Of a stretch of DNA of 64,000 bases, positions 1-64,000 are shown piece after piece. Every line of letters begins with the position of its first letter. Position 1 is the first letter of the stretch. The position numbers and the translations under genes are program-made. The stretch is from Diogma glabrata (taxonomy: Eukaryota > Arthropoda > Insecta > Diptera > Cylindrotomidae): contig OY856188.1 of the NCBI GenBank assembly GCA_963693315.1, positions 152,979,064 through 153,043,063 on the forward strand, in the 5' to 3' direction. The notes below the pieces were generated by a model. It saw nothing but the letters and a program-made list of their open reading frames with translations. It had not been told where the DNA came from and ran no database searches.

Positions 1-594
1 ACATCACGTATACTTTACAAATTAAAGTTACTAGTGACATCTAGATTTCATTATTATAAACATACATATAACATAACATATTATTCAAAATATAAGTATA
101 GAATAGACGCATCACAAACTGAAAAAATACTTTCACACAACTAGACGAATAGAGATTTACTACTACAACAGAACGAGCTATGCTGCTCTTGAACAGGCTC
201 ACTTTATCCTACCCCTCTCTCCCCCAACCTTCAGTCGTTTTGGGCGGGCATTTCAAATACCTGTGTGTGCTGTGAAATTTTAAATTTTGTAAATTTTTTT
301 TTGTTTGAATACTTAACAGTATTTTTTTATTTTTTATTTTATTCAATTTTGGCGTTGTTTCCAATAAGTAAATTCATTCAACTTTATTTATTTTATACCA
401 AAGTAAGTTTTTTCATTAAAATATTATGAATTCATTTTCAACATGGCGATCGAATGAACGTGTACTGTGTGTCGCTGCAGTGTATTTAAATTAATAAAAT
501 AATTGTTTATTGTAAACTCCAAATATCTTCTAAAATAATAACTTATTTTAATATACTTCTGTTTGTTGTATATTTTAAATTAATTCCATTAATC
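1..594. other. AT-rich stretch without a recognised gene
   Basis: No coding region or repeat boundary is recognised here. It may be upstream flank, or an extension of the 5' leader of the LINE that follows, because the left end of that element is not marked by a visible target-site duplication. Confidence 0.5.
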
Positions 595-603
595 TATAAA
601 AAG

Positions 604-1160
604 TGACAAAGTTAAGTTTTATATACAATTATACTTGATACATAAACAATCAAAGATGTCCGCTTTTCTGTATCATTACGAAATAAAGTAAACCAGCTAG
701 TGCATAGGTGTTGTCTAATTAAACTTTAAAATAGTATACGATAACAATTACGGTTTTTCGCATTTGTGTATCATTCTGGAATAAATTAAAACAACTAGGT
801 AGTGTTTCTAGTGTATATAAAGTGACAACATTTAAGTTTTATACACAATTATACTAGAAAATAATCAATTAAAGATGTCCGATTTTCTGTATCATTTTGA
901 AATAAAGAAAACCAGCTAGTGCTCATATGTTGTCTAACTAAACTTTAAATAGTGTAAACCATTATAAACCATTATTGTCTATTTAGACTTTGAAATAGTG
1001 TAAACAAAAACATTTTCTAGAGTGTTATATTTAATTAACCTTGATGATAATTCATTAAACCTTTATAAACCATTATTGTCTATTTAGACCTTGAAATAGT
1101 GTAAACATGAACAATTTCTAGAGTGTTATATTAATTAACCTTGATGATAATTTATTCTAA
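604..1160 (+). repeat. Tandem repeats in the LINE 5' leader
   Basis: Two repeat types lie side by side. A unit containing 'aaagatgtccg.ttttctgta' occurs at about 652 and 871 (period about 219 bp, with a weaker half-unit near 760). A unit beginning 'ataaaccattattgtctat' occurs at about 963 and 1074 (period 111 bp). Their position before ORF1 fits promoter-like monomers of LINE 5' UTRs; that role is inference. Confidence 0.7.
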
Positions 1161-1227
1161 AATACCAATAAATCCATGGTAGTGTCATTGCTAATTGAGT
1201 TGATATACAATTTCTGAATATTATAAA

Positions 1228-1961
1228 ATGAATAAAGATAGCATGGAACAGCTATTTTCGAAACAAAATCCAGGCATATGCGATGTAATGCAAATCTTAA
1301 AATATGTCCTTGAGTCTAACAATAATATTAATGAATCCGTACAAAGCATATTGGCAGAAAATAAAATTACAAAAAAGCGTTTAGAGATTTTAAAGATAAA
1401 ATAGATGCTAACCAGAAATCAACTGAAAATAATGTCAAACAGTTAGAAATAGAGGTCAATTTTCTACGGCAAATGAGCCTTGATCATGACGTTGTTGTAA
1501 CGGGACTACCTAATTCAATAAAATCACCGAACGAAATTTTAGATGGCCTGAATAAACTGTATGAATTTGGTACTGAAAATGTTAAGTCAATATATGTTCA
1601 AACATCTGATGCTAGAAGAAAAAACCGAAGTGGCAACGGCATCTTTAAATATGCAACAATCAAATTTAACAACACTGAAGTTAAACGATCCTTATTAAAC
1701 AAAAAGTGAGAATTGGGCCCACTGTATCTCTCCCAAGCTTTTCCAGGGTATGCAGGGCCTCGTAAAGACTCACAAATATATATCAATGAAAAACTTACAC
1801 AAGTTAATGCACAAATAATCAAAACATTGCGGGATAAGAAGAAAAAAGGTACAATTAAATACTGTTGGTATAAATATGGGAAAATTTTCGTAAGAATTAA
1901 CGATGCTGAGGATACAGTTTTAATTAATAGTCTTGATGATATCAATATTAAAATTAAGTAA
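1228..1961 (+). pseudogene. LINE ORF1 (nucleic-acid-binding protein), frameshifted and with an in-frame stop
   Basis: Translation starts at the ATG at 1228. Its frame ends near 1400 with a stop, while the likely continuation lies in another frame from about 1375, so there is one frameshift. The second frame carries a short coiled-coil-like stretch, then an RRM-like strand 'HDVVVTGLP', and is cut by a TGA at 1707-1709. The same frame resumes with a C-terminal segment containing 'IYINEKLT' and 'GKIFVR', resembling the second domain found in FP-like ORF1 proteins of insect LINEs. The product would normally bind the element's RNA. This copy should not make a full protein. Confidence 0.7.
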
Positions 1962-2141
1962 ACTACGGGTAAATGTTAATGTTAAATAGATATTAATTGG
2001 AAGTTCCTTAATAATTATAGTGAATTATATTTTTGTTTTATGCTTTTGCAACTGCGAAGACACGCATCATGAATAATCAATTTTAGAATTATAATATTAT
2101 TTCGAATTATTTTTTCTTTTTTGTTCTAGATTTATCATAAA

Positions 2142-5012
2142 ATGAATACGAATACAAACAACAGCAACGACGGAAGCAACTACAATGAGCATTTTTTGAA
2201 TGATTCTGATTTTTCTACAAATTTGAAAAGGTATCCTGATAATGGGATCACCATTCTCTATATAAATATAAACCGACTAAAAAATAAATTACAAAAAATT
2301 GAAGATTTTCGTAGTAGTAAACATTTTCAAATAGATGTGATAATTCTGGTAGAAACCTTTCTCAACAAAGGTGAGGAAAAATTTATAAACTTCGATTGTT
2401 ACAAATCTTATCATACTATTCGAGAAGAAAGAGAAGGTGGTGGTGTAACCATTTTTGTCAGAGACCATATTGAATCGAAACTAATCAAATCTACTAGCTA
2501 TTTGGAAAACGATTTTCTTATCATTAAACTCATTAAACTTAAATTGCATATTGTTGGTGTCTACCGACCGCCGCACACGAATGTACCATATTTTATTGAT
2601 TATCTAAATAAGTTTATGGAAAGATACAAATCGGCTATCTTCGTTGGCGACTTTAACATAAATTTACTTAATCCTTTAGATTCAAACGTTATTACCTATA
2701 AAAGTATGCTGACTACTAACTCGGTTGACATTATTAGCAAAATTGACCCTAAATACGCAACCCGATGTGCAATTGGTGTGCGAACTCTGATTGATCACAT
2801 CCTATCGTCTGCAAGATTTCAATTTAGTATTCTCTATGACTCTTTACACTTTAGTGATCATAAATATCTGTTATGTAAAACTTCTGCTCAAACTATGACA
2901 CCTTCGCTGATCATTAAACGTAAGATTATCGACCAAGATGCTATTCTGAAAACTATTTCTGATATGAATCTAAATTGCTGCAACTTTGACGATTTCCATA
3001 GTATGGTATTAAAAGCGATAGTAGATAATACCAGCGTAATTGAACAAAAAATAACCCCTAGTAAATTTAGTAAACCTTGGTTCACAAATACGCTTGCATT
3101 TAAAATTAAAAATCGTGATAAATTCTATAAATTAAAAAAGAAATACCCCTTGAATAAACATTTCGAAGAATCTTTTAAAAAGCTTAAACAAGATGTAGAT
3201 CATAGTGTGGCCGATGCTAAACGTCATTACTACTCTAACGAGTTTACCAAAAGTAGTGGCAACAGCAGAAATACGTGGAAATTGATTAATTCAATCCTTT
3301 CTAACACGCAAAATGTACCTAAAGCTCAAAAAATTATATTAGACAAAGGGGGAACACTTGTTTCTGATGATAAGTTAATTGCTGAAGAATTTAATTATTA
3401 TTTTTCTACAATTGCCCGTACAATTCAACAATCTATTTCTACTATTCCTTACAACCGAGATCTTCTAAATTATAATATTTATAATACTCTTTCTCATTTC
3501 AAAAAAGTAGAAAGTGAAATCGTTGCTAGTGCTGTCCAATCACTGAAAGATTCTAGCTCTACTGGATGGGATGATATGTCCACTAAATTGGTAAAAAAAT
3601 TTAATATTGATCTGGTTAACACTTTAACTTGTTTAGTAAATGACTGTTTTGAAAACTCCATTTTTCCTACAAATCTTAAGATTGCTCATATTATTCCTGT
3701 TCCAAAACCAAATTCGGATATATCACTGCTATCAAGTTATCGCCCTATCTCAGTCCTACCGGTACTTTCTAAAGTTTTTGAACGACTCATTCATAATCAA
3801 ATTGAACAACATTTAGAAACGAACGATATCATACATCCTAATCAATTTGGTTTCTTGAAAAAGAGTAGTACTACATCGGCAACACTTCACCTCATTGAAA
3901 ATATTTATAATAATATTGAACTTAAACTGATTACTGCCGTCCTCTTTCTTGATCTCACTAAAGCATTCGATTGTGTAGATTGGTCTATTCTGATTGATAA
4001 ATTGCAAGAAATTGGCATAACGAATAAGGCACTCATATTATTAAAAAGTTATCTGTTGGGACGTATGCAATGTGTAAAGGTTGGTACAAGTGTATCTAAA
4101 AGAGTTCCTACTTTGTTTGGAGTTCCACAAGGATCCATCCTTGGCCCACTCTTGTTTCTGATATATATCAATGATATTTTTAAGATTGGGTTAATTGGTA
4201 AAATCCAACTGTATGCTGATGATGTTACTCTTGTCTACGGATGTAGTGATTCTACTTCACTAAAGGCTGCGCTCACTAATGATATTGAAAAATTAAACAC
4301 ATGGTTCTCGATGAACAACCTTCTGGTGAATTTTAATAAAACTAGTTTTATGATATTTTATCTTAAATTTGAGCCGGAATGCTGCAATGATCTTACTAAG
4401 GTGACTGTAAATGGAAGCGACATATGTAGAGTTCAATCTACTAAGTTCCTTGGACTTCATTTAAGCTCTAGATTAAACTGGACTGAACACATTAATTATG
4501 TACAATCTAAAATCTCTCCTATTATTGGTGTATTTCGTAGAGTAGGTAAATTTCTCTCCACTAGCGTCCTGAACTCGCTCTATTTTGCTTACATTCAATC
4601 TCACCTTATTTACCTAATTTCTATATGGGGAGCTGGATCCTACTCTCGCATTAATGCGTTAGAAAAGTTTCAAAATCAATCTGTAAAAGCTCTTAGAGGG
4701 TATGCAATGCGATTTCCATCTATTAATTTGTATTCTACCGATGTTCTCCCGTTGTCCAAACTCATTGATTATGAATACTTGATTATAATATATAAAATGA
4801 GATTCGGTATGATTAAGTTTAGCAACAATCTTGTTGTTAACTACAGTATAACCAATCGTCCTAGTTGTACTGCTAATGATTATCGTCTACCGCTTTACAA
4901 AGGTAAAACTGCTCAAAATAGCATTTTGTATAAGGGACTAAAATTGTTCAATTCTATACCGGGTCATGTTAAAGATTTGAATATCGACGCTTTCAAAAAG
5001 AAATTAAATTAA
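2142..5012 (+). CDS. LINE ORF2: AP endonuclease plus reverse transcriptase, uninterrupted
   Basis: The 956-codon frame encodes the enzyme that nicks target DNA and copies the element RNA there. An APE-type endonuclease spans about residues 35-245: E71 in 'VETFL', 'GVYRPPHTN' at about 139, 'VGDFNINLL' at about 168 and the catalytic 'SDH' at 238-240. The reverse transcriptase follows, with 'SSYRPISVLPVLSKVFERL' at about 530, motif A 'LFLDLTKAFD' at about 600, motif B 'GVPQGSILGP' at about 660 and motif C 'YADD' at about 691. A C-terminal region with 'FLGLHLSSRLNW' and the usual cysteine-poor tail completes the reading frame. All visible catalytic residues are present and there is no stop or frameshift. 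The start was taken at the first ATG after the intercistronic gap; neighbouring ORF1 is broken. Confidence 0.9.
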   Translation: MNTNTNNSNDGSNYNEHFLNDSDFSTNLKRYPDNGITILYININRLKNKLQKIEDFRSSKHFQIDVIILVETFLNKGEEKFINFDCYKSYHTIREEREGGGVTIFVRDHIESKLIKSTSYLENDFLIIKLIKLKLHIVGVYRPPHTNVPYFIDYLNKFMERYKSAIFVGDFNINLLNPLDSNVITYKSMLTTNSVDIISKIDPKYATRCAIGVRTLIDHILSSARFQFSILYDSLHFSDHKYLLCKTSAQTMTPSLIIKRKIIDQDAILKTISDMNLNCCNFDDFHSMVLKAIVDNTSVIEQKITPSKFSKPWFTNTLAFKIKNRDKFYKLKKKYPLNKHFEESFKKLKQDVDHSVADAKRHYYSNEFTKSSGNSRNTWKLINSILSNTQNVPKAQKIILDKGGTLVSDDKLIAEEFNYYFSTIARTIQQSISTIPYNRDLLNYNIYNTLSHFKKVESEIVASAVQSLKDSSSTGWDDMSTKLVKKFNIDLVNTLTCLVNDCFENSIFPTNLKIAHIIPVPKPNSDISLLSSYRPISVLPVLSKVFERLIHNQIEQHLETNDIIHPNQFGFLKKSSTTSATLHLIENIYNNIELKLITAVLFLDLTKAFDCVDWSILIDKLQEIGITNKALILLKSYLLGRMQCVKVGTSVSKRVPTLFGVPQGSILGPLLFLIYINDIFKIGLIGKIQLYADDVTLVYGCSDSTSLKAALTNDIEKLNTWFSMNNLLVNFNKTSFMIFYLKFEPECCNDLTKVTVNGSDICRVQSTKFLGLHLSSRLNWTEHINYVQSKISPIIGVFRRVGKFLSTSVLNSLYFAYIQSHLIYLISIWGAGSYSRINALEKFQNQSVKALRGYAMRFPSINLYSTDVLPLSKLIDYEYLIIIYKMRFGMIKFSNNLVVNYSITNRPSCTANDYRLPLYKGKTAQNSILYKGLKLFNSIPGHVKDLNIDAFKKKLN

Positions 5013-5240
5013 AATTATTTAATGACTACAGTAAAGAGTACCACCTAATGCATCAGAAGAAATAATTGTTTGATCCATGCTGTATGTAGTTGGAGCTGAG
5101 TTGCTGTCTGAAGTTGTTTTCGTATTTGATTTTCTTCTACTTTATTTGCTTTGTTGTAATATGAAATTGTAAAATTAATAATATTTCCATATATTATAAA
5201 ATTGTATATTTTTTTTGGAAATAAATAAAAAAAAAAAAAA

Positions 5241-5890
5241 TTATTAACATAAATATGCTAAAAAATTGAAAAAAATGAAAAAAATCGACAAGTTCGAGAT
5301 TCGAAAAATTTTTTTTTTCGGTTTTTCTCAATTTTAAGCTGCTAAATAACAATAAATCATTAAAATCGATATACCATTTGAGAGTAGACGTCTCGACGAA
5401 CAAACTAAGCACTAGTACAACATCAAAATCCAAAAAAAAAATCAATAAAGTTTTTCCATTCCATTTTCCATAATTGAAAAAGTTCATGCTTATTATGTGT
5501 AAATAATTACGTACTTTCACAAAGTTTCATTTAAATTAAATAATTTTCACGCGAGAAAAAATAAAAAACAGAAAAATCTGTTTTTCACCATTTTCTCGCA
5601 AACTTTGAGGTTATGTCGAAAAATGTATGCAACGAAAGTTTTATTTTTTTATTATCTACAATTTTTGTTTGCAACACTTTTCTCTAGGAGTCTTCGTTTC
5701 GCCACAAATAACGAAAAACGGTTTTCATCCCTTGCATAGCACCCCATTTCACTACTTCCCTTCATCTCAAGTTCGAATGTTTTTTTTTTATTGTTTATGA
5801 CCTCAACTTTATATTCCAGCCGGCCGTTGCCTGCTACTAATTTTTCTTTTCAGCTATAAAAATCCATAACGGCCCAGCCTGCTAGTAAAG
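5241..5890. other. AT-rich interval without a recognised gene
   Basis: Follows the LINE A-tail. Open frames on the minus strand near 5194-5520 are driven by poly-A/poly-T runs and look like chance. No repeat boundary was recognised. Confidence 0.5.
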
Positions 5891-5893
5891 CCG

Positions 5894-6286
5894 TGCATTC
5901 ACATAGAACAGAAACAGAAACCGAAACTGAAACTGAAAATTTTCAGTTTCTGTTTCTGTTTCTGTTTCTAATTTGGTTGACGGTGGTGAATAATAAAACA
6001 GAAACGGAAACCGAATTTTGTTTGAGTTTGTGAATTTGTTATCCATTATGAATAATAAAATTGAAGAATAACAAAAACAAATAATTTTTATTTATTAAAC
6101 CTATTTATTAAATTCAAAATTCAAAGCTTTTGTTATCACAATTCAAAATAATAATCACAAACTCAAACAAAATTCGGTTTCCGTGCTGTTTTATTATTCA
6201 CCACCGTCAACCAAATTAGAAACAGAAACAGAAACGGAAAATTTTCAGTTTCAGTTTTGGTTTCTGTTTCCGTTGTATGTGAATGC
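5894..6286. mobile_element. MITE-like foldback with long terminal inverted repeats and a GAAACA minisatellite
   Basis: The left end 'gcattcacata' is matched by 'tatgtgaatgc' at the right. Inside each end is an array of the hexamer gaaaca/gaaact, then a shared block including 'ggttgacggtggtgaata'. The arms are roughly 150 bp each, facing one another around an AT-rich centre. No coding capacity is present. A clear target duplication was not found, so the superfamily is not assigned. Confidence 0.7.
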
Positions 6287-6317
6287 CCAGCTTTAAATTG
6301 CTACGGTGAGAAACTAC

Positions 6318-6716
6318 AGGCGCTTTCCAATCGAGTAAATTACTGAATGATTCACTTAAACTGAATTGGTCTACTATTCAGTAAATCATCAAAAATAGAG
6401 CCAAAACAACAAAAAACAGCAATTTTTGACATTTAAAAAATACATAATCAAAATCGAAAATTTAGACACAAACAAATATGTTCCGATTTATTTTTTTATT
6501 ATTTTTAACGTTTACCACAAAGCGTAAATAAAAAAATATGAATATGTTGAACTGATGAACCTATTTTTTCCTTCACTTTATTCAATTCAATTCAGTTCTG
6601 TAGAAGCTCAGTTTACGTTCAGTGGAAACTGAATATTACCATTGGAACATACAAATTCCGGAATACAATTCAGTTTAAGTGAATCATTCAGTAATTCACT
6701 CGATTGGAAAGCGCCT
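6318..6716. mobile_element. MITE with about 51-bp terminal inverted repeats
   Basis: The termini 'aggcgctttccaatcgagt' and its reverse complement extend as near-perfect inverted repeats for about 51 bp (one difference seen). The trinucleotide tac lies immediately outside both ends (6315-6317 and 6717-6719), a possible 3-bp target duplication. There is no coding sequence. Confidence 0.75.
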
Positions 6717-6719
6717 TAC

Positions 6720-7184
6720 ATAGTATTAGATCTCATCGAGTAAAAGTTTTTTTAGTGTGCATGTGTAAAATTTTAGAAACTAAACATTAAAGTCATTCAT
6801 TTTGTGTTCTGCAATTCGATTTTTTTCGAGAGATGATTGGTCGGGAAAAAACGAACACGACACGATTAATGTTTTTTAATAAGATCCAAGTTTTCAACTT
6901 TTAAATGTGGAGATAAAAATTGAAATTTTGTAAGTGTAAATAAGTTGTGTTATCGAATTTCATTGAAATAGTTACCATTTGTGCTGTTCTTTTAAAATAC
7001 AAATTATTTGAAGAAGCGATTTGTCTTTAACATTGTTGATTTACGGAAAAAACTAAACTTTTCTTAAATTTGAAAGGTATTTTCACTTATCGCAAATTAA
7101 AATATTTTTTGCTACAAAAACATACAAGTTGAAATAATTCTAAAAACATTAAATTTATAAGTTGTAGTTCGAATAACATACAAA
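6720..7184 (+). promoter_or_regulatory. Probable swm 5' UTR/promoter region
   Basis: This is the only sequence between a MITE and the swm initiation codon. No TATA box or initiator can be placed with confidence. The bases before the ATG ('cataaaaATG' type context, caaaATG) suit insect translation initiation. Transcript data would be needed to place the start. Confidence 0.35.
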
Positions 7185-7243
7185 ATGCTGATAAGTAATC
7201 CAGATGCATTGAAAAATTGGCTGACAATTGTATTGGAGCCATT
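7185..7243 (+). CDS. swm: swm exon 1
   Basis: Encodes the first 19 residues (starting MLISNPDALKNWL and ending in LEP) plus two bases of the next codon, then a consensus donor gtaagt at 7244-7249. The peptide matches the known start of RBM26-type PWI domains, where LEP is followed by an [I/L]CDADP motif; that motif begins exon 2, 19 kb away. If unspliced, the frame stops one codon after the donor. Confidence 0.88.
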
Positions 7244-10200
7244 GTAAGTAATCATTTTTATATACATATGTTAATTAAAAAAGCAAAATATACATAAACA
7301 AAATACATATATGGTTTCCCTAACATGAAAGTGGGACAGTTTAAGGTTTTTACTACATACAATATCTCATACGATTAATTTGTTACTTTTGAACATTATC
7401 GTGAATATTATATAATTTTTTTTCTCACACTACAAGAAATTCACGACAATTTACTGTCAACTGCTTTAATTTTTATTTTATTAAATATATTTTAATTAGC
7501 TCTATTTAATTTTTAAAATATTATTTAGCTTACATTTGGTATCATTTCTTGTAAACTACTATACTTAATTAAACTTTAAGGTGCCTTGAAATCTTATTTA
7601 TTACAGCTCTATTTCTTTAAATCCATTCGCGCTCTGTCTGGTGTTTACATGCCATGTATGAACACTAATAACCACCACGATAGGTCCGGGGAAAGGAAAG
7701 TCAACCGAGTTAAGTATTTCCATTAGCGAATATTTTATATGCAGTTTTGAGGAAAGTTCGGATATCTTAGCCGATCATCTATTACTATTGAGAATGTATG
7801 AGTCTGTAAAAAATGACAAGGTTTGGTTTGTTTCTAACTCAGTATGTACATCTTACCAGGTTGCAACAAACAAATCGTTTATATTTCGACAAGAAAGCTC
7901 TTATTTTTTTTCCTAATGCTTTACTATAATAGAGTTGATATAATTAACACGTACAGTTTGATTATTGTTATCTAAATCTACTACTGTGCGATAATAGATA
8001 TATATCTTTTACTTTATCGTTTGATTGCTTAAATAGAGTCGATTCATACACTCTATTCGATAGATTTAGATGCTTGGATTGTCATACATAAAGACATCAG
8101 ATTTATTTGTTTTCAGTATCTTGTTTTCTAATGGAGGTGAAAATCAGAATCAATTCGATGCATGTATAAAACACTACTTTGAATTTTGAGTAACCGCATA
8201 CAGATCGATATTTTCGATACAAATTCTCATAATTTCGTGTTTCTTTTTCCTTAAGAGTTTTGCTGTGGTGAATAAATAGCGCATGTCGACCAGGTATGGA
8301 ACTCTGGAAAGTCAGGGGATTGTTTTTTGGTCAGGGAAGGTCATGGAAAATCGTGAAATTTTAATTTATCTAATCGGAAAGCAGTCAACAAAAAAAATTT
8401 TATTTTGTGAAAACAGAATGTTAGTTCATCGATCAAACCCTTATGTCGTGAATGGTTCACGCAATGATGAATAAGTAATATTTTACAAAACAGATGCTTG
8501 AGTAAGATTACTGTAAAATGTCAATTGCTCAACGTATCATTTAGTTTGTAGCTCTGTATTTTTGCATCCCATTATATACCCAACCTTAACTGTAAGCGTT
8601 ACCGAATAGTACCGGTAAGAAAATAGAGTTCCCAAATTGCCTAAAATTAATCATCGCATAACAGTAATAACTTCACTTCCATATCTAAAGTCCGCTGGAC
8701 GATTGCAATTTTATACTAACCAATGTTCTAATTAGCTGCTCAATTGCTAAATCTAAATTTAATTTCACAAAATTGCCAAATTTTAAATTAAATTAATGTA
8801 ATAAAGTTGTCAGATTGATTGATTGATTGTGTGTTTTATTAATATCTTGGACTAGTTCGTAAATCAGCAAAATCTGACACATGGTTAAGAAACTAGAGTG
8901 TTTTAAAACCGTTATAACCTCCGTTTGGATACTAATATTTTAAAAAACTTAAAATTTAGAATCTTTAAAAAATTTTATCCGTTTCTTTTAAATATAAACC
9001 TCTGCAGTTAGTGGTTTTTGAGTTATCGGCTTCAACAAAAAAGTTTGCAACAATAATTTGCAAAAATCTTTATACAAACAACAATTTGTCCATCCTCTAT
9101 CTAAATAGCCAATAAAAGTTTTGGTGTGTGTCTGTGGGTGGGTGTGTGTTTTCGTGAGATTCCTGCATATGATCTTGATGAAGCTGTAGTAAATGATCCA
9201 GGTTCACTTGAAAATGGAAGTTCTGGATTCATTTTTCGGGGGGTCTCCCGAACACATCTAAGTTTGAATCTTCAATAACTTTTAATCTCGTCTTTCCATG
9301 TTATTGAAACTTGGTATATAAGGTTAAAGTACTGTTTCCAATATTTCTGCATACAAACTTCCGGTTTGTCACTTCCGGTTAAAAAATTTTTTACATGTGT
9401 TTATCCCTACTGTACAGATCGATTTTCCAGCCTACAATTACAGATCGATTTTCATGAATCGTTTGTGAAAGCTTTCCAGTAAAATGAGAACGATTTCATC
9501 AGCTTTTGGAGTATATTGGAGTCCGCCTTACAAATGTGATTTTTTTTTCACTATGTTTTCAATGTTTGTTGAGCATACAACATTCGTTCGTGAATGAATT
9601 TTGATGGCACTTTGGAAAAAAATGCAAATATGTATGGCAAGGAGCAGATTAGTTTTTCAGGGATATTGAAAAAAGGGGGGGGGGGGATCCCCGAGCATCT
9701 GTTTTTTTTAAAGCTCAATAGAATATGTACCTGATAATCCAATTAGATGGAATGTGGTAGATATGCATTTAGTACGGTTCACAACAGTTCTGCGTCCCAA
9801 CTTCCGGTTTATCACTTTTACTTTTTCTCGTACAACGGATTTTATGTATGTTGGGATACTACATCTTTCTTTAATATTTATGTAATAAGAACTACGCGAA
9901 ATCTATAATATTGGTTAACCATTAATTAAAGTATTTTATCAATATTATCTCACTATTTATCCAGAACATTTTGTTTCCAGAGCTGTGGTGAAGTTAGCCT
10001 ATGCATCAGCAATAGTTTTTTTTCTTAGAATTAAACTATTATGATATTTGCAGTAATTACATGATGTTTGATATGGAGTAGGCTTGCGGAGTGTTTTTCA
10101 TATAGTGTCATATATTGTCACACATATGTTCTGTGGTGTTCGTAAAACGTTCCAAATTGCATATATTCTTTTTAAAATTTGTTCGATATCTGTTTGTAAT

Positions 10201-13200
10201 TAGTTTTTTTTTATTTAAACTAATCTGATTCATCCGATTCTGCTTGTACTCAAAACTGTCTGCTCTCGAAATCTACCTATTCATTGCGGACACCTTGTCG
10301 TTTGGAATTTGGAACTTTAATAATGCCGAAATATGTTTTTGTGTTTCTTTAGCTGATTATTTTCAGTTCCTCTTGTATTTATCGTTAATCTATCGACGTT
10401 TTTCAACCCAGACAAGCAGCCGTCTCGTTGGGGTTTGTCCGTATGCCATAGTCATCAGTACATGGAAGGATCACTTTTTTTTATTCATAAGTTTTTTAAT
10501 TTTTGATCTACGGGTGTGACAACCGCGAGTTCCTGTCTGTTATTTACATATGAGTTAACGTGAGATATCACATACCATTGACAAAAAGATTAATTTAAAC
10601 GAAATTTCTATTTCTAATAAATATTTTTGCGGTCGTTGCGTTTTTTTGGATTCATAATTTTTTATTTAAATTTCACCATGCTTATTCGGTAGAATATAAA
10701 AAAAAATTTAGGACGTATTTTTTTTTTTGCTCCTCTCTCTCTCCGTTCTCTCCTGGTTCTCTCTTGCAAATTCAACGATTATGGCTGCAGGGTCAACTTT
10801 AAGAGTTTGTTAAAAATGAACGGCTTAACGGATTTTAACGATTTATATCTCGTTTGGAAGATAGTTTAATATACTTTAATATAAAAATAATTTGAAAAAA
10901 TATTTTAGGACAAAGTATGGTCAGAATACTACAAGTAATTTTATTTTTTAAGTTTTTTATCAAAAGGGCCCCATCAAAATTTTTATTTTATTTATTTTTC
11001 AAATCTTCAATTTATTCTCTTTTGAACAAAAAATAAAAAAAAGTGACGTCAACAAACCGTTTGGCCAGGAAAAATCATTAAAGTTAATTCGATTTTATTT
11101 TTCATTACACTATGTACTGGGTTATAATAATTTCAATATGACAGAAAGAGATTTTACCAAATCCATATATCTATTTCATTCTCTCCAGCAATTTTTGTGA
11201 AAAGTTTATCTACTTTTCTTTGATTTAGTTCTCAATAAATAGTTCAGAAAGAAGTAACATATTAAAATGCGTAAATATTGCTCCAATCCATTTAAATTAA
11301 ATTAACATTCTAAAAAAGTAAAAACGTTTAAAGTTTCGGCTAAATTGTTGGAACATACCAAATTATTACAACTTAATATAGATAGTGATAGTAAACTTTT
11401 ATTAACTAAGAAAACGAGAATTCGAACAGCTGCAATAAAAAATCAACCTGATCCAGGATCATCAACTTCACAATGTGAAGAAAAAGAAACAAATTCGACA
11501 TGCTCTGAGTCAACAAATCGAAGTATAGGTATAAATGAATTTGAATTTGACTTAAATAAATCCAGAGGCAGTTTAAATGCAACTATTACTTCGTTAGGAA
11601 AAAGTCCCATTTCAACCAGACGGTTAAGGAGTAAAACATATAAAAAGATAAAAATGGAAACCGTAACGCAGGTCATTGGTTCAAAAATATTTCAACAGTC
11701 AAATGAAAGTGATTACAGTGAAGAGAATGATGAAAGACAAATAATTCAGCAATTGAAAGATAAAATGCGAACAACAACCAGCAATTCAGAAAAATAGTTG
11801 ATTCTTACTGCTTTACCGATGTCATGGTCTATCCGAAAAATAGCATCAGAATTTAATTTATCACTTTATATGGCGAGAAGAAGTGCATTATTGATTAAAG
11901 AAAGAGGTGTTTTAGTGACTTCTTCAAAGAAATTAGGATCAATAACACTGAGTGAAGAAACAGTTAAAATAATACAATCTTTTTATTTAGACGATGAGAA
12001 TAGTCGGGCTTGTCCTGGTAAACGGGATTGCGTAAGAACTACTGAGGATAGTTTAACTATATCAAAGCAACGCAGACTTTTGCTTTTCAATTTAAAAGAA
12101 GGATTTCAAATTTTTAAAGAAAAATATCCTGAAATTAAAGTTGGTTTTTCTAAATTTGAAACACTACGCCCTAAAGAATGTATTTTAGCTTGGTACACAT
12201 TCTGTATGTGTTTGTATGTATCATCAATATATATGTATCATCCATTGACAACTATAAAGATTTATTGCTAAAAATATTATGCGTAAATCCAACTGAAAAA
12301 TGCTATTTGAACCAATAGTTAGTTGGTTAAATTAAATTACTCAAACAATAGTCTTAGAGGTGAGAAAGCGAAAAGAAAGCTTGAAAATATAATGTAATAA
12401 CCCAGTACATAGGTCGTAGTTTAATGAAAAATAAAATCGAATTAACTTTAACGATTTTTCCTGGCCAAACGGTTCGTTGACGTCACTTTTTTTTATTTTT
12501 AGTTCAAAAGAGAATAAATTGAAGATTTAAAAAATAAATAAAATAAAAATTTTGATGAGGCCCTTTTGATAAAAAACTTAAAAAATAAAATTACTTGTAG
12601 TATTTTGACCATACTTTATCCGAAAATATTTTTTCAAATTATTTTTATATTAAAGTATATTAAATTATCTTTCAAACGAGATATAAATCGTTAAAATCCG
12701 TTAAGCCGTTGATTTTTAACAAACTCTTAAAGTTGACCCTGCAGCCATAATCGTTGAATTTGCAAGAGAGAACCACGAGAGAACGGAGAGAGAGAGGAGC
12801 AAAAAAAAAATAAAAGAATTCAAGATGCATTAAATAATATATGTTTTAAATTATTTAAGTTAATTAAATTAATTGTTTTATAAAAATATAAATATGTATC
12901 TCATTATATAGAATAAAAAATCTTATTTAAATTTAATTTTTACAGTTTAAAAAACTTAAAACTTATATTTAATTTTTGCTATTTAATAGTAGATTCTTGT
13001 ATGAGTTTAGAATGAAGGCAATTCTTCACGAGGATGAAGTTTCCCGGAACGAGCGTAGCGAGTGGAGGGAATCATCCGAGTGAAGAATTGTCTTCATCCT
13101 AAGCGAATACAAGATACTATTTTATCCACGACCACAAATATTTCAAACAATTTCATTCAAGTTGTCCTGTAAAAGTGTATCGTCATATCGAATGAAATGA

Positions 13201-16200
13201 AAAACAAAACAAAACATGTTTGTTTATTTTAGATTTTATATATGTATTGTTCTTGTTTTAACTGGTTTATATTACTATACCAACAAATCAAGTTTTTAAT
13301 TTGTTAGGGGAATTTTTAATAAATAAAGTGTAATGAAATAAATAAAGAAGAATTTTATATATAAAAAGGAATGAATACAATTACAATGAAAGATATACGC
13401 ATGGAAAGTATATATTCTTTAGTAGTCGTGGATAAAAGTTTTTACAACACAAGACTTGCGATTTTGTCACTCAGTCTAGTGATTTATCATTCAAACGTAC
13501 ACTCCGTTTACTACAAAAATTTCCAGTTAAAGAAACGTTTCTTTCATTTTCATTGCATGTAGGTTTTATAAAAATTAGAGCGTTTCTTAGAAGCTTCAAA
13601 TTGATGAAAAACGATCTACGCAGGTGAAAAAGTCGAGATTTGAACTTGACCATTTTTGATTTTCCTGAAACTTGGCATATTAGTAGTATGGACAAAATAA
13701 AAAATACAACTTATTTTACAATTTTTTTAAAGTGCATAGTTTGAGCATAGGGGGCACCCCAACATCCATGAAAAATGAAAATTCTGCCGATGTAACTTTG
13801 AAATTAAATTGTTCAAGAACGGCTATACCGATTTCAGCAAACTTTTTTTTGTTTGATAGATGATTAGTTAGCCGTTTGAAAAAAAAATTAATTAATATTT
13901 TTTGTAATTAATTTTTAAATAAAAATATTAAAAAAACTTTTTTAAAGATGGCGCTAGGGTCGAAGATCAATTGGAATTTAATTAATTTTTTCCTGAAAAT
14001 AGTTCTATCCTTATTCTAAAATATGTATATCAAATTTACAAAGAGCTGTTAATTTTTGTTCTTGAGATATTTAATTTTAAAGAGTTTTAGTACGGCTAAA
14101 ATTCTAATTTTTCATTATTTTTTCAAACAACTTCCATTAACAAAAAATGTAAAATTCAATTAAATTTTAACTTTGTTTTTTTAAATGTAGTTCTATCCTT
14201 ACTTTAAATTATATGGAATTTACAAAGAGTCGTTAATTTGTGTTCTTGAGATATTTAATTTTAAAGATTTTTGGTCCAACTAAAATTCGAATTTTTCATC
14301 ATTTTTTCGTACTTAGGGGGTAAAATTTTTTGTTGATTTTTATATCTATAGCCGTTCGAAAAAATAATGAACAATTAGAATTTTAGATGGACTTGGCAAT
14401 CTTTAAAATTAAATGGAAATCTTTATCTTATCCTAATCTTTAAAATTAGATGGAAATCTTTAAAATTAAATATCTCAAGAACACGAATTAACACGTCTTG
14501 TAAATTTGATATATTTTAAAGTAAGGATAGAACTACATTTAAAAAAAAGCTAAAATTTATTTGATTTCAACATTTTTTGTTAATGGAAGTTGTTTGAAAA
14601 AATGATAAAAAATTAGAATTTTAGTCGTACTAAAAATCTTTAAAATTAAATATCTCAAGAACAAAAATTAACGCCTCTTTGTAAATTTGACATATTTTAG
14701 AACTATTTTCAGGAAAAAAATTAATTAAATTCCAATTGATCTTCGACCCTAGCGCCATCTTTAAAAAAGTTTTTTTAATATTTTTATTTAAAAATTAATT
14801 ACAAAAAATATTAATTAATTTTTTTTTCAAACGGCTAACTAATCATCTATCAAACGAAAAAAATGTTGCTGAAATCGGTATAGCCGTTCTTGAGCAATTT
14901 AATTTCAAAGTTACATCGGATTGGCAGAATTTTCATTTTTCATGCATGTTGGGGTGCCGTCTATGCTCAAACTATGCACTTTAAAAAAATTGTAAAATAA
15001 GTTGTATTTTTTATTTTGTCCATACTACTAATATGCCAAGTTTCAGGAAAATTAAAAATGGTCAAGTTTTCACAACTCGGTCTAGAACACGTTTTTCTTC
15101 AATTGATAGTGATCTTACCAGTAGCTTCAAATATATTAATTTCCTTAGATAGTGAGAGGTAGAGTATTTCAAATAACAATTTGGAGGTTTCATATTTCTG
15201 AATTAATTTTCCGAAGAGATTTGAATAGAAATTTTAGGATTCCCAAAATATTTAAAGCAACCGCATCAACTTTATTTTTATTCCATAAATAATTTAAATT
15301 GGGATAATTTATAGTTTTTACAACTGCTACTTTGACTCGCAAAAACCGGTCGTTTCAATAGAATTCTATCTGCAGTCCTGGAGTAATTGCAACTCGTTTC
15401 TCTCCTCAAGTTGTTTTGCAGTATACCAGGACGGTTCGGGGTCTACAACAGTCATCTAAAGATTCATTTTGTTGTAGAATTGAATCGGATTTATGGTGGT
15501 TTGTTAAATTTTAAGATTCTCGACAATATTTCTCGAGAAATGAGAATCTCGAAAATGTGGAAATAGTTCCTCGAGATTTGATAGTTCAAGATAACAAATC
15601 TTTCTCGAGCATCTCGAGACCGGATTGTTCGAGCAGAAACTCTACTTTAGACTTAATTATGTGTGAATTATAATTTAACAACTTCTTGTGGAATATTTCA
15701 TGACCTTTTCAACCTCCTAAAAAAATTACGCAAATAAGAAATATTCCGAAAAATCAAATAATACTATACACAGTTTTTTTTATTTATTATATTTGTAAGT
15801 TGCATTTATCTTGAAATTAAAAAAATATATTACAATATAATTTTTTCGTTCTATGAAAAATTTTGTTGATTCATATTTGCATTTAATTTATAATTACTAG
15901 TTCATTTTTTCAAGTAATTATACGCGTTTGGGCATTAAAACAAAGTCGTAGAAAAAGTATATAACAAACCTCGATCTGCAAACCATTTTCCATGCTCGTG
16001 AAGGTACTGCACTCGCCGCTACGCGTCTCGTGCCCAATATTTTCCTCGCATGTAAAATGCTATTTACAGCGCTAGGTGTGTAATATACTAAAATCGGTAT
16101 AGCCGTTCTTGAGCAATTTAATTTCAAAGTTACATCGGATTGGCAGAATTTTCATTTTTCATGCATGTTGGGGTGCCGTCTATGCTCAAACTATGCACTT

Positions 16201-19200
16201 TAAAAAAATTGTAAAATAAGTTGTATTTTTTATTTTGTCCATACTACTAATATGCCAAGTTTCAGGAAAATTAAAAATGGTCAAGTTTTCACAACTCGGT
16301 CTAGAACACGTTTTTCTTCAATTGATAGTGATCTTACCAGTAGCTTCAAATATATTAATTTCCTTAGATAGTGAGAGGTAGAGTATTTCAAATAACAATT
16401 TGGAGGTTTCATATTTCTGAATTAATTTTCCGAAGAGATTTGAATAGAAATTTTAGGATTCCCAAAATATTTAAAGCAACCGCATCAACTTTATTTTTAT
16501 TCCATAAATAATTTAAATTGGGATAATTTATAGTTTTTACAACTGCTACTTTGACTCGTAAAAACCGGTCGTTTCAATAGAATTCTATCTGCAGTCCTGG
16601 AGTAATTGCAACTCGTTTCTCTCCTCAAGTTGTTTTGCAGTATACCAGGACGGCTCGGGGTCTACAACAGTCATCTAAAAATTCATTTTGTTGTAGAATT
16701 GAATCGGATTTATGGTGGTTTGTTAAATTTTAAGATTCTCGACAATATTTCTCGAGAAATGAGAATCTCGAAAATGTGGAAATAGTTCCTCGAGATTTGA
16801 GAGTTCAAGATAACAAATCTTTCTCGAGCATCTCGAGACCGGATTGTTCGAGCAGAAACTCTACTTTAGACTTAATTATGTGTAAATTATAATTTAACAA
16901 CTTCTTGTGGAATATTTCATGACCTTTTCAACCTCCTAAAAAAATTACGCAAATAAGAAATATTCCGAAAAATCAAATAATACTATACACAGTTTTTTTT
17001 ATTTATTATATTTGTAAGTTGCACTTATCTTGAAAGTAAAAAAATATATTACAATATAATTTTTTCGTTCTATGAAAAATTTTGTTGATTCATATTTGCA
17101 TTTAATTTATAATTACTAGTTCATTTTTTCAAGTAATTATACGCGTTTGGGCATTAAAACAAAGTCGTAGAAAAAGTATATAACAAACCTCGATCTGCAA
17201 ACCATTTTCCATGCTCGTGAAGGTACTGCCCTCGCCGCTACGCGTCTCGTGCGCAATATTTTCCTCGCATGTAAAATGCTATTTACAGCGCTAGGTGTGT
17301 AATATACTATTAATAACTGCATTACTCGGCCATTCGATTCCATAATACATGAAATATATGTCACAAACTGTTTAAATTTTCTGCTTCTGCTTGTCGTCTT
17401 ATTCGCAAGCTGTTGAAGTGTCAGGTGTTGTTTCTGATATCATGCCACTTGCGTGTGGAGTACCACATGGCTCTGGGTTTGAGTGTCTTTTATTTTCTCT
17501 ATTCATTTTGTTGTTGTAGCGACTTTTTTGTCGAAATTTTCTTGATGGTTCTTTATCGGAACTGCGTTCCGAGTACTTCTGAGAAGTAGCTTTGTTCATA
17601 AATGACGTTTTTTCATGCCTAAGATTTTCGAGGTTTCACCTGTATGATGATGCTTTGCAATTATACATATGTGACCAAATAAAAATGAATGTTCAGACAA
17701 ACTTAATGAAGAGTTAGAGAGAATCTATACTTCTTGAGAACCACCTGAAACTTAATACTGCTAAGTCACAAGGCATTTTAATTTATAAATACATGTTACA
17801 TTACAACCGCTGCATTTTCCTGCGGTTGTCCTTAGTAATCCTTAATAATCGCATAGCTATTTTACCTGTATTACGTAATATAGAACTCTTGATGGATTCG
17901 AAATTGCTATGGAATGGGCAGATTTTTTTTTTTTTTTTTTAATAAAATGTGTTGTGTAATAGGATTTAGAATATGTGTCACAACAACACATAAATACCTT
18001 TTAAGACCTAGGTCTAGACCTGGGTCCCACAACAACTGGCGTTCTAAGGTGTAGATTAACGCTTTTTTTAAACATCTGTGGGTTGAAGCCACCTGAGACT
18101 AAGTGTTCCGGAAAACTATTCCATTTGTACGCAGTTCGGACAAAGAAGTCTCTCTGCGATCTGCCAGTATGACAGCGCGGGATCTTTACGGTTTCACCGG
18201 TTGCGGCAGCCGATTGCCAAGTGGAACGGGGGTAAGAATAAGTTTGAGGCATGATGCCGCTGATTTCATCTGAGCACTACTGATGACGATATTTGTAAAA
18301 AACAACGAGGTCAGCAACAGTGCGACGATGTTGTAGGGAATCAAGTTTTGATGTCAAAGTTCGATCACCCACAATTCGTGTAGCTCGCTTTTGAACAGAG
18401 TCCAAGAGGGCCAAGATGGAAACAGAGGCAGCACCCCAAAATTGACAGCAGTACTCCATACAGGGACGAATATAGGACTTATAAACATGGAGCAATTGGT
18501 ATGGAGTGAAAAATTTTTTGCATCTATTTAGGAGGCCGAGTTTTTTAGACGCGCTTTTTGCCATCGCCATTACATGATCGTTCCAGAGTAGGTCATTTGA
18601 AACTGTGACACCCAATAAACGAATGTTTTTACATTCACCTATTGGTTCATCACACATACTAAATAAAATATCTTTGGGGAACTCGGTCTTTAATCTGGAA
18701 ACAATCAACAGCTGTGTTTTGGTAGAGTTGAAATTGACAACGTTTTGGTCAAAACCAGTCGGCGACTTTATTCGGCAGCGTCTCTCCGGGCAGGATTAAT
18801 TCGTTCGTGCATTTTACCTTTTGAAGAAAGGGCTCGAACGACTTGTGCAGAGTACTAACATCTGCAAAACTATTTATTGGGTTGCTGGTGATTTTCAACA
18901 ATTCGTTGATATAAATCAAAAATAGGGTTGTGGACAATACTGAGCCTTGGGGTACACCAGCGTTAATTTGTTTAGACTCAGAAGAAAATCCGTCTAAGGT
19001 TACCGAAATATATCGGTTGGATAGAAAATTTTGAATCAGCTTCACAACATTGGGATGAAAACCGTACGCAACGAGCTTGTTGATTAAGTTGGCATGCCAG
19101 ACTCGATCGAATGCCTTGGAGATGTCTAAAGCGATAACGTATGTTTCACCACCTTTATCAAGTATGCTCTTTCAACAATGCGCTACATAGTTTAATAGAT

Positions 19201-22200
19201 CGGTAGTTGATCTTTTGTTACGAAAACCGTATTGGCTGTCGGATATTAAATGATTTTCTTCCAGAAATTTTGAAATATGTGCATTAATATAATGCTCGTA
19301 GACTTTGGATAGGACCCATATATAACCCATTTACATAGTAAAGCTATTGGCCTATAATTTGAGATATCGGATTTTGGTCCCTTTTTCGGGAAGGGCTGGA
19401 CATTTGCCAACTTCCAGCACGATGGAAATATACCAGATTTGTAGGATTGGTAGAATATTTTAGTTAAAGTTGGTGCAAGTTCTTTGGAAAAGGTTTTTAA
19501 AATAATGGGTGGAATATTGTCCATTCCTGATGCTTTGTTGATGTTTAACCCCTTTAAAAGTTTAGCGACTATTTTGGGTTTGAAGTGAAGTTCATTCATA
19601 TTAACTCCTGAAGACTGGATTTGGGGTATTTCTTCAGGAGTTTCCAAAACAGTGGACTTCAGAGCAAAGCGTTCAGCGAACAAGTTAGCTTTTCTTGCGG
19701 GATCATTGATGATTAAATCACCATCAATAATAGGTGGAATAGAAAATTTTGTACCAGAATTTAAAGAATTAATGGCACTGTAAAAACTCTTGTCAGAAAC
19801 AGACATAGACGTAAGTTTTGAGGCTTTCGCTTTGTCAATTTCAGACTTTTCGTTTGAGATAATCTGGTTAGATATTTTGTTGGCCTTTAGATATTGGGAT
19901 CGATTAGTGGGATTTTTGTTATGAATCCAAATATTAAATGATCTACGTTTGTTTCTAAGTGCCGTTTTGGCCGCTTTCGAATACAAGTATTTTTGTTTGG
20001 GTTTTACTATGGAGAAAGGGACAAATTTATTGATAGCAAGTAGGATGATTTCTGTAAAGTTTTGAGCAGAAACATTTACATTCTCAGTGTAAAAACAATG
20101 ACGATCGAAAGGGAAACCATGGAAAAAATTTTGAAGACCACTCTTATCCATTTTTGAGTAGTGAAATATTTTACGGGGTTTGGGAGCTGTAGTTTTAAGT
20201 AAATCAGTTTTGATAACTGATGAGATTAAATAATGATCAGAATTTCCAATACTACCTTTCGCGACATCGACACTCGTAATATCTGGCATTGTGGTAAGAT
20301 AGAGATCTAAAAGAAAACTATTATCACCGCCATTACGGGGAGTGAAAGTCGGGCTTTTAACAATTTGGAATTGACTCTGAGACGCGGCAAAAATTTCTGC
20401 CAGTTTTCCACTATTGTCAACATCGTCGGTCGATTTGGAGAATTCCAACCATGATTTGTTGTGGACGTTGAAGTCACCGGTAACGATAACTTCACAATTA
20501 GGGGACTTTGGTCTAATCTCGTCCACAATTTTTGTCAGTATATTAAAAAAGTTTGGGTTACGTTTGTTGGGGGACCGGTATAAAGCTATTGTAAAAAAAG
20601 TCATTTCTGGAAGACAAATCTTTAAAACCATTGTATTGAAGCCGTCACCGTGTAGTTCAAAATTTTGAAAGCGCGTGTACGCAACACTCTCATGAATGAA
20701 TGCGCATACGCCCTGATGAAGTTTGAAAGCTGATTCGAGCCTATATTTGGAATTAAGCGATTCTATAAAGAGAAAATTTTCAGAAACTTGTGTTTCTGTA
20801 AGGAATAGAATGTTCGATTTGTCGTGCTCAAGATGATGTTGCATGTGGTCATGTTTAGCGTTTAATCCGCAGATGTTTTGAACATGTATTTTAAAATTTT
20901 TTATTGAATCATATATGTTTTGTCCCTGCAAATTCCGTGGACGTGCCGCTTTATGGGCGGGTGGATTGCGCAAATTTGCTTTACCACTTGCAGACTTATT
21001 TTTTTTCGGTTGTACTGCCATATATATATCAAAAGGGTTTTATTTTATTTTTTTTATGTTTTATTTTAAAATGTATAACTAAGTAAAAAATCCTATCATA
21101 CAACAAAATATGACATATGCCAATATTTCATGATAAGATGAAGAAATAATAACAAAATAATAAGTGAAAAACAAATTGTGAGAAATTTGCAGAAAACAAA
21201 ACAAAACTAAATGCCAATAATCCAGCTGATGCAGCGCACCCCAGACGCACCGCCCACTACCTCAATCGAGGCACAAAGCCCACGCATAACTACGTGTTGG
21301 TCCGATTCCTCGGAAGAGCTAATGAGCGGTACCGCTACGGAACGCTGCCCAGCTAAGACTGGAAGTGCTGCCGTTGACTAATTAAAGTTCGTCCGCCAGC
21401 ACCCTAAGATATCATCTTGGCTAATGACATCTCCTGCCATTGCCAGTGGTATGTGATATCTCACGCTAACTCATATGTCAATGGCAGGGACTGGAGTACG
21501 CAGGGTAGTCAGACCCGTAGATCAACATTGATCATAATCGATCAAAATCGATTCCTCTTACGGGAAATTAATATTATTTGTGATCTTGTTTACTTTATTT
21601 TTATATTACCCCACTTACTTTCTTGTCATGTTGTGTTGTATGGAATGCTTGATAAATATATGTATGAAGAAGTTGTTCAATGCATGTGTTAGATATGTTT
21701 TTTCTCTACGGAAATATAATCATATATCATCATTTGCTGATAGATTTTTAGACTGTGGTATTAAAGAGTTTTTTGAGTTTCGAATTTGTGCTTACCTTCA
21801 TAAGATTCTACTAATGAAAAGACCTCCGTATCTTTTTAAAAAGATTCATATGGCGTGCTGGGGTTATGATACTACCGGTAAAGAGATTAAAAAATTTTAA
21901 CTCGTCATTTACCGTTCTTCGGTTCTGGGTATAATGATTTTCAATGTAGTTTAAGAATGTGTACTTCGATGTCAAAATTTTTAAATATGTATAAAGCGTA
22001 CCTTAATTGTGTTAGTTGTATTTAAATATTTGTATGATATTGTTACTTATTTTTGTATAATATATAACTTTTATTTTAAAAATGTGTGTCTGACATGAAG
22101 ACTTTCAGCTTACGTATATAAAAATAAAAGTATAATAAATAATAATAATAAATAAATAAATAAATCTATCTTAGTTATGGAATATTCCTGGTAATGTCAC

Positions 22201-25200
22201 GTTATTGCTTGCTCGAAGAATCGGGCCTTCATATAAACTGTATGGTGGGTTTTAATCATTGAGGAAAACAGTGTATCACACTGTCAAGGAACATGCCATT
22301 AACTGGTTTATTGGCAACCCCATTTTAGTTTTGTTCCTGCAAAATTTTTAAAACAAATTTGCTTTTTATCTCTTTATTCTTATTTTCTCTATCCTACCAT
22401 GAAATACTGGTCTATATCATATTTAATATGCGATAGGATTTATTGTTTAGCTCTTCCTTCCTTAAAAAAATATAAAAAGCAAAAATACATAGATTTGCGT
22501 CCATCAACATCTAAGAACGCATGTTGTTGTGACTTCTTGGTCTTATCAAAAATTTTATGTGTTGTGGCACATATTGTAGTCAAGGTTGGCATGATATATA
22601 TCAATGATATATATCCGATATATATCATTGATATATATCACGATATTTATTCCCTGATATGTATCATGATATTTATAAAAAAGAAAATATTAACTATTCA
22701 TACCTAAAATTTGAAAAACTGTTGCAGCACTGCCCGTAAACGCGTGCCAAATCGTGGCAATCTGGTTCAGCTATGCCAAGAATAAGACCATAAAGCTGAA
22801 ATAGATCCTGACATAACTAAACTTATGACATAAATATTGTAATGCATGCTAAACATATGCTTTATTATCTAAAAACAATAGCAGTCGCTTTAGACCGAAC
22901 TTCAAAATATAAAACGACTATTGCCGTTGTTGTTGAAATTTGGCATAAACTGGAAGTCGATCTTAAACTAGAGTAACCTGTAGAAGTTAGGAAACTTTTT
23001 TATTTTTATACCATTGATTTTTAGGTAAACGTTTGAAGAACCACCAAAGAGAAGAAGCATATACTTCCTTACTTAAATATAATTATTTCAGACTTCATTT
23101 CGTTTGTAATGGCGCTTTTAGCTGAAATTACACCATTTTCAAAATATGCATTTCAATCTCAGTGTAGAAACTCCACCAATGGTGTGGTAGAATGGAATTA
23201 CTACTTTAGCAGGATTTTCCAGAATTTCATATACGGGCAAACACTGGTCCATTAATGGTTAACAGTATGTATGCGACTTTTATTATGCCAGTACTAAAAT
23301 AGCCAGTATTTCGTTAACTGTGAATGGCCAAGCACTGACCCATGAATGGTAAACAGTAATTGGCTATTGTTATTGAGCCATAACTATAGATCCATGAATC
23401 ACCCGATCTACGGTTTATAAAAAATAGCCTGTTTATTTTACTTTAAATTGCCAAGTAATGCACGCCAATAGTTAACATTACTTGACTATTGTTATTGGGC
23501 AAGAACTGAACCATGAAGTGGCCGATCTTTGTCATTTGGCTAAAATTCACTAGAGTAATATCCATTTTAGAAATATATATTTTGCAAAATTTCACCTATA
23601 GTTGTCCAGGTTGGAATAAGTTTTAAATTTTTTTCTTAGGACATTTTTATGTTACTATAATTATTTTGTATTTAATTTATTTAAATTGAAACATAAGATA
23701 TTTTATAATAGCCCAGTCATGGTTGCCAGTACTCGGCCATTGCTGCAATACTTGTCAACATTATTTGTCCGTTACTGGGTCAGCTGTACAGTGTACAACG
23801 TTGTATGACTCAATATTGTTTTTTTCTCTGGAAAATAAATGACAGTCGAAATTATCAACAAATAAAATTATGTTAGTGGCCGAGTCATAGTTACCAGCAC
23901 TGTGAGTCGTGGTTGCCAGTACCAAGTCATTGTTGAAATATTTGGTCGCCAGAAATTGACCATTACTGGACCAATTCTATTTCCGTGTATGGACCATTGC
24001 TGACTTTTTTCTCTGGCCCTTGAGCGGCAGTCATTTATTGTTCAAAGGTATTATCCAGTAACATTATGTTAATGGTCCAGTTATGGTTGCCAGTACTCGA
24101 CCATTGTTGCATTACTGGTCGCCGGTAATGGACCATTAATGGAGTAGTTCTACAAACTTGTATGGATATAATGCAACTTGACAAAATAAACAAGACAAAG
24201 TGAGCGAGCGTATTCTCGGACTTGTGCAATCGAATATATAGACGAAAAGCTTGATAAATTGCCTATAAAAACTGAATTGAAGTTGCCATATTTGAATTTA
24301 GTTTATAGGTGAAGAGGTAAGAAACGAGCGTGGAAAGGGCCACATATTGTATTATATTTAAGATAAACAACTGATTCAAAAATAAATATCAGAACTTGAT
24401 ATATATCGGATATATATCTGATATATATCGGATATTTTGATATTTATATAAATATTATGATATTTGCCAACCTTGATTGTAGTGCCTACTACACAACACA
24501 TTTTATTTTTAAAAAAAATTTAAATTTTTATAGATTTCGTGTAGTTCTAGTTAAACAAACATGTGCTCGAAAGGTTCCCACCACTTTCCCGAATATCGCA
24601 CAAGCTTCTCAGTTCCTTTTCATATTTTGCTAAAGTTTCTTCAAATTTAGTTTAGCTACGAAAGCTGTAGGGTCTCAACAAGCAGAAAAAGCAAAAAAAA
24701 AATTTGTCGAAAAAACCGGCAGTTGGGATGCAGGGACTGTTATAAATCATACTCTAAGTACATTTACAAAGATTGAAGTAAAAAATAGCTCTCAGGCCTA
24801 TCAAAATATATGAGTATTATATTAATACACGCATATCAACATTTTTGGAAGACAACCATTTGATAAGTTATAGCTAATACGGTTTTCGACACAAAAAATT
24901 TACAACCGATTGAACTCCGTAACCCTTCGCTGGAAAAGTGCTTTATCGCATTAAACTTTTCAAAACCATTTGATCTAATCAGGCATGACAACCTGTTTAA
25001 TCATCCCGCAGTCATGAAGCTGATTCTAATTTTTCTCACCGATACATTTCGTTATCCATAAATTTGTTTTTTTTTTATCTGAATTGATTAATGCTGTTGT
25101 ACCTCAAAGTTCCTTTTTGTTTCCCAATCTTTTAATTTATTTGTCCCCCTATCTTCAAAGAACAAAATGCAAGAACACTGTGTAAAGGAAGACTCAGAAA

Positions 25201-28200
25201 AATCGCAAATTTGGTGCGTTTTAATTCCACCAAAACACAGCTTGTTGATGCTCCAAGATGCTCAATGTCTATTCGGTCAAATAGATGTAGATGTAGTTCA
25301 CTTCGAAGCAGCAACAAATTTTCCAAGAATAAAATCTTTAAGGTTGGTCCAATATAATAGGGATTCAAAATAAAACAACTCTTCTTCTCACTGGTTCAAA
25401 TAAGTATATTTTAATTTAATTTTACATAGGACTGCCAATAAATATTATTATGATAAACGGATTTATTATTTAATTGCGAAAAATTACGAAACGAGAGTTT
25501 TATTGCAGCAAAAAATATGTATGATGCACAACATATGGCCATAAAAAATATCCTACTTGTTTTGATATAAGAGTTATATCAACTCAAATATTTTTTCCTC
25601 TGCTTTATTAAATCTATAGTACGAGATGATAATGTTGTTGTTGTTATATCTTAATCGATTATCATTAACGTAGCTATTTATTGTTTCCATATGGAAGACC
25701 GACTTTCCTATCGATATTAAAATTAGTATCTGACTAACAAATAGACGAATGTACAAGCATTAGTTTAATGTGAGTTACAATTCTCATTCCCAAATTTTGA
25801 CCCCCTGATGGCTGATACATTCTTGTTCCTCAAGTTCATTTGCATCAAACTGAAATGGATTCAAATGAAAATGGATTTTAATTTAATAATCGAGTGAGGT
25901 AATTAGCCTGTTCCACTCACAATGGATTTATAAACAAAAGTAGTAAAAACGATATTTATTTGCTATTAATATTTGTTAAAGAAAATTTGTCTTCAAATTT
26001 TTATTTACAATAAATCTTTGCAACGGTATTGTGTAAGGATATAAATAAATTTAATTTGTGCCTTGGGAGATGTTTGATCTTTTGTCTTTCGATATAAATT
26101 TGTCTTTTTAAAGTTTAATATAATTTGTTAAATGTAACTAACATCATAACAAAAAGTTAATCACATGAGAGTATAATTCATCCAAGGGTTCCGTTTAAAG
26201 TTCAACATAGATACTTTTTTATAACATTCGCATAGAATAAGATATATTTTTCGGAATTATTCCTTAATAACGTCTAATCAACTGGTCAATAATGCATAGC
26301 TATGTGTACCAAATCTGTTTCAAAATATAGTGTAAATCAGATAACACATATTAATTTCTTTTCTTTTCATCTTTTTTAAGATGTGACGCGGATCCACCAG
26401 CGTTGTCGAGGTATGTTTTGGCGTTACTAAAGAAAGACAAACCAATTAAAGAGCTATCACAATGTATGGCAGAACAACTAGATGTCTTTTTAGGGGTAGA
26501 AACAAAATCATTTTTAGAAAAATTGTTTTTAGCTATCAAATCTGAAGAATATTTAAAATCAGATGAATCTACTACCGGAAAAGAGTGTGAAATGCCACAA
26601 GAAATATTATTACATAAAGATGTGCATGAAAATACACCACCTTTAGCAGACGTACGTATTCAAACCCAATATATTCTTTTTTTAATATTTATTTGTGCAT
26701 AATTTATATTGCAGAAGAAAGCCAAGGAAGTGATACCCATAGAAAAAAACGTAGAAGAACATCAAACTAAACCATTGATCTTCTCAACGGTTGCAGCTTC
26801 ACCTGCTTTAAACGTCTCACAAGTTTCAAATTTTCCAATTCAGGCTGGCATATCTTTGACTACCAATAAACTCAATGATAGGAGTCCGGTAAAAGATCTA
26901 AAGCTTGATAAAGAAATTGCCAATGTACGAGAAGTACGAAGACGTAGAATTTCTTTACGATCTAAGTCAAGATCACGATCTCGTTCGTATGATCGTTCTC
27001 GACGATCACGATCGCGAGAACGACGACTAAATGAAAGAGAAAAAACAAGTAGACAGTTTCGAAACAAATCTCCACCTCCAACGGTAATGCGTGAACGCTA
27101 TGGCAGGCGAACAGAAAGGTCACCAAGGTCTTATAGTAGAGTAAGACATAGAAGTAACTCTGAATCAAGAAGTCGTTCAGGATCTGCCGAACGACATAAA
27201 ATTTCAAGATCTATGTCCCCAAACAATGATGATGCTCCACCTGCAAAACGTCTAAGATGTCGAGATTTTGATGAGAAAGGATATTGTATGCGAGGAGAAA
27301 CATGCCCATGGGATCATGGTGTTGATCCTGTAGTATTGGAAGATATAAATAGTCCTGCATTAATATCATCAATTCAATCTACAAATAATAATCCACATGG
27401 GATACGAGGTGCACCAATCCATGGTGAATATAGTCCAGATGCGCCAGATTTATGGAACCGCGGCGGAAACTTTTTAGGACCCTGTGGTGCGGCTCCCCAT
27501 CGTCAAGGTACCAACCCTGGGGCTTACCCACGATTGCCGTCGGGCAACTTCCGAGGAATGCCCGTTTTTTCATTCCCATGTAATCCTTCAACTACTACTC
27601 CATTACAACGTGAATTAATACCAGTACCAGTTGTTGATGGTGTCTCTAATAAAAATGTGACAAGCAATGGAAACCCAAATACTGACACTCAATCAAATCA
27701 GATTAAACGGCGTTTTGAACCTGAGGACACAGTTGCAATTGCAGATGCACCGCCACGTCGTAAAGTACCCATTAATAACCGTTTAGGCCCGCGACCTCAG
27801 CAAAATTGTTCTTTAGAACTACGAAAAGTTCCTCGGGGCCTAAATTCAATTGCTCATTTAAACAATCATTTTTCTAAATTTGGAAAAATATTTAACATTC
27901 AAATTTCATATGATGGGGATCCTGAAGCTGCAATAATCACATTTTCCACACATGCAGAAGCAAATGTTGCTTACCGCAGCACAGAAGCGGTGCTCAATAA
28001 TCGCTTCATAAAAGTGTTTTGGCACTCACTAGTATCTGGGCATAATAACAATGAAACTAATGTTAATACTATGTCTGCAGCTGCCAAAGACGAAATACAA
28101 TCCCGTAGAATATTTACAAGTCAACATACTTTAAGTAACATGCCGGCTACTCCCATTGCCACTTCAACGGAGACAGTTAATGATGATACTAATAAACCAG

Positions 28201-29138
28201 CGACGTCATTAACATCAACTAACACAACAACAACTACAAACATTTCAACAAGTGCGAATTCAGTCATAAATTCTACGTCGACACCGCAAACAGCTGCACA
28301 AATACGATTGAAAAATAGTCGAATAACACGAGCCACAAACGAATTAATACGTAAAAAACAAGAAGAACAAGTAAAAAATGCGGTACAAATAGCTCATGGC
28401 TTGCATAAACGAAAACACGACTTACTACAGGAATATTTAAAACAAATGAGATCCGCCCTAGAGTTAGTAGAAAAAGTTGATCAAACAGATTCAAAACGTG
28501 CTAAACTATTAACGACAATTAAAGAATTACAGACTAGTATAGATAAATTACGCAAAGAAATTGCTACAGAACAAGCACATATGGCAGCCCAGATATCGCA
28601 TCAAAACCATGGACCAGTTAAAAAATCGAAAGAACAGCAACAAAAAGAACTTTTGGATATTGAATTAGAATTAATAACGCAGCAACAAGAAGGACACGAT
28701 ACAACAGCAATTTATAAACGTTTACAAGACCTCCAGCGAAGCTTTGGTACCATTCCGAGTCGTCCTCATTTTCAAAGAACTCAAAGAGTACGTCCTGCAC
28801 CGCCGGGCTCAACAAGTGTTGATCGAAGACCAACTACCGTTTCAATTTCCGGTTTTAATTTAGATGAAAGTGACTCATTGCTCGGCCATTTTAAGGTTTG
28901 TTATCTTTTAGTAAATGTTTATTTAAATAAAATAAATGAACTTTATTTCTTATTTAAGCATTTTGGTGAAATTACTAAAAATCAATTAGACAAAACAGTA
29001 CCATCACTAACAATTTCGTATGCAACAAGATCAAGTGCAGAACAAGCTTTGCTTCGAGGAAAAACTTTTAAAGACAAACGTCTCCAATTGTCTTGGTCTA
29101 TACCAAATACTGCACATTTAATACATCATAAAAATGAG
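7185..29138 (+). CDS. swm: swm / RBM26-RBM27-like RNA-binding protein, C-terminus outside the window
   Basis: This is a host gene of the family that holds Drosophila second mitotic wave missing and vertebrate RBM26/RBM27, nuclear proteins linked to polyadenylated RNA handling. Four exons give 897 codons: 7185-7243, 26381-26651, 26715-28895 and 28959-29138. Domains in order: an N-terminal PWI-like helical domain (about 1-85), an RS-rich segment (about 185-220), a CCCH zinc finger CX8CX5CX3H (about 292-312), RRM1 (about 475-547), a Thr/Asn-rich linker, a long coiled coil (about 655-730) and a C-terminal RRM2 (about 817-886). Every junction has GT-AG ends and keeps frame. Intron 1 is 19.1 kb and full of transposons. 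The family's usual acidic tail is not in the window; exon 4 ends at a gtattt donor, then a LINE begins. Confidence 0.9.
7250..10500. other. Intronic DNA without a recognised gene
   Basis: AT-rich sequence with a short TG-rich stretch near 9120-9150 and two occurrences of 'aacttccggttt' (near 9357 and 9800) that hint at decayed repeats. A block at about 8725-8830 resembles part of a MITE near 63240-63340. Small open frames here (8283-8474, 10244-10519) lack recognisable domains. Confidence 0.5.
8725..8830 (+). repeat. Fragment related to the MITE at 63.2 kb
   Basis: Shares 'gctaaatctaaat', a 'caaaattgccaaattttaa' block and 'aagttgtcaga' in the same order with 63240-63340. It is degraded and has no visible terminal repeats of its own. 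Confidence 0.5.
10505..10590 (-). repeat. Copy of a short dispersed repeat (R repeat)
   Basis: Reverse complement of a block also seen at about 21404-21530 and 33290-33425, with 'gatatctca', 'taactcatatg' and 'cccgtagatcaa' in order. Its class is not known. Confidence 0.6.
10725..12815 (+). mobile_element. DNA transposon with about 400-bp terminal inverted repeats
   Basis: The left arm (about 10725-11130) and right arm (about 12395-12815) are reverse complements. They share, in order, a gctcctctctc terminus, 'aaattcaacgattatggctg', 'cttaacggattttaacg' and 'gtgacgtcaac'. They enclose a degenerate transposase-like frame. The T/A runs at the tips hide the exact ends, so no target duplication can be called. 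Superfamily not assigned. Confidence 0.75.
11267..12215 (+). pseudogene. Degenerate transposase-like protein of the 10.7-12.8 kb transposon
   Basis: The N-terminal peptide at 11267 (MRKYCSNPFKLN) stops after 12 codons. A second frame from about 11345 runs to an in-frame TAG at 11795-11797 and continues in the same frame to about 12190. The later part contains 'ACPGKRDCV', 'FKEKYPEIKVGFSKF' and 'LRPKECILAW'. From memory, this motif order is typical of uncharacterised transposon-type proteins repeated in many invertebrate genomes, where a Cys/His-rich stretch follows; here the frame is lost at that point. The enclosing inverted repeats support a transposase. It should not give a working protein. 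Confidence 0.6.
12995..13110. repeat. Palindromic hairpin sequence
   Basis: The arms 'aatgaaggcaattcttcac' and its imperfect complement flank a GC-rich loop containing 'gagcgtagcgagtggaggg'. The design resembles the hairpin at about 30590-30710, so both may be ends of one transposon type. Confidence 0.6.
13111..13640. other. Intronic interval, no recognised gene
   Basis: A short inverted match, 'ttttatccacgac' at about 13122 and 'gtcgtggataaaa' at about 13424, may mark a small element about 320 bp long. Nothing coding is recognised. Confidence 0.4.
13643..15072. mobile_element. Foldback-type element with about 700-bp inverted arms
   Basis: The left arm begins 'cttgaccatttttgatttt' and the right arm ends in its complement. 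Blocks such as 'tggggtgcc', 'ggctataccgatttcagc' and 'gaagatcaattgg' recur in mirror order. Within the left arm a unit starting 'agttctatcctta' repeats at about 13998 and 14190. No coding sequence is present. Long inverted arms with internal tandem repeats are the hallmark of foldback elements. Confidence 0.75.
14872..17309. repeat. Tandem duplication, two copies of a 1,219-bp unit
   Basis: Copy 1 is 14872-16090 and copy 2 is 16091-17309. Landmarks such as 'tagccgttct' (14881 and 16100) and 'tacgcgtttggg' (15921 and 17140) are each 1,219 bp apart. Only scattered single-base differences were seen (about ten). The unit begins inside the right arm of the foldback element and reaches past it, so the duplication came after that insertion. 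Confidence 0.9.
17310..17922. other. Interval without a recognised gene
   Basis: A minus-strand frame at 17399-17599 gives a hydrophilic, Lys/Ser-rich peptide of 66 residues with no domain recognised. No splice or start context supports it as a gene. Confidence 0.4.
17923..21021 (-). mobile_element. LINE family A, copy 1, antisense within swm intron 1
   Basis: A T-run at 17923-17940 is the poly-A tail read in reverse. The short 3' UTR, reverse transcriptase and endonuclease follow, up to an ATG at 21021. It is the longest family-A copy here. Sequence beyond 21021 may include its leader, but the end is unclear. Related copies: 29.2-30.5, 41.7-43.4 and 46.4-47.9 kb. Confidence 0.85.
18001..21021 (-). 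pseudogene. LINE family A ORF2, disrupted (endonuclease and reverse transcriptase)
   Basis: The frame 21021-19246 carries a basic N-terminus, an APE-type endonuclease ('LTETQVSE', 'ALYRSPNK', 'VTGDFNVHNKSW', 'GNSDHYLIS') and the start of the reverse transcriptase up to 'SNYRPIALL'. The rest is split over frames ending near 18749, 18277 and 18001. A TGA falls at about 19170, just upstream of motif A 'ALDISKAFD', at the same codon as in the copy at 41.7 kb. Motif C reads FADV instead of FADD, so a catalytic aspartate is lost. This copy cannot encode an active enzyme. Confidence 0.85.
21022..21403. other. Interval beyond the 5' end of LINE A copy 1
   Basis: GC content rises at about 21220-21400. 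A short minus-strand frame there ends in a stop near 21208. It may belong to the LINE leader or ORF1 region, but no domain is recognised. Confidence 0.35.
21404..21530 (+). repeat. Copy of the R repeat
   Basis: Contains, in order, 'ctaagatatcat', 'ttggctaatga', 'gccattgccagtgg', 'gctaactcatatg', 'ggcagggac' and 'cccgtagatcaa'. The same order occurs at 33290-33425 and, in reverse, at 10505-10590. Confidence 0.7.
21575..22170 (+). pseudogene. 3' end of another LINE (ORF2 C-terminus)
   Basis: A plus-strand frame ending at 21900 contains 'KLFNACVRYVFSLRKY' and 'RICAYLHKILLMKRPPYLF', which resemble the C-terminal part of Jockey/I-like ORF2 proteins after the reverse transcriptase. It is followed by a 3' UTR and a tail of aataa-type repeats at about 22130-22165. 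All upstream domains are missing, so this is a 5'-truncated copy of a family distinct from A and B. Confidence 0.65.
22283..22580 (+). mobile_element. SINE-like or truncated LINE element with a family-A 3' tail (left part)
   Basis: A body of about 200 bp ('atgccattaactgg', 'ttttagttttgttcctgca', 'gcgataggattta') is followed by an A-rich linker and a family-A tail ('gcgtccatcaaca', 'cgcatgttgttgtg'). A hAT element splits the tail; the rest is at 24484-24518. The same body-plus-tail arrangement recurs at 54765-55110. Confidence 0.6.
22581..24475 (+). mobile_element. hAT element H1, non-autonomous, with a perfect 8-bp target duplication
   Basis: The ends are CAAGGTTGGCA and TGCCAACCTTG, fitting the CARNG start of hAT inverted repeats. 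The octamer attgtagt flanks it exactly (22573-22580 and 24476-24483). Each end has palindromic gatatatatc arrays. Inside are decayed C-terminal transposase sequence (about 22860-23180) and two minisatellite blocks (about 23240-23560 and 23710-24160) built on motifs such as 'tggttgccagtac'. It lies in the tail of a retroelement and in swm intron 1. Confidence 0.9.
24484..24518 (+). mobile_element. Right part of the retroelement tail split by hAT H1
   Basis: The sequence 'gcctactacacaacacattt' and an A-rich end continue the family-A tail interrupted at 22580. Confidence 0.65.
24840..25375 (+). pseudogene. Heavily decayed relic of a family-A LINE
   Basis: Broken peptides follow the family-A reverse transcriptase in order: a version of 'FLEDNHLIS', a 'YGFR' block, a degenerate match to the region after motif A, and 'RFNSTKTQL' near 25215. 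Many stops and indels show that it is older than the other family-A copies. Confidence 0.6.
25380..26380. other. Right end of swm intron 1, no recognised element
   Basis: AT-rich sequence leading to a pyrimidine-rich acceptor, ending ttttttaag at 26380. No gene or transposon boundary was seen. Confidence 0.5.
26381..26651 (+). CDS. swm: swm exon 2 (rest of the PWI-like domain)
   Basis: The first base completes the leucine codon begun in exon 1, then follows CDADPPALSRYVLALLKKDK and later 'MAEQLDVFLGVETKSFLEKLF', the classic N-terminal helical domain of RBM26/27. It ends on a complete codon (Asp) at a gtacgt donor at 26652. An internal TTG or methionine could look like a start, but the match to exon 1 shows it is an internal exon. 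Confidence 0.9.
26715..28895 (+). CDS. swm: swm exon 3 (RS region, CCCH finger, RRM1, coiled coil)
   Basis: The 727-codon exon follows a 63-nt intron ending in attgcag. It carries the RS-rich stretch, the zinc finger 'CRDFDEKGYCMRGETCPWDH' with perfect CX8CX5CX3H spacing, RRM1 from 'CSLELRKVPRG' to 'RFIKVFWH', a Thr-rich low-complexity linker, a charged coiled coil with 'LLQEYLKQMRSALELVEKV', and the start of RRM2 ('TVSISGFNLDESDSLLGHF'). The reading frame is uninterrupted and well conserved, so the gene appears functional. Confidence 0.93.
28959..29138 (+). CDS. swm: swm exon 4 (rest of RRM2)
   Basis: It follows a 63-nt intron (28896-28958, gtttgt...tttaag) and continues RRM2 with 'HFGEITKNQL' to 'KRLQLSWSIP', then 'NTAHLIHHKNE'. 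A gtattt donor at 29139 fits best. Reading on would stop after four codons, earlier than the family's usual acidic C-terminus, so a further exon is expected downstream. Confidence 0.8.
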
Positions 29139-29174
29139 GTATTTTTGTTTTAGACTTAACTTAAAATTATTTAT

Positions 29175-30540
29175 ATAAAATGACTCACATTTGATAAAAA
29201 AAATTTTAAAATACACATTCAAAATATTTGTGGATTGAATACCAACCGGGACGCCGTGCAACATCATCTCGAGCACGACCAACCGCATATTCTTTTTCTT
29301 ACAGAAACACAAGTTTCTGAAAACTATCCCTATGACGTAACACTAAATCACAAATATAGGCTTGAATCAGCTTTTAAACTCCATCAAGGTGTATGTGCAT
29401 ACATTCATGAGAGTGTTGCACATAAACGCTTTCCAAATTATGAAGTACATGGTGATGGCTACAGTACAGTAGTATTAAAGGTTTGTCTACCTGAAATTTC
29501 TTTTTTCACAATGGCTCTATACCGGTCCCCAAACAAACATAATCCCAATTTTTTTAATGACTTGACTAATGTTGTCGACGAAATTAGAGCACAATTTCAA
29601 AGTTGTGAGGTTATCGTTACCGGTGACTTCAACGTCCACAACAAATCGTGGTTGAAATTTTCCAAAACGACCGACGACAACAATGGAAGGCATGCAGAAA
29701 TATTTGCTGCATCGCACGACCTGACGCAGATTGTAAAAAGCCCAACTTTCACTCCTCGTAATGGCGGTGATAAAAGTTTTCTCTTAGACCTTTATCTCAC
29801 ATCTATGCCAGATATTGCGAGTGTCGATGTCGATAAGGGTAGTATTGGAAATTCTGACCATTATCTAATCACATCAGTTATCAAAACTGATTTGCTACAA
29901 ACTAGAGTTCCCAAATCCCGTAAAATATTTCACTTTTCAAAAATGGACACCAATGGTCTCCGAAGTTTTTTTCAAGGTTTCCCTTTTGATCGTCATTGTT
30001 TTTATACTGACGATGTAAATGTTTCTGCTCAAAACTTTACTGAAACCATTCAATTCGGTATTAACAAATTCGTTCCCTTTTCAATAATGAAACCCCAACA
30101 AAAATATTTGTTTTCGAAAGCAGCCAAATTGGCTCTTAGAAACAAACGTAGATTATTTAATATTTGGATTCATAAAAAAAACTGTTAATCGATCCCAATA
30201 TTTAAAGGCTAATAAAATATCAAACCAGATAATCGAAAACGAAAAAGCAGAGATTGACAGAGCGAAAGCGGCAAAACTTTCGAGTATGTCAATTTCTGAC
30301 AAAAGTTTTTACAGTGCCATTAATTCTTTAAATTGTGGTACTAAATCTTCTATCCCTCCTATCATTGATGGTGACTCAATCATACTGACCCTGCAAGGAA
30401 AGCTACATTGTTCGCGGAACGCTTTGCTTCAAATTCAACAGTTTTAGAAACTCCTAAAGAAATACCCCAAATCCAGTCTTCAGGAGTTAATATGAAACAA
30501 TTACATTTCAAACCCAAAATTGTCGAAAAACTTCAGGGCA
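29175..30540 (+). pseudogene. LINE family A, copy 2, endonuclease part only
   Basis: A frame at 29235-30188 encodes the APE endonuclease ('LTETQVSENY', 'ALYRSPNKHN', 'VTGDFNVHNKSW', 'GNSDHYLI'). A frameshift after 'RLFNIWIHKK', a second one near 30385, and abrupt loss of similarity near 30535, before the reverse transcriptase, make it non-functional. LINE copies usually lack their 5' end, so loss of the 3' half points to later deletion or insertion. It is in sense orientation in the presumed swm intron 4, just past exon 4. Confidence 0.8.
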
Positions 30541-30555
30541 AAAAGTAAAAATATA

Positions 30556-31100
30556 AAGCAAAATATAAAAAATAGTTATTTATTATACAAGGGAAAAAAG
30601 TAGTAGATTTTAGCTCGAGGTTGTGTTGTCTCCCGACGCGAAGCGGAGGGAGACAAAAAACCGAGAGCTAAAATCTACAATTTTTCCCGTGTATAATACA
30701 CTATTTTTTTCTGTGACTGGACAAATATTAATATAATTATTGAAAAAATACTATTAAACAAATATTACAATATGTATATTCACCACACCATACGAATTTT
30801 TCTTGAATAAAAACTTAAAATTAAGTTTCATTTTATTTGTCAAAACCAGTTATTAACATCAAGAAGAAAACGGTATAACTTTTCATTAACATTAAAATAG
30901 TCATAAATGTTCATAAATATTCATAATATTTATCATTTATGTGTATATATGTATTTATATATATATTTTTATCTATCCGGGAAAAAAGTACATACTTTTT
31001 TCCCGGGGAAAAAAGTATTTTATGAAAAGTAGCATTTTTGCACCTGTCAGCAGAAGTAAAATGTTAAACTTTTTTCCCGTCACAGAAAAAATAGTATTAT
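30556..31100. mobile_element. Element with nested hairpins, class unknown
   Basis: A near-perfect hairpin at about 30590-30710 ('gtagattttagctcg' against 'cgagagctaaaatctac') encloses a GC-rich loop with 'gacgcgaagcggaggg'. The strings 'aaaaaatagt' and 'ttcccg...cacagaaaaaatagt' recur near both ends, and 'gggaaaaaagta' is repeated in mirrored order near 30980. No coding sequence is present. Confidence 0.5.
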
Positions 31101-32330
31101 ATATAAAACAAAGGATTTATAAAAAATACGCGATCAAATAAGTTTTCAGAAGTGTAAGGTTTCAGGTGTGTCTCTATATAGAACATTATACGGAACAAAA
31201 ATGTATTCATAAATTTTCACAGTGCTCATGCGGTTTAATATACGCTTTCTTTACCGGCAGGTTACTATAAAAACGTTGCAAACAATTTTGATCGTTATGT
31301 CATTTTATGATCAGCAAGGGCTGTAAGAATAGCGACAATACATTCGATGAAGGTATAGAAAAAGTGATGCAAAAAAAGAATGGAAGAAGTGGTGCAAAAA
31401 AATCAAAATTCTTTGGAAGTTTTTGTATTAGAATTCATAGAATGTGAATTCATGGGATGAGAAATATTTCTATTTAGTGAGCATCCTAAGTCATTTTAAA
31501 GTCATTATGGATTATTGCAAATAAATGCGAAACTAACATCTTACACACGGTCAATATATTGGCATATATGTTCCATATATAGACAACATTAATGGAATAT
31601 TAATTTTTGGGCGATTATGTGAGTAATAGCCCTTTGTGATTGCTCAAAGTAATTATTAAAAGTATTATTCCCGATAATATGTAATTATTGTCGGGATTGA
31701 ACTCACACTGATCAGAGACATCATAGTTTAAAGCCATCTTACAGACTCAGCCACAGTGGATGAAACAACAATGAAACATATTTTAATTTTCATGTTCAGA
31801 TAATTTCTAAATTGAAACTTCATTATCTCATATTTTTATTTAAATTGAATTCTCCATCTGGGATTATACAATTGTAAATTGTATTCATTCCCGACACGAA
31901 ACACACAAAAACTGTTTTAAAGAAGTTTATCTGAGAGAAAATAAAAAATGCTATAACATTGCAAAATTCATGTGAATTAAAATAATTACTTAAAGCTTAA
32001 TCACTCTAAAAATCTCTCAAAACTTTATTTTTTTTTACACCAAATAGTGTAAAACTTTTGTTTATTTAACATTATACCCGTCGCATATTGTCGGTATCTC
32101 ATAAGAAGGGAAATTCAAGAAAACTCGTTTTGATAACAGCCGTGTTCGATTTGACTGAAGCATTTGAAACAACGAAAAATGTAATACAATTGTTGTTGTT
32201 TTTACAGTTGTTTCAGTTACAGTAAACGTACTTAACATTCAATTTACATTGTATCATTTTTATTGCAACAATTATTTATTTTAATAAGGAAAACATTTCA
32301 AAATGTCGTTTTAATTCTATTTCTTTATTC
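31101..32330. other. Interval without a recognised gene
   Basis: AT-rich sequence with no recognisable domain or repeat boundary. Part of it may be the 3' region of the Helitron whose helicase relic lies to the right. Confidence 0.45.
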
Positions 32331-32615
32331 GTGTGCTTCAGGGCACAAATTATATTTTGTGTTTTTCTGTCTAGATGCGTACACGAATAAATCAGAAGGT
32401 ATTCCGACGTTAGATCGCCACATACAGTTGACCAGATGTGAGAAGTACAGATTCTCCAAATCTACTTAGTCCACATCCTTGCAGCAATTTTCCTTGTGCT
32501 TTGTTGATGGTCATTGCAAAAGCGAGTTGTGATCATCTTCCCCTATGAATTTTCCATTCAAAATTGTAGCTTCAATGACATTGTTCATCATCTTTTTCAC
32601 CGAAAATTTAAAAAA
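32330..32615 (-). pseudogene. Relic of a Helitron PIF1-like helicase (C-terminus)
   Basis: Read on the minus strand, pieces in two frames follow the Helitron helicase C-terminus: 'NVIEATILNGKFIGED', 'LAFAMTINKAQGK', 'GQLYVA' and 'IPSDLFVYAS'. The LAFAMTINKAQG and GQLYVA blocks are helicase motifs in this family. A deletion removes the segment between the first two pieces, and there are stops. The replication-initiator domain was not found. Confidence 0.65.
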
Positions 32616-32645
32616 AATTTGTGCTATTTCAAAATATTTGACATA

Positions 32646-32737
32646 TTTTTTTTAATAAAATGTATTGTGTAGTTGGAATAACAATATGTGTCACAACAAC
32701 ACATAAAACCCTTTAAGACCTAGGTTCCACAACATCA
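32646..32737 (-). mobile_element. Family-A LINE 3' tail fragment
   Basis: The T-run, 'taataaaatgtattgtgta', 'atgtgtcacaacaaca' and 'taagacctagg' match the last 90 bp of family A in reverse. It is an extremely 5'-truncated insertion. Confidence 0.75.
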
Positions 32738-33069
32738 TATTTTTTAAGATGATGAACGCAAATTTCTTTTGGTTTTTGATATTCTTTTTAAAGAATGGAA
32801 AACTAAATTATAAATCCTTTTACATAATAATAAACGACATAGGGCAATATTTCAATAAAATGGAGGAAATAAAAATAAAATACTTTTTTTTTCAAATTTG
32901 TAGGAACAAAGCTAAATTGGGTTACTAATTATCCTTATAGTGCTAGAAGCATATACTAAGATCATGAAAAACATGGTTCAAGGATTAAACACGGCATATA
33001 TAATTGTTATATGGAAGCTCATTTCTTCGAGCAAGCGAAAAAGTTCATTCTTTTAAAAAATATACAAAA

Positions 33070-33200
33070 ATAAAAAATTTGCGTCCATCGACACCTTAGA
33101 AAGCATTTTGTTGATGGAACCTTATTCTTCAAATGTTGTTATTTTTTGTTGTTGCTATATTGTAATTCGTACAACCCAACACATTTTATTCAAAACAAAC
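33070..33200 (+). mobile_element. Family-A LINE 3' tail fragment, diverged
   Basis: Contains 'tttgcgtccatcgacacc' and ends in 'caacccaacacattttatt', the family-A tail with many substitutions, preceded by an A-rich linker. Confidence 0.6.
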
Positions 33201-33289
33201 AATAGCGTGTCATCATCATCATCATCAAAGAATATTAATACTATAACTAAGACTAAGGGTGCTTTCGTTGATTGAAAATATTCCTCCGC

Positions 33290-33425
33290 CGCAACCCTTA
33301 AGATATCACTTTGGCTAGTGATATCTTACTGCTATTGCCAGTGGAATACGATATCTCAAGCTAACTCATATGCAAATAGCAGGGACCTAAGTACGCGGGG
33401 TTGTCACACCCATAGATCAAACATT
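33290..33425 (+). repeat. Copy of the R repeat
   Basis: Same motif order as the copy at 21404-21530 ('taagatatcac', 'gccagtgg', 'gctaactcatatg', 'gcagggac', 'cccatagatcaa'). Confidence 0.7.
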
Positions 33426-34767
33426 TTAAATTTTACAAATCTTCCTGCGGGAGTATCTAATTAATTCGTTAATGAATTCATTAATGAATTGTTACCGTTT
33501 GAAAATTACTATTGCATACGTGTTGCCAGCTAAGTCCCACCATTTTTAATTAGTTTGTTCATCATGATTGCCATCTGTGTTTGATCAACTATGCTTCTCT
33601 GGATAGTATTTGTGCAGCTCCCATTTTGTAATTTTGAGCTTTAAATCGATTGTAAAGTCGGTGTTTATGAACTATCTTGTGGTGATTACTATAAAAATAT
33701 TATACGGGCAGACGTGTAGGGTTTTGAAGAAACGCTTTAAGGCAAATTCTGTATACATTAAAACAGACCAACCAAATAAAACCTAAAGCAAAACATGTTT
33801 TGGAAAATAAAATGATTATTTAAATTTCTCAATAGATAATATGAGGTTAAAGAAAGAGGTGCACGACAGCAATAAATTAGATGATTTTGAATCCCTTTAC
33901 ATTCATAAGAACATAAACGCAATCAATATCGACAAAGGCAACATAAATTCAAATTTATTTAATTTATTTACTAACCACACACGACAATTGGACAAAGCAA
34001 GCGTAGTGAATTTTCAAAACTTTGACATTAAAAACAATGTTTTAAATACAAATACGGCACCATCTATTGGCTAGCCCAAATTTATGAGGCGTATATCACA
34101 CTTTCAAATATATTGGTGAATAAAAAAAATTTGACATGAAATTGGAGAGTTTAAAGCATTGAATAAATATATAAGGAAGAATAATTACGTGTGGCTACTC
34201 GAATATTTTTTGGAGTATGTAATTTTTATATCTGTGCGTTCTTCATCCATGAAATTTGACAGATTTTGTTTTGTATTTTAAAATAAAATGATAGCTTTTA
34301 TCCGAAATTCTACTTTAAAATATTCAAATTAAACAAAATTTATAAAAATTAAAGTTTAAATTAATGTTTTACAAAAGAATTATTAGTATTTGTGCAGTAG
34401 TTTGTTCATAAAATTGAAGTTGCATTAAAATATGTACAAATAATCTTAAATACACTGAAATTTGATCATCGAATTTCATATCCATGATTAGAATATTTTT
34501 ATTAATACTACGCATAAAAAGGGCTTAGAATGATATTTTAACAAAAACATAAAGTATTTGCTTACAAAAGCTGTTGTTTTCTAGTTTAATTTTATATTTT
34601 ATTACCCTACATAAATGTAATTTTTCTTAATCCATCGTTATCAAACCAAATTTCAAACGCTATCACAGCTGAATATAAGCTGTTCTTAAAGTAATTCAAT
34701 ATGATTAAAATTTGTGTTGTATGGACAATTAAAAATATTTATATTTGGAAATATAAAGAAATATTTT
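33426..34767. other. Interval with one unrecognised small open frame
   Basis: The frame at 33841-34074 starts at an ATG and encodes 77 Asn/Asp/Lys-rich residues with no known domain. It has no supporting splice or neighbour evidence, so it is not called a gene. The rest is AT-rich. Confidence 0.4.
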
Positions 34768-35057
34768 ATTCAAACCAGGGTTGGCATGATATATATCAAT
34801 GATATATATCCGATATATATCATTGATATATATCACGATATTTATTCCCTGATATATATCATGATATTTATAAAAAAAGAAATAATTAACTATATAAGAG
34901 AAATAATTAAAGTTAGAAAAACTGTTAACAGTAGCAGCACTGTCTGCAAAACGAATACCAAATCGGGGTAACCTAGCTCAGCTTGGTCGAGACCATAAAA
35001 CTGACATAGATCCTGACATAACAAAACTTATGACATAAATATTGTAATTTGTAATGA

Positions 35058-35490
35058 ATGCTAAACATATGCTTTGTTATCTTAAGTACTGCAGTCGCTT
35101 TAGACAGATCTCAAAGAGATAAAACGACTATTGCTGTTGTAGTTGAAATTTGGTATAAACTGAAAGTCGATCTTAAACTAGAAGAGCCTTTAAAAGTTAA
35201 GAGACTTTTTTATCGAAAGAGGGACATGTTCTTAAATGCACGTCATCCTAGCTAATTTATGCTTGACCATCGATTTTTAGGTAAACGTTTAAACAACCAC
35301 CAAAGAGACGAAAAGTATATTATATTTAGAGCTCGTTATTTAACTATAATTTTTTCAGACTTCCTTCTATTTATAATGGCGATTTTAGCTGAATCTACAC
35401 CATTTCCAAAATATTTATTTCAATCTCAGTTGGAATGCCTACCGAAGCAGGGTTATCCAGAATTTGATATACGGCCAAGCGTCCATTAAT
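35058..35490 (+). pseudogene. hAT transposase C-terminal remnant in H2
   Basis: Short frames give 'ALDRSQRDKTTIAVVVEIW', 'LMLDHRFLGKRLNNHQRDE' and 'AESTPFPKYLF', resembling the part of hAT transposases just before the dimerisation region, which includes a conserved hydrophobic and Trp-rich block. The dimerisation motif itself was not found. Stops separate the pieces. The equivalent in H4 is at 53756-54187. Confidence 0.6.
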
Positions 35491-35904
35491 GGTTAACAGT
35501 ATTTGACTTTTGTTATTGGGCCAGTACTAGAACCATTCATCGGCCGATCTATGGTTAACAGAAAATAGCCAGTATTAAGTTAACTTTGAATGGCCAAGCA
35601 CTGACCCATAAATGGTAAACAATACTTGGTTATTGTTATTGGGCCATTACTGGAATCATGAGTCGGCCAACCTACGGTTTGTAAAAATTAATCAGTAAAC
35701 TTTACTTTAAAATTTAAATGGCCAAGCTATGGCACGTAAATTGTTAACATTAATTGGCTACGCGCCAGGATGGACAATTAATTGATCCATCTTTGTCATT
35801 TGGTTAAAATTCACTCATTCATTTGGTTCAAAATCTATTCGCATTATCCATTTTAGAAATATGTATATAATTTGAAATATTTCGCATTTAGTTTAATTAT
35901 GGTA

Positions 35905-38430
35905 TCTCTGCTGAAAAACTAAACAATGGCTCATACACAGTTCCTCTACTGATGAGAAAGGTAAACAGGATGAACTGTTTGCTCTTTATCATAATTTCAC
36001 TCAGATAATAGATCAGCCTACCAGAGTTCCTGACATTCCTGGACAAAGAAGCAACTTACTTGATTTGTTTTTGACAAATGATCCATACTTAGTACAATTT
36101 AAAATATCAGAGCCTTTAGGTGGGTCAGATCATAATTTGATCTCCACAAAATTAAATATATAAATTCCAAAACAATTTAAAGCGAATCCCCGTCTTGTTT
36201 GGCACTACAAAGCGGCGGATTGGCAAGGACTTAAAATCTTCTTTAAACGCTTTCCTTGGAAACATAGTTGTCTTATTGGCCAAGACCCAAACACTGCTGC
36301 TCTTAATTTTTCTGAAATTATACTTGAGGGTATGTGCAGATTTATTCCTAATAAATTGGTCATTCCGAAGGTTGATCTTTGGTTTTCGAGTACATGCAAA
36401 AAAGCAATTAAAGTTAAAAAAAAAGCTTTTCGACAGTTTATCCAAAACAAAACTGATGAAAACCTTAGAGAGTATCGAAAAAAGAGAAATTTATGTAGGA
36501 AACTAATAGATGAAGAGAAAAATCTATTTAATTTGAAAAAAGCTTCTAAATTTGCTGAACACCCAACTGGTTCACGTAACTTCCTTAAAGCCGCTAAGGC
36601 TATCCAAGGCAATTTTTGTAAATCTTCTCTTCCTCCTCTTGTTGATAGAGATATACCTATTATTGACCCAAAAGAAAAGGCTAATTTGCTAGGACATTTT
36701 TTTCTATAAATTCTACATTAGACGAACCCAATTTCCAACCTAGACCTATTCCTAAAGCATCGCTCAAAATGAAGCGAATAATTTTTCGTAAAAACATTAT
36801 TAGAAAAATGCTTTTACAAATTAATACCAACAAGGCATCTGGGCCTGATCATATTCCTCCAATTATGCTTAAAACGTTTGCTAGGGAGCTGACACCTATC
36901 CTCACTAAAATATTTTATTTGTCTTATAAGAAAGGGATTTTTCCTGAAATATGGAAAATTGCTAGTGTACAGCCAGTTGCAAAAAAGGGTAGTAAAACTG
37001 ACCCATCCAATTATAGACCCATTTCAATTTTGTCAGTAGTTTCTAAAGTTTTTGAGAAATATATAAATTTTAATTTAATGAGCTTCTTAGAATTTTCCAA
37101 ATTACTTAATGAAAGACAATACGGCTTTCGAAAAGAAAGAGCAACGGGAGATTTGCATTCGTTTGTTACTCATCTTTGGAACAAATCCCTTGAAAACTTT
37201 GGTGAGACTTTCGGTGTTGCTCTTGATATTTCCAAAGCATTTGACAAGGTTTGGCACAAAAATCTTATATGCAAATCGAGAGGTTATGGTTTAGATGAGC
37301 CACTAATTTCTTGGATGCAAAGTTTTATATCTGAGCGAAAATTTCGAGTCAATGTTGACGGTATTTCATCGGATGTATTTTCGACTAATGTAGGAGTTCC
37401 TCAAGGTTCCGCTTTATCCTCAACTCTTTTTCTTATCTATATTAATGACTTGTTGATTTTAACAATTAATCCTATCCATAGTTTTGCTGACGATAGCACT
37501 CTTCATGCATCTCATGCTGCACCTAGATTATATTCACCTTTAGAGCTTAATAACTGTAGATCAAATTTGATAGATTCATTAAACGTTGATCTTAAAACAA
37601 TTTTTGATTGGGGTATTGCTAACAGTGTTGAATTCAATACGTCCAAAACACAAGTTTGCCATTTTTCAAGATTGTCAACACCTAACCCTTTTCCATTGAA
37701 GTTTGATTCCAACGATCTGATGGAGAAAGAGTCCGTGAAACTTCTAGGAGTCGAGATTGAAAATAATATGAAATGGAATTCCCATATTTTTAGCCTAGCG
37801 AAGAGCGCTGTTCAAAAATTGGGGTTTTTAGAACGATGTCGTAAGTTTTTCAATAGTGAACAGCTTCTTTGAATTTACAAATCTTTTATACGTCCCTGCA
37901 TGGAATATTGTTCTCATATATGGGGTGGAGCATACTTATGTAGTTTGAAGTATCTTAATTCTGTACAGCGGAGAGCAGTTAAATTAATTGGTAACTCAAA
38001 TCTTACTAATGACCTTGATTCCTTGCAGCATAGAAGAAATGTTGCTGATTTGACGATTTTCTACAAATATATCATGGATGAACGGGTTTCTGAAGAAATC
38101 AAATCGATTTTACCTAATTCTGCAAACCTATCACGTCATACCAGAGCATCTGTAGCGGCCCATCCTTTTACATTAGATGCCTTCCAGCACGACTTGTTCA
38201 ACAGAGTCTCTCATCTCTGGAATTCGTTACCTTTGTGGGTTTTCCCTGATAACTTTAATCCGCAAAAGTTCAAAGTCGCCGTTCATAAATTTCTCAAAGA
38301 AACTTAATTCTCAATCGATTCTAATCCCTAGTTGGCATGGTATCTTCGGATATTCAGAGACGTTAATATATAATTAATTATATTAACACTAAATATGCCT
38401 AGCTTTCAATAAAAAAAAAAAAAAAAAAAA
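35905..38430 (+). mobile_element. LINE family B, copy 1, nested in hAT H2
   Basis: A 5'-truncated LINE that begins inside the endonuclease (a 'LGGSDHNLIS' block near 36118) and ends in a 22-nt A-run at 38410-38431. Comparison with H1, which lacks it, shows it interrupts the hAT interior. The other copy is nested at the same place in H4. Confidence 0.85.
36195..38307 (+). pseudogene. LINE family B ORF2 (reverse transcriptase), disrupted
   Basis: Frames cover a linker (36332-36709), the reverse transcriptase (36769-37872) and the C-terminal region (37900-38307). Reverse transcriptase landmarks: 'NKASGPDHIPP', 'SNYRPISILSVVSKVFEKY', motif A 'ALDISKAFDKVW', motif B 'GVPQGSALSSTLFLIYIND' and motif C 'FADDSTLHAS'. 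A TGA at about 37870 breaks the frame before 'IYKSFIRPCMEYC', a frameshift lies near 36705, and a one-base run-length difference in the 36420 A-run breaks the linker in this copy only. It is related to family A at moderate divergence. Confidence 0.85.
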
Positions 38431-39293
38431 ATGTTAAGGTTGGTATAAGTTTAAAATTTTTTTTTGTTTAGACATCTTTGCTTTATTTTAATTATTTTGT
38501 ATTTAATTTATTTAAATTTACATATTTTATTTAATATTTTTAATGGCCCTGTCACGGTTGCCAGTATTCGGTCATTGTTCCAATATCGGACATTATTAGT
38601 TTTCTGTTACTACGCCAGATGTACAACCTTGTATGGGTCGTTGCCGTTTTTTCTCTGGTAAATGAATGGCAGCAATTTATTTTTCCGAATTTATCAACAA
38701 GTAAAATTATGTCACTGGCCGAGTTATAGTAGCCAGTACTATGAGTCATGGTTGCCAGTACCCGGTCATTGTTGAATTACTGGTCGCCGGCAATTGACCA
38801 TTACTGGACCAGTTGTATAGCCTTGTATGGACCATTGTCGGCTTTTTTCTGTCGGCACTCATTTATTGTTCGAAGTTATCATCCAGTTACATTATGTTTA
38901 TGGTCCAGCTATGGTTGCCAGTACTGCTTTACTGGTCGTCAGTAATGAATCATTTCTGAACCAGTTGTACAACCGTGTATGGGTATTGATGATGCAACCT
39001 GGCCAAATTGGACTTGCGCTATCGAAGATATAGATAAATATGCTTGATAAATTGCCTATAAACTAAATTGGAGTTGCCATATTTGAATTTAGTTTATAGC
39101 CAAAGAGGTAATAAACGAGGAAGTGATTCGATGCACTGCATGCAAGTGTGGAAAGGGCCTTATATCGTATAATATTTAAGATAAACAACTTATTAAAAAA
39201 TAAATATCAGAACTTGATATATATCGGATATATATCTGATATATATCGGATATTTTGATATTTATATAAATATCATGATATTTGCCAACCTTG

Positions 39294-39879
39294 ACACCAA
39301 ACAGTACATGCAAAAAAAAATATTTTTTTCTACGATAAGGGTACCCTTGGGAGTAAAAAATGGTTATGTCATAGATCAGGGGGTAATATGGGGAATTGTA
39401 TTTGTTATAAAATTCTGATTCTAACGATGACATGACATATTTTACTCATTTAATGTGTCAACCCTACCCACGGGGTTGGTTGGGGGTGAGGGTGCAAACT
39501 CAAAAGTTGCCCCGGTCTGAATAAAAGATAATGGTGCCATTAAATTTTTTTTATCTCTTCCCATTTATTTTATATAGATTTTTATATGCTAAAACTTAAA
39601 GAGGGTGTAAAGTGGTGAGGGTGGGTCCTACCACCCCAATCTCATTAAGTTTTCGGGAGACGGCCAAGTCCGATCGATTAATACCATAATCACAAAATTG
39701 AGTCAAAAAAATATCCAAAAACCACGTTTTCTGCCCGATTCTTAAAAAAAAACGATAGTTAAGTTTTATTTATCCGATATTCTTTGGTTTTTTCGATTAC
39801 GAATACCCGTACGTAAACGAAAAAAACCAAAGAATATCGGATAAATAAAACTGAAATTTAAACACTGGTTTATTGGGAA
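39294..39879 (+). mobile_element. Part of a minisatellite-armed element (Z), left of hAT H3
   Basis: This sequence parallels 60297-60770: 'tggttatgtca.agatcagg', 'ttttactcatttaatgtgtc', 'gacggccaa.tcc' and 'ctgcccgattctta'. It continues across hAT H3 at 41430-41560. Its missing left neighbour is at 54478 onward, across the inverted interval. Confidence 0.75.
39757..39850. mobile_element. Small foldback insertion of about 92 bp
   Basis: The arms 'gttttatttatccgatattc' and its complement (stem about 33 bp) enclose a spacer of about 22 bases with 'acccgtacg'. It is absent from the parallel sequence near 60750, where 'cgatagtta' runs directly into 'aatttaaacactgg'. Confidence 0.7.
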
Positions 39880-41429
39880 CAAGGTTGGCAAATATCATGA
39901 TATTTATATAAATATCAAAATATCCGATATATATCGGATATATATCTGATATATATCAAGTTCTGATATTTATTTTTGAATTATTTGTTTATCTATAATA
40001 TTATATAATATGCAGTAGAGGGCGTTCTAGTTTTACGCAAGCAATCTTCCTATGATTTTGAACCCCCATGTATAAGCAAAAAGTTGTACAATCTTTTTAT
40101 CTTACGCAAGATTTTTAAAATCTCCTCAGGAAAAATAAGAAAAAATTGAAGAACCCAAAGAAACGAAGAAGAATAAAATCGTCAATTTGCTAGCATTTTT
40201 GTTTCCGCAAGTCTATTACTTACCTTCGATTGCACAAGTCCAAAAAACGAAACCGATAAAAAGCCTGTTTATTTATTTGGTCAATTCGCATCATCAATAG
40301 TAATTACTTTCCATTATACCATTGGTGATGTATTTCTAAACTGAGATCCAAATACATATTTTGGAAATGGTGTAGATTCAGTTAAAAGCGCCATTGCAAA
40401 TGTCATTTATAATTTTAGTTATGTCAGGATCTCTGTCATCTTTGTTTGTAGTCTTGGCATAGTTGAACCAGATTACCTCAATTTTTTAAAAATGACTGTT
40501 ACTGGTCATCGTGCTCCATGGGATAAAATTAGTTTCTTCCCGAGTATTTTTTCTGCAAAGGGAGTATGGGTAGGTAAATGTTTATTTCGATAACATTTTA
40601 TTACTCGTAAAACGTGACCAGTAAATGCAGAATTGTGTCAGTCCAATGTCAATAGGTTTAATATGTGTGCTGAGCATCCATATTGTTTTAAGTTGTCACC
40701 CTCTGCGTATCTTCCCATTTTAGCAACATTACTACTATTATCTATAACTACGCTTCGTACTGACTACTGATACTCCAAATTTTTTAGTGGCGTTAGAAAT
40801 TGATTCCAAGGCATTTTCTTTAAGGTATTCTGATATATATGATTTTTACCAGATGCATCAACAGTATCAATAAGTAAGTGCAAATTCACGAGACTGAGTT
40901 TCAAAATATGTACATATATTATTGGTTCGTTATGTATGTTACTCCATTCCATCCAAAGAATGGAGTCTCCATCATATTTATTTTAACATTAAATCATTAA
41001 TTCGGAATAAACTTTGTTCAAAATAGGTCCTCCAATCTGGCGTTTACTCAAAGCGACATAACCCGGTCCGGTTTGGTATTTTATTACAACAAACCAACGA
41101 TATTATATTAACAACTCAACTCAACGCCCATTCAAATTTTAAATCGACAATTAATGCCCAATCTACTGAAGAAATATTGAACTAAACATTGTAAAATAAC
41201 CCGAAAGGAATTCGGAGAATTACATGAATAAAGACGTTGTTCTATGATAGGTATGCATTTTGTGCGCAGAGTGTTACCACTGTTAACAGTTTATCTAACT
41301 TTAAGATAGGAACAGTTAAGCATTAATTCTTTTATAAATATCATGATATATATCAGGGAATAAATATCGTGATATATATCAATGATATATATCGGATATA
41401 TATCATTGATATATATCATGCCAACCTTG
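39880..41429 (-). mobile_element. hAT element H3 with transposase remains and a perfect 8-bp target duplication
   Basis: The ends CAAGGTTGGCA and TGCCAACCTTG lie in minus orientation relative to H1. The octamer attgggaa flanks it at 39872-39879 and 41430-41437. The empty site survives near 60778 ('tttattgggaacgattgaa'). It keeps more transposase sequence than H1, H2 or H4 and has no LINE inside. Confidence 0.92.
40330..40990 (-). pseudogene. Decayed hAT transposase in H3
   Basis: On the minus strand, a frame at 40952-40764 reads 'MEWSNIHNEPIIYVHILKL' and 'LIDTVDASGKNHIYQNTLKK'. The next pieces give 'NVAKMGRYAEGDNLKQYGCS', 'AHILNLL' and 'VLRVIKCYRNKHLP'. The order matches the RNase-H-like core of hAT transposases, where the DGWTN/NEPI, TDNASNM, GCxAHxLNLL and RNHHLP blocks follow one another. 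Several stops and frameshifts prevent a full product. Confidence 0.7.
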
Positions 41430-41560
41430 ATTGGGAACGATTGAAAAATAAAATTTCAGATGTTTATTCGAAAAGAAAGATTGATTTTAGAAATTTTGAA
41501 ACTTTCCTTCGGATATAAAAATTTGCTATTTTGTTTTATTTTTTTCTTTTATTATAAAAG
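41430..41560 (+). mobile_element. Z element sequence right of hAT H3
   Basis: Continues 'cgattgaaaaataaaat', 'attcgaaaagaaagattga' and 'ttcggatataaaaatttgc', matching 60783-60895, which confirms that H3 inserted into this repeat. Confidence 0.75.
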
Positions 41561-41654
41561 TCCTCTTGTATTGACGTGTTTATAGAGCCTCTTACATGTG
41601 TAAAATCAAGTATATCCTTATTTTTGGCTTTCAATTTGGCTTCCAACATTTGGC

Positions 41655-43340
41655 TTGTTCGCTGAACGCTTTGCTCTGAACTCCACTGTTTTGGAAACTC
41701 CTGAAGAAATACCCCAAATCCAGTCTTCAGGAGTTAATATGAATGAACTTCACTTCAAACCCAAAATAGTCGCTAAACTTTTAAAGGGGTTAAACATCAA
41801 CAAAGCATCAGGAATGGACAATATTCCACCCATTATTTTAAAAACCTTTTCCAAAGAACTTGCACCAACTTTATCGAAAATATTCTACCAATCCTACAAA
41901 TCTGGTATATTTCCATCGTGCTGGAAGTTGGCAAATGTCCGGCCCGTCCCCAAAAAGGGACCAAAATCCGATATCTCAAATTATAGGCCAATAGCTTTAC
42001 TATCGGTCCTATCCAAAGTCTATGAGCATTATATTAATGCACATATTTCAAAATTTCTGGAAGAAAATCATTTAATATCCGACAGCCAATACGATTTTCG
42101 AAACAAAAGATCAACTACCGATCTATTAAACTATGTAGCGCATTGTTGAAAGAGCATACTTGATAAAGGTGGTGAAACATACGTTATCGCTTTAGACATC
42201 GCCAAGGCATTCGATCGAGTCTGGCATGCCAACTTAATCAACAAGCTCGTTGCGTACGGTTTTCATCCCAATGTTGTGAAGCTGATTCAAAATTTTCTAT
42301 CCAACCGATACATTTCGGTAACCTTAGACGGATTTTCTTCTGAGTCTAAACTAATTAACGCTGGTGTACCCCAAGGCTCAGTATTGTCCCCAACCCTATT
42401 TTTGATTTATATCAACGAATTGTTGAAAATCACCAGTAACCCAATAAATAGCTTTGCAGATGATAGTACTCTGCACAAGTCGTTCGAGCCCCTTCCTTCA
42501 AAAGGTAAAATGCACGAACGAATTAATCCTGCCCGGAGAGACGCTGCCATAAACGTGAACAAAGACCTGAATAAAGTCGCCGACTGGGGTGACCAAAACC
42601 TTGTCAATTTCAACTCCACCAAAACACAGCTGTTGATTGTTTTCAGATTAAAGACCGAGTTCCCCAAAGATATTTTATTTAGTATGTGTGATGAACGAAT
42701 AGGTGAATGTAATAACATTCGTTTATTGGGTGTCACAGTTTCAAATGACCTACTCTGGAACGATCATGTAATGGCGATGGCAAAAAGCGCGTCTAAAAAA
42801 CTCGGCCTCCTAAATAGATGCAAAAAATTTTTCACTCCATACCAATTGCTCCATGTTTATAAGTCCTATATTCGTCCCTGTATGGAGTACTGCTGTCAAT
42901 TTTGGGGTGCTGCCTCTGTTTCCATCTTGGCCCTCTTGGACTCTGTTCAAAAGCGGGCTATACGAATTGTGGGTGATCGAACTTTGACATCAAAACTTGA
43001 TTCCCTACAACATCGTCGCACTGTTGCTGACCTCGTTGTTTTTTACAAATATCGTCATCACCAGTGCTCAGATGAAATCAGCGGCATCATGCCTCAAACT
43101 TATTCTTACCCCCGTTCCACTCGGCAATCGGCTGCCGCAACCAGTGAAACGGTAAAGATCCCGCGCTGTCATACTGGCAGATCGCAGAGAGACTTCTTTG
43201 TCCGAACTGCGTACAAATGGAATAGTTTGCCGGAACACTTAGTCTCAGGTGGCTTCAACCCACAGATGTTTAAAAAAAGCGTTAATCTACACCTTAGAAC
43301 GCCAGTTGTTGTGGGACCCAGGTCTAGACCTATGTCTTAA
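41655..43340 (+). pseudogene. LINE family A reverse transcriptase, one premature stop
   Basis: The frame 41655-42149 ends in a TGA after 'LLNYVAHC'; a second long frame at 42276-43340 follows. Visible motifs: 'NKASGMDNIPP', 'SNYRPIALLSVLSKVYEHY', motif A 'ALDIAKAFDRVW' between the frames, motif B 'GVPQGSVLSPTLFLIYINE' and motif C 'FADDSTLHKS' intact. It ends with the family C-terminus 'GPRSRPMS'. The TGA is at the same position as in the intron-1 copy but is absent from the 46.5 kb copy, so the two share a defective ancestor. Confidence 0.85.
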
Positions 43341-43412
43341 AAGGTATTTATGTGTTGTTGTGACACATATTCTAAACCCTATTACACAACACATTTTAAT
43401 TAAAAAAAAAAA
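41655..43412 (+). mobile_element. LINE family A, copy 3, 5'-truncated
   Basis: Family-A similarity starts at 'cttgttcgctgaacgcttt' and ends in an A-run at 43402-43412. Upstream sequence is unrelated. Confidence 0.9.
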
Positions 43413-44160
43413 TAAATTTGTGTTATTTCATACAAAAATTGTATTGTGAAATTAAGATTATAATTTAAATAGTTTGGAGCGGTTTAAAATGATGAAAAAT
43501 GAATGATGATGACTGAAGCTGGGTTTTAGCATGCGAACTGCAGAGGACTGTGAACTTTTTTCTTAACCCATCAGAAATTTTATATTCACCAAAAAACTCT
43601 TATTTTTAATTGGTTAATAATTCCATCTACAGCCCACAGTTTGCCTGTTAAAACCCAGCTTGAGAAATTGATGTTATGAAAAATTTTTTGATTTCCTTAT
43701 TTCACGTATTCTACAATTTTTATGAAAATATTTTTTTATAGTACGCTTAAAGTCCACAACCATGTTACCTGGGTGACGCTAAGAGTATTGTGATGTATAA
43801 AACTCAAATGTATGTTTTCCTGGTTGAAGGAGGCTTGGTGCGAACATCGTTCTTCGTATATTTATAAACAGTGAAACATTAAAGATAATTTAAGGAGTTT
43901 TGTAACAGACTTTATAAATGTGTTTAAGCTAATGAAAAATATATCAGTGCAATTACAGTTCTAACAACTATGTATGGGCGACTTTTTTAGACGGCTAAAA
44001 ATGAAACTTTCAATGAAACAGATTTAATATTCAATAGTAGCATTTCTTTTAATTTACTGCGAAATAAAGTAATATGAGCGGCAATGTTTATTGATTCAAG
44101 GTTTAATTATAGATTAAAAAACATAATGCACCTAAAACTTCTGTATTAAGGTAGGTGTTC
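43413..44160. other. Interval without a recognised gene
   Basis: AT-rich sequence. The block near 43520-43670 has the inverted pair 'ctgggtttta' and 'taaaacccag', about 140 bp apart, which could be a small MITE; no target duplication was confirmed. Confidence 0.4.
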
Positions 44161-45108
44161 GGAACATTAGTGAGCTGTTCCAGGTTGTTTCCTGTTGCAA
44201 GGATCGAGCAGTCGTCTGCATATGACGTGGTTATATTGCCGTCATAAGTAAAAACACATTAATGCAAAAAATATAAAAGAATGAGCTCATTCCACCTTAG
44301 CAGTTACGAAACGTTATTCTATGACCCTGCCAAGTAAAAACATGATAAAATAACTCTAAACATGAAAATTCAATTTAAAACCCCGTTAAATTGAAAAACA
44401 TTTGCTTCAGTATCTAAACCGTCATACGTAAAAACGCAGTATTTTTACATAAAAAACAACATTAATAAAATATAGGCATGTTTTTCTTATGTAGAACATA
44501 ATTTAATAGTATAAATAAACTTAATAGCACAAGAAAGAAGTTGTAAAGCTACTGAAAAAGGTTGGCATAAACTCTTTTAGTTTTTGTCGTTTTTCTCAGT
44601 TCCAACATTTAGGTGGCGTTTATGTTTATGACGGCAGTATGCCTTCCGGTCAGGCCGGTAGACTACTTAGGTAAAGGTTTAATAATGAAGGTGAGAGAAC
44701 TCCACCTTGTGGAACCCATCTGATCTCATCTTAGATCTAGAGTTACGGAACTCAACGTATGTTTGGCGGCCTCTTAGGTAGTTGCACAACCTGCGCTTTA
44801 CTAAACCTTTCAGATTAGTGTTGAATATATCGTAGTGCAGCGTGTGACACTGTGTCGAAAGCTTTTGATAAGTCAAGTGCAACTAAAATTGTTCTGTTAC
44901 AGGGTTGTTTTTGGTTCAGACCATCACTGATTTGGTTTTGGATTCTGTGAAGAGCGGTGATTGTACTATGTGCTTTCCTAAAGCCATGTTGATGGGACGC
45001 CAATTTGCAAGATCCAGTTAACCGAGGTAGCAGAAGTGCTTCAATCAATTTTGCAACCGATGAGAGGATAGTGATCGGTCTATACTCTATAGGATTCTCC
45101 CTTCTCAA
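44160..45108 (-). pseudogene. Reverse transcriptase fragment of a third LINE family, split by an insertion
   Basis: Read from 45108 down: 'IEYRPITILSSVAKLIEALL', 'HQHGFRKAHSTITALHRI', motif A 'LVALDLSKAFDTV', then after a frameshift the 'GLVKRRLCNYLRG' block and a broken motif B region 'VPQGGVLSPSLLNLYLSSLP' near 44700. Motif C 'SYADDCSILATGNN' appears near 44220 beyond an inserted block. These are Jockey/BS-type motifs. Endonuclease and C-terminus are missing. Confidence 0.7.
44236..44636. mobile_element. Short inverted-repeat element inside the LINE fragment
   Basis: It begins 'ccgtcataagtaaaaac' and ends 'gtttatgacgg', and separates LINE motifs B and C, which are normally about 30 codons apart. 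An internal copy of the end, 'ccgtcatacgtaaaaac', lies near 44419. No coding sequence. Confidence 0.6.
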
Positions 45109-45182
45109 GAAGATATTTAGAGACGTTAATTTATAGCTTATTATTTAACCCTAAACATGCCTAACTGTATGTAAAAAAAACA
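45109..45182 (+). mobile_element. Family-B LINE 3' tail fragment
   Basis: Contains 'atttagagacgttaat' and 'ctaaacatgccta', then an A-run, matching the last 70 bp of family B (38350-38410). Confidence 0.65.
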
Positions 45183-45434
45183 CTAGGAGTGATAGGTAGT
45201 CAGAGGTTATCACGCAATATTAGTTGTAACTCACTAGATCCATCTTGCGTGGCGCACTGAAGACGTATTGGATTGGTGAGGCTGGTAAGGTAGCATCGGT
45301 CTGCGACTAGGGCAATTCAGCGAACGTATCCGTTCCGCTAGACATGATATATAATAGCGGACAAAAGACTCCTATAGCTCTGGTAAGCCAGACCCAGTGG
45401 TAACTTACATTTTTGACATTTCGAGATATTAACA
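45183..45434. other. Short interval without a recognised feature
   Basis: Less AT-rich than its surroundings; no domain or repeat boundary recognised. Confidence 0.4.
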
Positions 45435-45559
45435 CTTTTTTTTTAATAAAAAGTGTTGTGTAGTAGGAATTACAAAATGTGTCACAAAACAAGATACCTT
45501 TTAAGACCTAGGTCCCACAACAACATGCGTTCTGAGGTGATGGTGGACGCTTTTTTTAA
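45435..45559 (-). mobile_element. Family-A LINE 3' tail fragment
   Basis: T-run, 'agtgttgtgtagtagg', 'aagacctaggtcccaca' and 'acatgcgttctgaggt' match the family-A 3' end; about 125 bp retained. Confidence 0.8.
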
Positions 45560-45871
45560 ATGTTTTCATCATTTTGTTTTAGTAGCATAGTGAGATATGA
45601 ACGTTTATTTTACCTTAGTAAAGCCCAGCGTCATACATGATACTAAGGCATTTTATCGTAACTTTCTAGGTTACGATTGAAATAGCTTAGTAATTGATAG
45701 ATACGGCAAATTGCTATAGTAATTGCTAACCGTAAAGAAGAAACGGCATATTTAATAGAGTTATTCTGTGCTTAGCACGGCAGTGTATTGCTGTGTAAAT
45801 TATAACAAATAATAAATTTATGATGTTTTTGGCCTTTAAAAGTACCATATTACAACTACCGTTTGGATGGG

Positions 45872-46170
45872 TTTTTTTTTTAATAAATTGTGTTTTGAAG
45901 TAGGGTTTACAATTACAGTCAAACTTCCATAAATCGAACTTCTATTATTCGAATTTCTCTATAAATCGTATTAATATTTCGAATTAAAATTTTGATTTTC
46001 TTTATAAATCGTTTCTATATTTCGAAATTTCCCTAAATCGAACTAAAATTGATGGCTTTTGGTGGTTCGAATTATGGAAGTTTCACTGTACATATATATA
46101 ATCACAACACATAAAAACTTTTTAAGACCAAAGTCTCACAACATGCGTTCTAAAGTGTTGATGGACGAAA
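45872..46170 (-). mobile_element. Family-A LINE 3' tail interrupted by a pogo-like MITE
   Basis: The tail runs from a T-run at 45872 to 'tgatggacg' near 46166, with the MITE at 45916-46088 in its middle. Confidence 0.75.
45916..46088. mobile_element. pogo/Tigger-like MITE, 173 bp, TA target
   Basis: Termini CAGTCAAACTTCCATAAAT and the complement of CAGTGAAACTTCCATAATT are flanked by TA on both sides (45914-45915, 46089-46090). The CAGT start with a TA duplication fits Tc1/mariner-pogo elements. No coding capacity. Confidence 0.75.
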
Positions 46171-46384
46171 ACTTTTGTTAATACAGATACAGTCGTAAAT
46201 CGACCCAAACCTTTTAAAATTAAAATGTTTATTATTGTGGCGAGAAGATCTGTAGATGTCGCCTATAAAGAAAAACTTTACGAACATTTGCAATGATTCA
46301 TCATGTAAAATGCGTAAATTCATTCTTGCATTTAACGCAAAGGCAAAATTGACATTTCTTTGTAGCATTATATATTAATATATA

Positions 46385-47886
46385 TTTTTTTTTTAATAAG
46401 AAGTGTTGTGTAGTAGGAATTACAAAATGTGTCACAACAACACATAGATACCTTTTAAGACGTAGGTCCCACAACAACATGCGTCTTGAGGTATAGGTGG
46501 ACGCTTTTTTTAAATCTTTGTGGATTGAAGGCATTCAAGACTATTGATTCGGGCAAAGCATTCCATGTGTACGATGTACGCACAAAGAAATCTCTTTGCA
46601 TTCTATTACTATGACAGTGAGTAATCTCGACAGTTCGACCGCCCGCACAAACCGATTGACGAGTAAAACGGGGAAAAACATAGGTCTGAGGCATTATGGA
46701 CCTGATTTCTTCCGAGCACTGCTGGTGACGATATTTATAAAAAACGACGAGATCAGCAACAGTGCGACGATGTTGCAGGGAATCAAGACCTAATGTTAAA
46801 TCTCGATCACCAACAATTCGTATAGCTCGCTTTTGAACAGAGTCCAAAAGAGCCAGGATAGTAACAGATGCAGCGCCCCAAACTTGACAACAATACTCCA
46901 TACAGGGACGAATATAGGACTTATAAATGTGGAGTAATTGATGCGAAGTAAAATATTTTTTACATCTATTGAGGAGGCCGAGTTTTCTTGACGCGCTCTT
47001 TGCCATGGCCATTATATGATCGTTCCAGAGTAAGTCATTGGATATTGTGACTCCCAATAAACGAATGCTTTCACATTCGTCTATTTGGTCGTCACACATA
47101 TTAATTGAAATATCGTTGGGATACTCGGTCTTTGATCTGGAAACAATCAATAGCTGTGTTTTGGTGGAATTAAAATTGACCAAATTTTTGTCACCCCAAT
47201 CGGCGACTTTTTTTAGGTCCTCGTTTACATTTATGGCAGCGTCTCTCCGGACGGGATTTATTCGTTCATGCATTTTACCCTTTGAAGATAGGGGGACGAA
47301 TGACTTGTGCAGTGTACTATCATCTGCAAAACTATTTATTGGGTTACTGGTGATTTGCAACAGTTCGTTGATATAAATTAAAAATAAAGTGGGAGATAAA
47401 ACTGAGCCTTGGGGTACACCAGCGTTAATTAATTTGGACTCAGAAGTAAAGCCATCTATAGATACCGAGATGTATCGGTTAGACAGAAAATTTTGAATCA
47501 ACTTCACGACTGCGGGATGAAAACCGTACGCAACGAGCTTGTTTATCAAGTTGGCATGCCAAATTCGATCAAATGCTTTTGAGATGTCTAATGCGATCAC
47601 GTACGTTTCACCACCTTTCTCAAGTATGCTATTCCAAATATGTGCCACATAGTTCAATAGATCGGTTGTTGATCTTTTGTTTCTAAAACCGTATTGGTTG
47701 TCAGATATCAAATGGTTGTCTTCCAAAAATTTAGATATGTGTGAATTAATATAGTGCTCGTATATTTTAGACATGACTGGGAGTAAGGCTATTGGTCTAT
47801 AATTTGAAATATCACATTTCGTTCCTTTTTTTGGGACAGGTTGGACATTGGCCAACTTCCAGCAGGATGGATAAATACCAGATTTA
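46385..47886 (-). mobile_element. LINE family A, copy 4, 5'-truncated
   Basis: T-run at 46385-46394, then family-A sequence up to 'ccagattt' at 47886, where similarity ends at a 'atctt' microsatellite. Confidence 0.9.
46455..47855 (-). CDS. LINE family A reverse transcriptase fragment with open frame (466 codons)
   Basis: This is the only family-A copy in the window whose reverse transcriptase frame is open throughout: 'SNYRPIALLPVMSKIYEHY', 'QYGFRNKRSTTDLLNYVAHI', motif A 'ALDISKAFDRIWHAN', motif B 'GVPQGSVLSPTLFLIYINE', motif C 'FADDSTLHKSF', and the C-terminal 'SYIRPCMEYCCQVWGAA' and 'RDFFVRTSYTWNALPE'. It lacks the endonuclease and the true start, so it is a truncated, probably inert gene copy rather than a host gene. 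Confidence 0.85.
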   Translation of the reverse strand: MANVQPVPKKGTKCDISNYRPIALLPVMSKIYEHYINSHISKFLEDNHLISDNQYGFRNKRSTTDLLNYVAHIWNSILEKGGETYVIALDISKAFDRIWHANLINKLVAYGFHPAVVKLIQNFLSNRYISVSIDGFTSESKLINAGVPQGSVLSPTLFLIYINELLQITSNPINSFADDSTLHKSFVPLSSKGKMHERINPVRRDAAINVNEDLKKVADWGDKNLVNFNSTKTQLLIVSRSKTEYPNDISINMCDDQIDECESIRLLGVTISNDLLWNDHIMAMAKSASRKLGLLNRCKKYFTSHQLLHIYKSYIRPCMEYCCQVWGAASVTILALLDSVQKRAIRIVGDRDLTLGLDSLQHRRTVADLVVFYKYRHQQCSEEIRSIMPQTYVFPRFTRQSVCAGGRTVEITHCHSNRMQRDFFVRTSYTWNALPESIVLNAFNPQRFKKSVHLYLKTHVVVGPTS

Positions 47887-47905
47887 TCTTATCTTATCTT
47901 ATCTT

Positions 47906-49220
47906 TCTTATATATATATAAAAATCACGTGTCACGATGTTTGTCCGCGACAAACTCCGCAACAACGTAACCAATCTTAATGAAATTTTGTACAATGTGT
48001 GTATGATGGTCCAGCTTGAGAGATAGGATAGTTATTATCTTCTTATATATATTAATACGCTAGATTAAAACTTTGTGGAGCATTAGGCTTTTTTATTCGC
48101 AGATGGATTCATTTGAAATTTTCACAGCTAACTGATACTAGTGTAACCTATAGTCGGATCCGGATTCAAAAAAATCGGATCATAAATAAAAAAGTTATTA
48201 TATACGGAAAACTTTTTATATACATATGCATTATAAGTTTACATACATATAAAAACGAAATTTAAAATTTATTTTATTTTTTTATATTTTCTTTTTTATA
48301 TATTAGCGAACAACGAACAACAAAAACGAAACTTTTTTTTCTCATTCATTTCAGTGATCAGTCGTATTTTGTCTTTGAACAAAGGATGGTTTTCGAGTCG
48401 TCGGAATAAAACAGATTTATGCGTAATAATGTTGATTTTATGAATGATATTTTATGAATGATATTTATGATGATATTTTATGAATGATATTTTCTTTTTT
48501 ATATATTAGCTATCGAAAAAATTTATTTTCATTTTTAAATCATTCATTTCAGTCGTCTTTTGTCTTTGAACAAGGACGGTTTTCGATATTATTTCGATTA
48601 TTTTGTTTATTGATATAAAGATATTTGCGTAATATTTTTCTTTGGTACTCTGAATCGGCGTTATGCGCGGTTGAATTTTTGAGGCTTTTTCACGTAGTTT
48701 TGGTAATGGTTTAAAACTTAAAACTTTTTTTCTTTTTTTATATTTACTAGGAGGGCCCGGCGTGCTTCGCTACGCTTATAAATAAAGTTTTTGCGTAGAC
48801 ATTTTGTTGACGTAGAAGCAATGATTTCAAAAAGTGGTAATGAGAAATGCTACCATATAATTTTTAATTTTTCTTTTTAAATATATGAATGAAAAATAAT
48901 CAGAACTCTAGCTGATCAGTTCGGATATATGAAAAATTAGCGAAGCTTACTTGAAAACTTATTTGATCGCTAATTTTTCATATGCTAATTTTTCATACGA
49001 AGCTTACTTGAAAACTTATTTGATCGCTAATTTTTCATATATCCGAACTGATCAGCTAGAGTTCTGATTATTTTTCATTCATATATTTAAAAAGAAAAAT
49101 TAAAAATTATATGGTAGCATTTCTCATTACCACTTTTTGAAATCATTGCTTCTACGTCAACAAAATGTCTACGCAAAAACTTTATTTATAAGCGTAGCGA
49201 AGCACGCCGGGCCCTCCTAG
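47906..49220 (+). mobile_element. Helitron-like non-autonomous element
   Basis: The left end TCTTATATATATATAAAAAT, followed by 'cacgatgtttgtccgcgac' and 'aatcttaatgaaatttt', resembles insect Helitron 5' ends. The right end is GC-rich ('gcgaagcacgccgggccct') and closes with CTAG, as Helitron 3' ends do. The 5' flank is not the expected A and the 3' flank is C, so the assignment is tentative. Internal sequence is non-coding with short 'atgaatgatattt' repeats near 48435-48490. Confidence 0.5.
48747..49220. repeat. 474-bp palindrome with perfect arms of about 200 bp
   Basis: The left arm, from 'ctaggagggcccggcgtgc' to 'gaaaaattagcg', is matched base for base by the reverse complement of the right arm. 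The centre of about 65 bp holds two direct copies of 'aagcttacttgaaaactt'. Each outer end is a Helitron-like 3' terminus ending CTAG. Confidence 0.9.
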
Positions 49221-49957
49221 CCTTGATTAAATTCCTAAATTTTTTAAAATTACGAATTAAATGTTAAATATGGATGCTTCATATGCCAACTTTCAGATGG
49301 CAGCGTAAATCAATTTATTCAATTGATAGTAAACTTCAACTTCGTATAAAGCCATTACTAGACTATCAAATATGTTTTAGTAAAGAAAGTTTTGTTTTAT
49401 TTGATAATAAACGAAAAGCATATTATTGTAAGTCAAATACGTTACCAAAGATTATTGATAATTTTGTGGAGGTTATATATTAATTATAGAAGTGTTAGAA
49501 AATATCGAAACCTGTAAAAAAATTATTGTATTGGTTTTTATAAAGTTTGAATAAAAATAAGAGTAAAAATTAAAGAAAACAATAATTTAAATTTATTTTT
49601 TTAAATTTTTCATTGATCTTCAATATTAGTTTACAAAAATCAATATCAAATTGAAAAATACTCTTATTTGTATTGCTTATTATAATAGAACGATTAGAGG
49701 TAAAAAAAATTGTCATCAAAACTGGATGAAAAATTAGCGAAGTTTATTTTACAACTTTTACACCATTGAATAAATCTACGGAAGAGTAACTAGACATTTT
49801 GAGTGAAGCTTCTAATTTTTAGTATTGGTGAAGTTTGATAGTGTTTGCATTCTAGCTGGGTGGTATACTAATTACAATTTGCATATTCATATTTTCAAAA
49901 CAAATAAAAGAAATAATAAAGGTTACATATAAATTTAAAAGCCTAATATGTTTGAAT
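49221..49957. other. Interval with one unrecognised small open frame
   Basis: A frame at 49274-49483 encodes about 70 residues rich in Lys, Tyr and Ile with no domain recognised. Near 49730, 'atgaaaaattagcgaag' matches the inner part of the adjacent palindrome, so some of this may be related repeat sequence. Confidence 0.4.
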
Positions 49958-50820
49958 CAAGGTTGGCAAATATCATATATTTATATAAATATCAAAATAT
50001 CCGATATATATCAGATATATATCCGATATATATCAAGTTCTGATATTTATTTTTTAATAAGTTGTTTATCTTAAATATTATACGATATAAGGCCCTTTCC
50101 ACACTTGCATGCAGTGCATCGAATCACTTCCTCGTTTATTACCTCTTTGGCTATAAACTAAATTCAAATATGGCAACTCCAATTTAGTTTATAGGCAATT
50201 TATCAAGCATATTTATCTATATCTTCGATTGCACAAGTCCAATTTGGCCAGGTTGCATCATCAATACCCATACACGGTTGTACAACTGGTTCAGAAATGA
50301 TTCATTACTGACGACCAGTAAAGCAGTACTGGCAACCATAGCTGGACCATAAACATAATGTAACTGGATGATAACTTCGAACAATAAATGAGTGCCGACA
50401 GAAAAAAGCCGACAATGGTCCATACAAGGCTATACAACTGGTCCAGTAATGGTCAATTGCCGGCGACCAGTAATTCAACAATGACCGGGTACTGGCAACC
50501 ATGACTCATAGTACTGGCTACTATAACTCGGCCAGTGACATAATTTTACTTGTTGATAAATTCGGAAAAATAAATTGCTGCCATTCATTTACCAGAGAAA
50601 AAACGGCAACGACCCATACAAGGTTGTACATCTGGCGTAGTAACAGAAAACTAATAATGTCCGATATTGGAACAATGACCGAATACTGGCAACCGTGACA
50701 GGGCCATTAAAAATATTAAATAAAATATGTAAATTTAAATAAATTAAATACAAAATAATTAAAATAAAGCAAAGATGTCTAAACAAAAAAAAATTTTAAA
50801 CTTATACCAACCTTAACATT

Positions 50821-53345
50821 TTTTTTTTTTTTTTTTTTATTGAAAGCTAGGCATATTTAGTGTTAATATAATTAATTATATATTAACGTCTCTGAATATC
50901 CGAAGATACCATGCCAACTAGGGATTAGAATCGATTGAGAATTAAGTTTCTTTGAGAAATTTATGAACGGCGACTTTGAACTTTTGCGGATTAAAGTTAT
51001 CAGGGAAAACCCACAAAGGTAACGAATTCCAGAGATGAGAGACTCTGTTGAACAAGTCGTGCTGGAAGGCATCTAATGTAAAAGGATGGGCCGCTACAGA
51101 TGCTCTGGTATGACGTGATAGGTTTGCAGAATTAGGTAAAATCGATTTGATTTCTTCAGAAACCCGTTCATCCATGATATATTTGTAGAAAATCGTCAAA
51201 TCAGCAACATTTCTTCTATGCTGCAAGGAATCAAGGTCATTAGTAAGATTTGAGTTACCAATTAATTTAACTGCTCTCCGCTGTACAGAATTAAGATACT
51301 TCAAACTACATAAGTATGCTCCACCCCATATATGAGAACAATATTCCATGCAGGGACGTATAAAAGATTTGTAAATTCAAAGAAGCTGTTCACTATTGAA
51401 AAACTTACGACATCGTTCTAAAAACCCCAATTTTTGAACAGCGCTCTTCGCTAGGCTAAAAATATGGGAATTCCATTTCATATTATTTTCAATCTCGACT
51501 CCTAGAAGTTTCACGGACTCTTTCTCCATCAGATCGTTGGAATCAAACTTCAATGGAAAAGGGTTAGGTGTTGACAATCTTGAAAAATGGCAAACTTGTG
51601 TTTTGGACGTATTGAATTCAACACTGTTAGCAATACCCCAATCAAAAATTGTTTTAAGATCAACGTTTAATGAATCTATCAAATTTGATCTACAGTTATT
51701 AAGCTCTAAAGGTGAATATAATCTAGGTGCAGCATGAGATGCATGAAGAGTGCTATCGTCAGCAAAACTATGGATAGGATTAATTGTTAAAATCAACAAG
51801 TCATTAATATAGATAAGAAAAAGAGTTGAGGATAAAGCGGAACCTTGAGGAACTCCTACATTAGTCGAAAATACATCCGATGAAATACCGTCAACATTGA
51901 CTCGAAATTTTCGCTCAGATATAAAACTTTGCATCCAAGAAATTAGTGGCTCATCTAAACCATAACCTCTCGATTTGCATATAAGATTTTTGTGCCAAAC
52001 CTTGTCAAATGCTTTGGAAATATCAAGAGCAACACCGAAAGTCTCACCAAAGTTTTCAAGGGATTTGTTCCAAAGATGAGTAACAAACGAATGCAAATCT
52101 CCCGTTGCTCTTTCTTTTCGAAAGCCGTATTGTCTTTCATTAAGTAATTTGGAAAATTCTAAGAAGCTCATTAAATTAAAATTTATATATTTCTCAAAAA
52201 CTTTAGAAACTACTGACAAAATTGAAATGGGTCTATAATTGGATGGGTCAGTTTTACTACCCTTTTTTGCAACTGGCTGTACACTAGCAATTTTCCATAT
52301 TTCAGGAAAAATCCCTTTCTTATAAGACAAATAAAATATTTTAGTGAGGATAGGTGTCAGCTCCCTAGCAAACGTTTTAAGCATAATTGGAGGAATATGA
52401 TCAGGCCCAGATGCCTTGTTGGTATTAATTTGTAAAAGCATTTTTCTAATAATGTTTTTACGAAAAATTATTCGCTTCATTTTGAGCGATGCTTTAGGAA
52501 TAGGTCTAGGTTGGAAATTGGGTTCGTCTAATGTAGAATTTATAGAAAAAAATGTCCTAGCAAATTAGCCTTTTCTTTTGGGTCAATAATAGGTATATCT
52601 CTATCAACAAGAGGAGGAAGAGAAGATTTACAAAAATTGCCTTGGATAGCCTTAGCGGCTTTAAGGAAGTTACGTGAACCAGTTGGGTGTTCAGCAAATT
52701 TAGAAGCTTTTTTCAAATTAAATAGATTTTTCTCTTCATCTATTAGTTTCCTACATAAATTTCTCTTTTTTCGATACTCTCTAAGGTTTTCATCAGTTTT
52801 GTTTTGGATAAACTGTCGAAAAGCTTTTTTTTTTAACTTTAATTGCTTTTTTGCATGTACTCGAAAACCAAAGATCAACCTTCGGAATGACCAATTTATT
52901 AGGAATAAATCTGCACATACCCTCAAGTATAATTTCAGAAAAATTAAGAGCAGCACTGTTTGGGTCTTGGCCAATAAGACAACTATGTTTCCAAGGAAAG
53001 CGTTTAAAGAAGATTTTAAGTCCTTGCCAATCCGCCGCTTTGTAGTGCCAAACAAGACGGGGATTCGCTTTAAATTGTTTTGGAATTTATATATTTAATT
53101 TTGTGGAGATCAAATTATGATCTGACCCACCTAAAGGCTCTGATATTTTAAATTGTACTAAGTATGGATCATTTGTCAAAAACAAATCAAGTAAGTTGCT
53201 TCTTTGTCCAGGAATGTCAGGAACTCTGGTAGGCTGATCTATTATCTGAGTGAAATTATGATAAAGAGCAAACAGTTCATCCTGTTTACCTTTCTCATCA
53301 GTAGAGGAACTGTGTATGAGCCATTGTTTAGTTTTTCAGCAGAGA
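50821..53345 (-). mobile_element. LINE family B, copy 2, nested in hAT H4
   Basis: T-run at about 50819-50839, then the family-B 3' end, reverse transcriptase and endonuclease remnant, at the same position within the hAT as in H2. Confidence 0.85.
50942..53055 (-). pseudogene. LINE family B ORF2, copy 2, disrupted
   Basis: Frames 53055-52540 (linker), 52480-51377 (reverse transcriptase with FADD motif C) and 51349-50942 (C-terminus). The stop after 'KFFNSEQLL' and the frameshift before the reverse transcriptase are shared with copy 1. The linker frame is longer here because an A-run differs by one base. Confidence 0.85.
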
Positions 53346-53755
53346 TACCATAATTAAACTAAATGCGAAATATTTCAAATTATATACATATTTCTAAAAT
53401 GGATAATGCGAATAGATTTTGAACCAAATGAATGAGTGAATTTTAACCAAATGACAAAGATGGATCAATTCATTGTCCATCCTGGCGCGTAGCCAATTAA
53501 TGTTAACAATTTACGTGCCATAGCTTGGCCATTTAAATTTTAAAGTAAAGTTTACTGATTAATTTTTACAAACCGTATGCCAACCATGATTCCAGTAATG
53601 GCCCAATAACAATAACCAAGTATTGTTTACCATTTATGGGTCAGTGCTTGGCCATTCAAAGTTAACTTAATACTGGCTATTTTCTGTTAACCATAGATCG
53701 GCCGATGAATGGTTCTAGTACTGGCCCAATAACAAAAGTCAAATACTGTTAACCA

Positions 53756-54187
53756 TTAATGGACGCTTGGCCGTATATCAAATTCTGGATAACCCTGCTT
53801 CGGTAGGCATTCCAACTGAGATTGAAATAAATATTTTGGAAATGGTGTAGATTCAGCTAAAATCGCCATTATAAATAGAAGGAAGTCTGAAAAAATTATA
53901 GTTAAATAACGAGCTCTAAATATAATATACTTTTCGTCTCTTTGGTGGTTGTTTAAACGTTTACCTAAAAATCGATGGTCAAGCATAAATTAGCTAGGAT
54001 GACGTGCATTTAAGAACATGTCCCTCTTTCGATAAAAAAGTCTCTTAACTTTTAAAGGCTCTTCTAGTTTAAGATCGACTTTCAGTTTATACCAAATTTC
54101 AACTACAACAGCAATAGTCGTTTTATCTCTTTGAGATCTGTCTAAAGCGACTGCAGTACTTAAGATAACAAAGCATATGTTTAGCAT
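53756..54187 (-). pseudogene. hAT transposase C-terminal remnant in H4
   Basis: Same short peptides as in H2 at 35058-35490, in reverse orientation. Confidence 0.6.
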
Positions 54188-54469
54188 TCATTACAAATTA
54201 CAATATTTATGTCATAAGTTTTGTTATGTCAGGATCTATGTCAGTTTTATGGTCTTGACAAAGCTGAGCTAGGTTACCCCGATTTGGTATTCGTTTTGCA
54301 GACAGTGCTGCTACTGTTAACAGTTTTTCTAACTTTAATTATTTCTCTTATATAATTAATTATTTCTTTTTTTATAAATATCATGATATATATCAGGGAA
54401 TAAATATCGTGATATATATCAATGATATATATCGGATATATATCATTGATATATATCATGCCAACCCTG

Positions 54470-55500
54470 TTTGGTGTCGATTTCAATATAATCGGGGATG
54501 CTGAGTGGGATGATGATGGTGATGATGATGGTATGGATGATGATGGTAAATGATGGGAATGATGATGGTGAAAATGTTGACCGAACGCAGGGTAGTTCAA
54601 TAAGGGGTGGGGATTGGGGGTCGGTTATAAAAAATATCGAAATTATCGTCATCACTATCAATTTTAACATAATCGAAGATGCTGCGTTCAATTATGATAA
54701 TAAAAATTGGGGCCGGACTCAGGATCCTGAGCTTTAATCATTAAAAAATATACTGCGTCCTATAATCAAGGATTATGCCATTAGCTGGAGTATTGGCAAA
54801 CCAATTTTAGTTTTGTTCCTGCAAATTTTTAAAACAAATTTGCTTTTTATCTCTTATTTTATTTTTATTTTGTCTATCCTATCACGAAATATTGGCCTAT
54901 GTCATATTTTATATGTGATAGGATTTATGTTTTAGTTATCCATTATTGAACAAAAAAAATTAAAAAAAAAACAAAAAAAAACAGATTTGCGTCCATTAAC
55001 ATCCTTAGAACGCATGTTGTTGTGGGACCTTGGTCTTAAAAGGTTTTTATGTGTTGTTGTGACACATATTGTAATGCCTACTACACATCACATTTTATTA
55101 AAAAAAAAATAATAGGTGGGGGTTGGGGGGTCGTTTACACAAAGTATCGAAATTATTGTCATTATTATTGATTTTTATATAGTTGCTGAGTTCAATGGTG
55201 ATGTTAAAAATGTTGACCGGACTCAGGATAGTTCAATAAGGGGTAAGGGTTGTGGGTCTGGTCATGAATAGTATCAAAATTATCGTCATTATTTCGATTT
55301 TAACATAATCAAAGATGCTAAGTTCAATGGTGATGATAAAAAATGGTGACCGGATTCAGGTTAACTCAATAAGGGTTGTGTGTTGGGGTAGAATAGTATC
55401 AAAATTCGTCATTAGTGTTGATTTCAACATACCTGAGGACGCTAAATCCAACAGTGATGTTTAAATTGGGATCAAAAATATAAGGGTGTCACTAAAGGGT
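54470..55500 (+). mobile_element. Z element: minisatellite arm
   Basis: Degenerate units of about 127 bp with 'gaccggactcagg.tagtt', 'aataaggggt' and 'ttgggg.tcgg' repeat along the interval, interrupted at 54765-55110 by a retroelement. The same units, in reverse, occupy 59930-60300. Read together with 39294 onward it rebuilds the uninterrupted sequence at 60.3 kb. Confidence 0.7.
54765..55110 (+). mobile_element. SINE-like or truncated LINE element with a family-A 3' tail
   Basis: The body, A-rich linker and tail match 22283-22580 plus 24484-24518, ending in 'ctacacatcacattttatt' and an A-run. It is inserted in the Z arm. Confidence 0.65.
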
Positions 55501-56455
55501 GGGAGTTGGGGGCTGAAAGCCGAAAATGTTCACATATATATTGTGAGTTGATTTTGGATAAATCAAGGGCACTGAATTCAATGGTGACGCTGAAATTAGT
55601 ATTTGGGCTCTAGGGAAGAAACTAGAGGATAAGGGTTTGGGTCTAAAATTGGGGTAATGTTCAAATATACATAATAAATATTGGTTTTTCTATGAATAGA
55701 GAATCCTGAATCCTGAAACGTGAAGTTTATAAAATAAAGAATAAATGACATTAAATATTTTATAAACAGATTTTTTTTCGTCTAGTTTACTCAATATGGT
55801 TTAAAGACGAAGTTCAATTATTTATACAAGAAAATGATGAGCACTCAAATTGATAGTCTTATTTTTGTCTTATAATTAATACAGTCTTATTGTTTGTATA
55901 TTTCAATAATAAAAAAATAAAAAATATAAACAATTTGCTATTTTAGTTTATTATTTTTCTTATTTAATAATTTTAAAATATTTTTCTGCCATGTTTCGAC
56001 GATACATCAATTTAACGATATAATTCCACTAACATTTAAGAATAACCCACTTTTAAGGGGCTCCTTTGCTAAGTAACTCTAGCCTTAGTGGAAAATGTAT
56101 ATTTGAACATTTTTTTATTCTCCACCCCATCCTCCAGCTTCTGATTTTGCTCCTATGGTTGCTTGATTGCATATTCCAAGACCACCATTGGATTCAGTAT
56201 TTTCAATTCATAGAAAAACCAATATTTATTATGTATATTTGAACATTTCCCTAATTTTAGACCCAAACTCTCACCCTCTAGTTTCTTGCCTGGACCCCAA
56301 ATACTAATTTCAGCATCACCATTGCATTCAGTACTCTCAATTTATCCAAAATCGGTACCCATAATATATTTTCGGCTTTCAGCCCAAACTTCCACCCTTT
56401 AGTGACACCCTTATATTTTTGATCCCAATTTAAACATCACTGTTGGATTCTGTAA
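55440..56455. mobile_element. Foldback structure of Z: inverted arms of about 250 bp
   Basis: 55449-55690 and 56205-56450 are inverted copies sharing 'agtgatgtttaaattggga', 'agggtgtcactaaagggtgg', 'ctgaaagccgaaaat' and 'aaccaatatttattatgtat'. About 500 bp of AT-rich spacer separates them. No coding sequence is recognised. Confidence 0.75.
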
Positions 56456-58560
56456 TGAAGCGCTGTTTCATTGGCGAACCAATGAAGCGGCACAGCAGGT
56501 CGCGTACCAAGCGAGGTTTATATAGCCTTTTCGACTAGCTTCAGTCATCGTGGATTGAGTTAGAATTCCTGCTACTTCAGCACAAATACACGAAATACAT
56601 GATACATACGAATACGCGAAATACATGATACATACGGCAATGACAAAGAGGCAAGGGAAAGATTGAGACTCTGACGACCCCCTCGGCGAAAGAACCGCGA
56701 TCAACACGTCCAACCCCTACATTCAAACACACACGCACAAGCTCTCGCACCTCATGCAATCACACACACACATAGTCACACGTAAAATAAGCCAGGGCTA
56801 TTTCCAAAAAAAAGGTAAGGATTTCGAAAATTGAATTAATATTAATTTAAACGCGAAATTCATATTATTTGCAATGGTTCTATATGTATCTCCACCGAAA
56901 ATAATGTAACAGTTTCTTTTTTTTTGTTTCTTCATAAAAAAAATCGTCTAATCAACATATTTCCTTAACCTTTGCGTGAACGGAAATTTTTAACGACTGA
57001 TATGAACAATATCTACCCCGGTAGATATTTCATAAATCATAATATCAACCAACGTAACTGTGTATTTATTTTACTTTTGTGTAAGCATACAATAAAAGCA
57101 TATATTTAAAAATAAAGTTACTTGTTTTTCACATTGACCAGTAAAAATTTTCACATAAGAAAAAAGGAAAAAAAATATCTAAATATCTAAAGTTATTGAA
57201 TTACAAAAACCGTGATATCTACCCGGGTAGATACTGTTCACGTGAAGGTTAACAAGCCAAAACCAAAATAATCCAATTCTTCCGCCAAGTTCTTGTATGA
57301 TTGGTAAAAGATCACCACGTTTCGCCGCAACGGCACTATGCTTCAAGTATGGAACTGGAACTGCAACCTTCGTTTTAGTTATATGATCAGTTAACTCATC
57401 TAACCATTAGATAGTTGTAAGCATCGAAAAGTTGATAATGGGCGGCTGGAGCGTTTAACGCCTTCCTAATGTCCATCGCGAAATTAGGCGTTTTCGTGCT
57501 ATTCAACCCATTTGTTGATTCATAGAAAAAATAAATTTTCTCGTCGTGAAAACAATAACAACCTCCAATGTGTACTACCAGCACGATCAAACTCATTGTC
57601 ATTTAATAATAAATAAAAAAAACAATCTAAATTCTTTTGAACTCGCTTCAACGGAGTTTGGAAAATTTTCAATTACCGTTCCATCAATGATTGTAATACC
57701 TGGTGTTACTTCGGGTGAAATGAACCAAAAATTTTGTTTAGACTCCGTATAAAACGTTTCCAAGATATGCAACATAAACCGATATTATTTGATCGTTTAA
57801 CCAATATGATCCTTGTAGTAATTAGCTGTATACGGAAAGGAATATCGAAAAAGAACAAAACAACGAGAGTACAATATAACTTAGCCACAAATTTCAACGT
57901 TTCGACGAATTTTGACTAGAATATTTGTCAATAACTTTGACATTTTGCTTCCTATCATATCACCCACACATACGAACCTACAATCACTCACAACCATACA
58001 CACCTGCACTCATACATACAGACGTACACATCTATACTCGTTCATACCTAAAAATATATATAAAAATTATTTAAATACACCGCATGTTATGGCCGATTTC
58101 CCGCGTCTCCACCTTCCAGAATTTACATTAGCCCTTCATGGCCCTCGCCGTAATCAAAAGCAGTATGTTATTAATATAGTTACGCCACGGTTGGACACAG
58201 TGTTGGACCGGGCCAGTAGATACGACCTTTCTTCTAGGTGTTTCCAAATTCCGTAAATTTGTATGTGTAAGTTGATCGGAAACACGCCGTATTTATCAAA
58301 CAGGTTTTATTCAATAACCAAGTTAACAAACAATTCCTTCTTTACTTTTTGTGTTAGAACATTTAATTTTCAATCAATTTTACACGAATAGATTTTTATC
58401 TTATGCCCATTAAACTAAATAATAATCCACAATTGATTTTGCTTATTGAATTTTTTCTAAATTTTTACTAATGGCTATTTACAGTCATTGACACGCATTA
58501 CTTAAAATTTTCTAATACACGGCACAATTTTTTTAGTATTCAAAAATAAATAATGTTTAA
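56456..58560. other. Interval with unrecognised small frames
   Basis: Frames at 57396-57602 (minus, hydrophobic start then 'CYCFHDEKIYFFYESTNGLN'), 57734-57919 (plus) and 58089-58256 (plus, 'MADFPRLHLPEFTLALHGP') look more protein-like than the background but match no domain recognised here. They may be pieces of a decayed transposon. A CA-rich stretch lies near 56725-56790 and another near 57955-58040. Confidence 0.35.
56965..57252. mobile_element. Probable MITE of about 290 bp
   Basis: The end 'ttaacctttgcgtgaac' and the complement of 'ttaaccttcacgtgaac' face each other. Just inside each is a gatatctacc palindrome, 'tctaccccggtagatat' on the left and 'atctacccgggtagata' on the right. Confidence 0.65.
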
Positions 58561-59060
58561 CAGTTTGTATCACAGATCTTAGGTTTTTTATAATAAATAA
58601 TTTTCAAATAATTTAATCCTAGAGGTTAATTAGATATCACAGTTCTTAACGTTTTCAATAAATAATTAAATAAATTGTAACTATTTTCGATAAATGTTTC
58701 TATGGATATCACAGATCTTATTGTTTCATATAAATAAATAAATTTCAACTAATTTTAATCAAAATGGTTGCAGGTTATATCAGAGTTTATCGTTTTATAT
58801 CATTAAATAAATTTCAACTATTTTAGACTAATATCACAGATCGTATTGTGTTTTATCAATAAATTTCAAATAAATTAAATAAATAGTTGATATAGATATC
58901 ACAGCGATTAATAGTATAAGTTTATAACACAGATTTCTTATTTTTTTGTAACTCAGATTTTACCATTCAAAACAAATATAATTTATATCACTGGGTTTTA
59001 GTAAGCAAACGGAAAGTTAATTTTCTTATTAGATATCACCGGCAGTTAGTAAAATGCACT
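58560..59060. repeat. Degenerate tandem repeat with atatcacagat core
   Basis: The core 'gatatcacagatcttat' or close variants recurs about eight times at uneven spacing of 50-110 bp, followed each time by AT-rich 'aataaataaatttcaacta'-like sequence. Confidence 0.65.
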
Positions 59061-59930
59061 CTACAATACCTCGGAATACACTATCCAGATGTTTTTTCCA
59101 ATTTTGGGGTGTGATTCTTCAATATTTCCATTAGCGCCATAAAAAAATTTATTCCAGAATCTCAAAAATTAATCTGCAGCTGTTCTTTGTTTTAACAAAC
59201 GTCAAAAATGAATCCCATGTGAATAATTGACAGTCGACTAAGTCACAATCGAATCAGAAGAAAAATAAGAGAAAAAGGCTAAGTTACAACTGGTATTTAT
59301 AAGTAATTAATACCGAAATGATAATGCAGTTTTTCGTATTTTCGAAGTAAATTATTTTACCCATTATGAAGTACGTACTACTATTTTGTAAATTGAAAAA
59401 TTTTTGCAACGAAAGAAACTATTTACAAACCATCTGAGCGAATTACATATGTAAATAACATGAGTATGGATTAATGAGAAATAACAACCGATTTTAGAAT
59501 AGTTTTTCAGCGATCAAGGATTATAAATAACACATAGGTAACTACCGTGGAGGATATTATTAATTGATAGACGCTTGATTGTAGCGGGACTATGAATACA
59601 ATTTGAAAATAAAGGAAATTACATTTGACAAATGTTATCCAACTATTTTAATGAATTTTTGCAGTGGTTGGCGAACCTAAGCTACGTATAGGAGTTCACA
59701 TTGCGAAATATTACACAACTACTTGAGGATAGCAGATTTTGTAGCAGTTACCATAGTTAATGATGACTATGGATTGAGTACAAAAAAAAATTATTTATGA
59801 AAGTTTCAGTTAATGCAAATTTGAGGTATTTGGGTAAATAGTGAATCGGTAAATCAGAGAACTATTCAACTGCGTCGTCGAGCCCCAGATTTCTTCGTTA
59901 CAATTCAGCGTCCTAAAATATGTTGAAATC
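59061..59930. other. Interval without a recognised gene
   Basis: AT-rich, no repeat boundary or domain recognised. Confidence 0.5.
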
Positions 59931-60900
59931 AATAATAATGACGGTAATTTTGATACTATTCATGACCAGACCCCCAACCCCCACCCCTTATTGAACTACC
60001 CTGAGTCCGGTCAACATTTTTACCATCACCATTGAACTCAGCATCCTCGATTAAGTAAAAATCGATAATAATGGCAATAATTTCGATACTTTGTATAACC
60101 GACCCCCCAACCCCCACCAACCCCCACCAACCCCCACCTATTATTGGACTACCCTGAGTCCGACCCCAATTTTTATTATGACGATAATTTCGATATTTTT
60201 TATAACCGAGCCCCAAACCTCCACCCCTTATTGGACTACCCCAAGTCCGGCCCCCATTTTTATCATCATCATTGAACTCAGCATTCCCGATTATATTAAA
60301 ATCGACACCAAACATGACATGCAAAAAAAATATTTTTTTCTGCGGGAGTTAAAAATGGTTATGTCACAGATCAGGGGGTAATAAGGGGGATTGTATTTGT
60401 TATGAAATTCTGATTCTAACGATACCCCACATGACATATTTTACTCATTTAATGTGTCAACCCCACCCACGGGTTTGGTTGGGGGTGGGGGTGCAAACCA
60501 ACTTTTGGACTCAAAAGTTGCGGCGGTCTGAATAAAAGATAATGGTGCCATTAATTTTTTTTATCTCTTCCCATTTATTTTATATAGATTTTTATATGCT
60601 AAAACTTAAAGAGGGTGTAAAGGGGTGGGGGTGGGTCCTACCACCCCAATCTCATAATGTTTTCGGGAGACGGCCAATCCAGATCGATTGATACCAACTT
60701 TGTAAAAAAAAAACTTGAAAATTTCCGCGACTGCCCGATTCTTAAAAAAAACGATAGTTAAATTTAAACACTGGTTTATTGGGAACGATTGAATAATAAA
60801 ATTTCAGATGTTTATTCGAAAAGAAAGATTGATTTTAGAAATCTTTCCTTCGGATATAAAAATTTGCTATTTTGTTTTATTTTTTCTTCTATTACTTTGC
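59930..60900 (-). mobile_element. Second copy of the Z element, without hAT insertions
   Basis: Minisatellite units ('ccccaacccccacc', 'ctaccctgagtccgg') at 59930-60290 run straight into 'aaatcgacaccaaacatgac' and then the sequence seen at 39294-39879 and 41430-41560. It is the empty version of the H4 and H3 insertion sites. Confidence 0.8.
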
Positions 60901-60925
60901 CTCTATTTTATTTTTAATTTATTTA

Positions 60926-61375
60926 GGGCCAGTTTCACCATCCTCAGTTAAGTTACAGTTAAGTTAAATTTAAGCTAACTGCCACTTAACTGAAGGAAAT
61001 GGGTTTCACCAGTCTCGGTTAGCTAAATATTATGTTAAATTCTCAGAACTTGATCTACAAAATATATTTAAGTTAAAATTTAACCAAGAGAAATGCGATA
61101 TGTCGTATTTGGATGAAAAATATGAAATGAGAAATGTCGAAATAAAAATTAAAACATGTATAAAATAATAATATATTTCAAACTCATATTATTTGTAAAT
61201 TTAATAATAATAATTTTCTTTGAAACAATTAAGAAAATTAAATTATTGTAATTCACAACTAATAGCATTTTAACTTATTGTTAAGTTTAACCGTTGGTTA
61301 ATTTAACAAAGAGGATTGTGGTGAAACCGAAACATTTTGTTATCCTCCAGTTAAAGTTAAGTGCTGGTTAAAGTT
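60926..61375. mobile_element. Probable MITE with GGGCCAGTTTCACCA end
   Basis: The left end 'gggccagtttcaccatcctc' has a partial complement, 'gattgtggtgaaacc', near 61329; both are lined with 'agttaagtta' repeats. Such ends are common in PIF/Harbinger-type MITEs, but no target duplication was confirmed. Confidence 0.5.
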
Positions 61376-62895
61376 ATATGAACGATGTTTTTTATGATCG
61401 GTTTTGATTCGTTTGATAAATGATAGTAAAAATCAAAGTAAATATGTATGTACTATTGTTTGATAATATTTTTTGTTTACTAAATTACTAACCATATGTA
61501 TGTGTGATCGTCAATATTTTTTGCACAATTTATATTGCAGGTAATTTATTTTGGAAAAGTAATTAAAAAATGGAAAAACAGATGATTTGAGATTTTGATA
61601 TAAAAAATATGATTTGTGATTATCTTCTTTTGAAGATAACTTTAAATTAATGGTTAAAAAGATTCTTAGTATTTTGTTTGATAATTTCCTATATTGATAA
61701 TAAGAATAGGGTACGCGTATGAATGATGAAGAATATGTGCGTGGGAAAACTTGTTCATTTTTTATTTTCCTGGAACTTGGCATATAGGTAATTCTTTTAT
61801 AAACCGAACACCTTTCTGACCGACCCATTTTGGATTTGGCTGAAATTTTTTTTAAGGGGTTTTCTATCGAAAAAAAAAAGATATACGTGTTCGAGGAATT
61901 TTTTTTGGAAAATAGAGCTGTTCTATATTTCGAGAATTTCGTGATTTTTGGCTTGAAGACTTATTTTCAAAAATTCATAACTTCGGTTTTATAGAAGATA
62001 GAATCTTTTTCTTTTTTTATTTAAAAGTTAAAAGATAGAATTTCTTAAAAATAAATATTTTTAACTAAATTATCATATTCCAATTGTTATATAAACAAAT
62101 AAAATGTTGAAATTAAATTTTAACCATTCCGCCCCACCCATGAAATTAGTTTTTAATATAATCATCGTATTCAACGTTCAATTTCCTATAAAAAAACATT
62201 TTTTTTAATGGAGAAATGATATTTACTGTTAGAAATAAATTAATTTATCGAGCGCGGAACGACAAAAAATTCCATATTTTAGGGGAAATTGAGCGGTTCT
62301 AAATTTCGAGAATTTTGTGATTTTTGGCTAGAAGACTTGTTTTCAAAGATTCATAACTTCGGTTCTGGTAGAGATAGACACTTCTTGTTTGTTTATTTTA
62401 AAGAATAGAGATGCAATTTAAAAAACCTTATTTATAAATATTATTAACAAATTCCTATTGTTATAAACAAATAACATGTTAAAGTAAATTTTTAGTCATT
62501 ATCTAACAAAAATAAAGAGTTTATTATGACCATCGTATTCTACGATCAATTTTCAATAATAAACGTATATCTAATAAATGGAGAAATGAGTTTTACTGTT
62601 AGAAATAAACTAATTCATCGAGCACGAGACGATAAAACATTTTATAAATTTTTGTCGTCCGGCGCTGGAAAAATTAACTTATTTGTAACAGTAAAACTCA
62701 TTTCTTTATTAATTAAATATACGTTTCTTATTGAAAATTAAATGTAGAATACGATGATTACACTAAGCACTCTTTATTTATTTTAGATAATGAGATGAAA
62801 TCCTCAAACAGGTATATCGTTATGTATGTCGTTTATTTGTTTATGTTTGTTTTACGGGTTCTATAAAAAAAAATTCAGCCGAATCAAAAATGTCT

Positions 62896-63214
62896 CAGAC
62901 TGTGTTCCAATCCATGCTATTCAGTACCAAAATTCTAAATTGTACTAAAACTGTCAAATTGGCAATTTGATCGTTCCAATTCAAATATATTCTAAATTGA
63001 CAATTAAACATTGTATTGTTTGTTTTTTCATTTAATGTTAAAACCTAGAATTATATACGGTCTGTCCGACGAGGAGATTTCAATATAAAATATTGAGTTG
63101 CTATATTATATGATTATGTAAGGCATAAAAATTTAGAATTAAATGGCGGAAATAGTCAACTAAATTTTTGACTATTTCAATTTAGAATTTTAGTACTAAA
63201 TAGCATGGTTTGGA
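62896..63214. mobile_element. MITE nested in the foldback element
   Basis: The end 'tccaatccatgctattcag' and the complement of 'tccaaaccatgctatttag' extend as inverted repeats through 'accaaaattctaaattg'. About 320 bp, non-coding. Confidence 0.65.
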
Positions 63215-63221
63215 TATAGTC

Positions 63222-63462
63222 TTAGTCTGTATTCTAAACGACGACTAAATTGTACTAAACTGCTAAATCTAAATCTTGTTTTACAAAATTACCGAATTTT
63301 AATTTAAATTAATATAATCAAGTTGTCAGATATTGATTAACGTATGAATTTCTTCCAAATTATTTAGAAAAAAATGTCGATTTAGTCAAATAAAATAGTT
63401 GACTAAATTGATTTAGCACGTTTAGTACAATTTAGCATCAATTAGAATACACCCTTAGTCGC
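63222..63462. mobile_element. Second MITE nested in the foldback element
   Basis: The left 'gtattctaaacgacgacta' and right end (complement 'gtattctaattgatgcta') share 'aaattgtactaaac' in mirror order. Its inner part is related to 8725-8830. Confidence 0.6.
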
Positions 63463-64000
63463 ATTTAGTCCTAATCTGTTCGGTATGTAAAAGAATGACC
63501 CATATATGGAATTTTTCGTCGTCCCGCGCTCGATAAATTAATTTATTTCTAACAGTAAATATCATTTCTCCATTTAAAAGAAAAACTGTTTATATAGGAA
63601 ATTAAACGTTGAATACGATGATTATATTAAAAACTAATTTTGTGGGTGGGGCAATGGTTAAAATTTAATTTCATCATTTTATTTGTTTATATCAAAAGGA
63701 ATTTGTTAATAACTTTAGTTGAAAATATTTATTTTAAAAAAATTCCATCTTTTAACTTTTAATTAAAAAACAAAAAGCTTCTATCTTCTATAAAACCGAA
63801 GTTATGAATAGCCAAAAATGACGAAATTCTCGAAATTTAGAACAGCTCTATTTTCCAAAAAAAAATCCACGAACACGCATATCTTTTTTTTCGATAAAAA
63901 ACCCCCTAAAACAATTTTCAGCCAAATTAAAAATGGGTCGGTCAGATTTTGTCCAAAACTGTACGGTTTATAAAAGAATTACCCATATATGGAATTTTTT

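What the first reader, a model, noticed from the sequence alone, without database searches (positions are those of the whole stretch)
39294..49957. A 10.7 kb segment appears inverted between two hAT copies whose target duplications are exchanged
H2 (34776-39293) is flanked by attcaaac and acaccaaa; H4 (49958-54469, opposite orientation) by gtttgaat and tttggtgt, the complements of the same two octamers. Neither element has matching flanks now, but inverting the DNA between them gives H2 attcaaac on both sides and H4 tttggtgt on both sides, two perfect 8-bp hAT duplications. The economical explanation is recombination between the inverted 4.5 kb copies. A mis-oriented assembly across the repeats would look the same.
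Basis: partly seen in the sequence, partly recalled or inferred. Interest (0 to 1): 0.9.

Follow-up and report, generated by a model that had tools for sequence, protein, structure and literature searches.

The report
Transposon-flanked 10.7 kb intrachromosomal inversion
In this fly genome a 10.7 kb piece of DNA lies flipped between two nearly identical jumping genes; copies of the surrounding repeats elsewhere in the genome show how it lay before, which makes it a clean example of a known way that chromosomes get small inversions.

Summary
H2 (34776-39293) and H4 (49958-54469, reversed) are 99.6% identical and their flanking octamers are exchanged: ATTCAAAC|H2|ACACCAAA, GTTTGAAT|H4|TTTGGTGT; chance about 7e-9. 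Controls: 2 of 2 other window copies and 11 of 13 two-ended genome copies have identical octamers; one has 7 of 8, one 3 of 8. Independent evidence: each element had jumped into a dispersed repeat, and unoccupied paralogues keep the old order. At H2's site 7 of 7 returned paralogues cross from 34775 into the reverse complement of 49949 downward; at H4's site 7 of 7, and a copy at 60 kb in the window, cross from the reverse complement of 54470 onward into 39302 onward. None crosses the assembled joins by my 15-30 base criteria. So the segment is inverted relative to its state at insertion. Likeliest cause: crossover between the inverted copies (0.65). One-step hybrid-element transposition leaves the same octamers and is not excluded, nor is misassembly; I had no reads and no second individual. 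New member of a known kind (Galileo and BuT5 inversions of Drosophila).

The parts
32176..34775 (+). Left part of dispersed repeat R into which H2 jumped (reaches at least to 32176; the fetched paralogues end there)
   Evidence: 95-97% in L030-L035, and from 33685 in L036
34768..34775 (+). Octamer A, ATTCAAAC: outer half of H2's target-site duplication
34776..39293 (+). H2: non-autonomous hAT-like element, ends CAGGGTTGGCA / TGCCAACCTTG, carrying a LINE fragment
35922..38426 (+). LINE fragment inside H2 (RVT_1 in ORF 36685-37869); absent from L010 and L011, where the matches to H2 positions 1146 and 3652 lie 4 bp apart; limits approximate
39294..39301 (+). Octamer B', ACACCAAA: belongs with H4's outer octamer
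39294..49957 (.). Inverted segment, 10,664 bp
39302..39767 (+). One half of the second dispersed repeat, whose other half lies beyond H4
39880..41429 (-). H3: related element with matching octamers (ATTGGGAA) carried inside the inverted segment; control
49222..49957 (-). Right part of repeat R, now reversed and about 14.4 kb from its left part
49950..49957 (+). Octamer A', GTTTGAAT: belongs with H2's outer octamer
49958..54469 (-). H4: second copy, opposite orientation, same LINE cargo
54470..54477 (+). Octamer B, TTTGGTGT: outer half of H4's target-site duplication
54478..55307 (-). Other half of the second dispersed repeat (internally repetitive, outer limit uncertain)
60000..60765 (+). Unoccupied paralogue of H4's insertion site, both halves contiguous
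22581..24475 (+). H1: related element without LINE, matching octamers ATTGTAGT; control

Best explanation
Two copies of one LINE-loaded, non-autonomous hAT-like element inserted about 10.7 kb apart in opposite orientation, H2 into repeat R at ATTCAAAC and H4 into a second repeat at TTTGGTGT. A crossover between the 4.5 kb inverted copies (non-allelic homologous recombination) then flipped the DNA between them, which moved one half of each target-site duplication to the other element and split both host repeats. Shown: the exchanged octamers, the near-identity and opposite orientation, and the un-inverted order at both sites in unoccupied paralogues. Inferred: that a crossover did it, and that the arrangement is real in the animal.
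For: Exchanged octamers, 16 of 16 bases, chance about 7e-9. 4.5 kb inverted copies at 99.6%. H2 site: 7 of 7 returned paralogues cross the un-inverted join, six as far as 49222 and L035 for 79 bp before an interruption; 0 of 7 cross either assembled join; the 80-bp junction view holds one ATTCAAAC in all seven. H4 site: 7 of 7 returned paralogues and the 60-kb copy cross the un-inverted join; in four of the seven the match reaches 200 bp or more to the far side, in L046, L051 and L052 only 48 bp; 0 of 7 cross an assembled join by 20 bases. Family copies as a rule carry matching octamers: 2 of 2 in the window, 11 of 13 in the genome. H2-H4 homology ends within 5 bases of the element ends. Near-identical 4-kb inverted repeats flip a 24-kb segment again and again on evolutionary time in Saccharomyces (PMC9731477, abstract and one section read).
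Against: Chimeric copies, the mark that settled the matter for Galileo (PMC2775673), cannot be shown: H2 and H4 differ by 12 substituted bases (complex change included) against 51 and 54 from L009, the nearest other full LINE-bearing copy found; read by L009, 6 of 11 differences are private to H4, 4 to H2 and 1 is unresolved, with no switch point along the element. One of them (34985) reads the other way by H1. The route needs two events where hybrid-element insertion needs one. In Saccharomyces no flip was seen in about 53,800 mitoses and 950 meioses. One as-assembled H4 join matches the 60-kb copy for 10 bases beyond the join, below my criterion. No reads, second haplotype or relative were seen; the inner probe 43450-44450 finds only itself over its full length.
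Confidence: 0.65

Rival explanations
1. Hybrid-element insertion (sister-chromatid transposition): transposase paired the left end of the element on one sister chromatid with the right end of the same element on the other and inserted the hybrid about 10.7 kb away. One event makes the second copy, the inverted segment and the exchanged octamers together.
For: It predicts opposite orientation, close linkage, exchanged duplications and two copies identical at birth, all compatible with what is seen. PMC2775673 says its outcome is strikingly similar to ectopic recombination (passages); sister-chromatid transposition is described for Ac/Ds of maize (PMC3744419, passages).
Against: Rare compared with ordinary transposition (recalled, not measured here). 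For Ac/Ds sister-chromatid events the passages read name bridges, breaks, inverted duplications and deletions, not clean inversions. No transposase source was seen: 10 of the 37 short ORFs listed from H1, H2 and H3 were scanned and no hAT model appeared.
Confidence: 0.17
2. Assembly error: the two copies stand un-inverted in the animal and the assembler joined the flanks through the wrong copy at both ends.
For: Inverted near-identical repeats are a classical place for it (general knowledge); the un-inverted order is exactly the expected original.
Against: No N in the 64 kb, so it is not a mis-turned piece between gaps; the two copies are kept apart by 11 separate differences; the elements are short beside long reads. 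The sequencing technology is unknown to me.
Confidence: 0.15
3. Reversed-ends transposition using two elements on one chromatid.
For: Known for Ac in maize, where it makes inversions with an element at each breakpoint (PMC8225341, passages).
Against: Its inversions carry one new matching duplication at the breakpoints and lose the fragment between the elements, while recombination leaves the inner duplications inverted and the elements with usually non-identical flanks (PMC8225341). Here two different octamers are exchanged and no loss is seen within 40 bp of either join. The facing inner ends of H2 and H4 are both right ends, not a left-right pair.
Confidence: 0.02
4. Segmental inverted duplication, or chance resemblance of the octamers.
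For: None beyond the inverted pair itself.
Against: Homology stops within 5 bases of the element ends; both host repeats have unoccupied paralogues in the un-inverted order.
Confidence: 0.01

Closest known systems
Inversion 2z3 of Drosophila buzzatii, generated by the transposon Galileo (PMC2775673; abstract and passages read)
   Same: Two copies in opposite orientation at the breakpoints with exchanged target-site duplications, each the reverse complement of the other's
   Different: There non-inverted chromosomes were sequenced and the copies proved chimeric; P-superfamily element, 7-bp duplications, cytologically mapped. Here hAT-like, 8-bp, 10.7 kb, no non-inverted chromosome and no usable chimerism test
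Inversion 2s of D. mojavensis, BuT5 copies (PMC3355041; passages read)
   Same: Exchanged duplications taken as evidence for ectopic recombination between transposon copies
   Different: 9-bp duplications, a different element, fixed in the species
Saccharomyces chromosome XIV flip/flop region (PMC9731477; abstract and one section read)
   Same: A 24-kb segment between almost identical 4-kb inverted repeats, of comparable geometry
   Different: The repeats are host genes and flipping is recurrent; recurrence is not tested here
Ac/Ds alternative-transposition inversions of maize (PMC8225341, PMC3744419; passages read)
   Same: Cut-and-paste elements at both breakpoints, 8-bp duplications
   Different: Reversed-ends events carry one new matching duplication rather than two exchanged ones

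Membership tests
[quoted passage not shown]
   99.6% over 4525 aligned columns, minus strand
[quoted passage not shown]
   Both pairs exact reverse complements
[quoted passage not shown]
   Unoccupied paralogues, 7 of 7 returned at each site; the orthologous non-inverted chromosome itself was not available
[quoted passage not shown]
   H2 and H4 differ by 12 substitutions, L009 from them by 51 and 54; private changes show no switch point
[quoted passage not shown]
   One assembly only; one 1 kb inner probe finds no second full-length copy
hAT superfamily | 8-bp target-site duplications | tested here: met
   2 of 2 window controls and 11 of 13 genome copies exact
hAT superfamily | Short terminal inverted repeats beginning CAG or CAA | tested here: met
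   CAGGGTTGGCA or CAAGGTTGGCA at one end, TGCCAACCTTG at the other; that this is typical of hAT is recalled
hAT superfamily | hAT transposase encoded | tested here: not met
   10 of 37 listed short ORFs from H1-H3 scanned, no hAT model at E up to 1. A non-autonomous element need not encode one; I therefore say only hAT-like
Hybrid-element insertion | Two copies identical at birth, exchanged duplications, no deletion or duplication | tested here: inconclusive
   All compatible, but equally so with crossover between sister copies

The most novel reading that the evidence does not exclude
The inversion, the second copy and the exchanged octamers arose together in one hybrid-element (sister-chromatid) transposition of a hAT-like element in an insect, so that some inversions read as ectopic recombination would really be single transposition events.
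Probability: 0.17. Interest if true: 0.5.

Novelty: new member of a known kind. Interest (0 to 1): 0.3.

Why it matters
It is a fully readable case: both breakpoints, both duplications and the pre-insertion order at both sites can be read from one assembly. The method, unoccupied paralogues of the host repeats, could find such events genome-wide without a second genome. It also shows that exchanged duplications between very similar neighbouring copies do not by themselves separate recombination from one-step hybrid insertion.

Tried and rejected
Gene test for misassembly: I looked for a gene broken by the breakpoints. A dipteran swm (RBM26/27-like) gene has a first-exon match at 7185-7244 (6 of the 8 relatives printed) and coding matches from 26382 to about 29140, with one in-frame TAA near 26700 that I take to lie in a short intron (inferred). 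Its conserved acidic last exon was not recognised in the window by two motif patterns, and a genome search with relative P0010 gave two matches, both in the known part. So the segment may lie in the last intron, but that is unproven and does not decide between real and misassembled.

Chimerism test: tried with H1 and H3 and with L009; uninformative. Spacing of the H2-H4 differences: with 9 events at random a gap of 2 kb or more has P = 0.053, not enough to call a homogenised tract.

Second haplotype: one 1 kb inner probe, no second full-length copy; only that kilobase was tested. Searches with 49230-49957 and with the LINE junction 37700-38700 did not complete and were not repeated further.

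Full report
What was checked. H2 is 34776-39293 and H4 is 49958-54469 on the other strand. They differ by 7 isolated substitutions, three 1-bp indels and one complex 13-to-8-bp replacement. Under the window's own 8-mer frequencies one random pair of octamers matches with probability 8.3e-5 and two pairs with 6.9e-9.

Does the family normally carry matching octamers? Yes. In the window H1 (ATTGTAGT) and H3 (ATTGGGAA) do, 2 of 2. In the window's own genome (1.33 Gb, 1788 contigs; the window is C4:152979064-153043063) the first 600 bp of H2 gave 40 scored candidates, H2 and H4 among them, out of 1161 first-look candidates. I fetched 20 of the other 38. Seven were dropped because the match did not reach both element ends. 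Of the 13 left, 11 have identical octamers, L019 has 7 of 8 and L017 3 of 8.

Independent evidence for the un-inverted order, H2's site. H2's left flank is part of a dispersed repeat (40 scored places, itself included; the others at 91-97%). Seven loci besides the window's own were returned. In 7 of 7 the sequence that ends at 34775 crosses into the reverse complement of 49949 downward, with one ATTCAAAC at the join. Six reach 49222; L035 is interrupted 79 bp past the join and resumes further on; L036 covers a shorter left part. In 0 of 7 does either assembled join match across by 30 bases.

H4's site. It lies in another dispersed repeat (40 scored places, itself included). Again 7 of 7 returned paralogues cross from the reverse complement of 54470 onward into 39302 onward; four match for 200 bp or more on the far side, L046, L051 and L052 for 48 bp only, because that part is internally repetitive. 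Six carry ACACCAAA at the join; L046 has a one-base variant. 0 of 7 cross an assembled join by 20 bases. A copy at 60000-60765 of the window itself does the same as the seven; one as-assembled H4 join matches that copy for 10 bases beyond the join, below the 15-base criterion. So both host repeats were whole before insertion and both are now split with their halves exchanged.

The elements. I call them non-autonomous because the longest ORF listed in H1, H3 and the non-LINE parts of H2 is 82 aa, and 10 of 37 such ORFs showed no transposase domain; the ends and 8-bp duplications are hAT-like. H2 and H4 share a LINE fragment with a reverse-transcriptase domain at a place that is empty in L010 and L011. 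A third full LINE-bearing copy, L009, lies on the same scaffold at 229.56 Mb with its own perfect duplication AATTATAC; it differs from H2 by 51 and from H4 by 54 substitutions, against 12 between H2 and H4. H2 and H4 are therefore the closest pair seen, probably by a local jump (inferred).

Mechanism. Crossover between inverted copies predicts exchanged duplications and chimeric copies (PMC2775673 passages; PMC8225341 passages). The first is met; the second cannot be tested because no parental copies are distinguishable. Reversed-ends transposition predicts one new matching duplication at the breakpoints and is contradicted. Hybrid-element insertion between sister chromatids predicts the same octamers and two identical copies in one event and is not excluded; Delprat et al. 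used chimerism to decide against it for Galileo. I favour crossover because, once two such copies sit 10.7 kb apart, flipping can recur on evolutionary time, as in the Saccharomyces flip/flop region with 4-kb repeats (PMC9731477 abstract), although there no flip was seen in about 53,800 mitoses and 950 meioses. In people 17 of 22 predicted inverted-repeat inversions were validated, many with signs of recurrence (PMC3961182 abstract).

Real or assembled wrongly? The sequence cannot decide. Against error: no N in the window, and the copies are kept apart by 11 differences. One inner probe of 1 kb has no second full-length copy in the assembly. The gene test failed (see tried and rejected).

Host. 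The named proteins among the 120 listed relatives (of 1328) of the swm gene whose names show an organism are from Diptera, the first ones sand flies, so the host is a fly; the species is not known to me.

Literature. A search for 'exchanged target site duplications', 'exchanged TSDs' and the two 'swapped' forms found 2 papers, both on Drosophila. I make no claim that a hAT case is unpublished.

Noticed in passing
53578-53588 (H4), against 35660-35672 (H2): A complex change private to H4 creates TGCCAACCATG, 10 of 11 bases of the element's own end, in mid-element; H1 and L009 resemble the H2 state. Either a tiny local inversion of GCCAACC or a patch copied from an element end.
   Followed up: partly
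34985/34989 and 39017/39020: Four of the 7 isolated H2-H4 substitutions lie in two close pairs; two pairs within 4 bp among 7 has P = 0.0007. Conversion from other copies or multi-base mutation.
   Followed up: partly
L017:539-2419 (G000 C1, 53.98 Mb): Another family copy with non-matching flanks (GTAACTAT / ATTCTTAC, 3 of 8); by eye its right flank reads like LINE coding sequence of the kind at 42150-43340. Possibly a second rearranged copy.
   Followed up: partly
14869-17309: Tandem duplication of 1222 bp, 99.2% identical.
   Followed up: no
48747-49220, 5886-6295, 62496-62793: Long stretches that match their own reverse complement (91%, 82%, 81%); the first lies directly beside the edge of repeat R at 49222.
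   Followed up: no
7185-7244 and 26382-29140: swm gene with a first intron of about 19 kb and a last coding exon not recognised in the window.
   Followed up: partly
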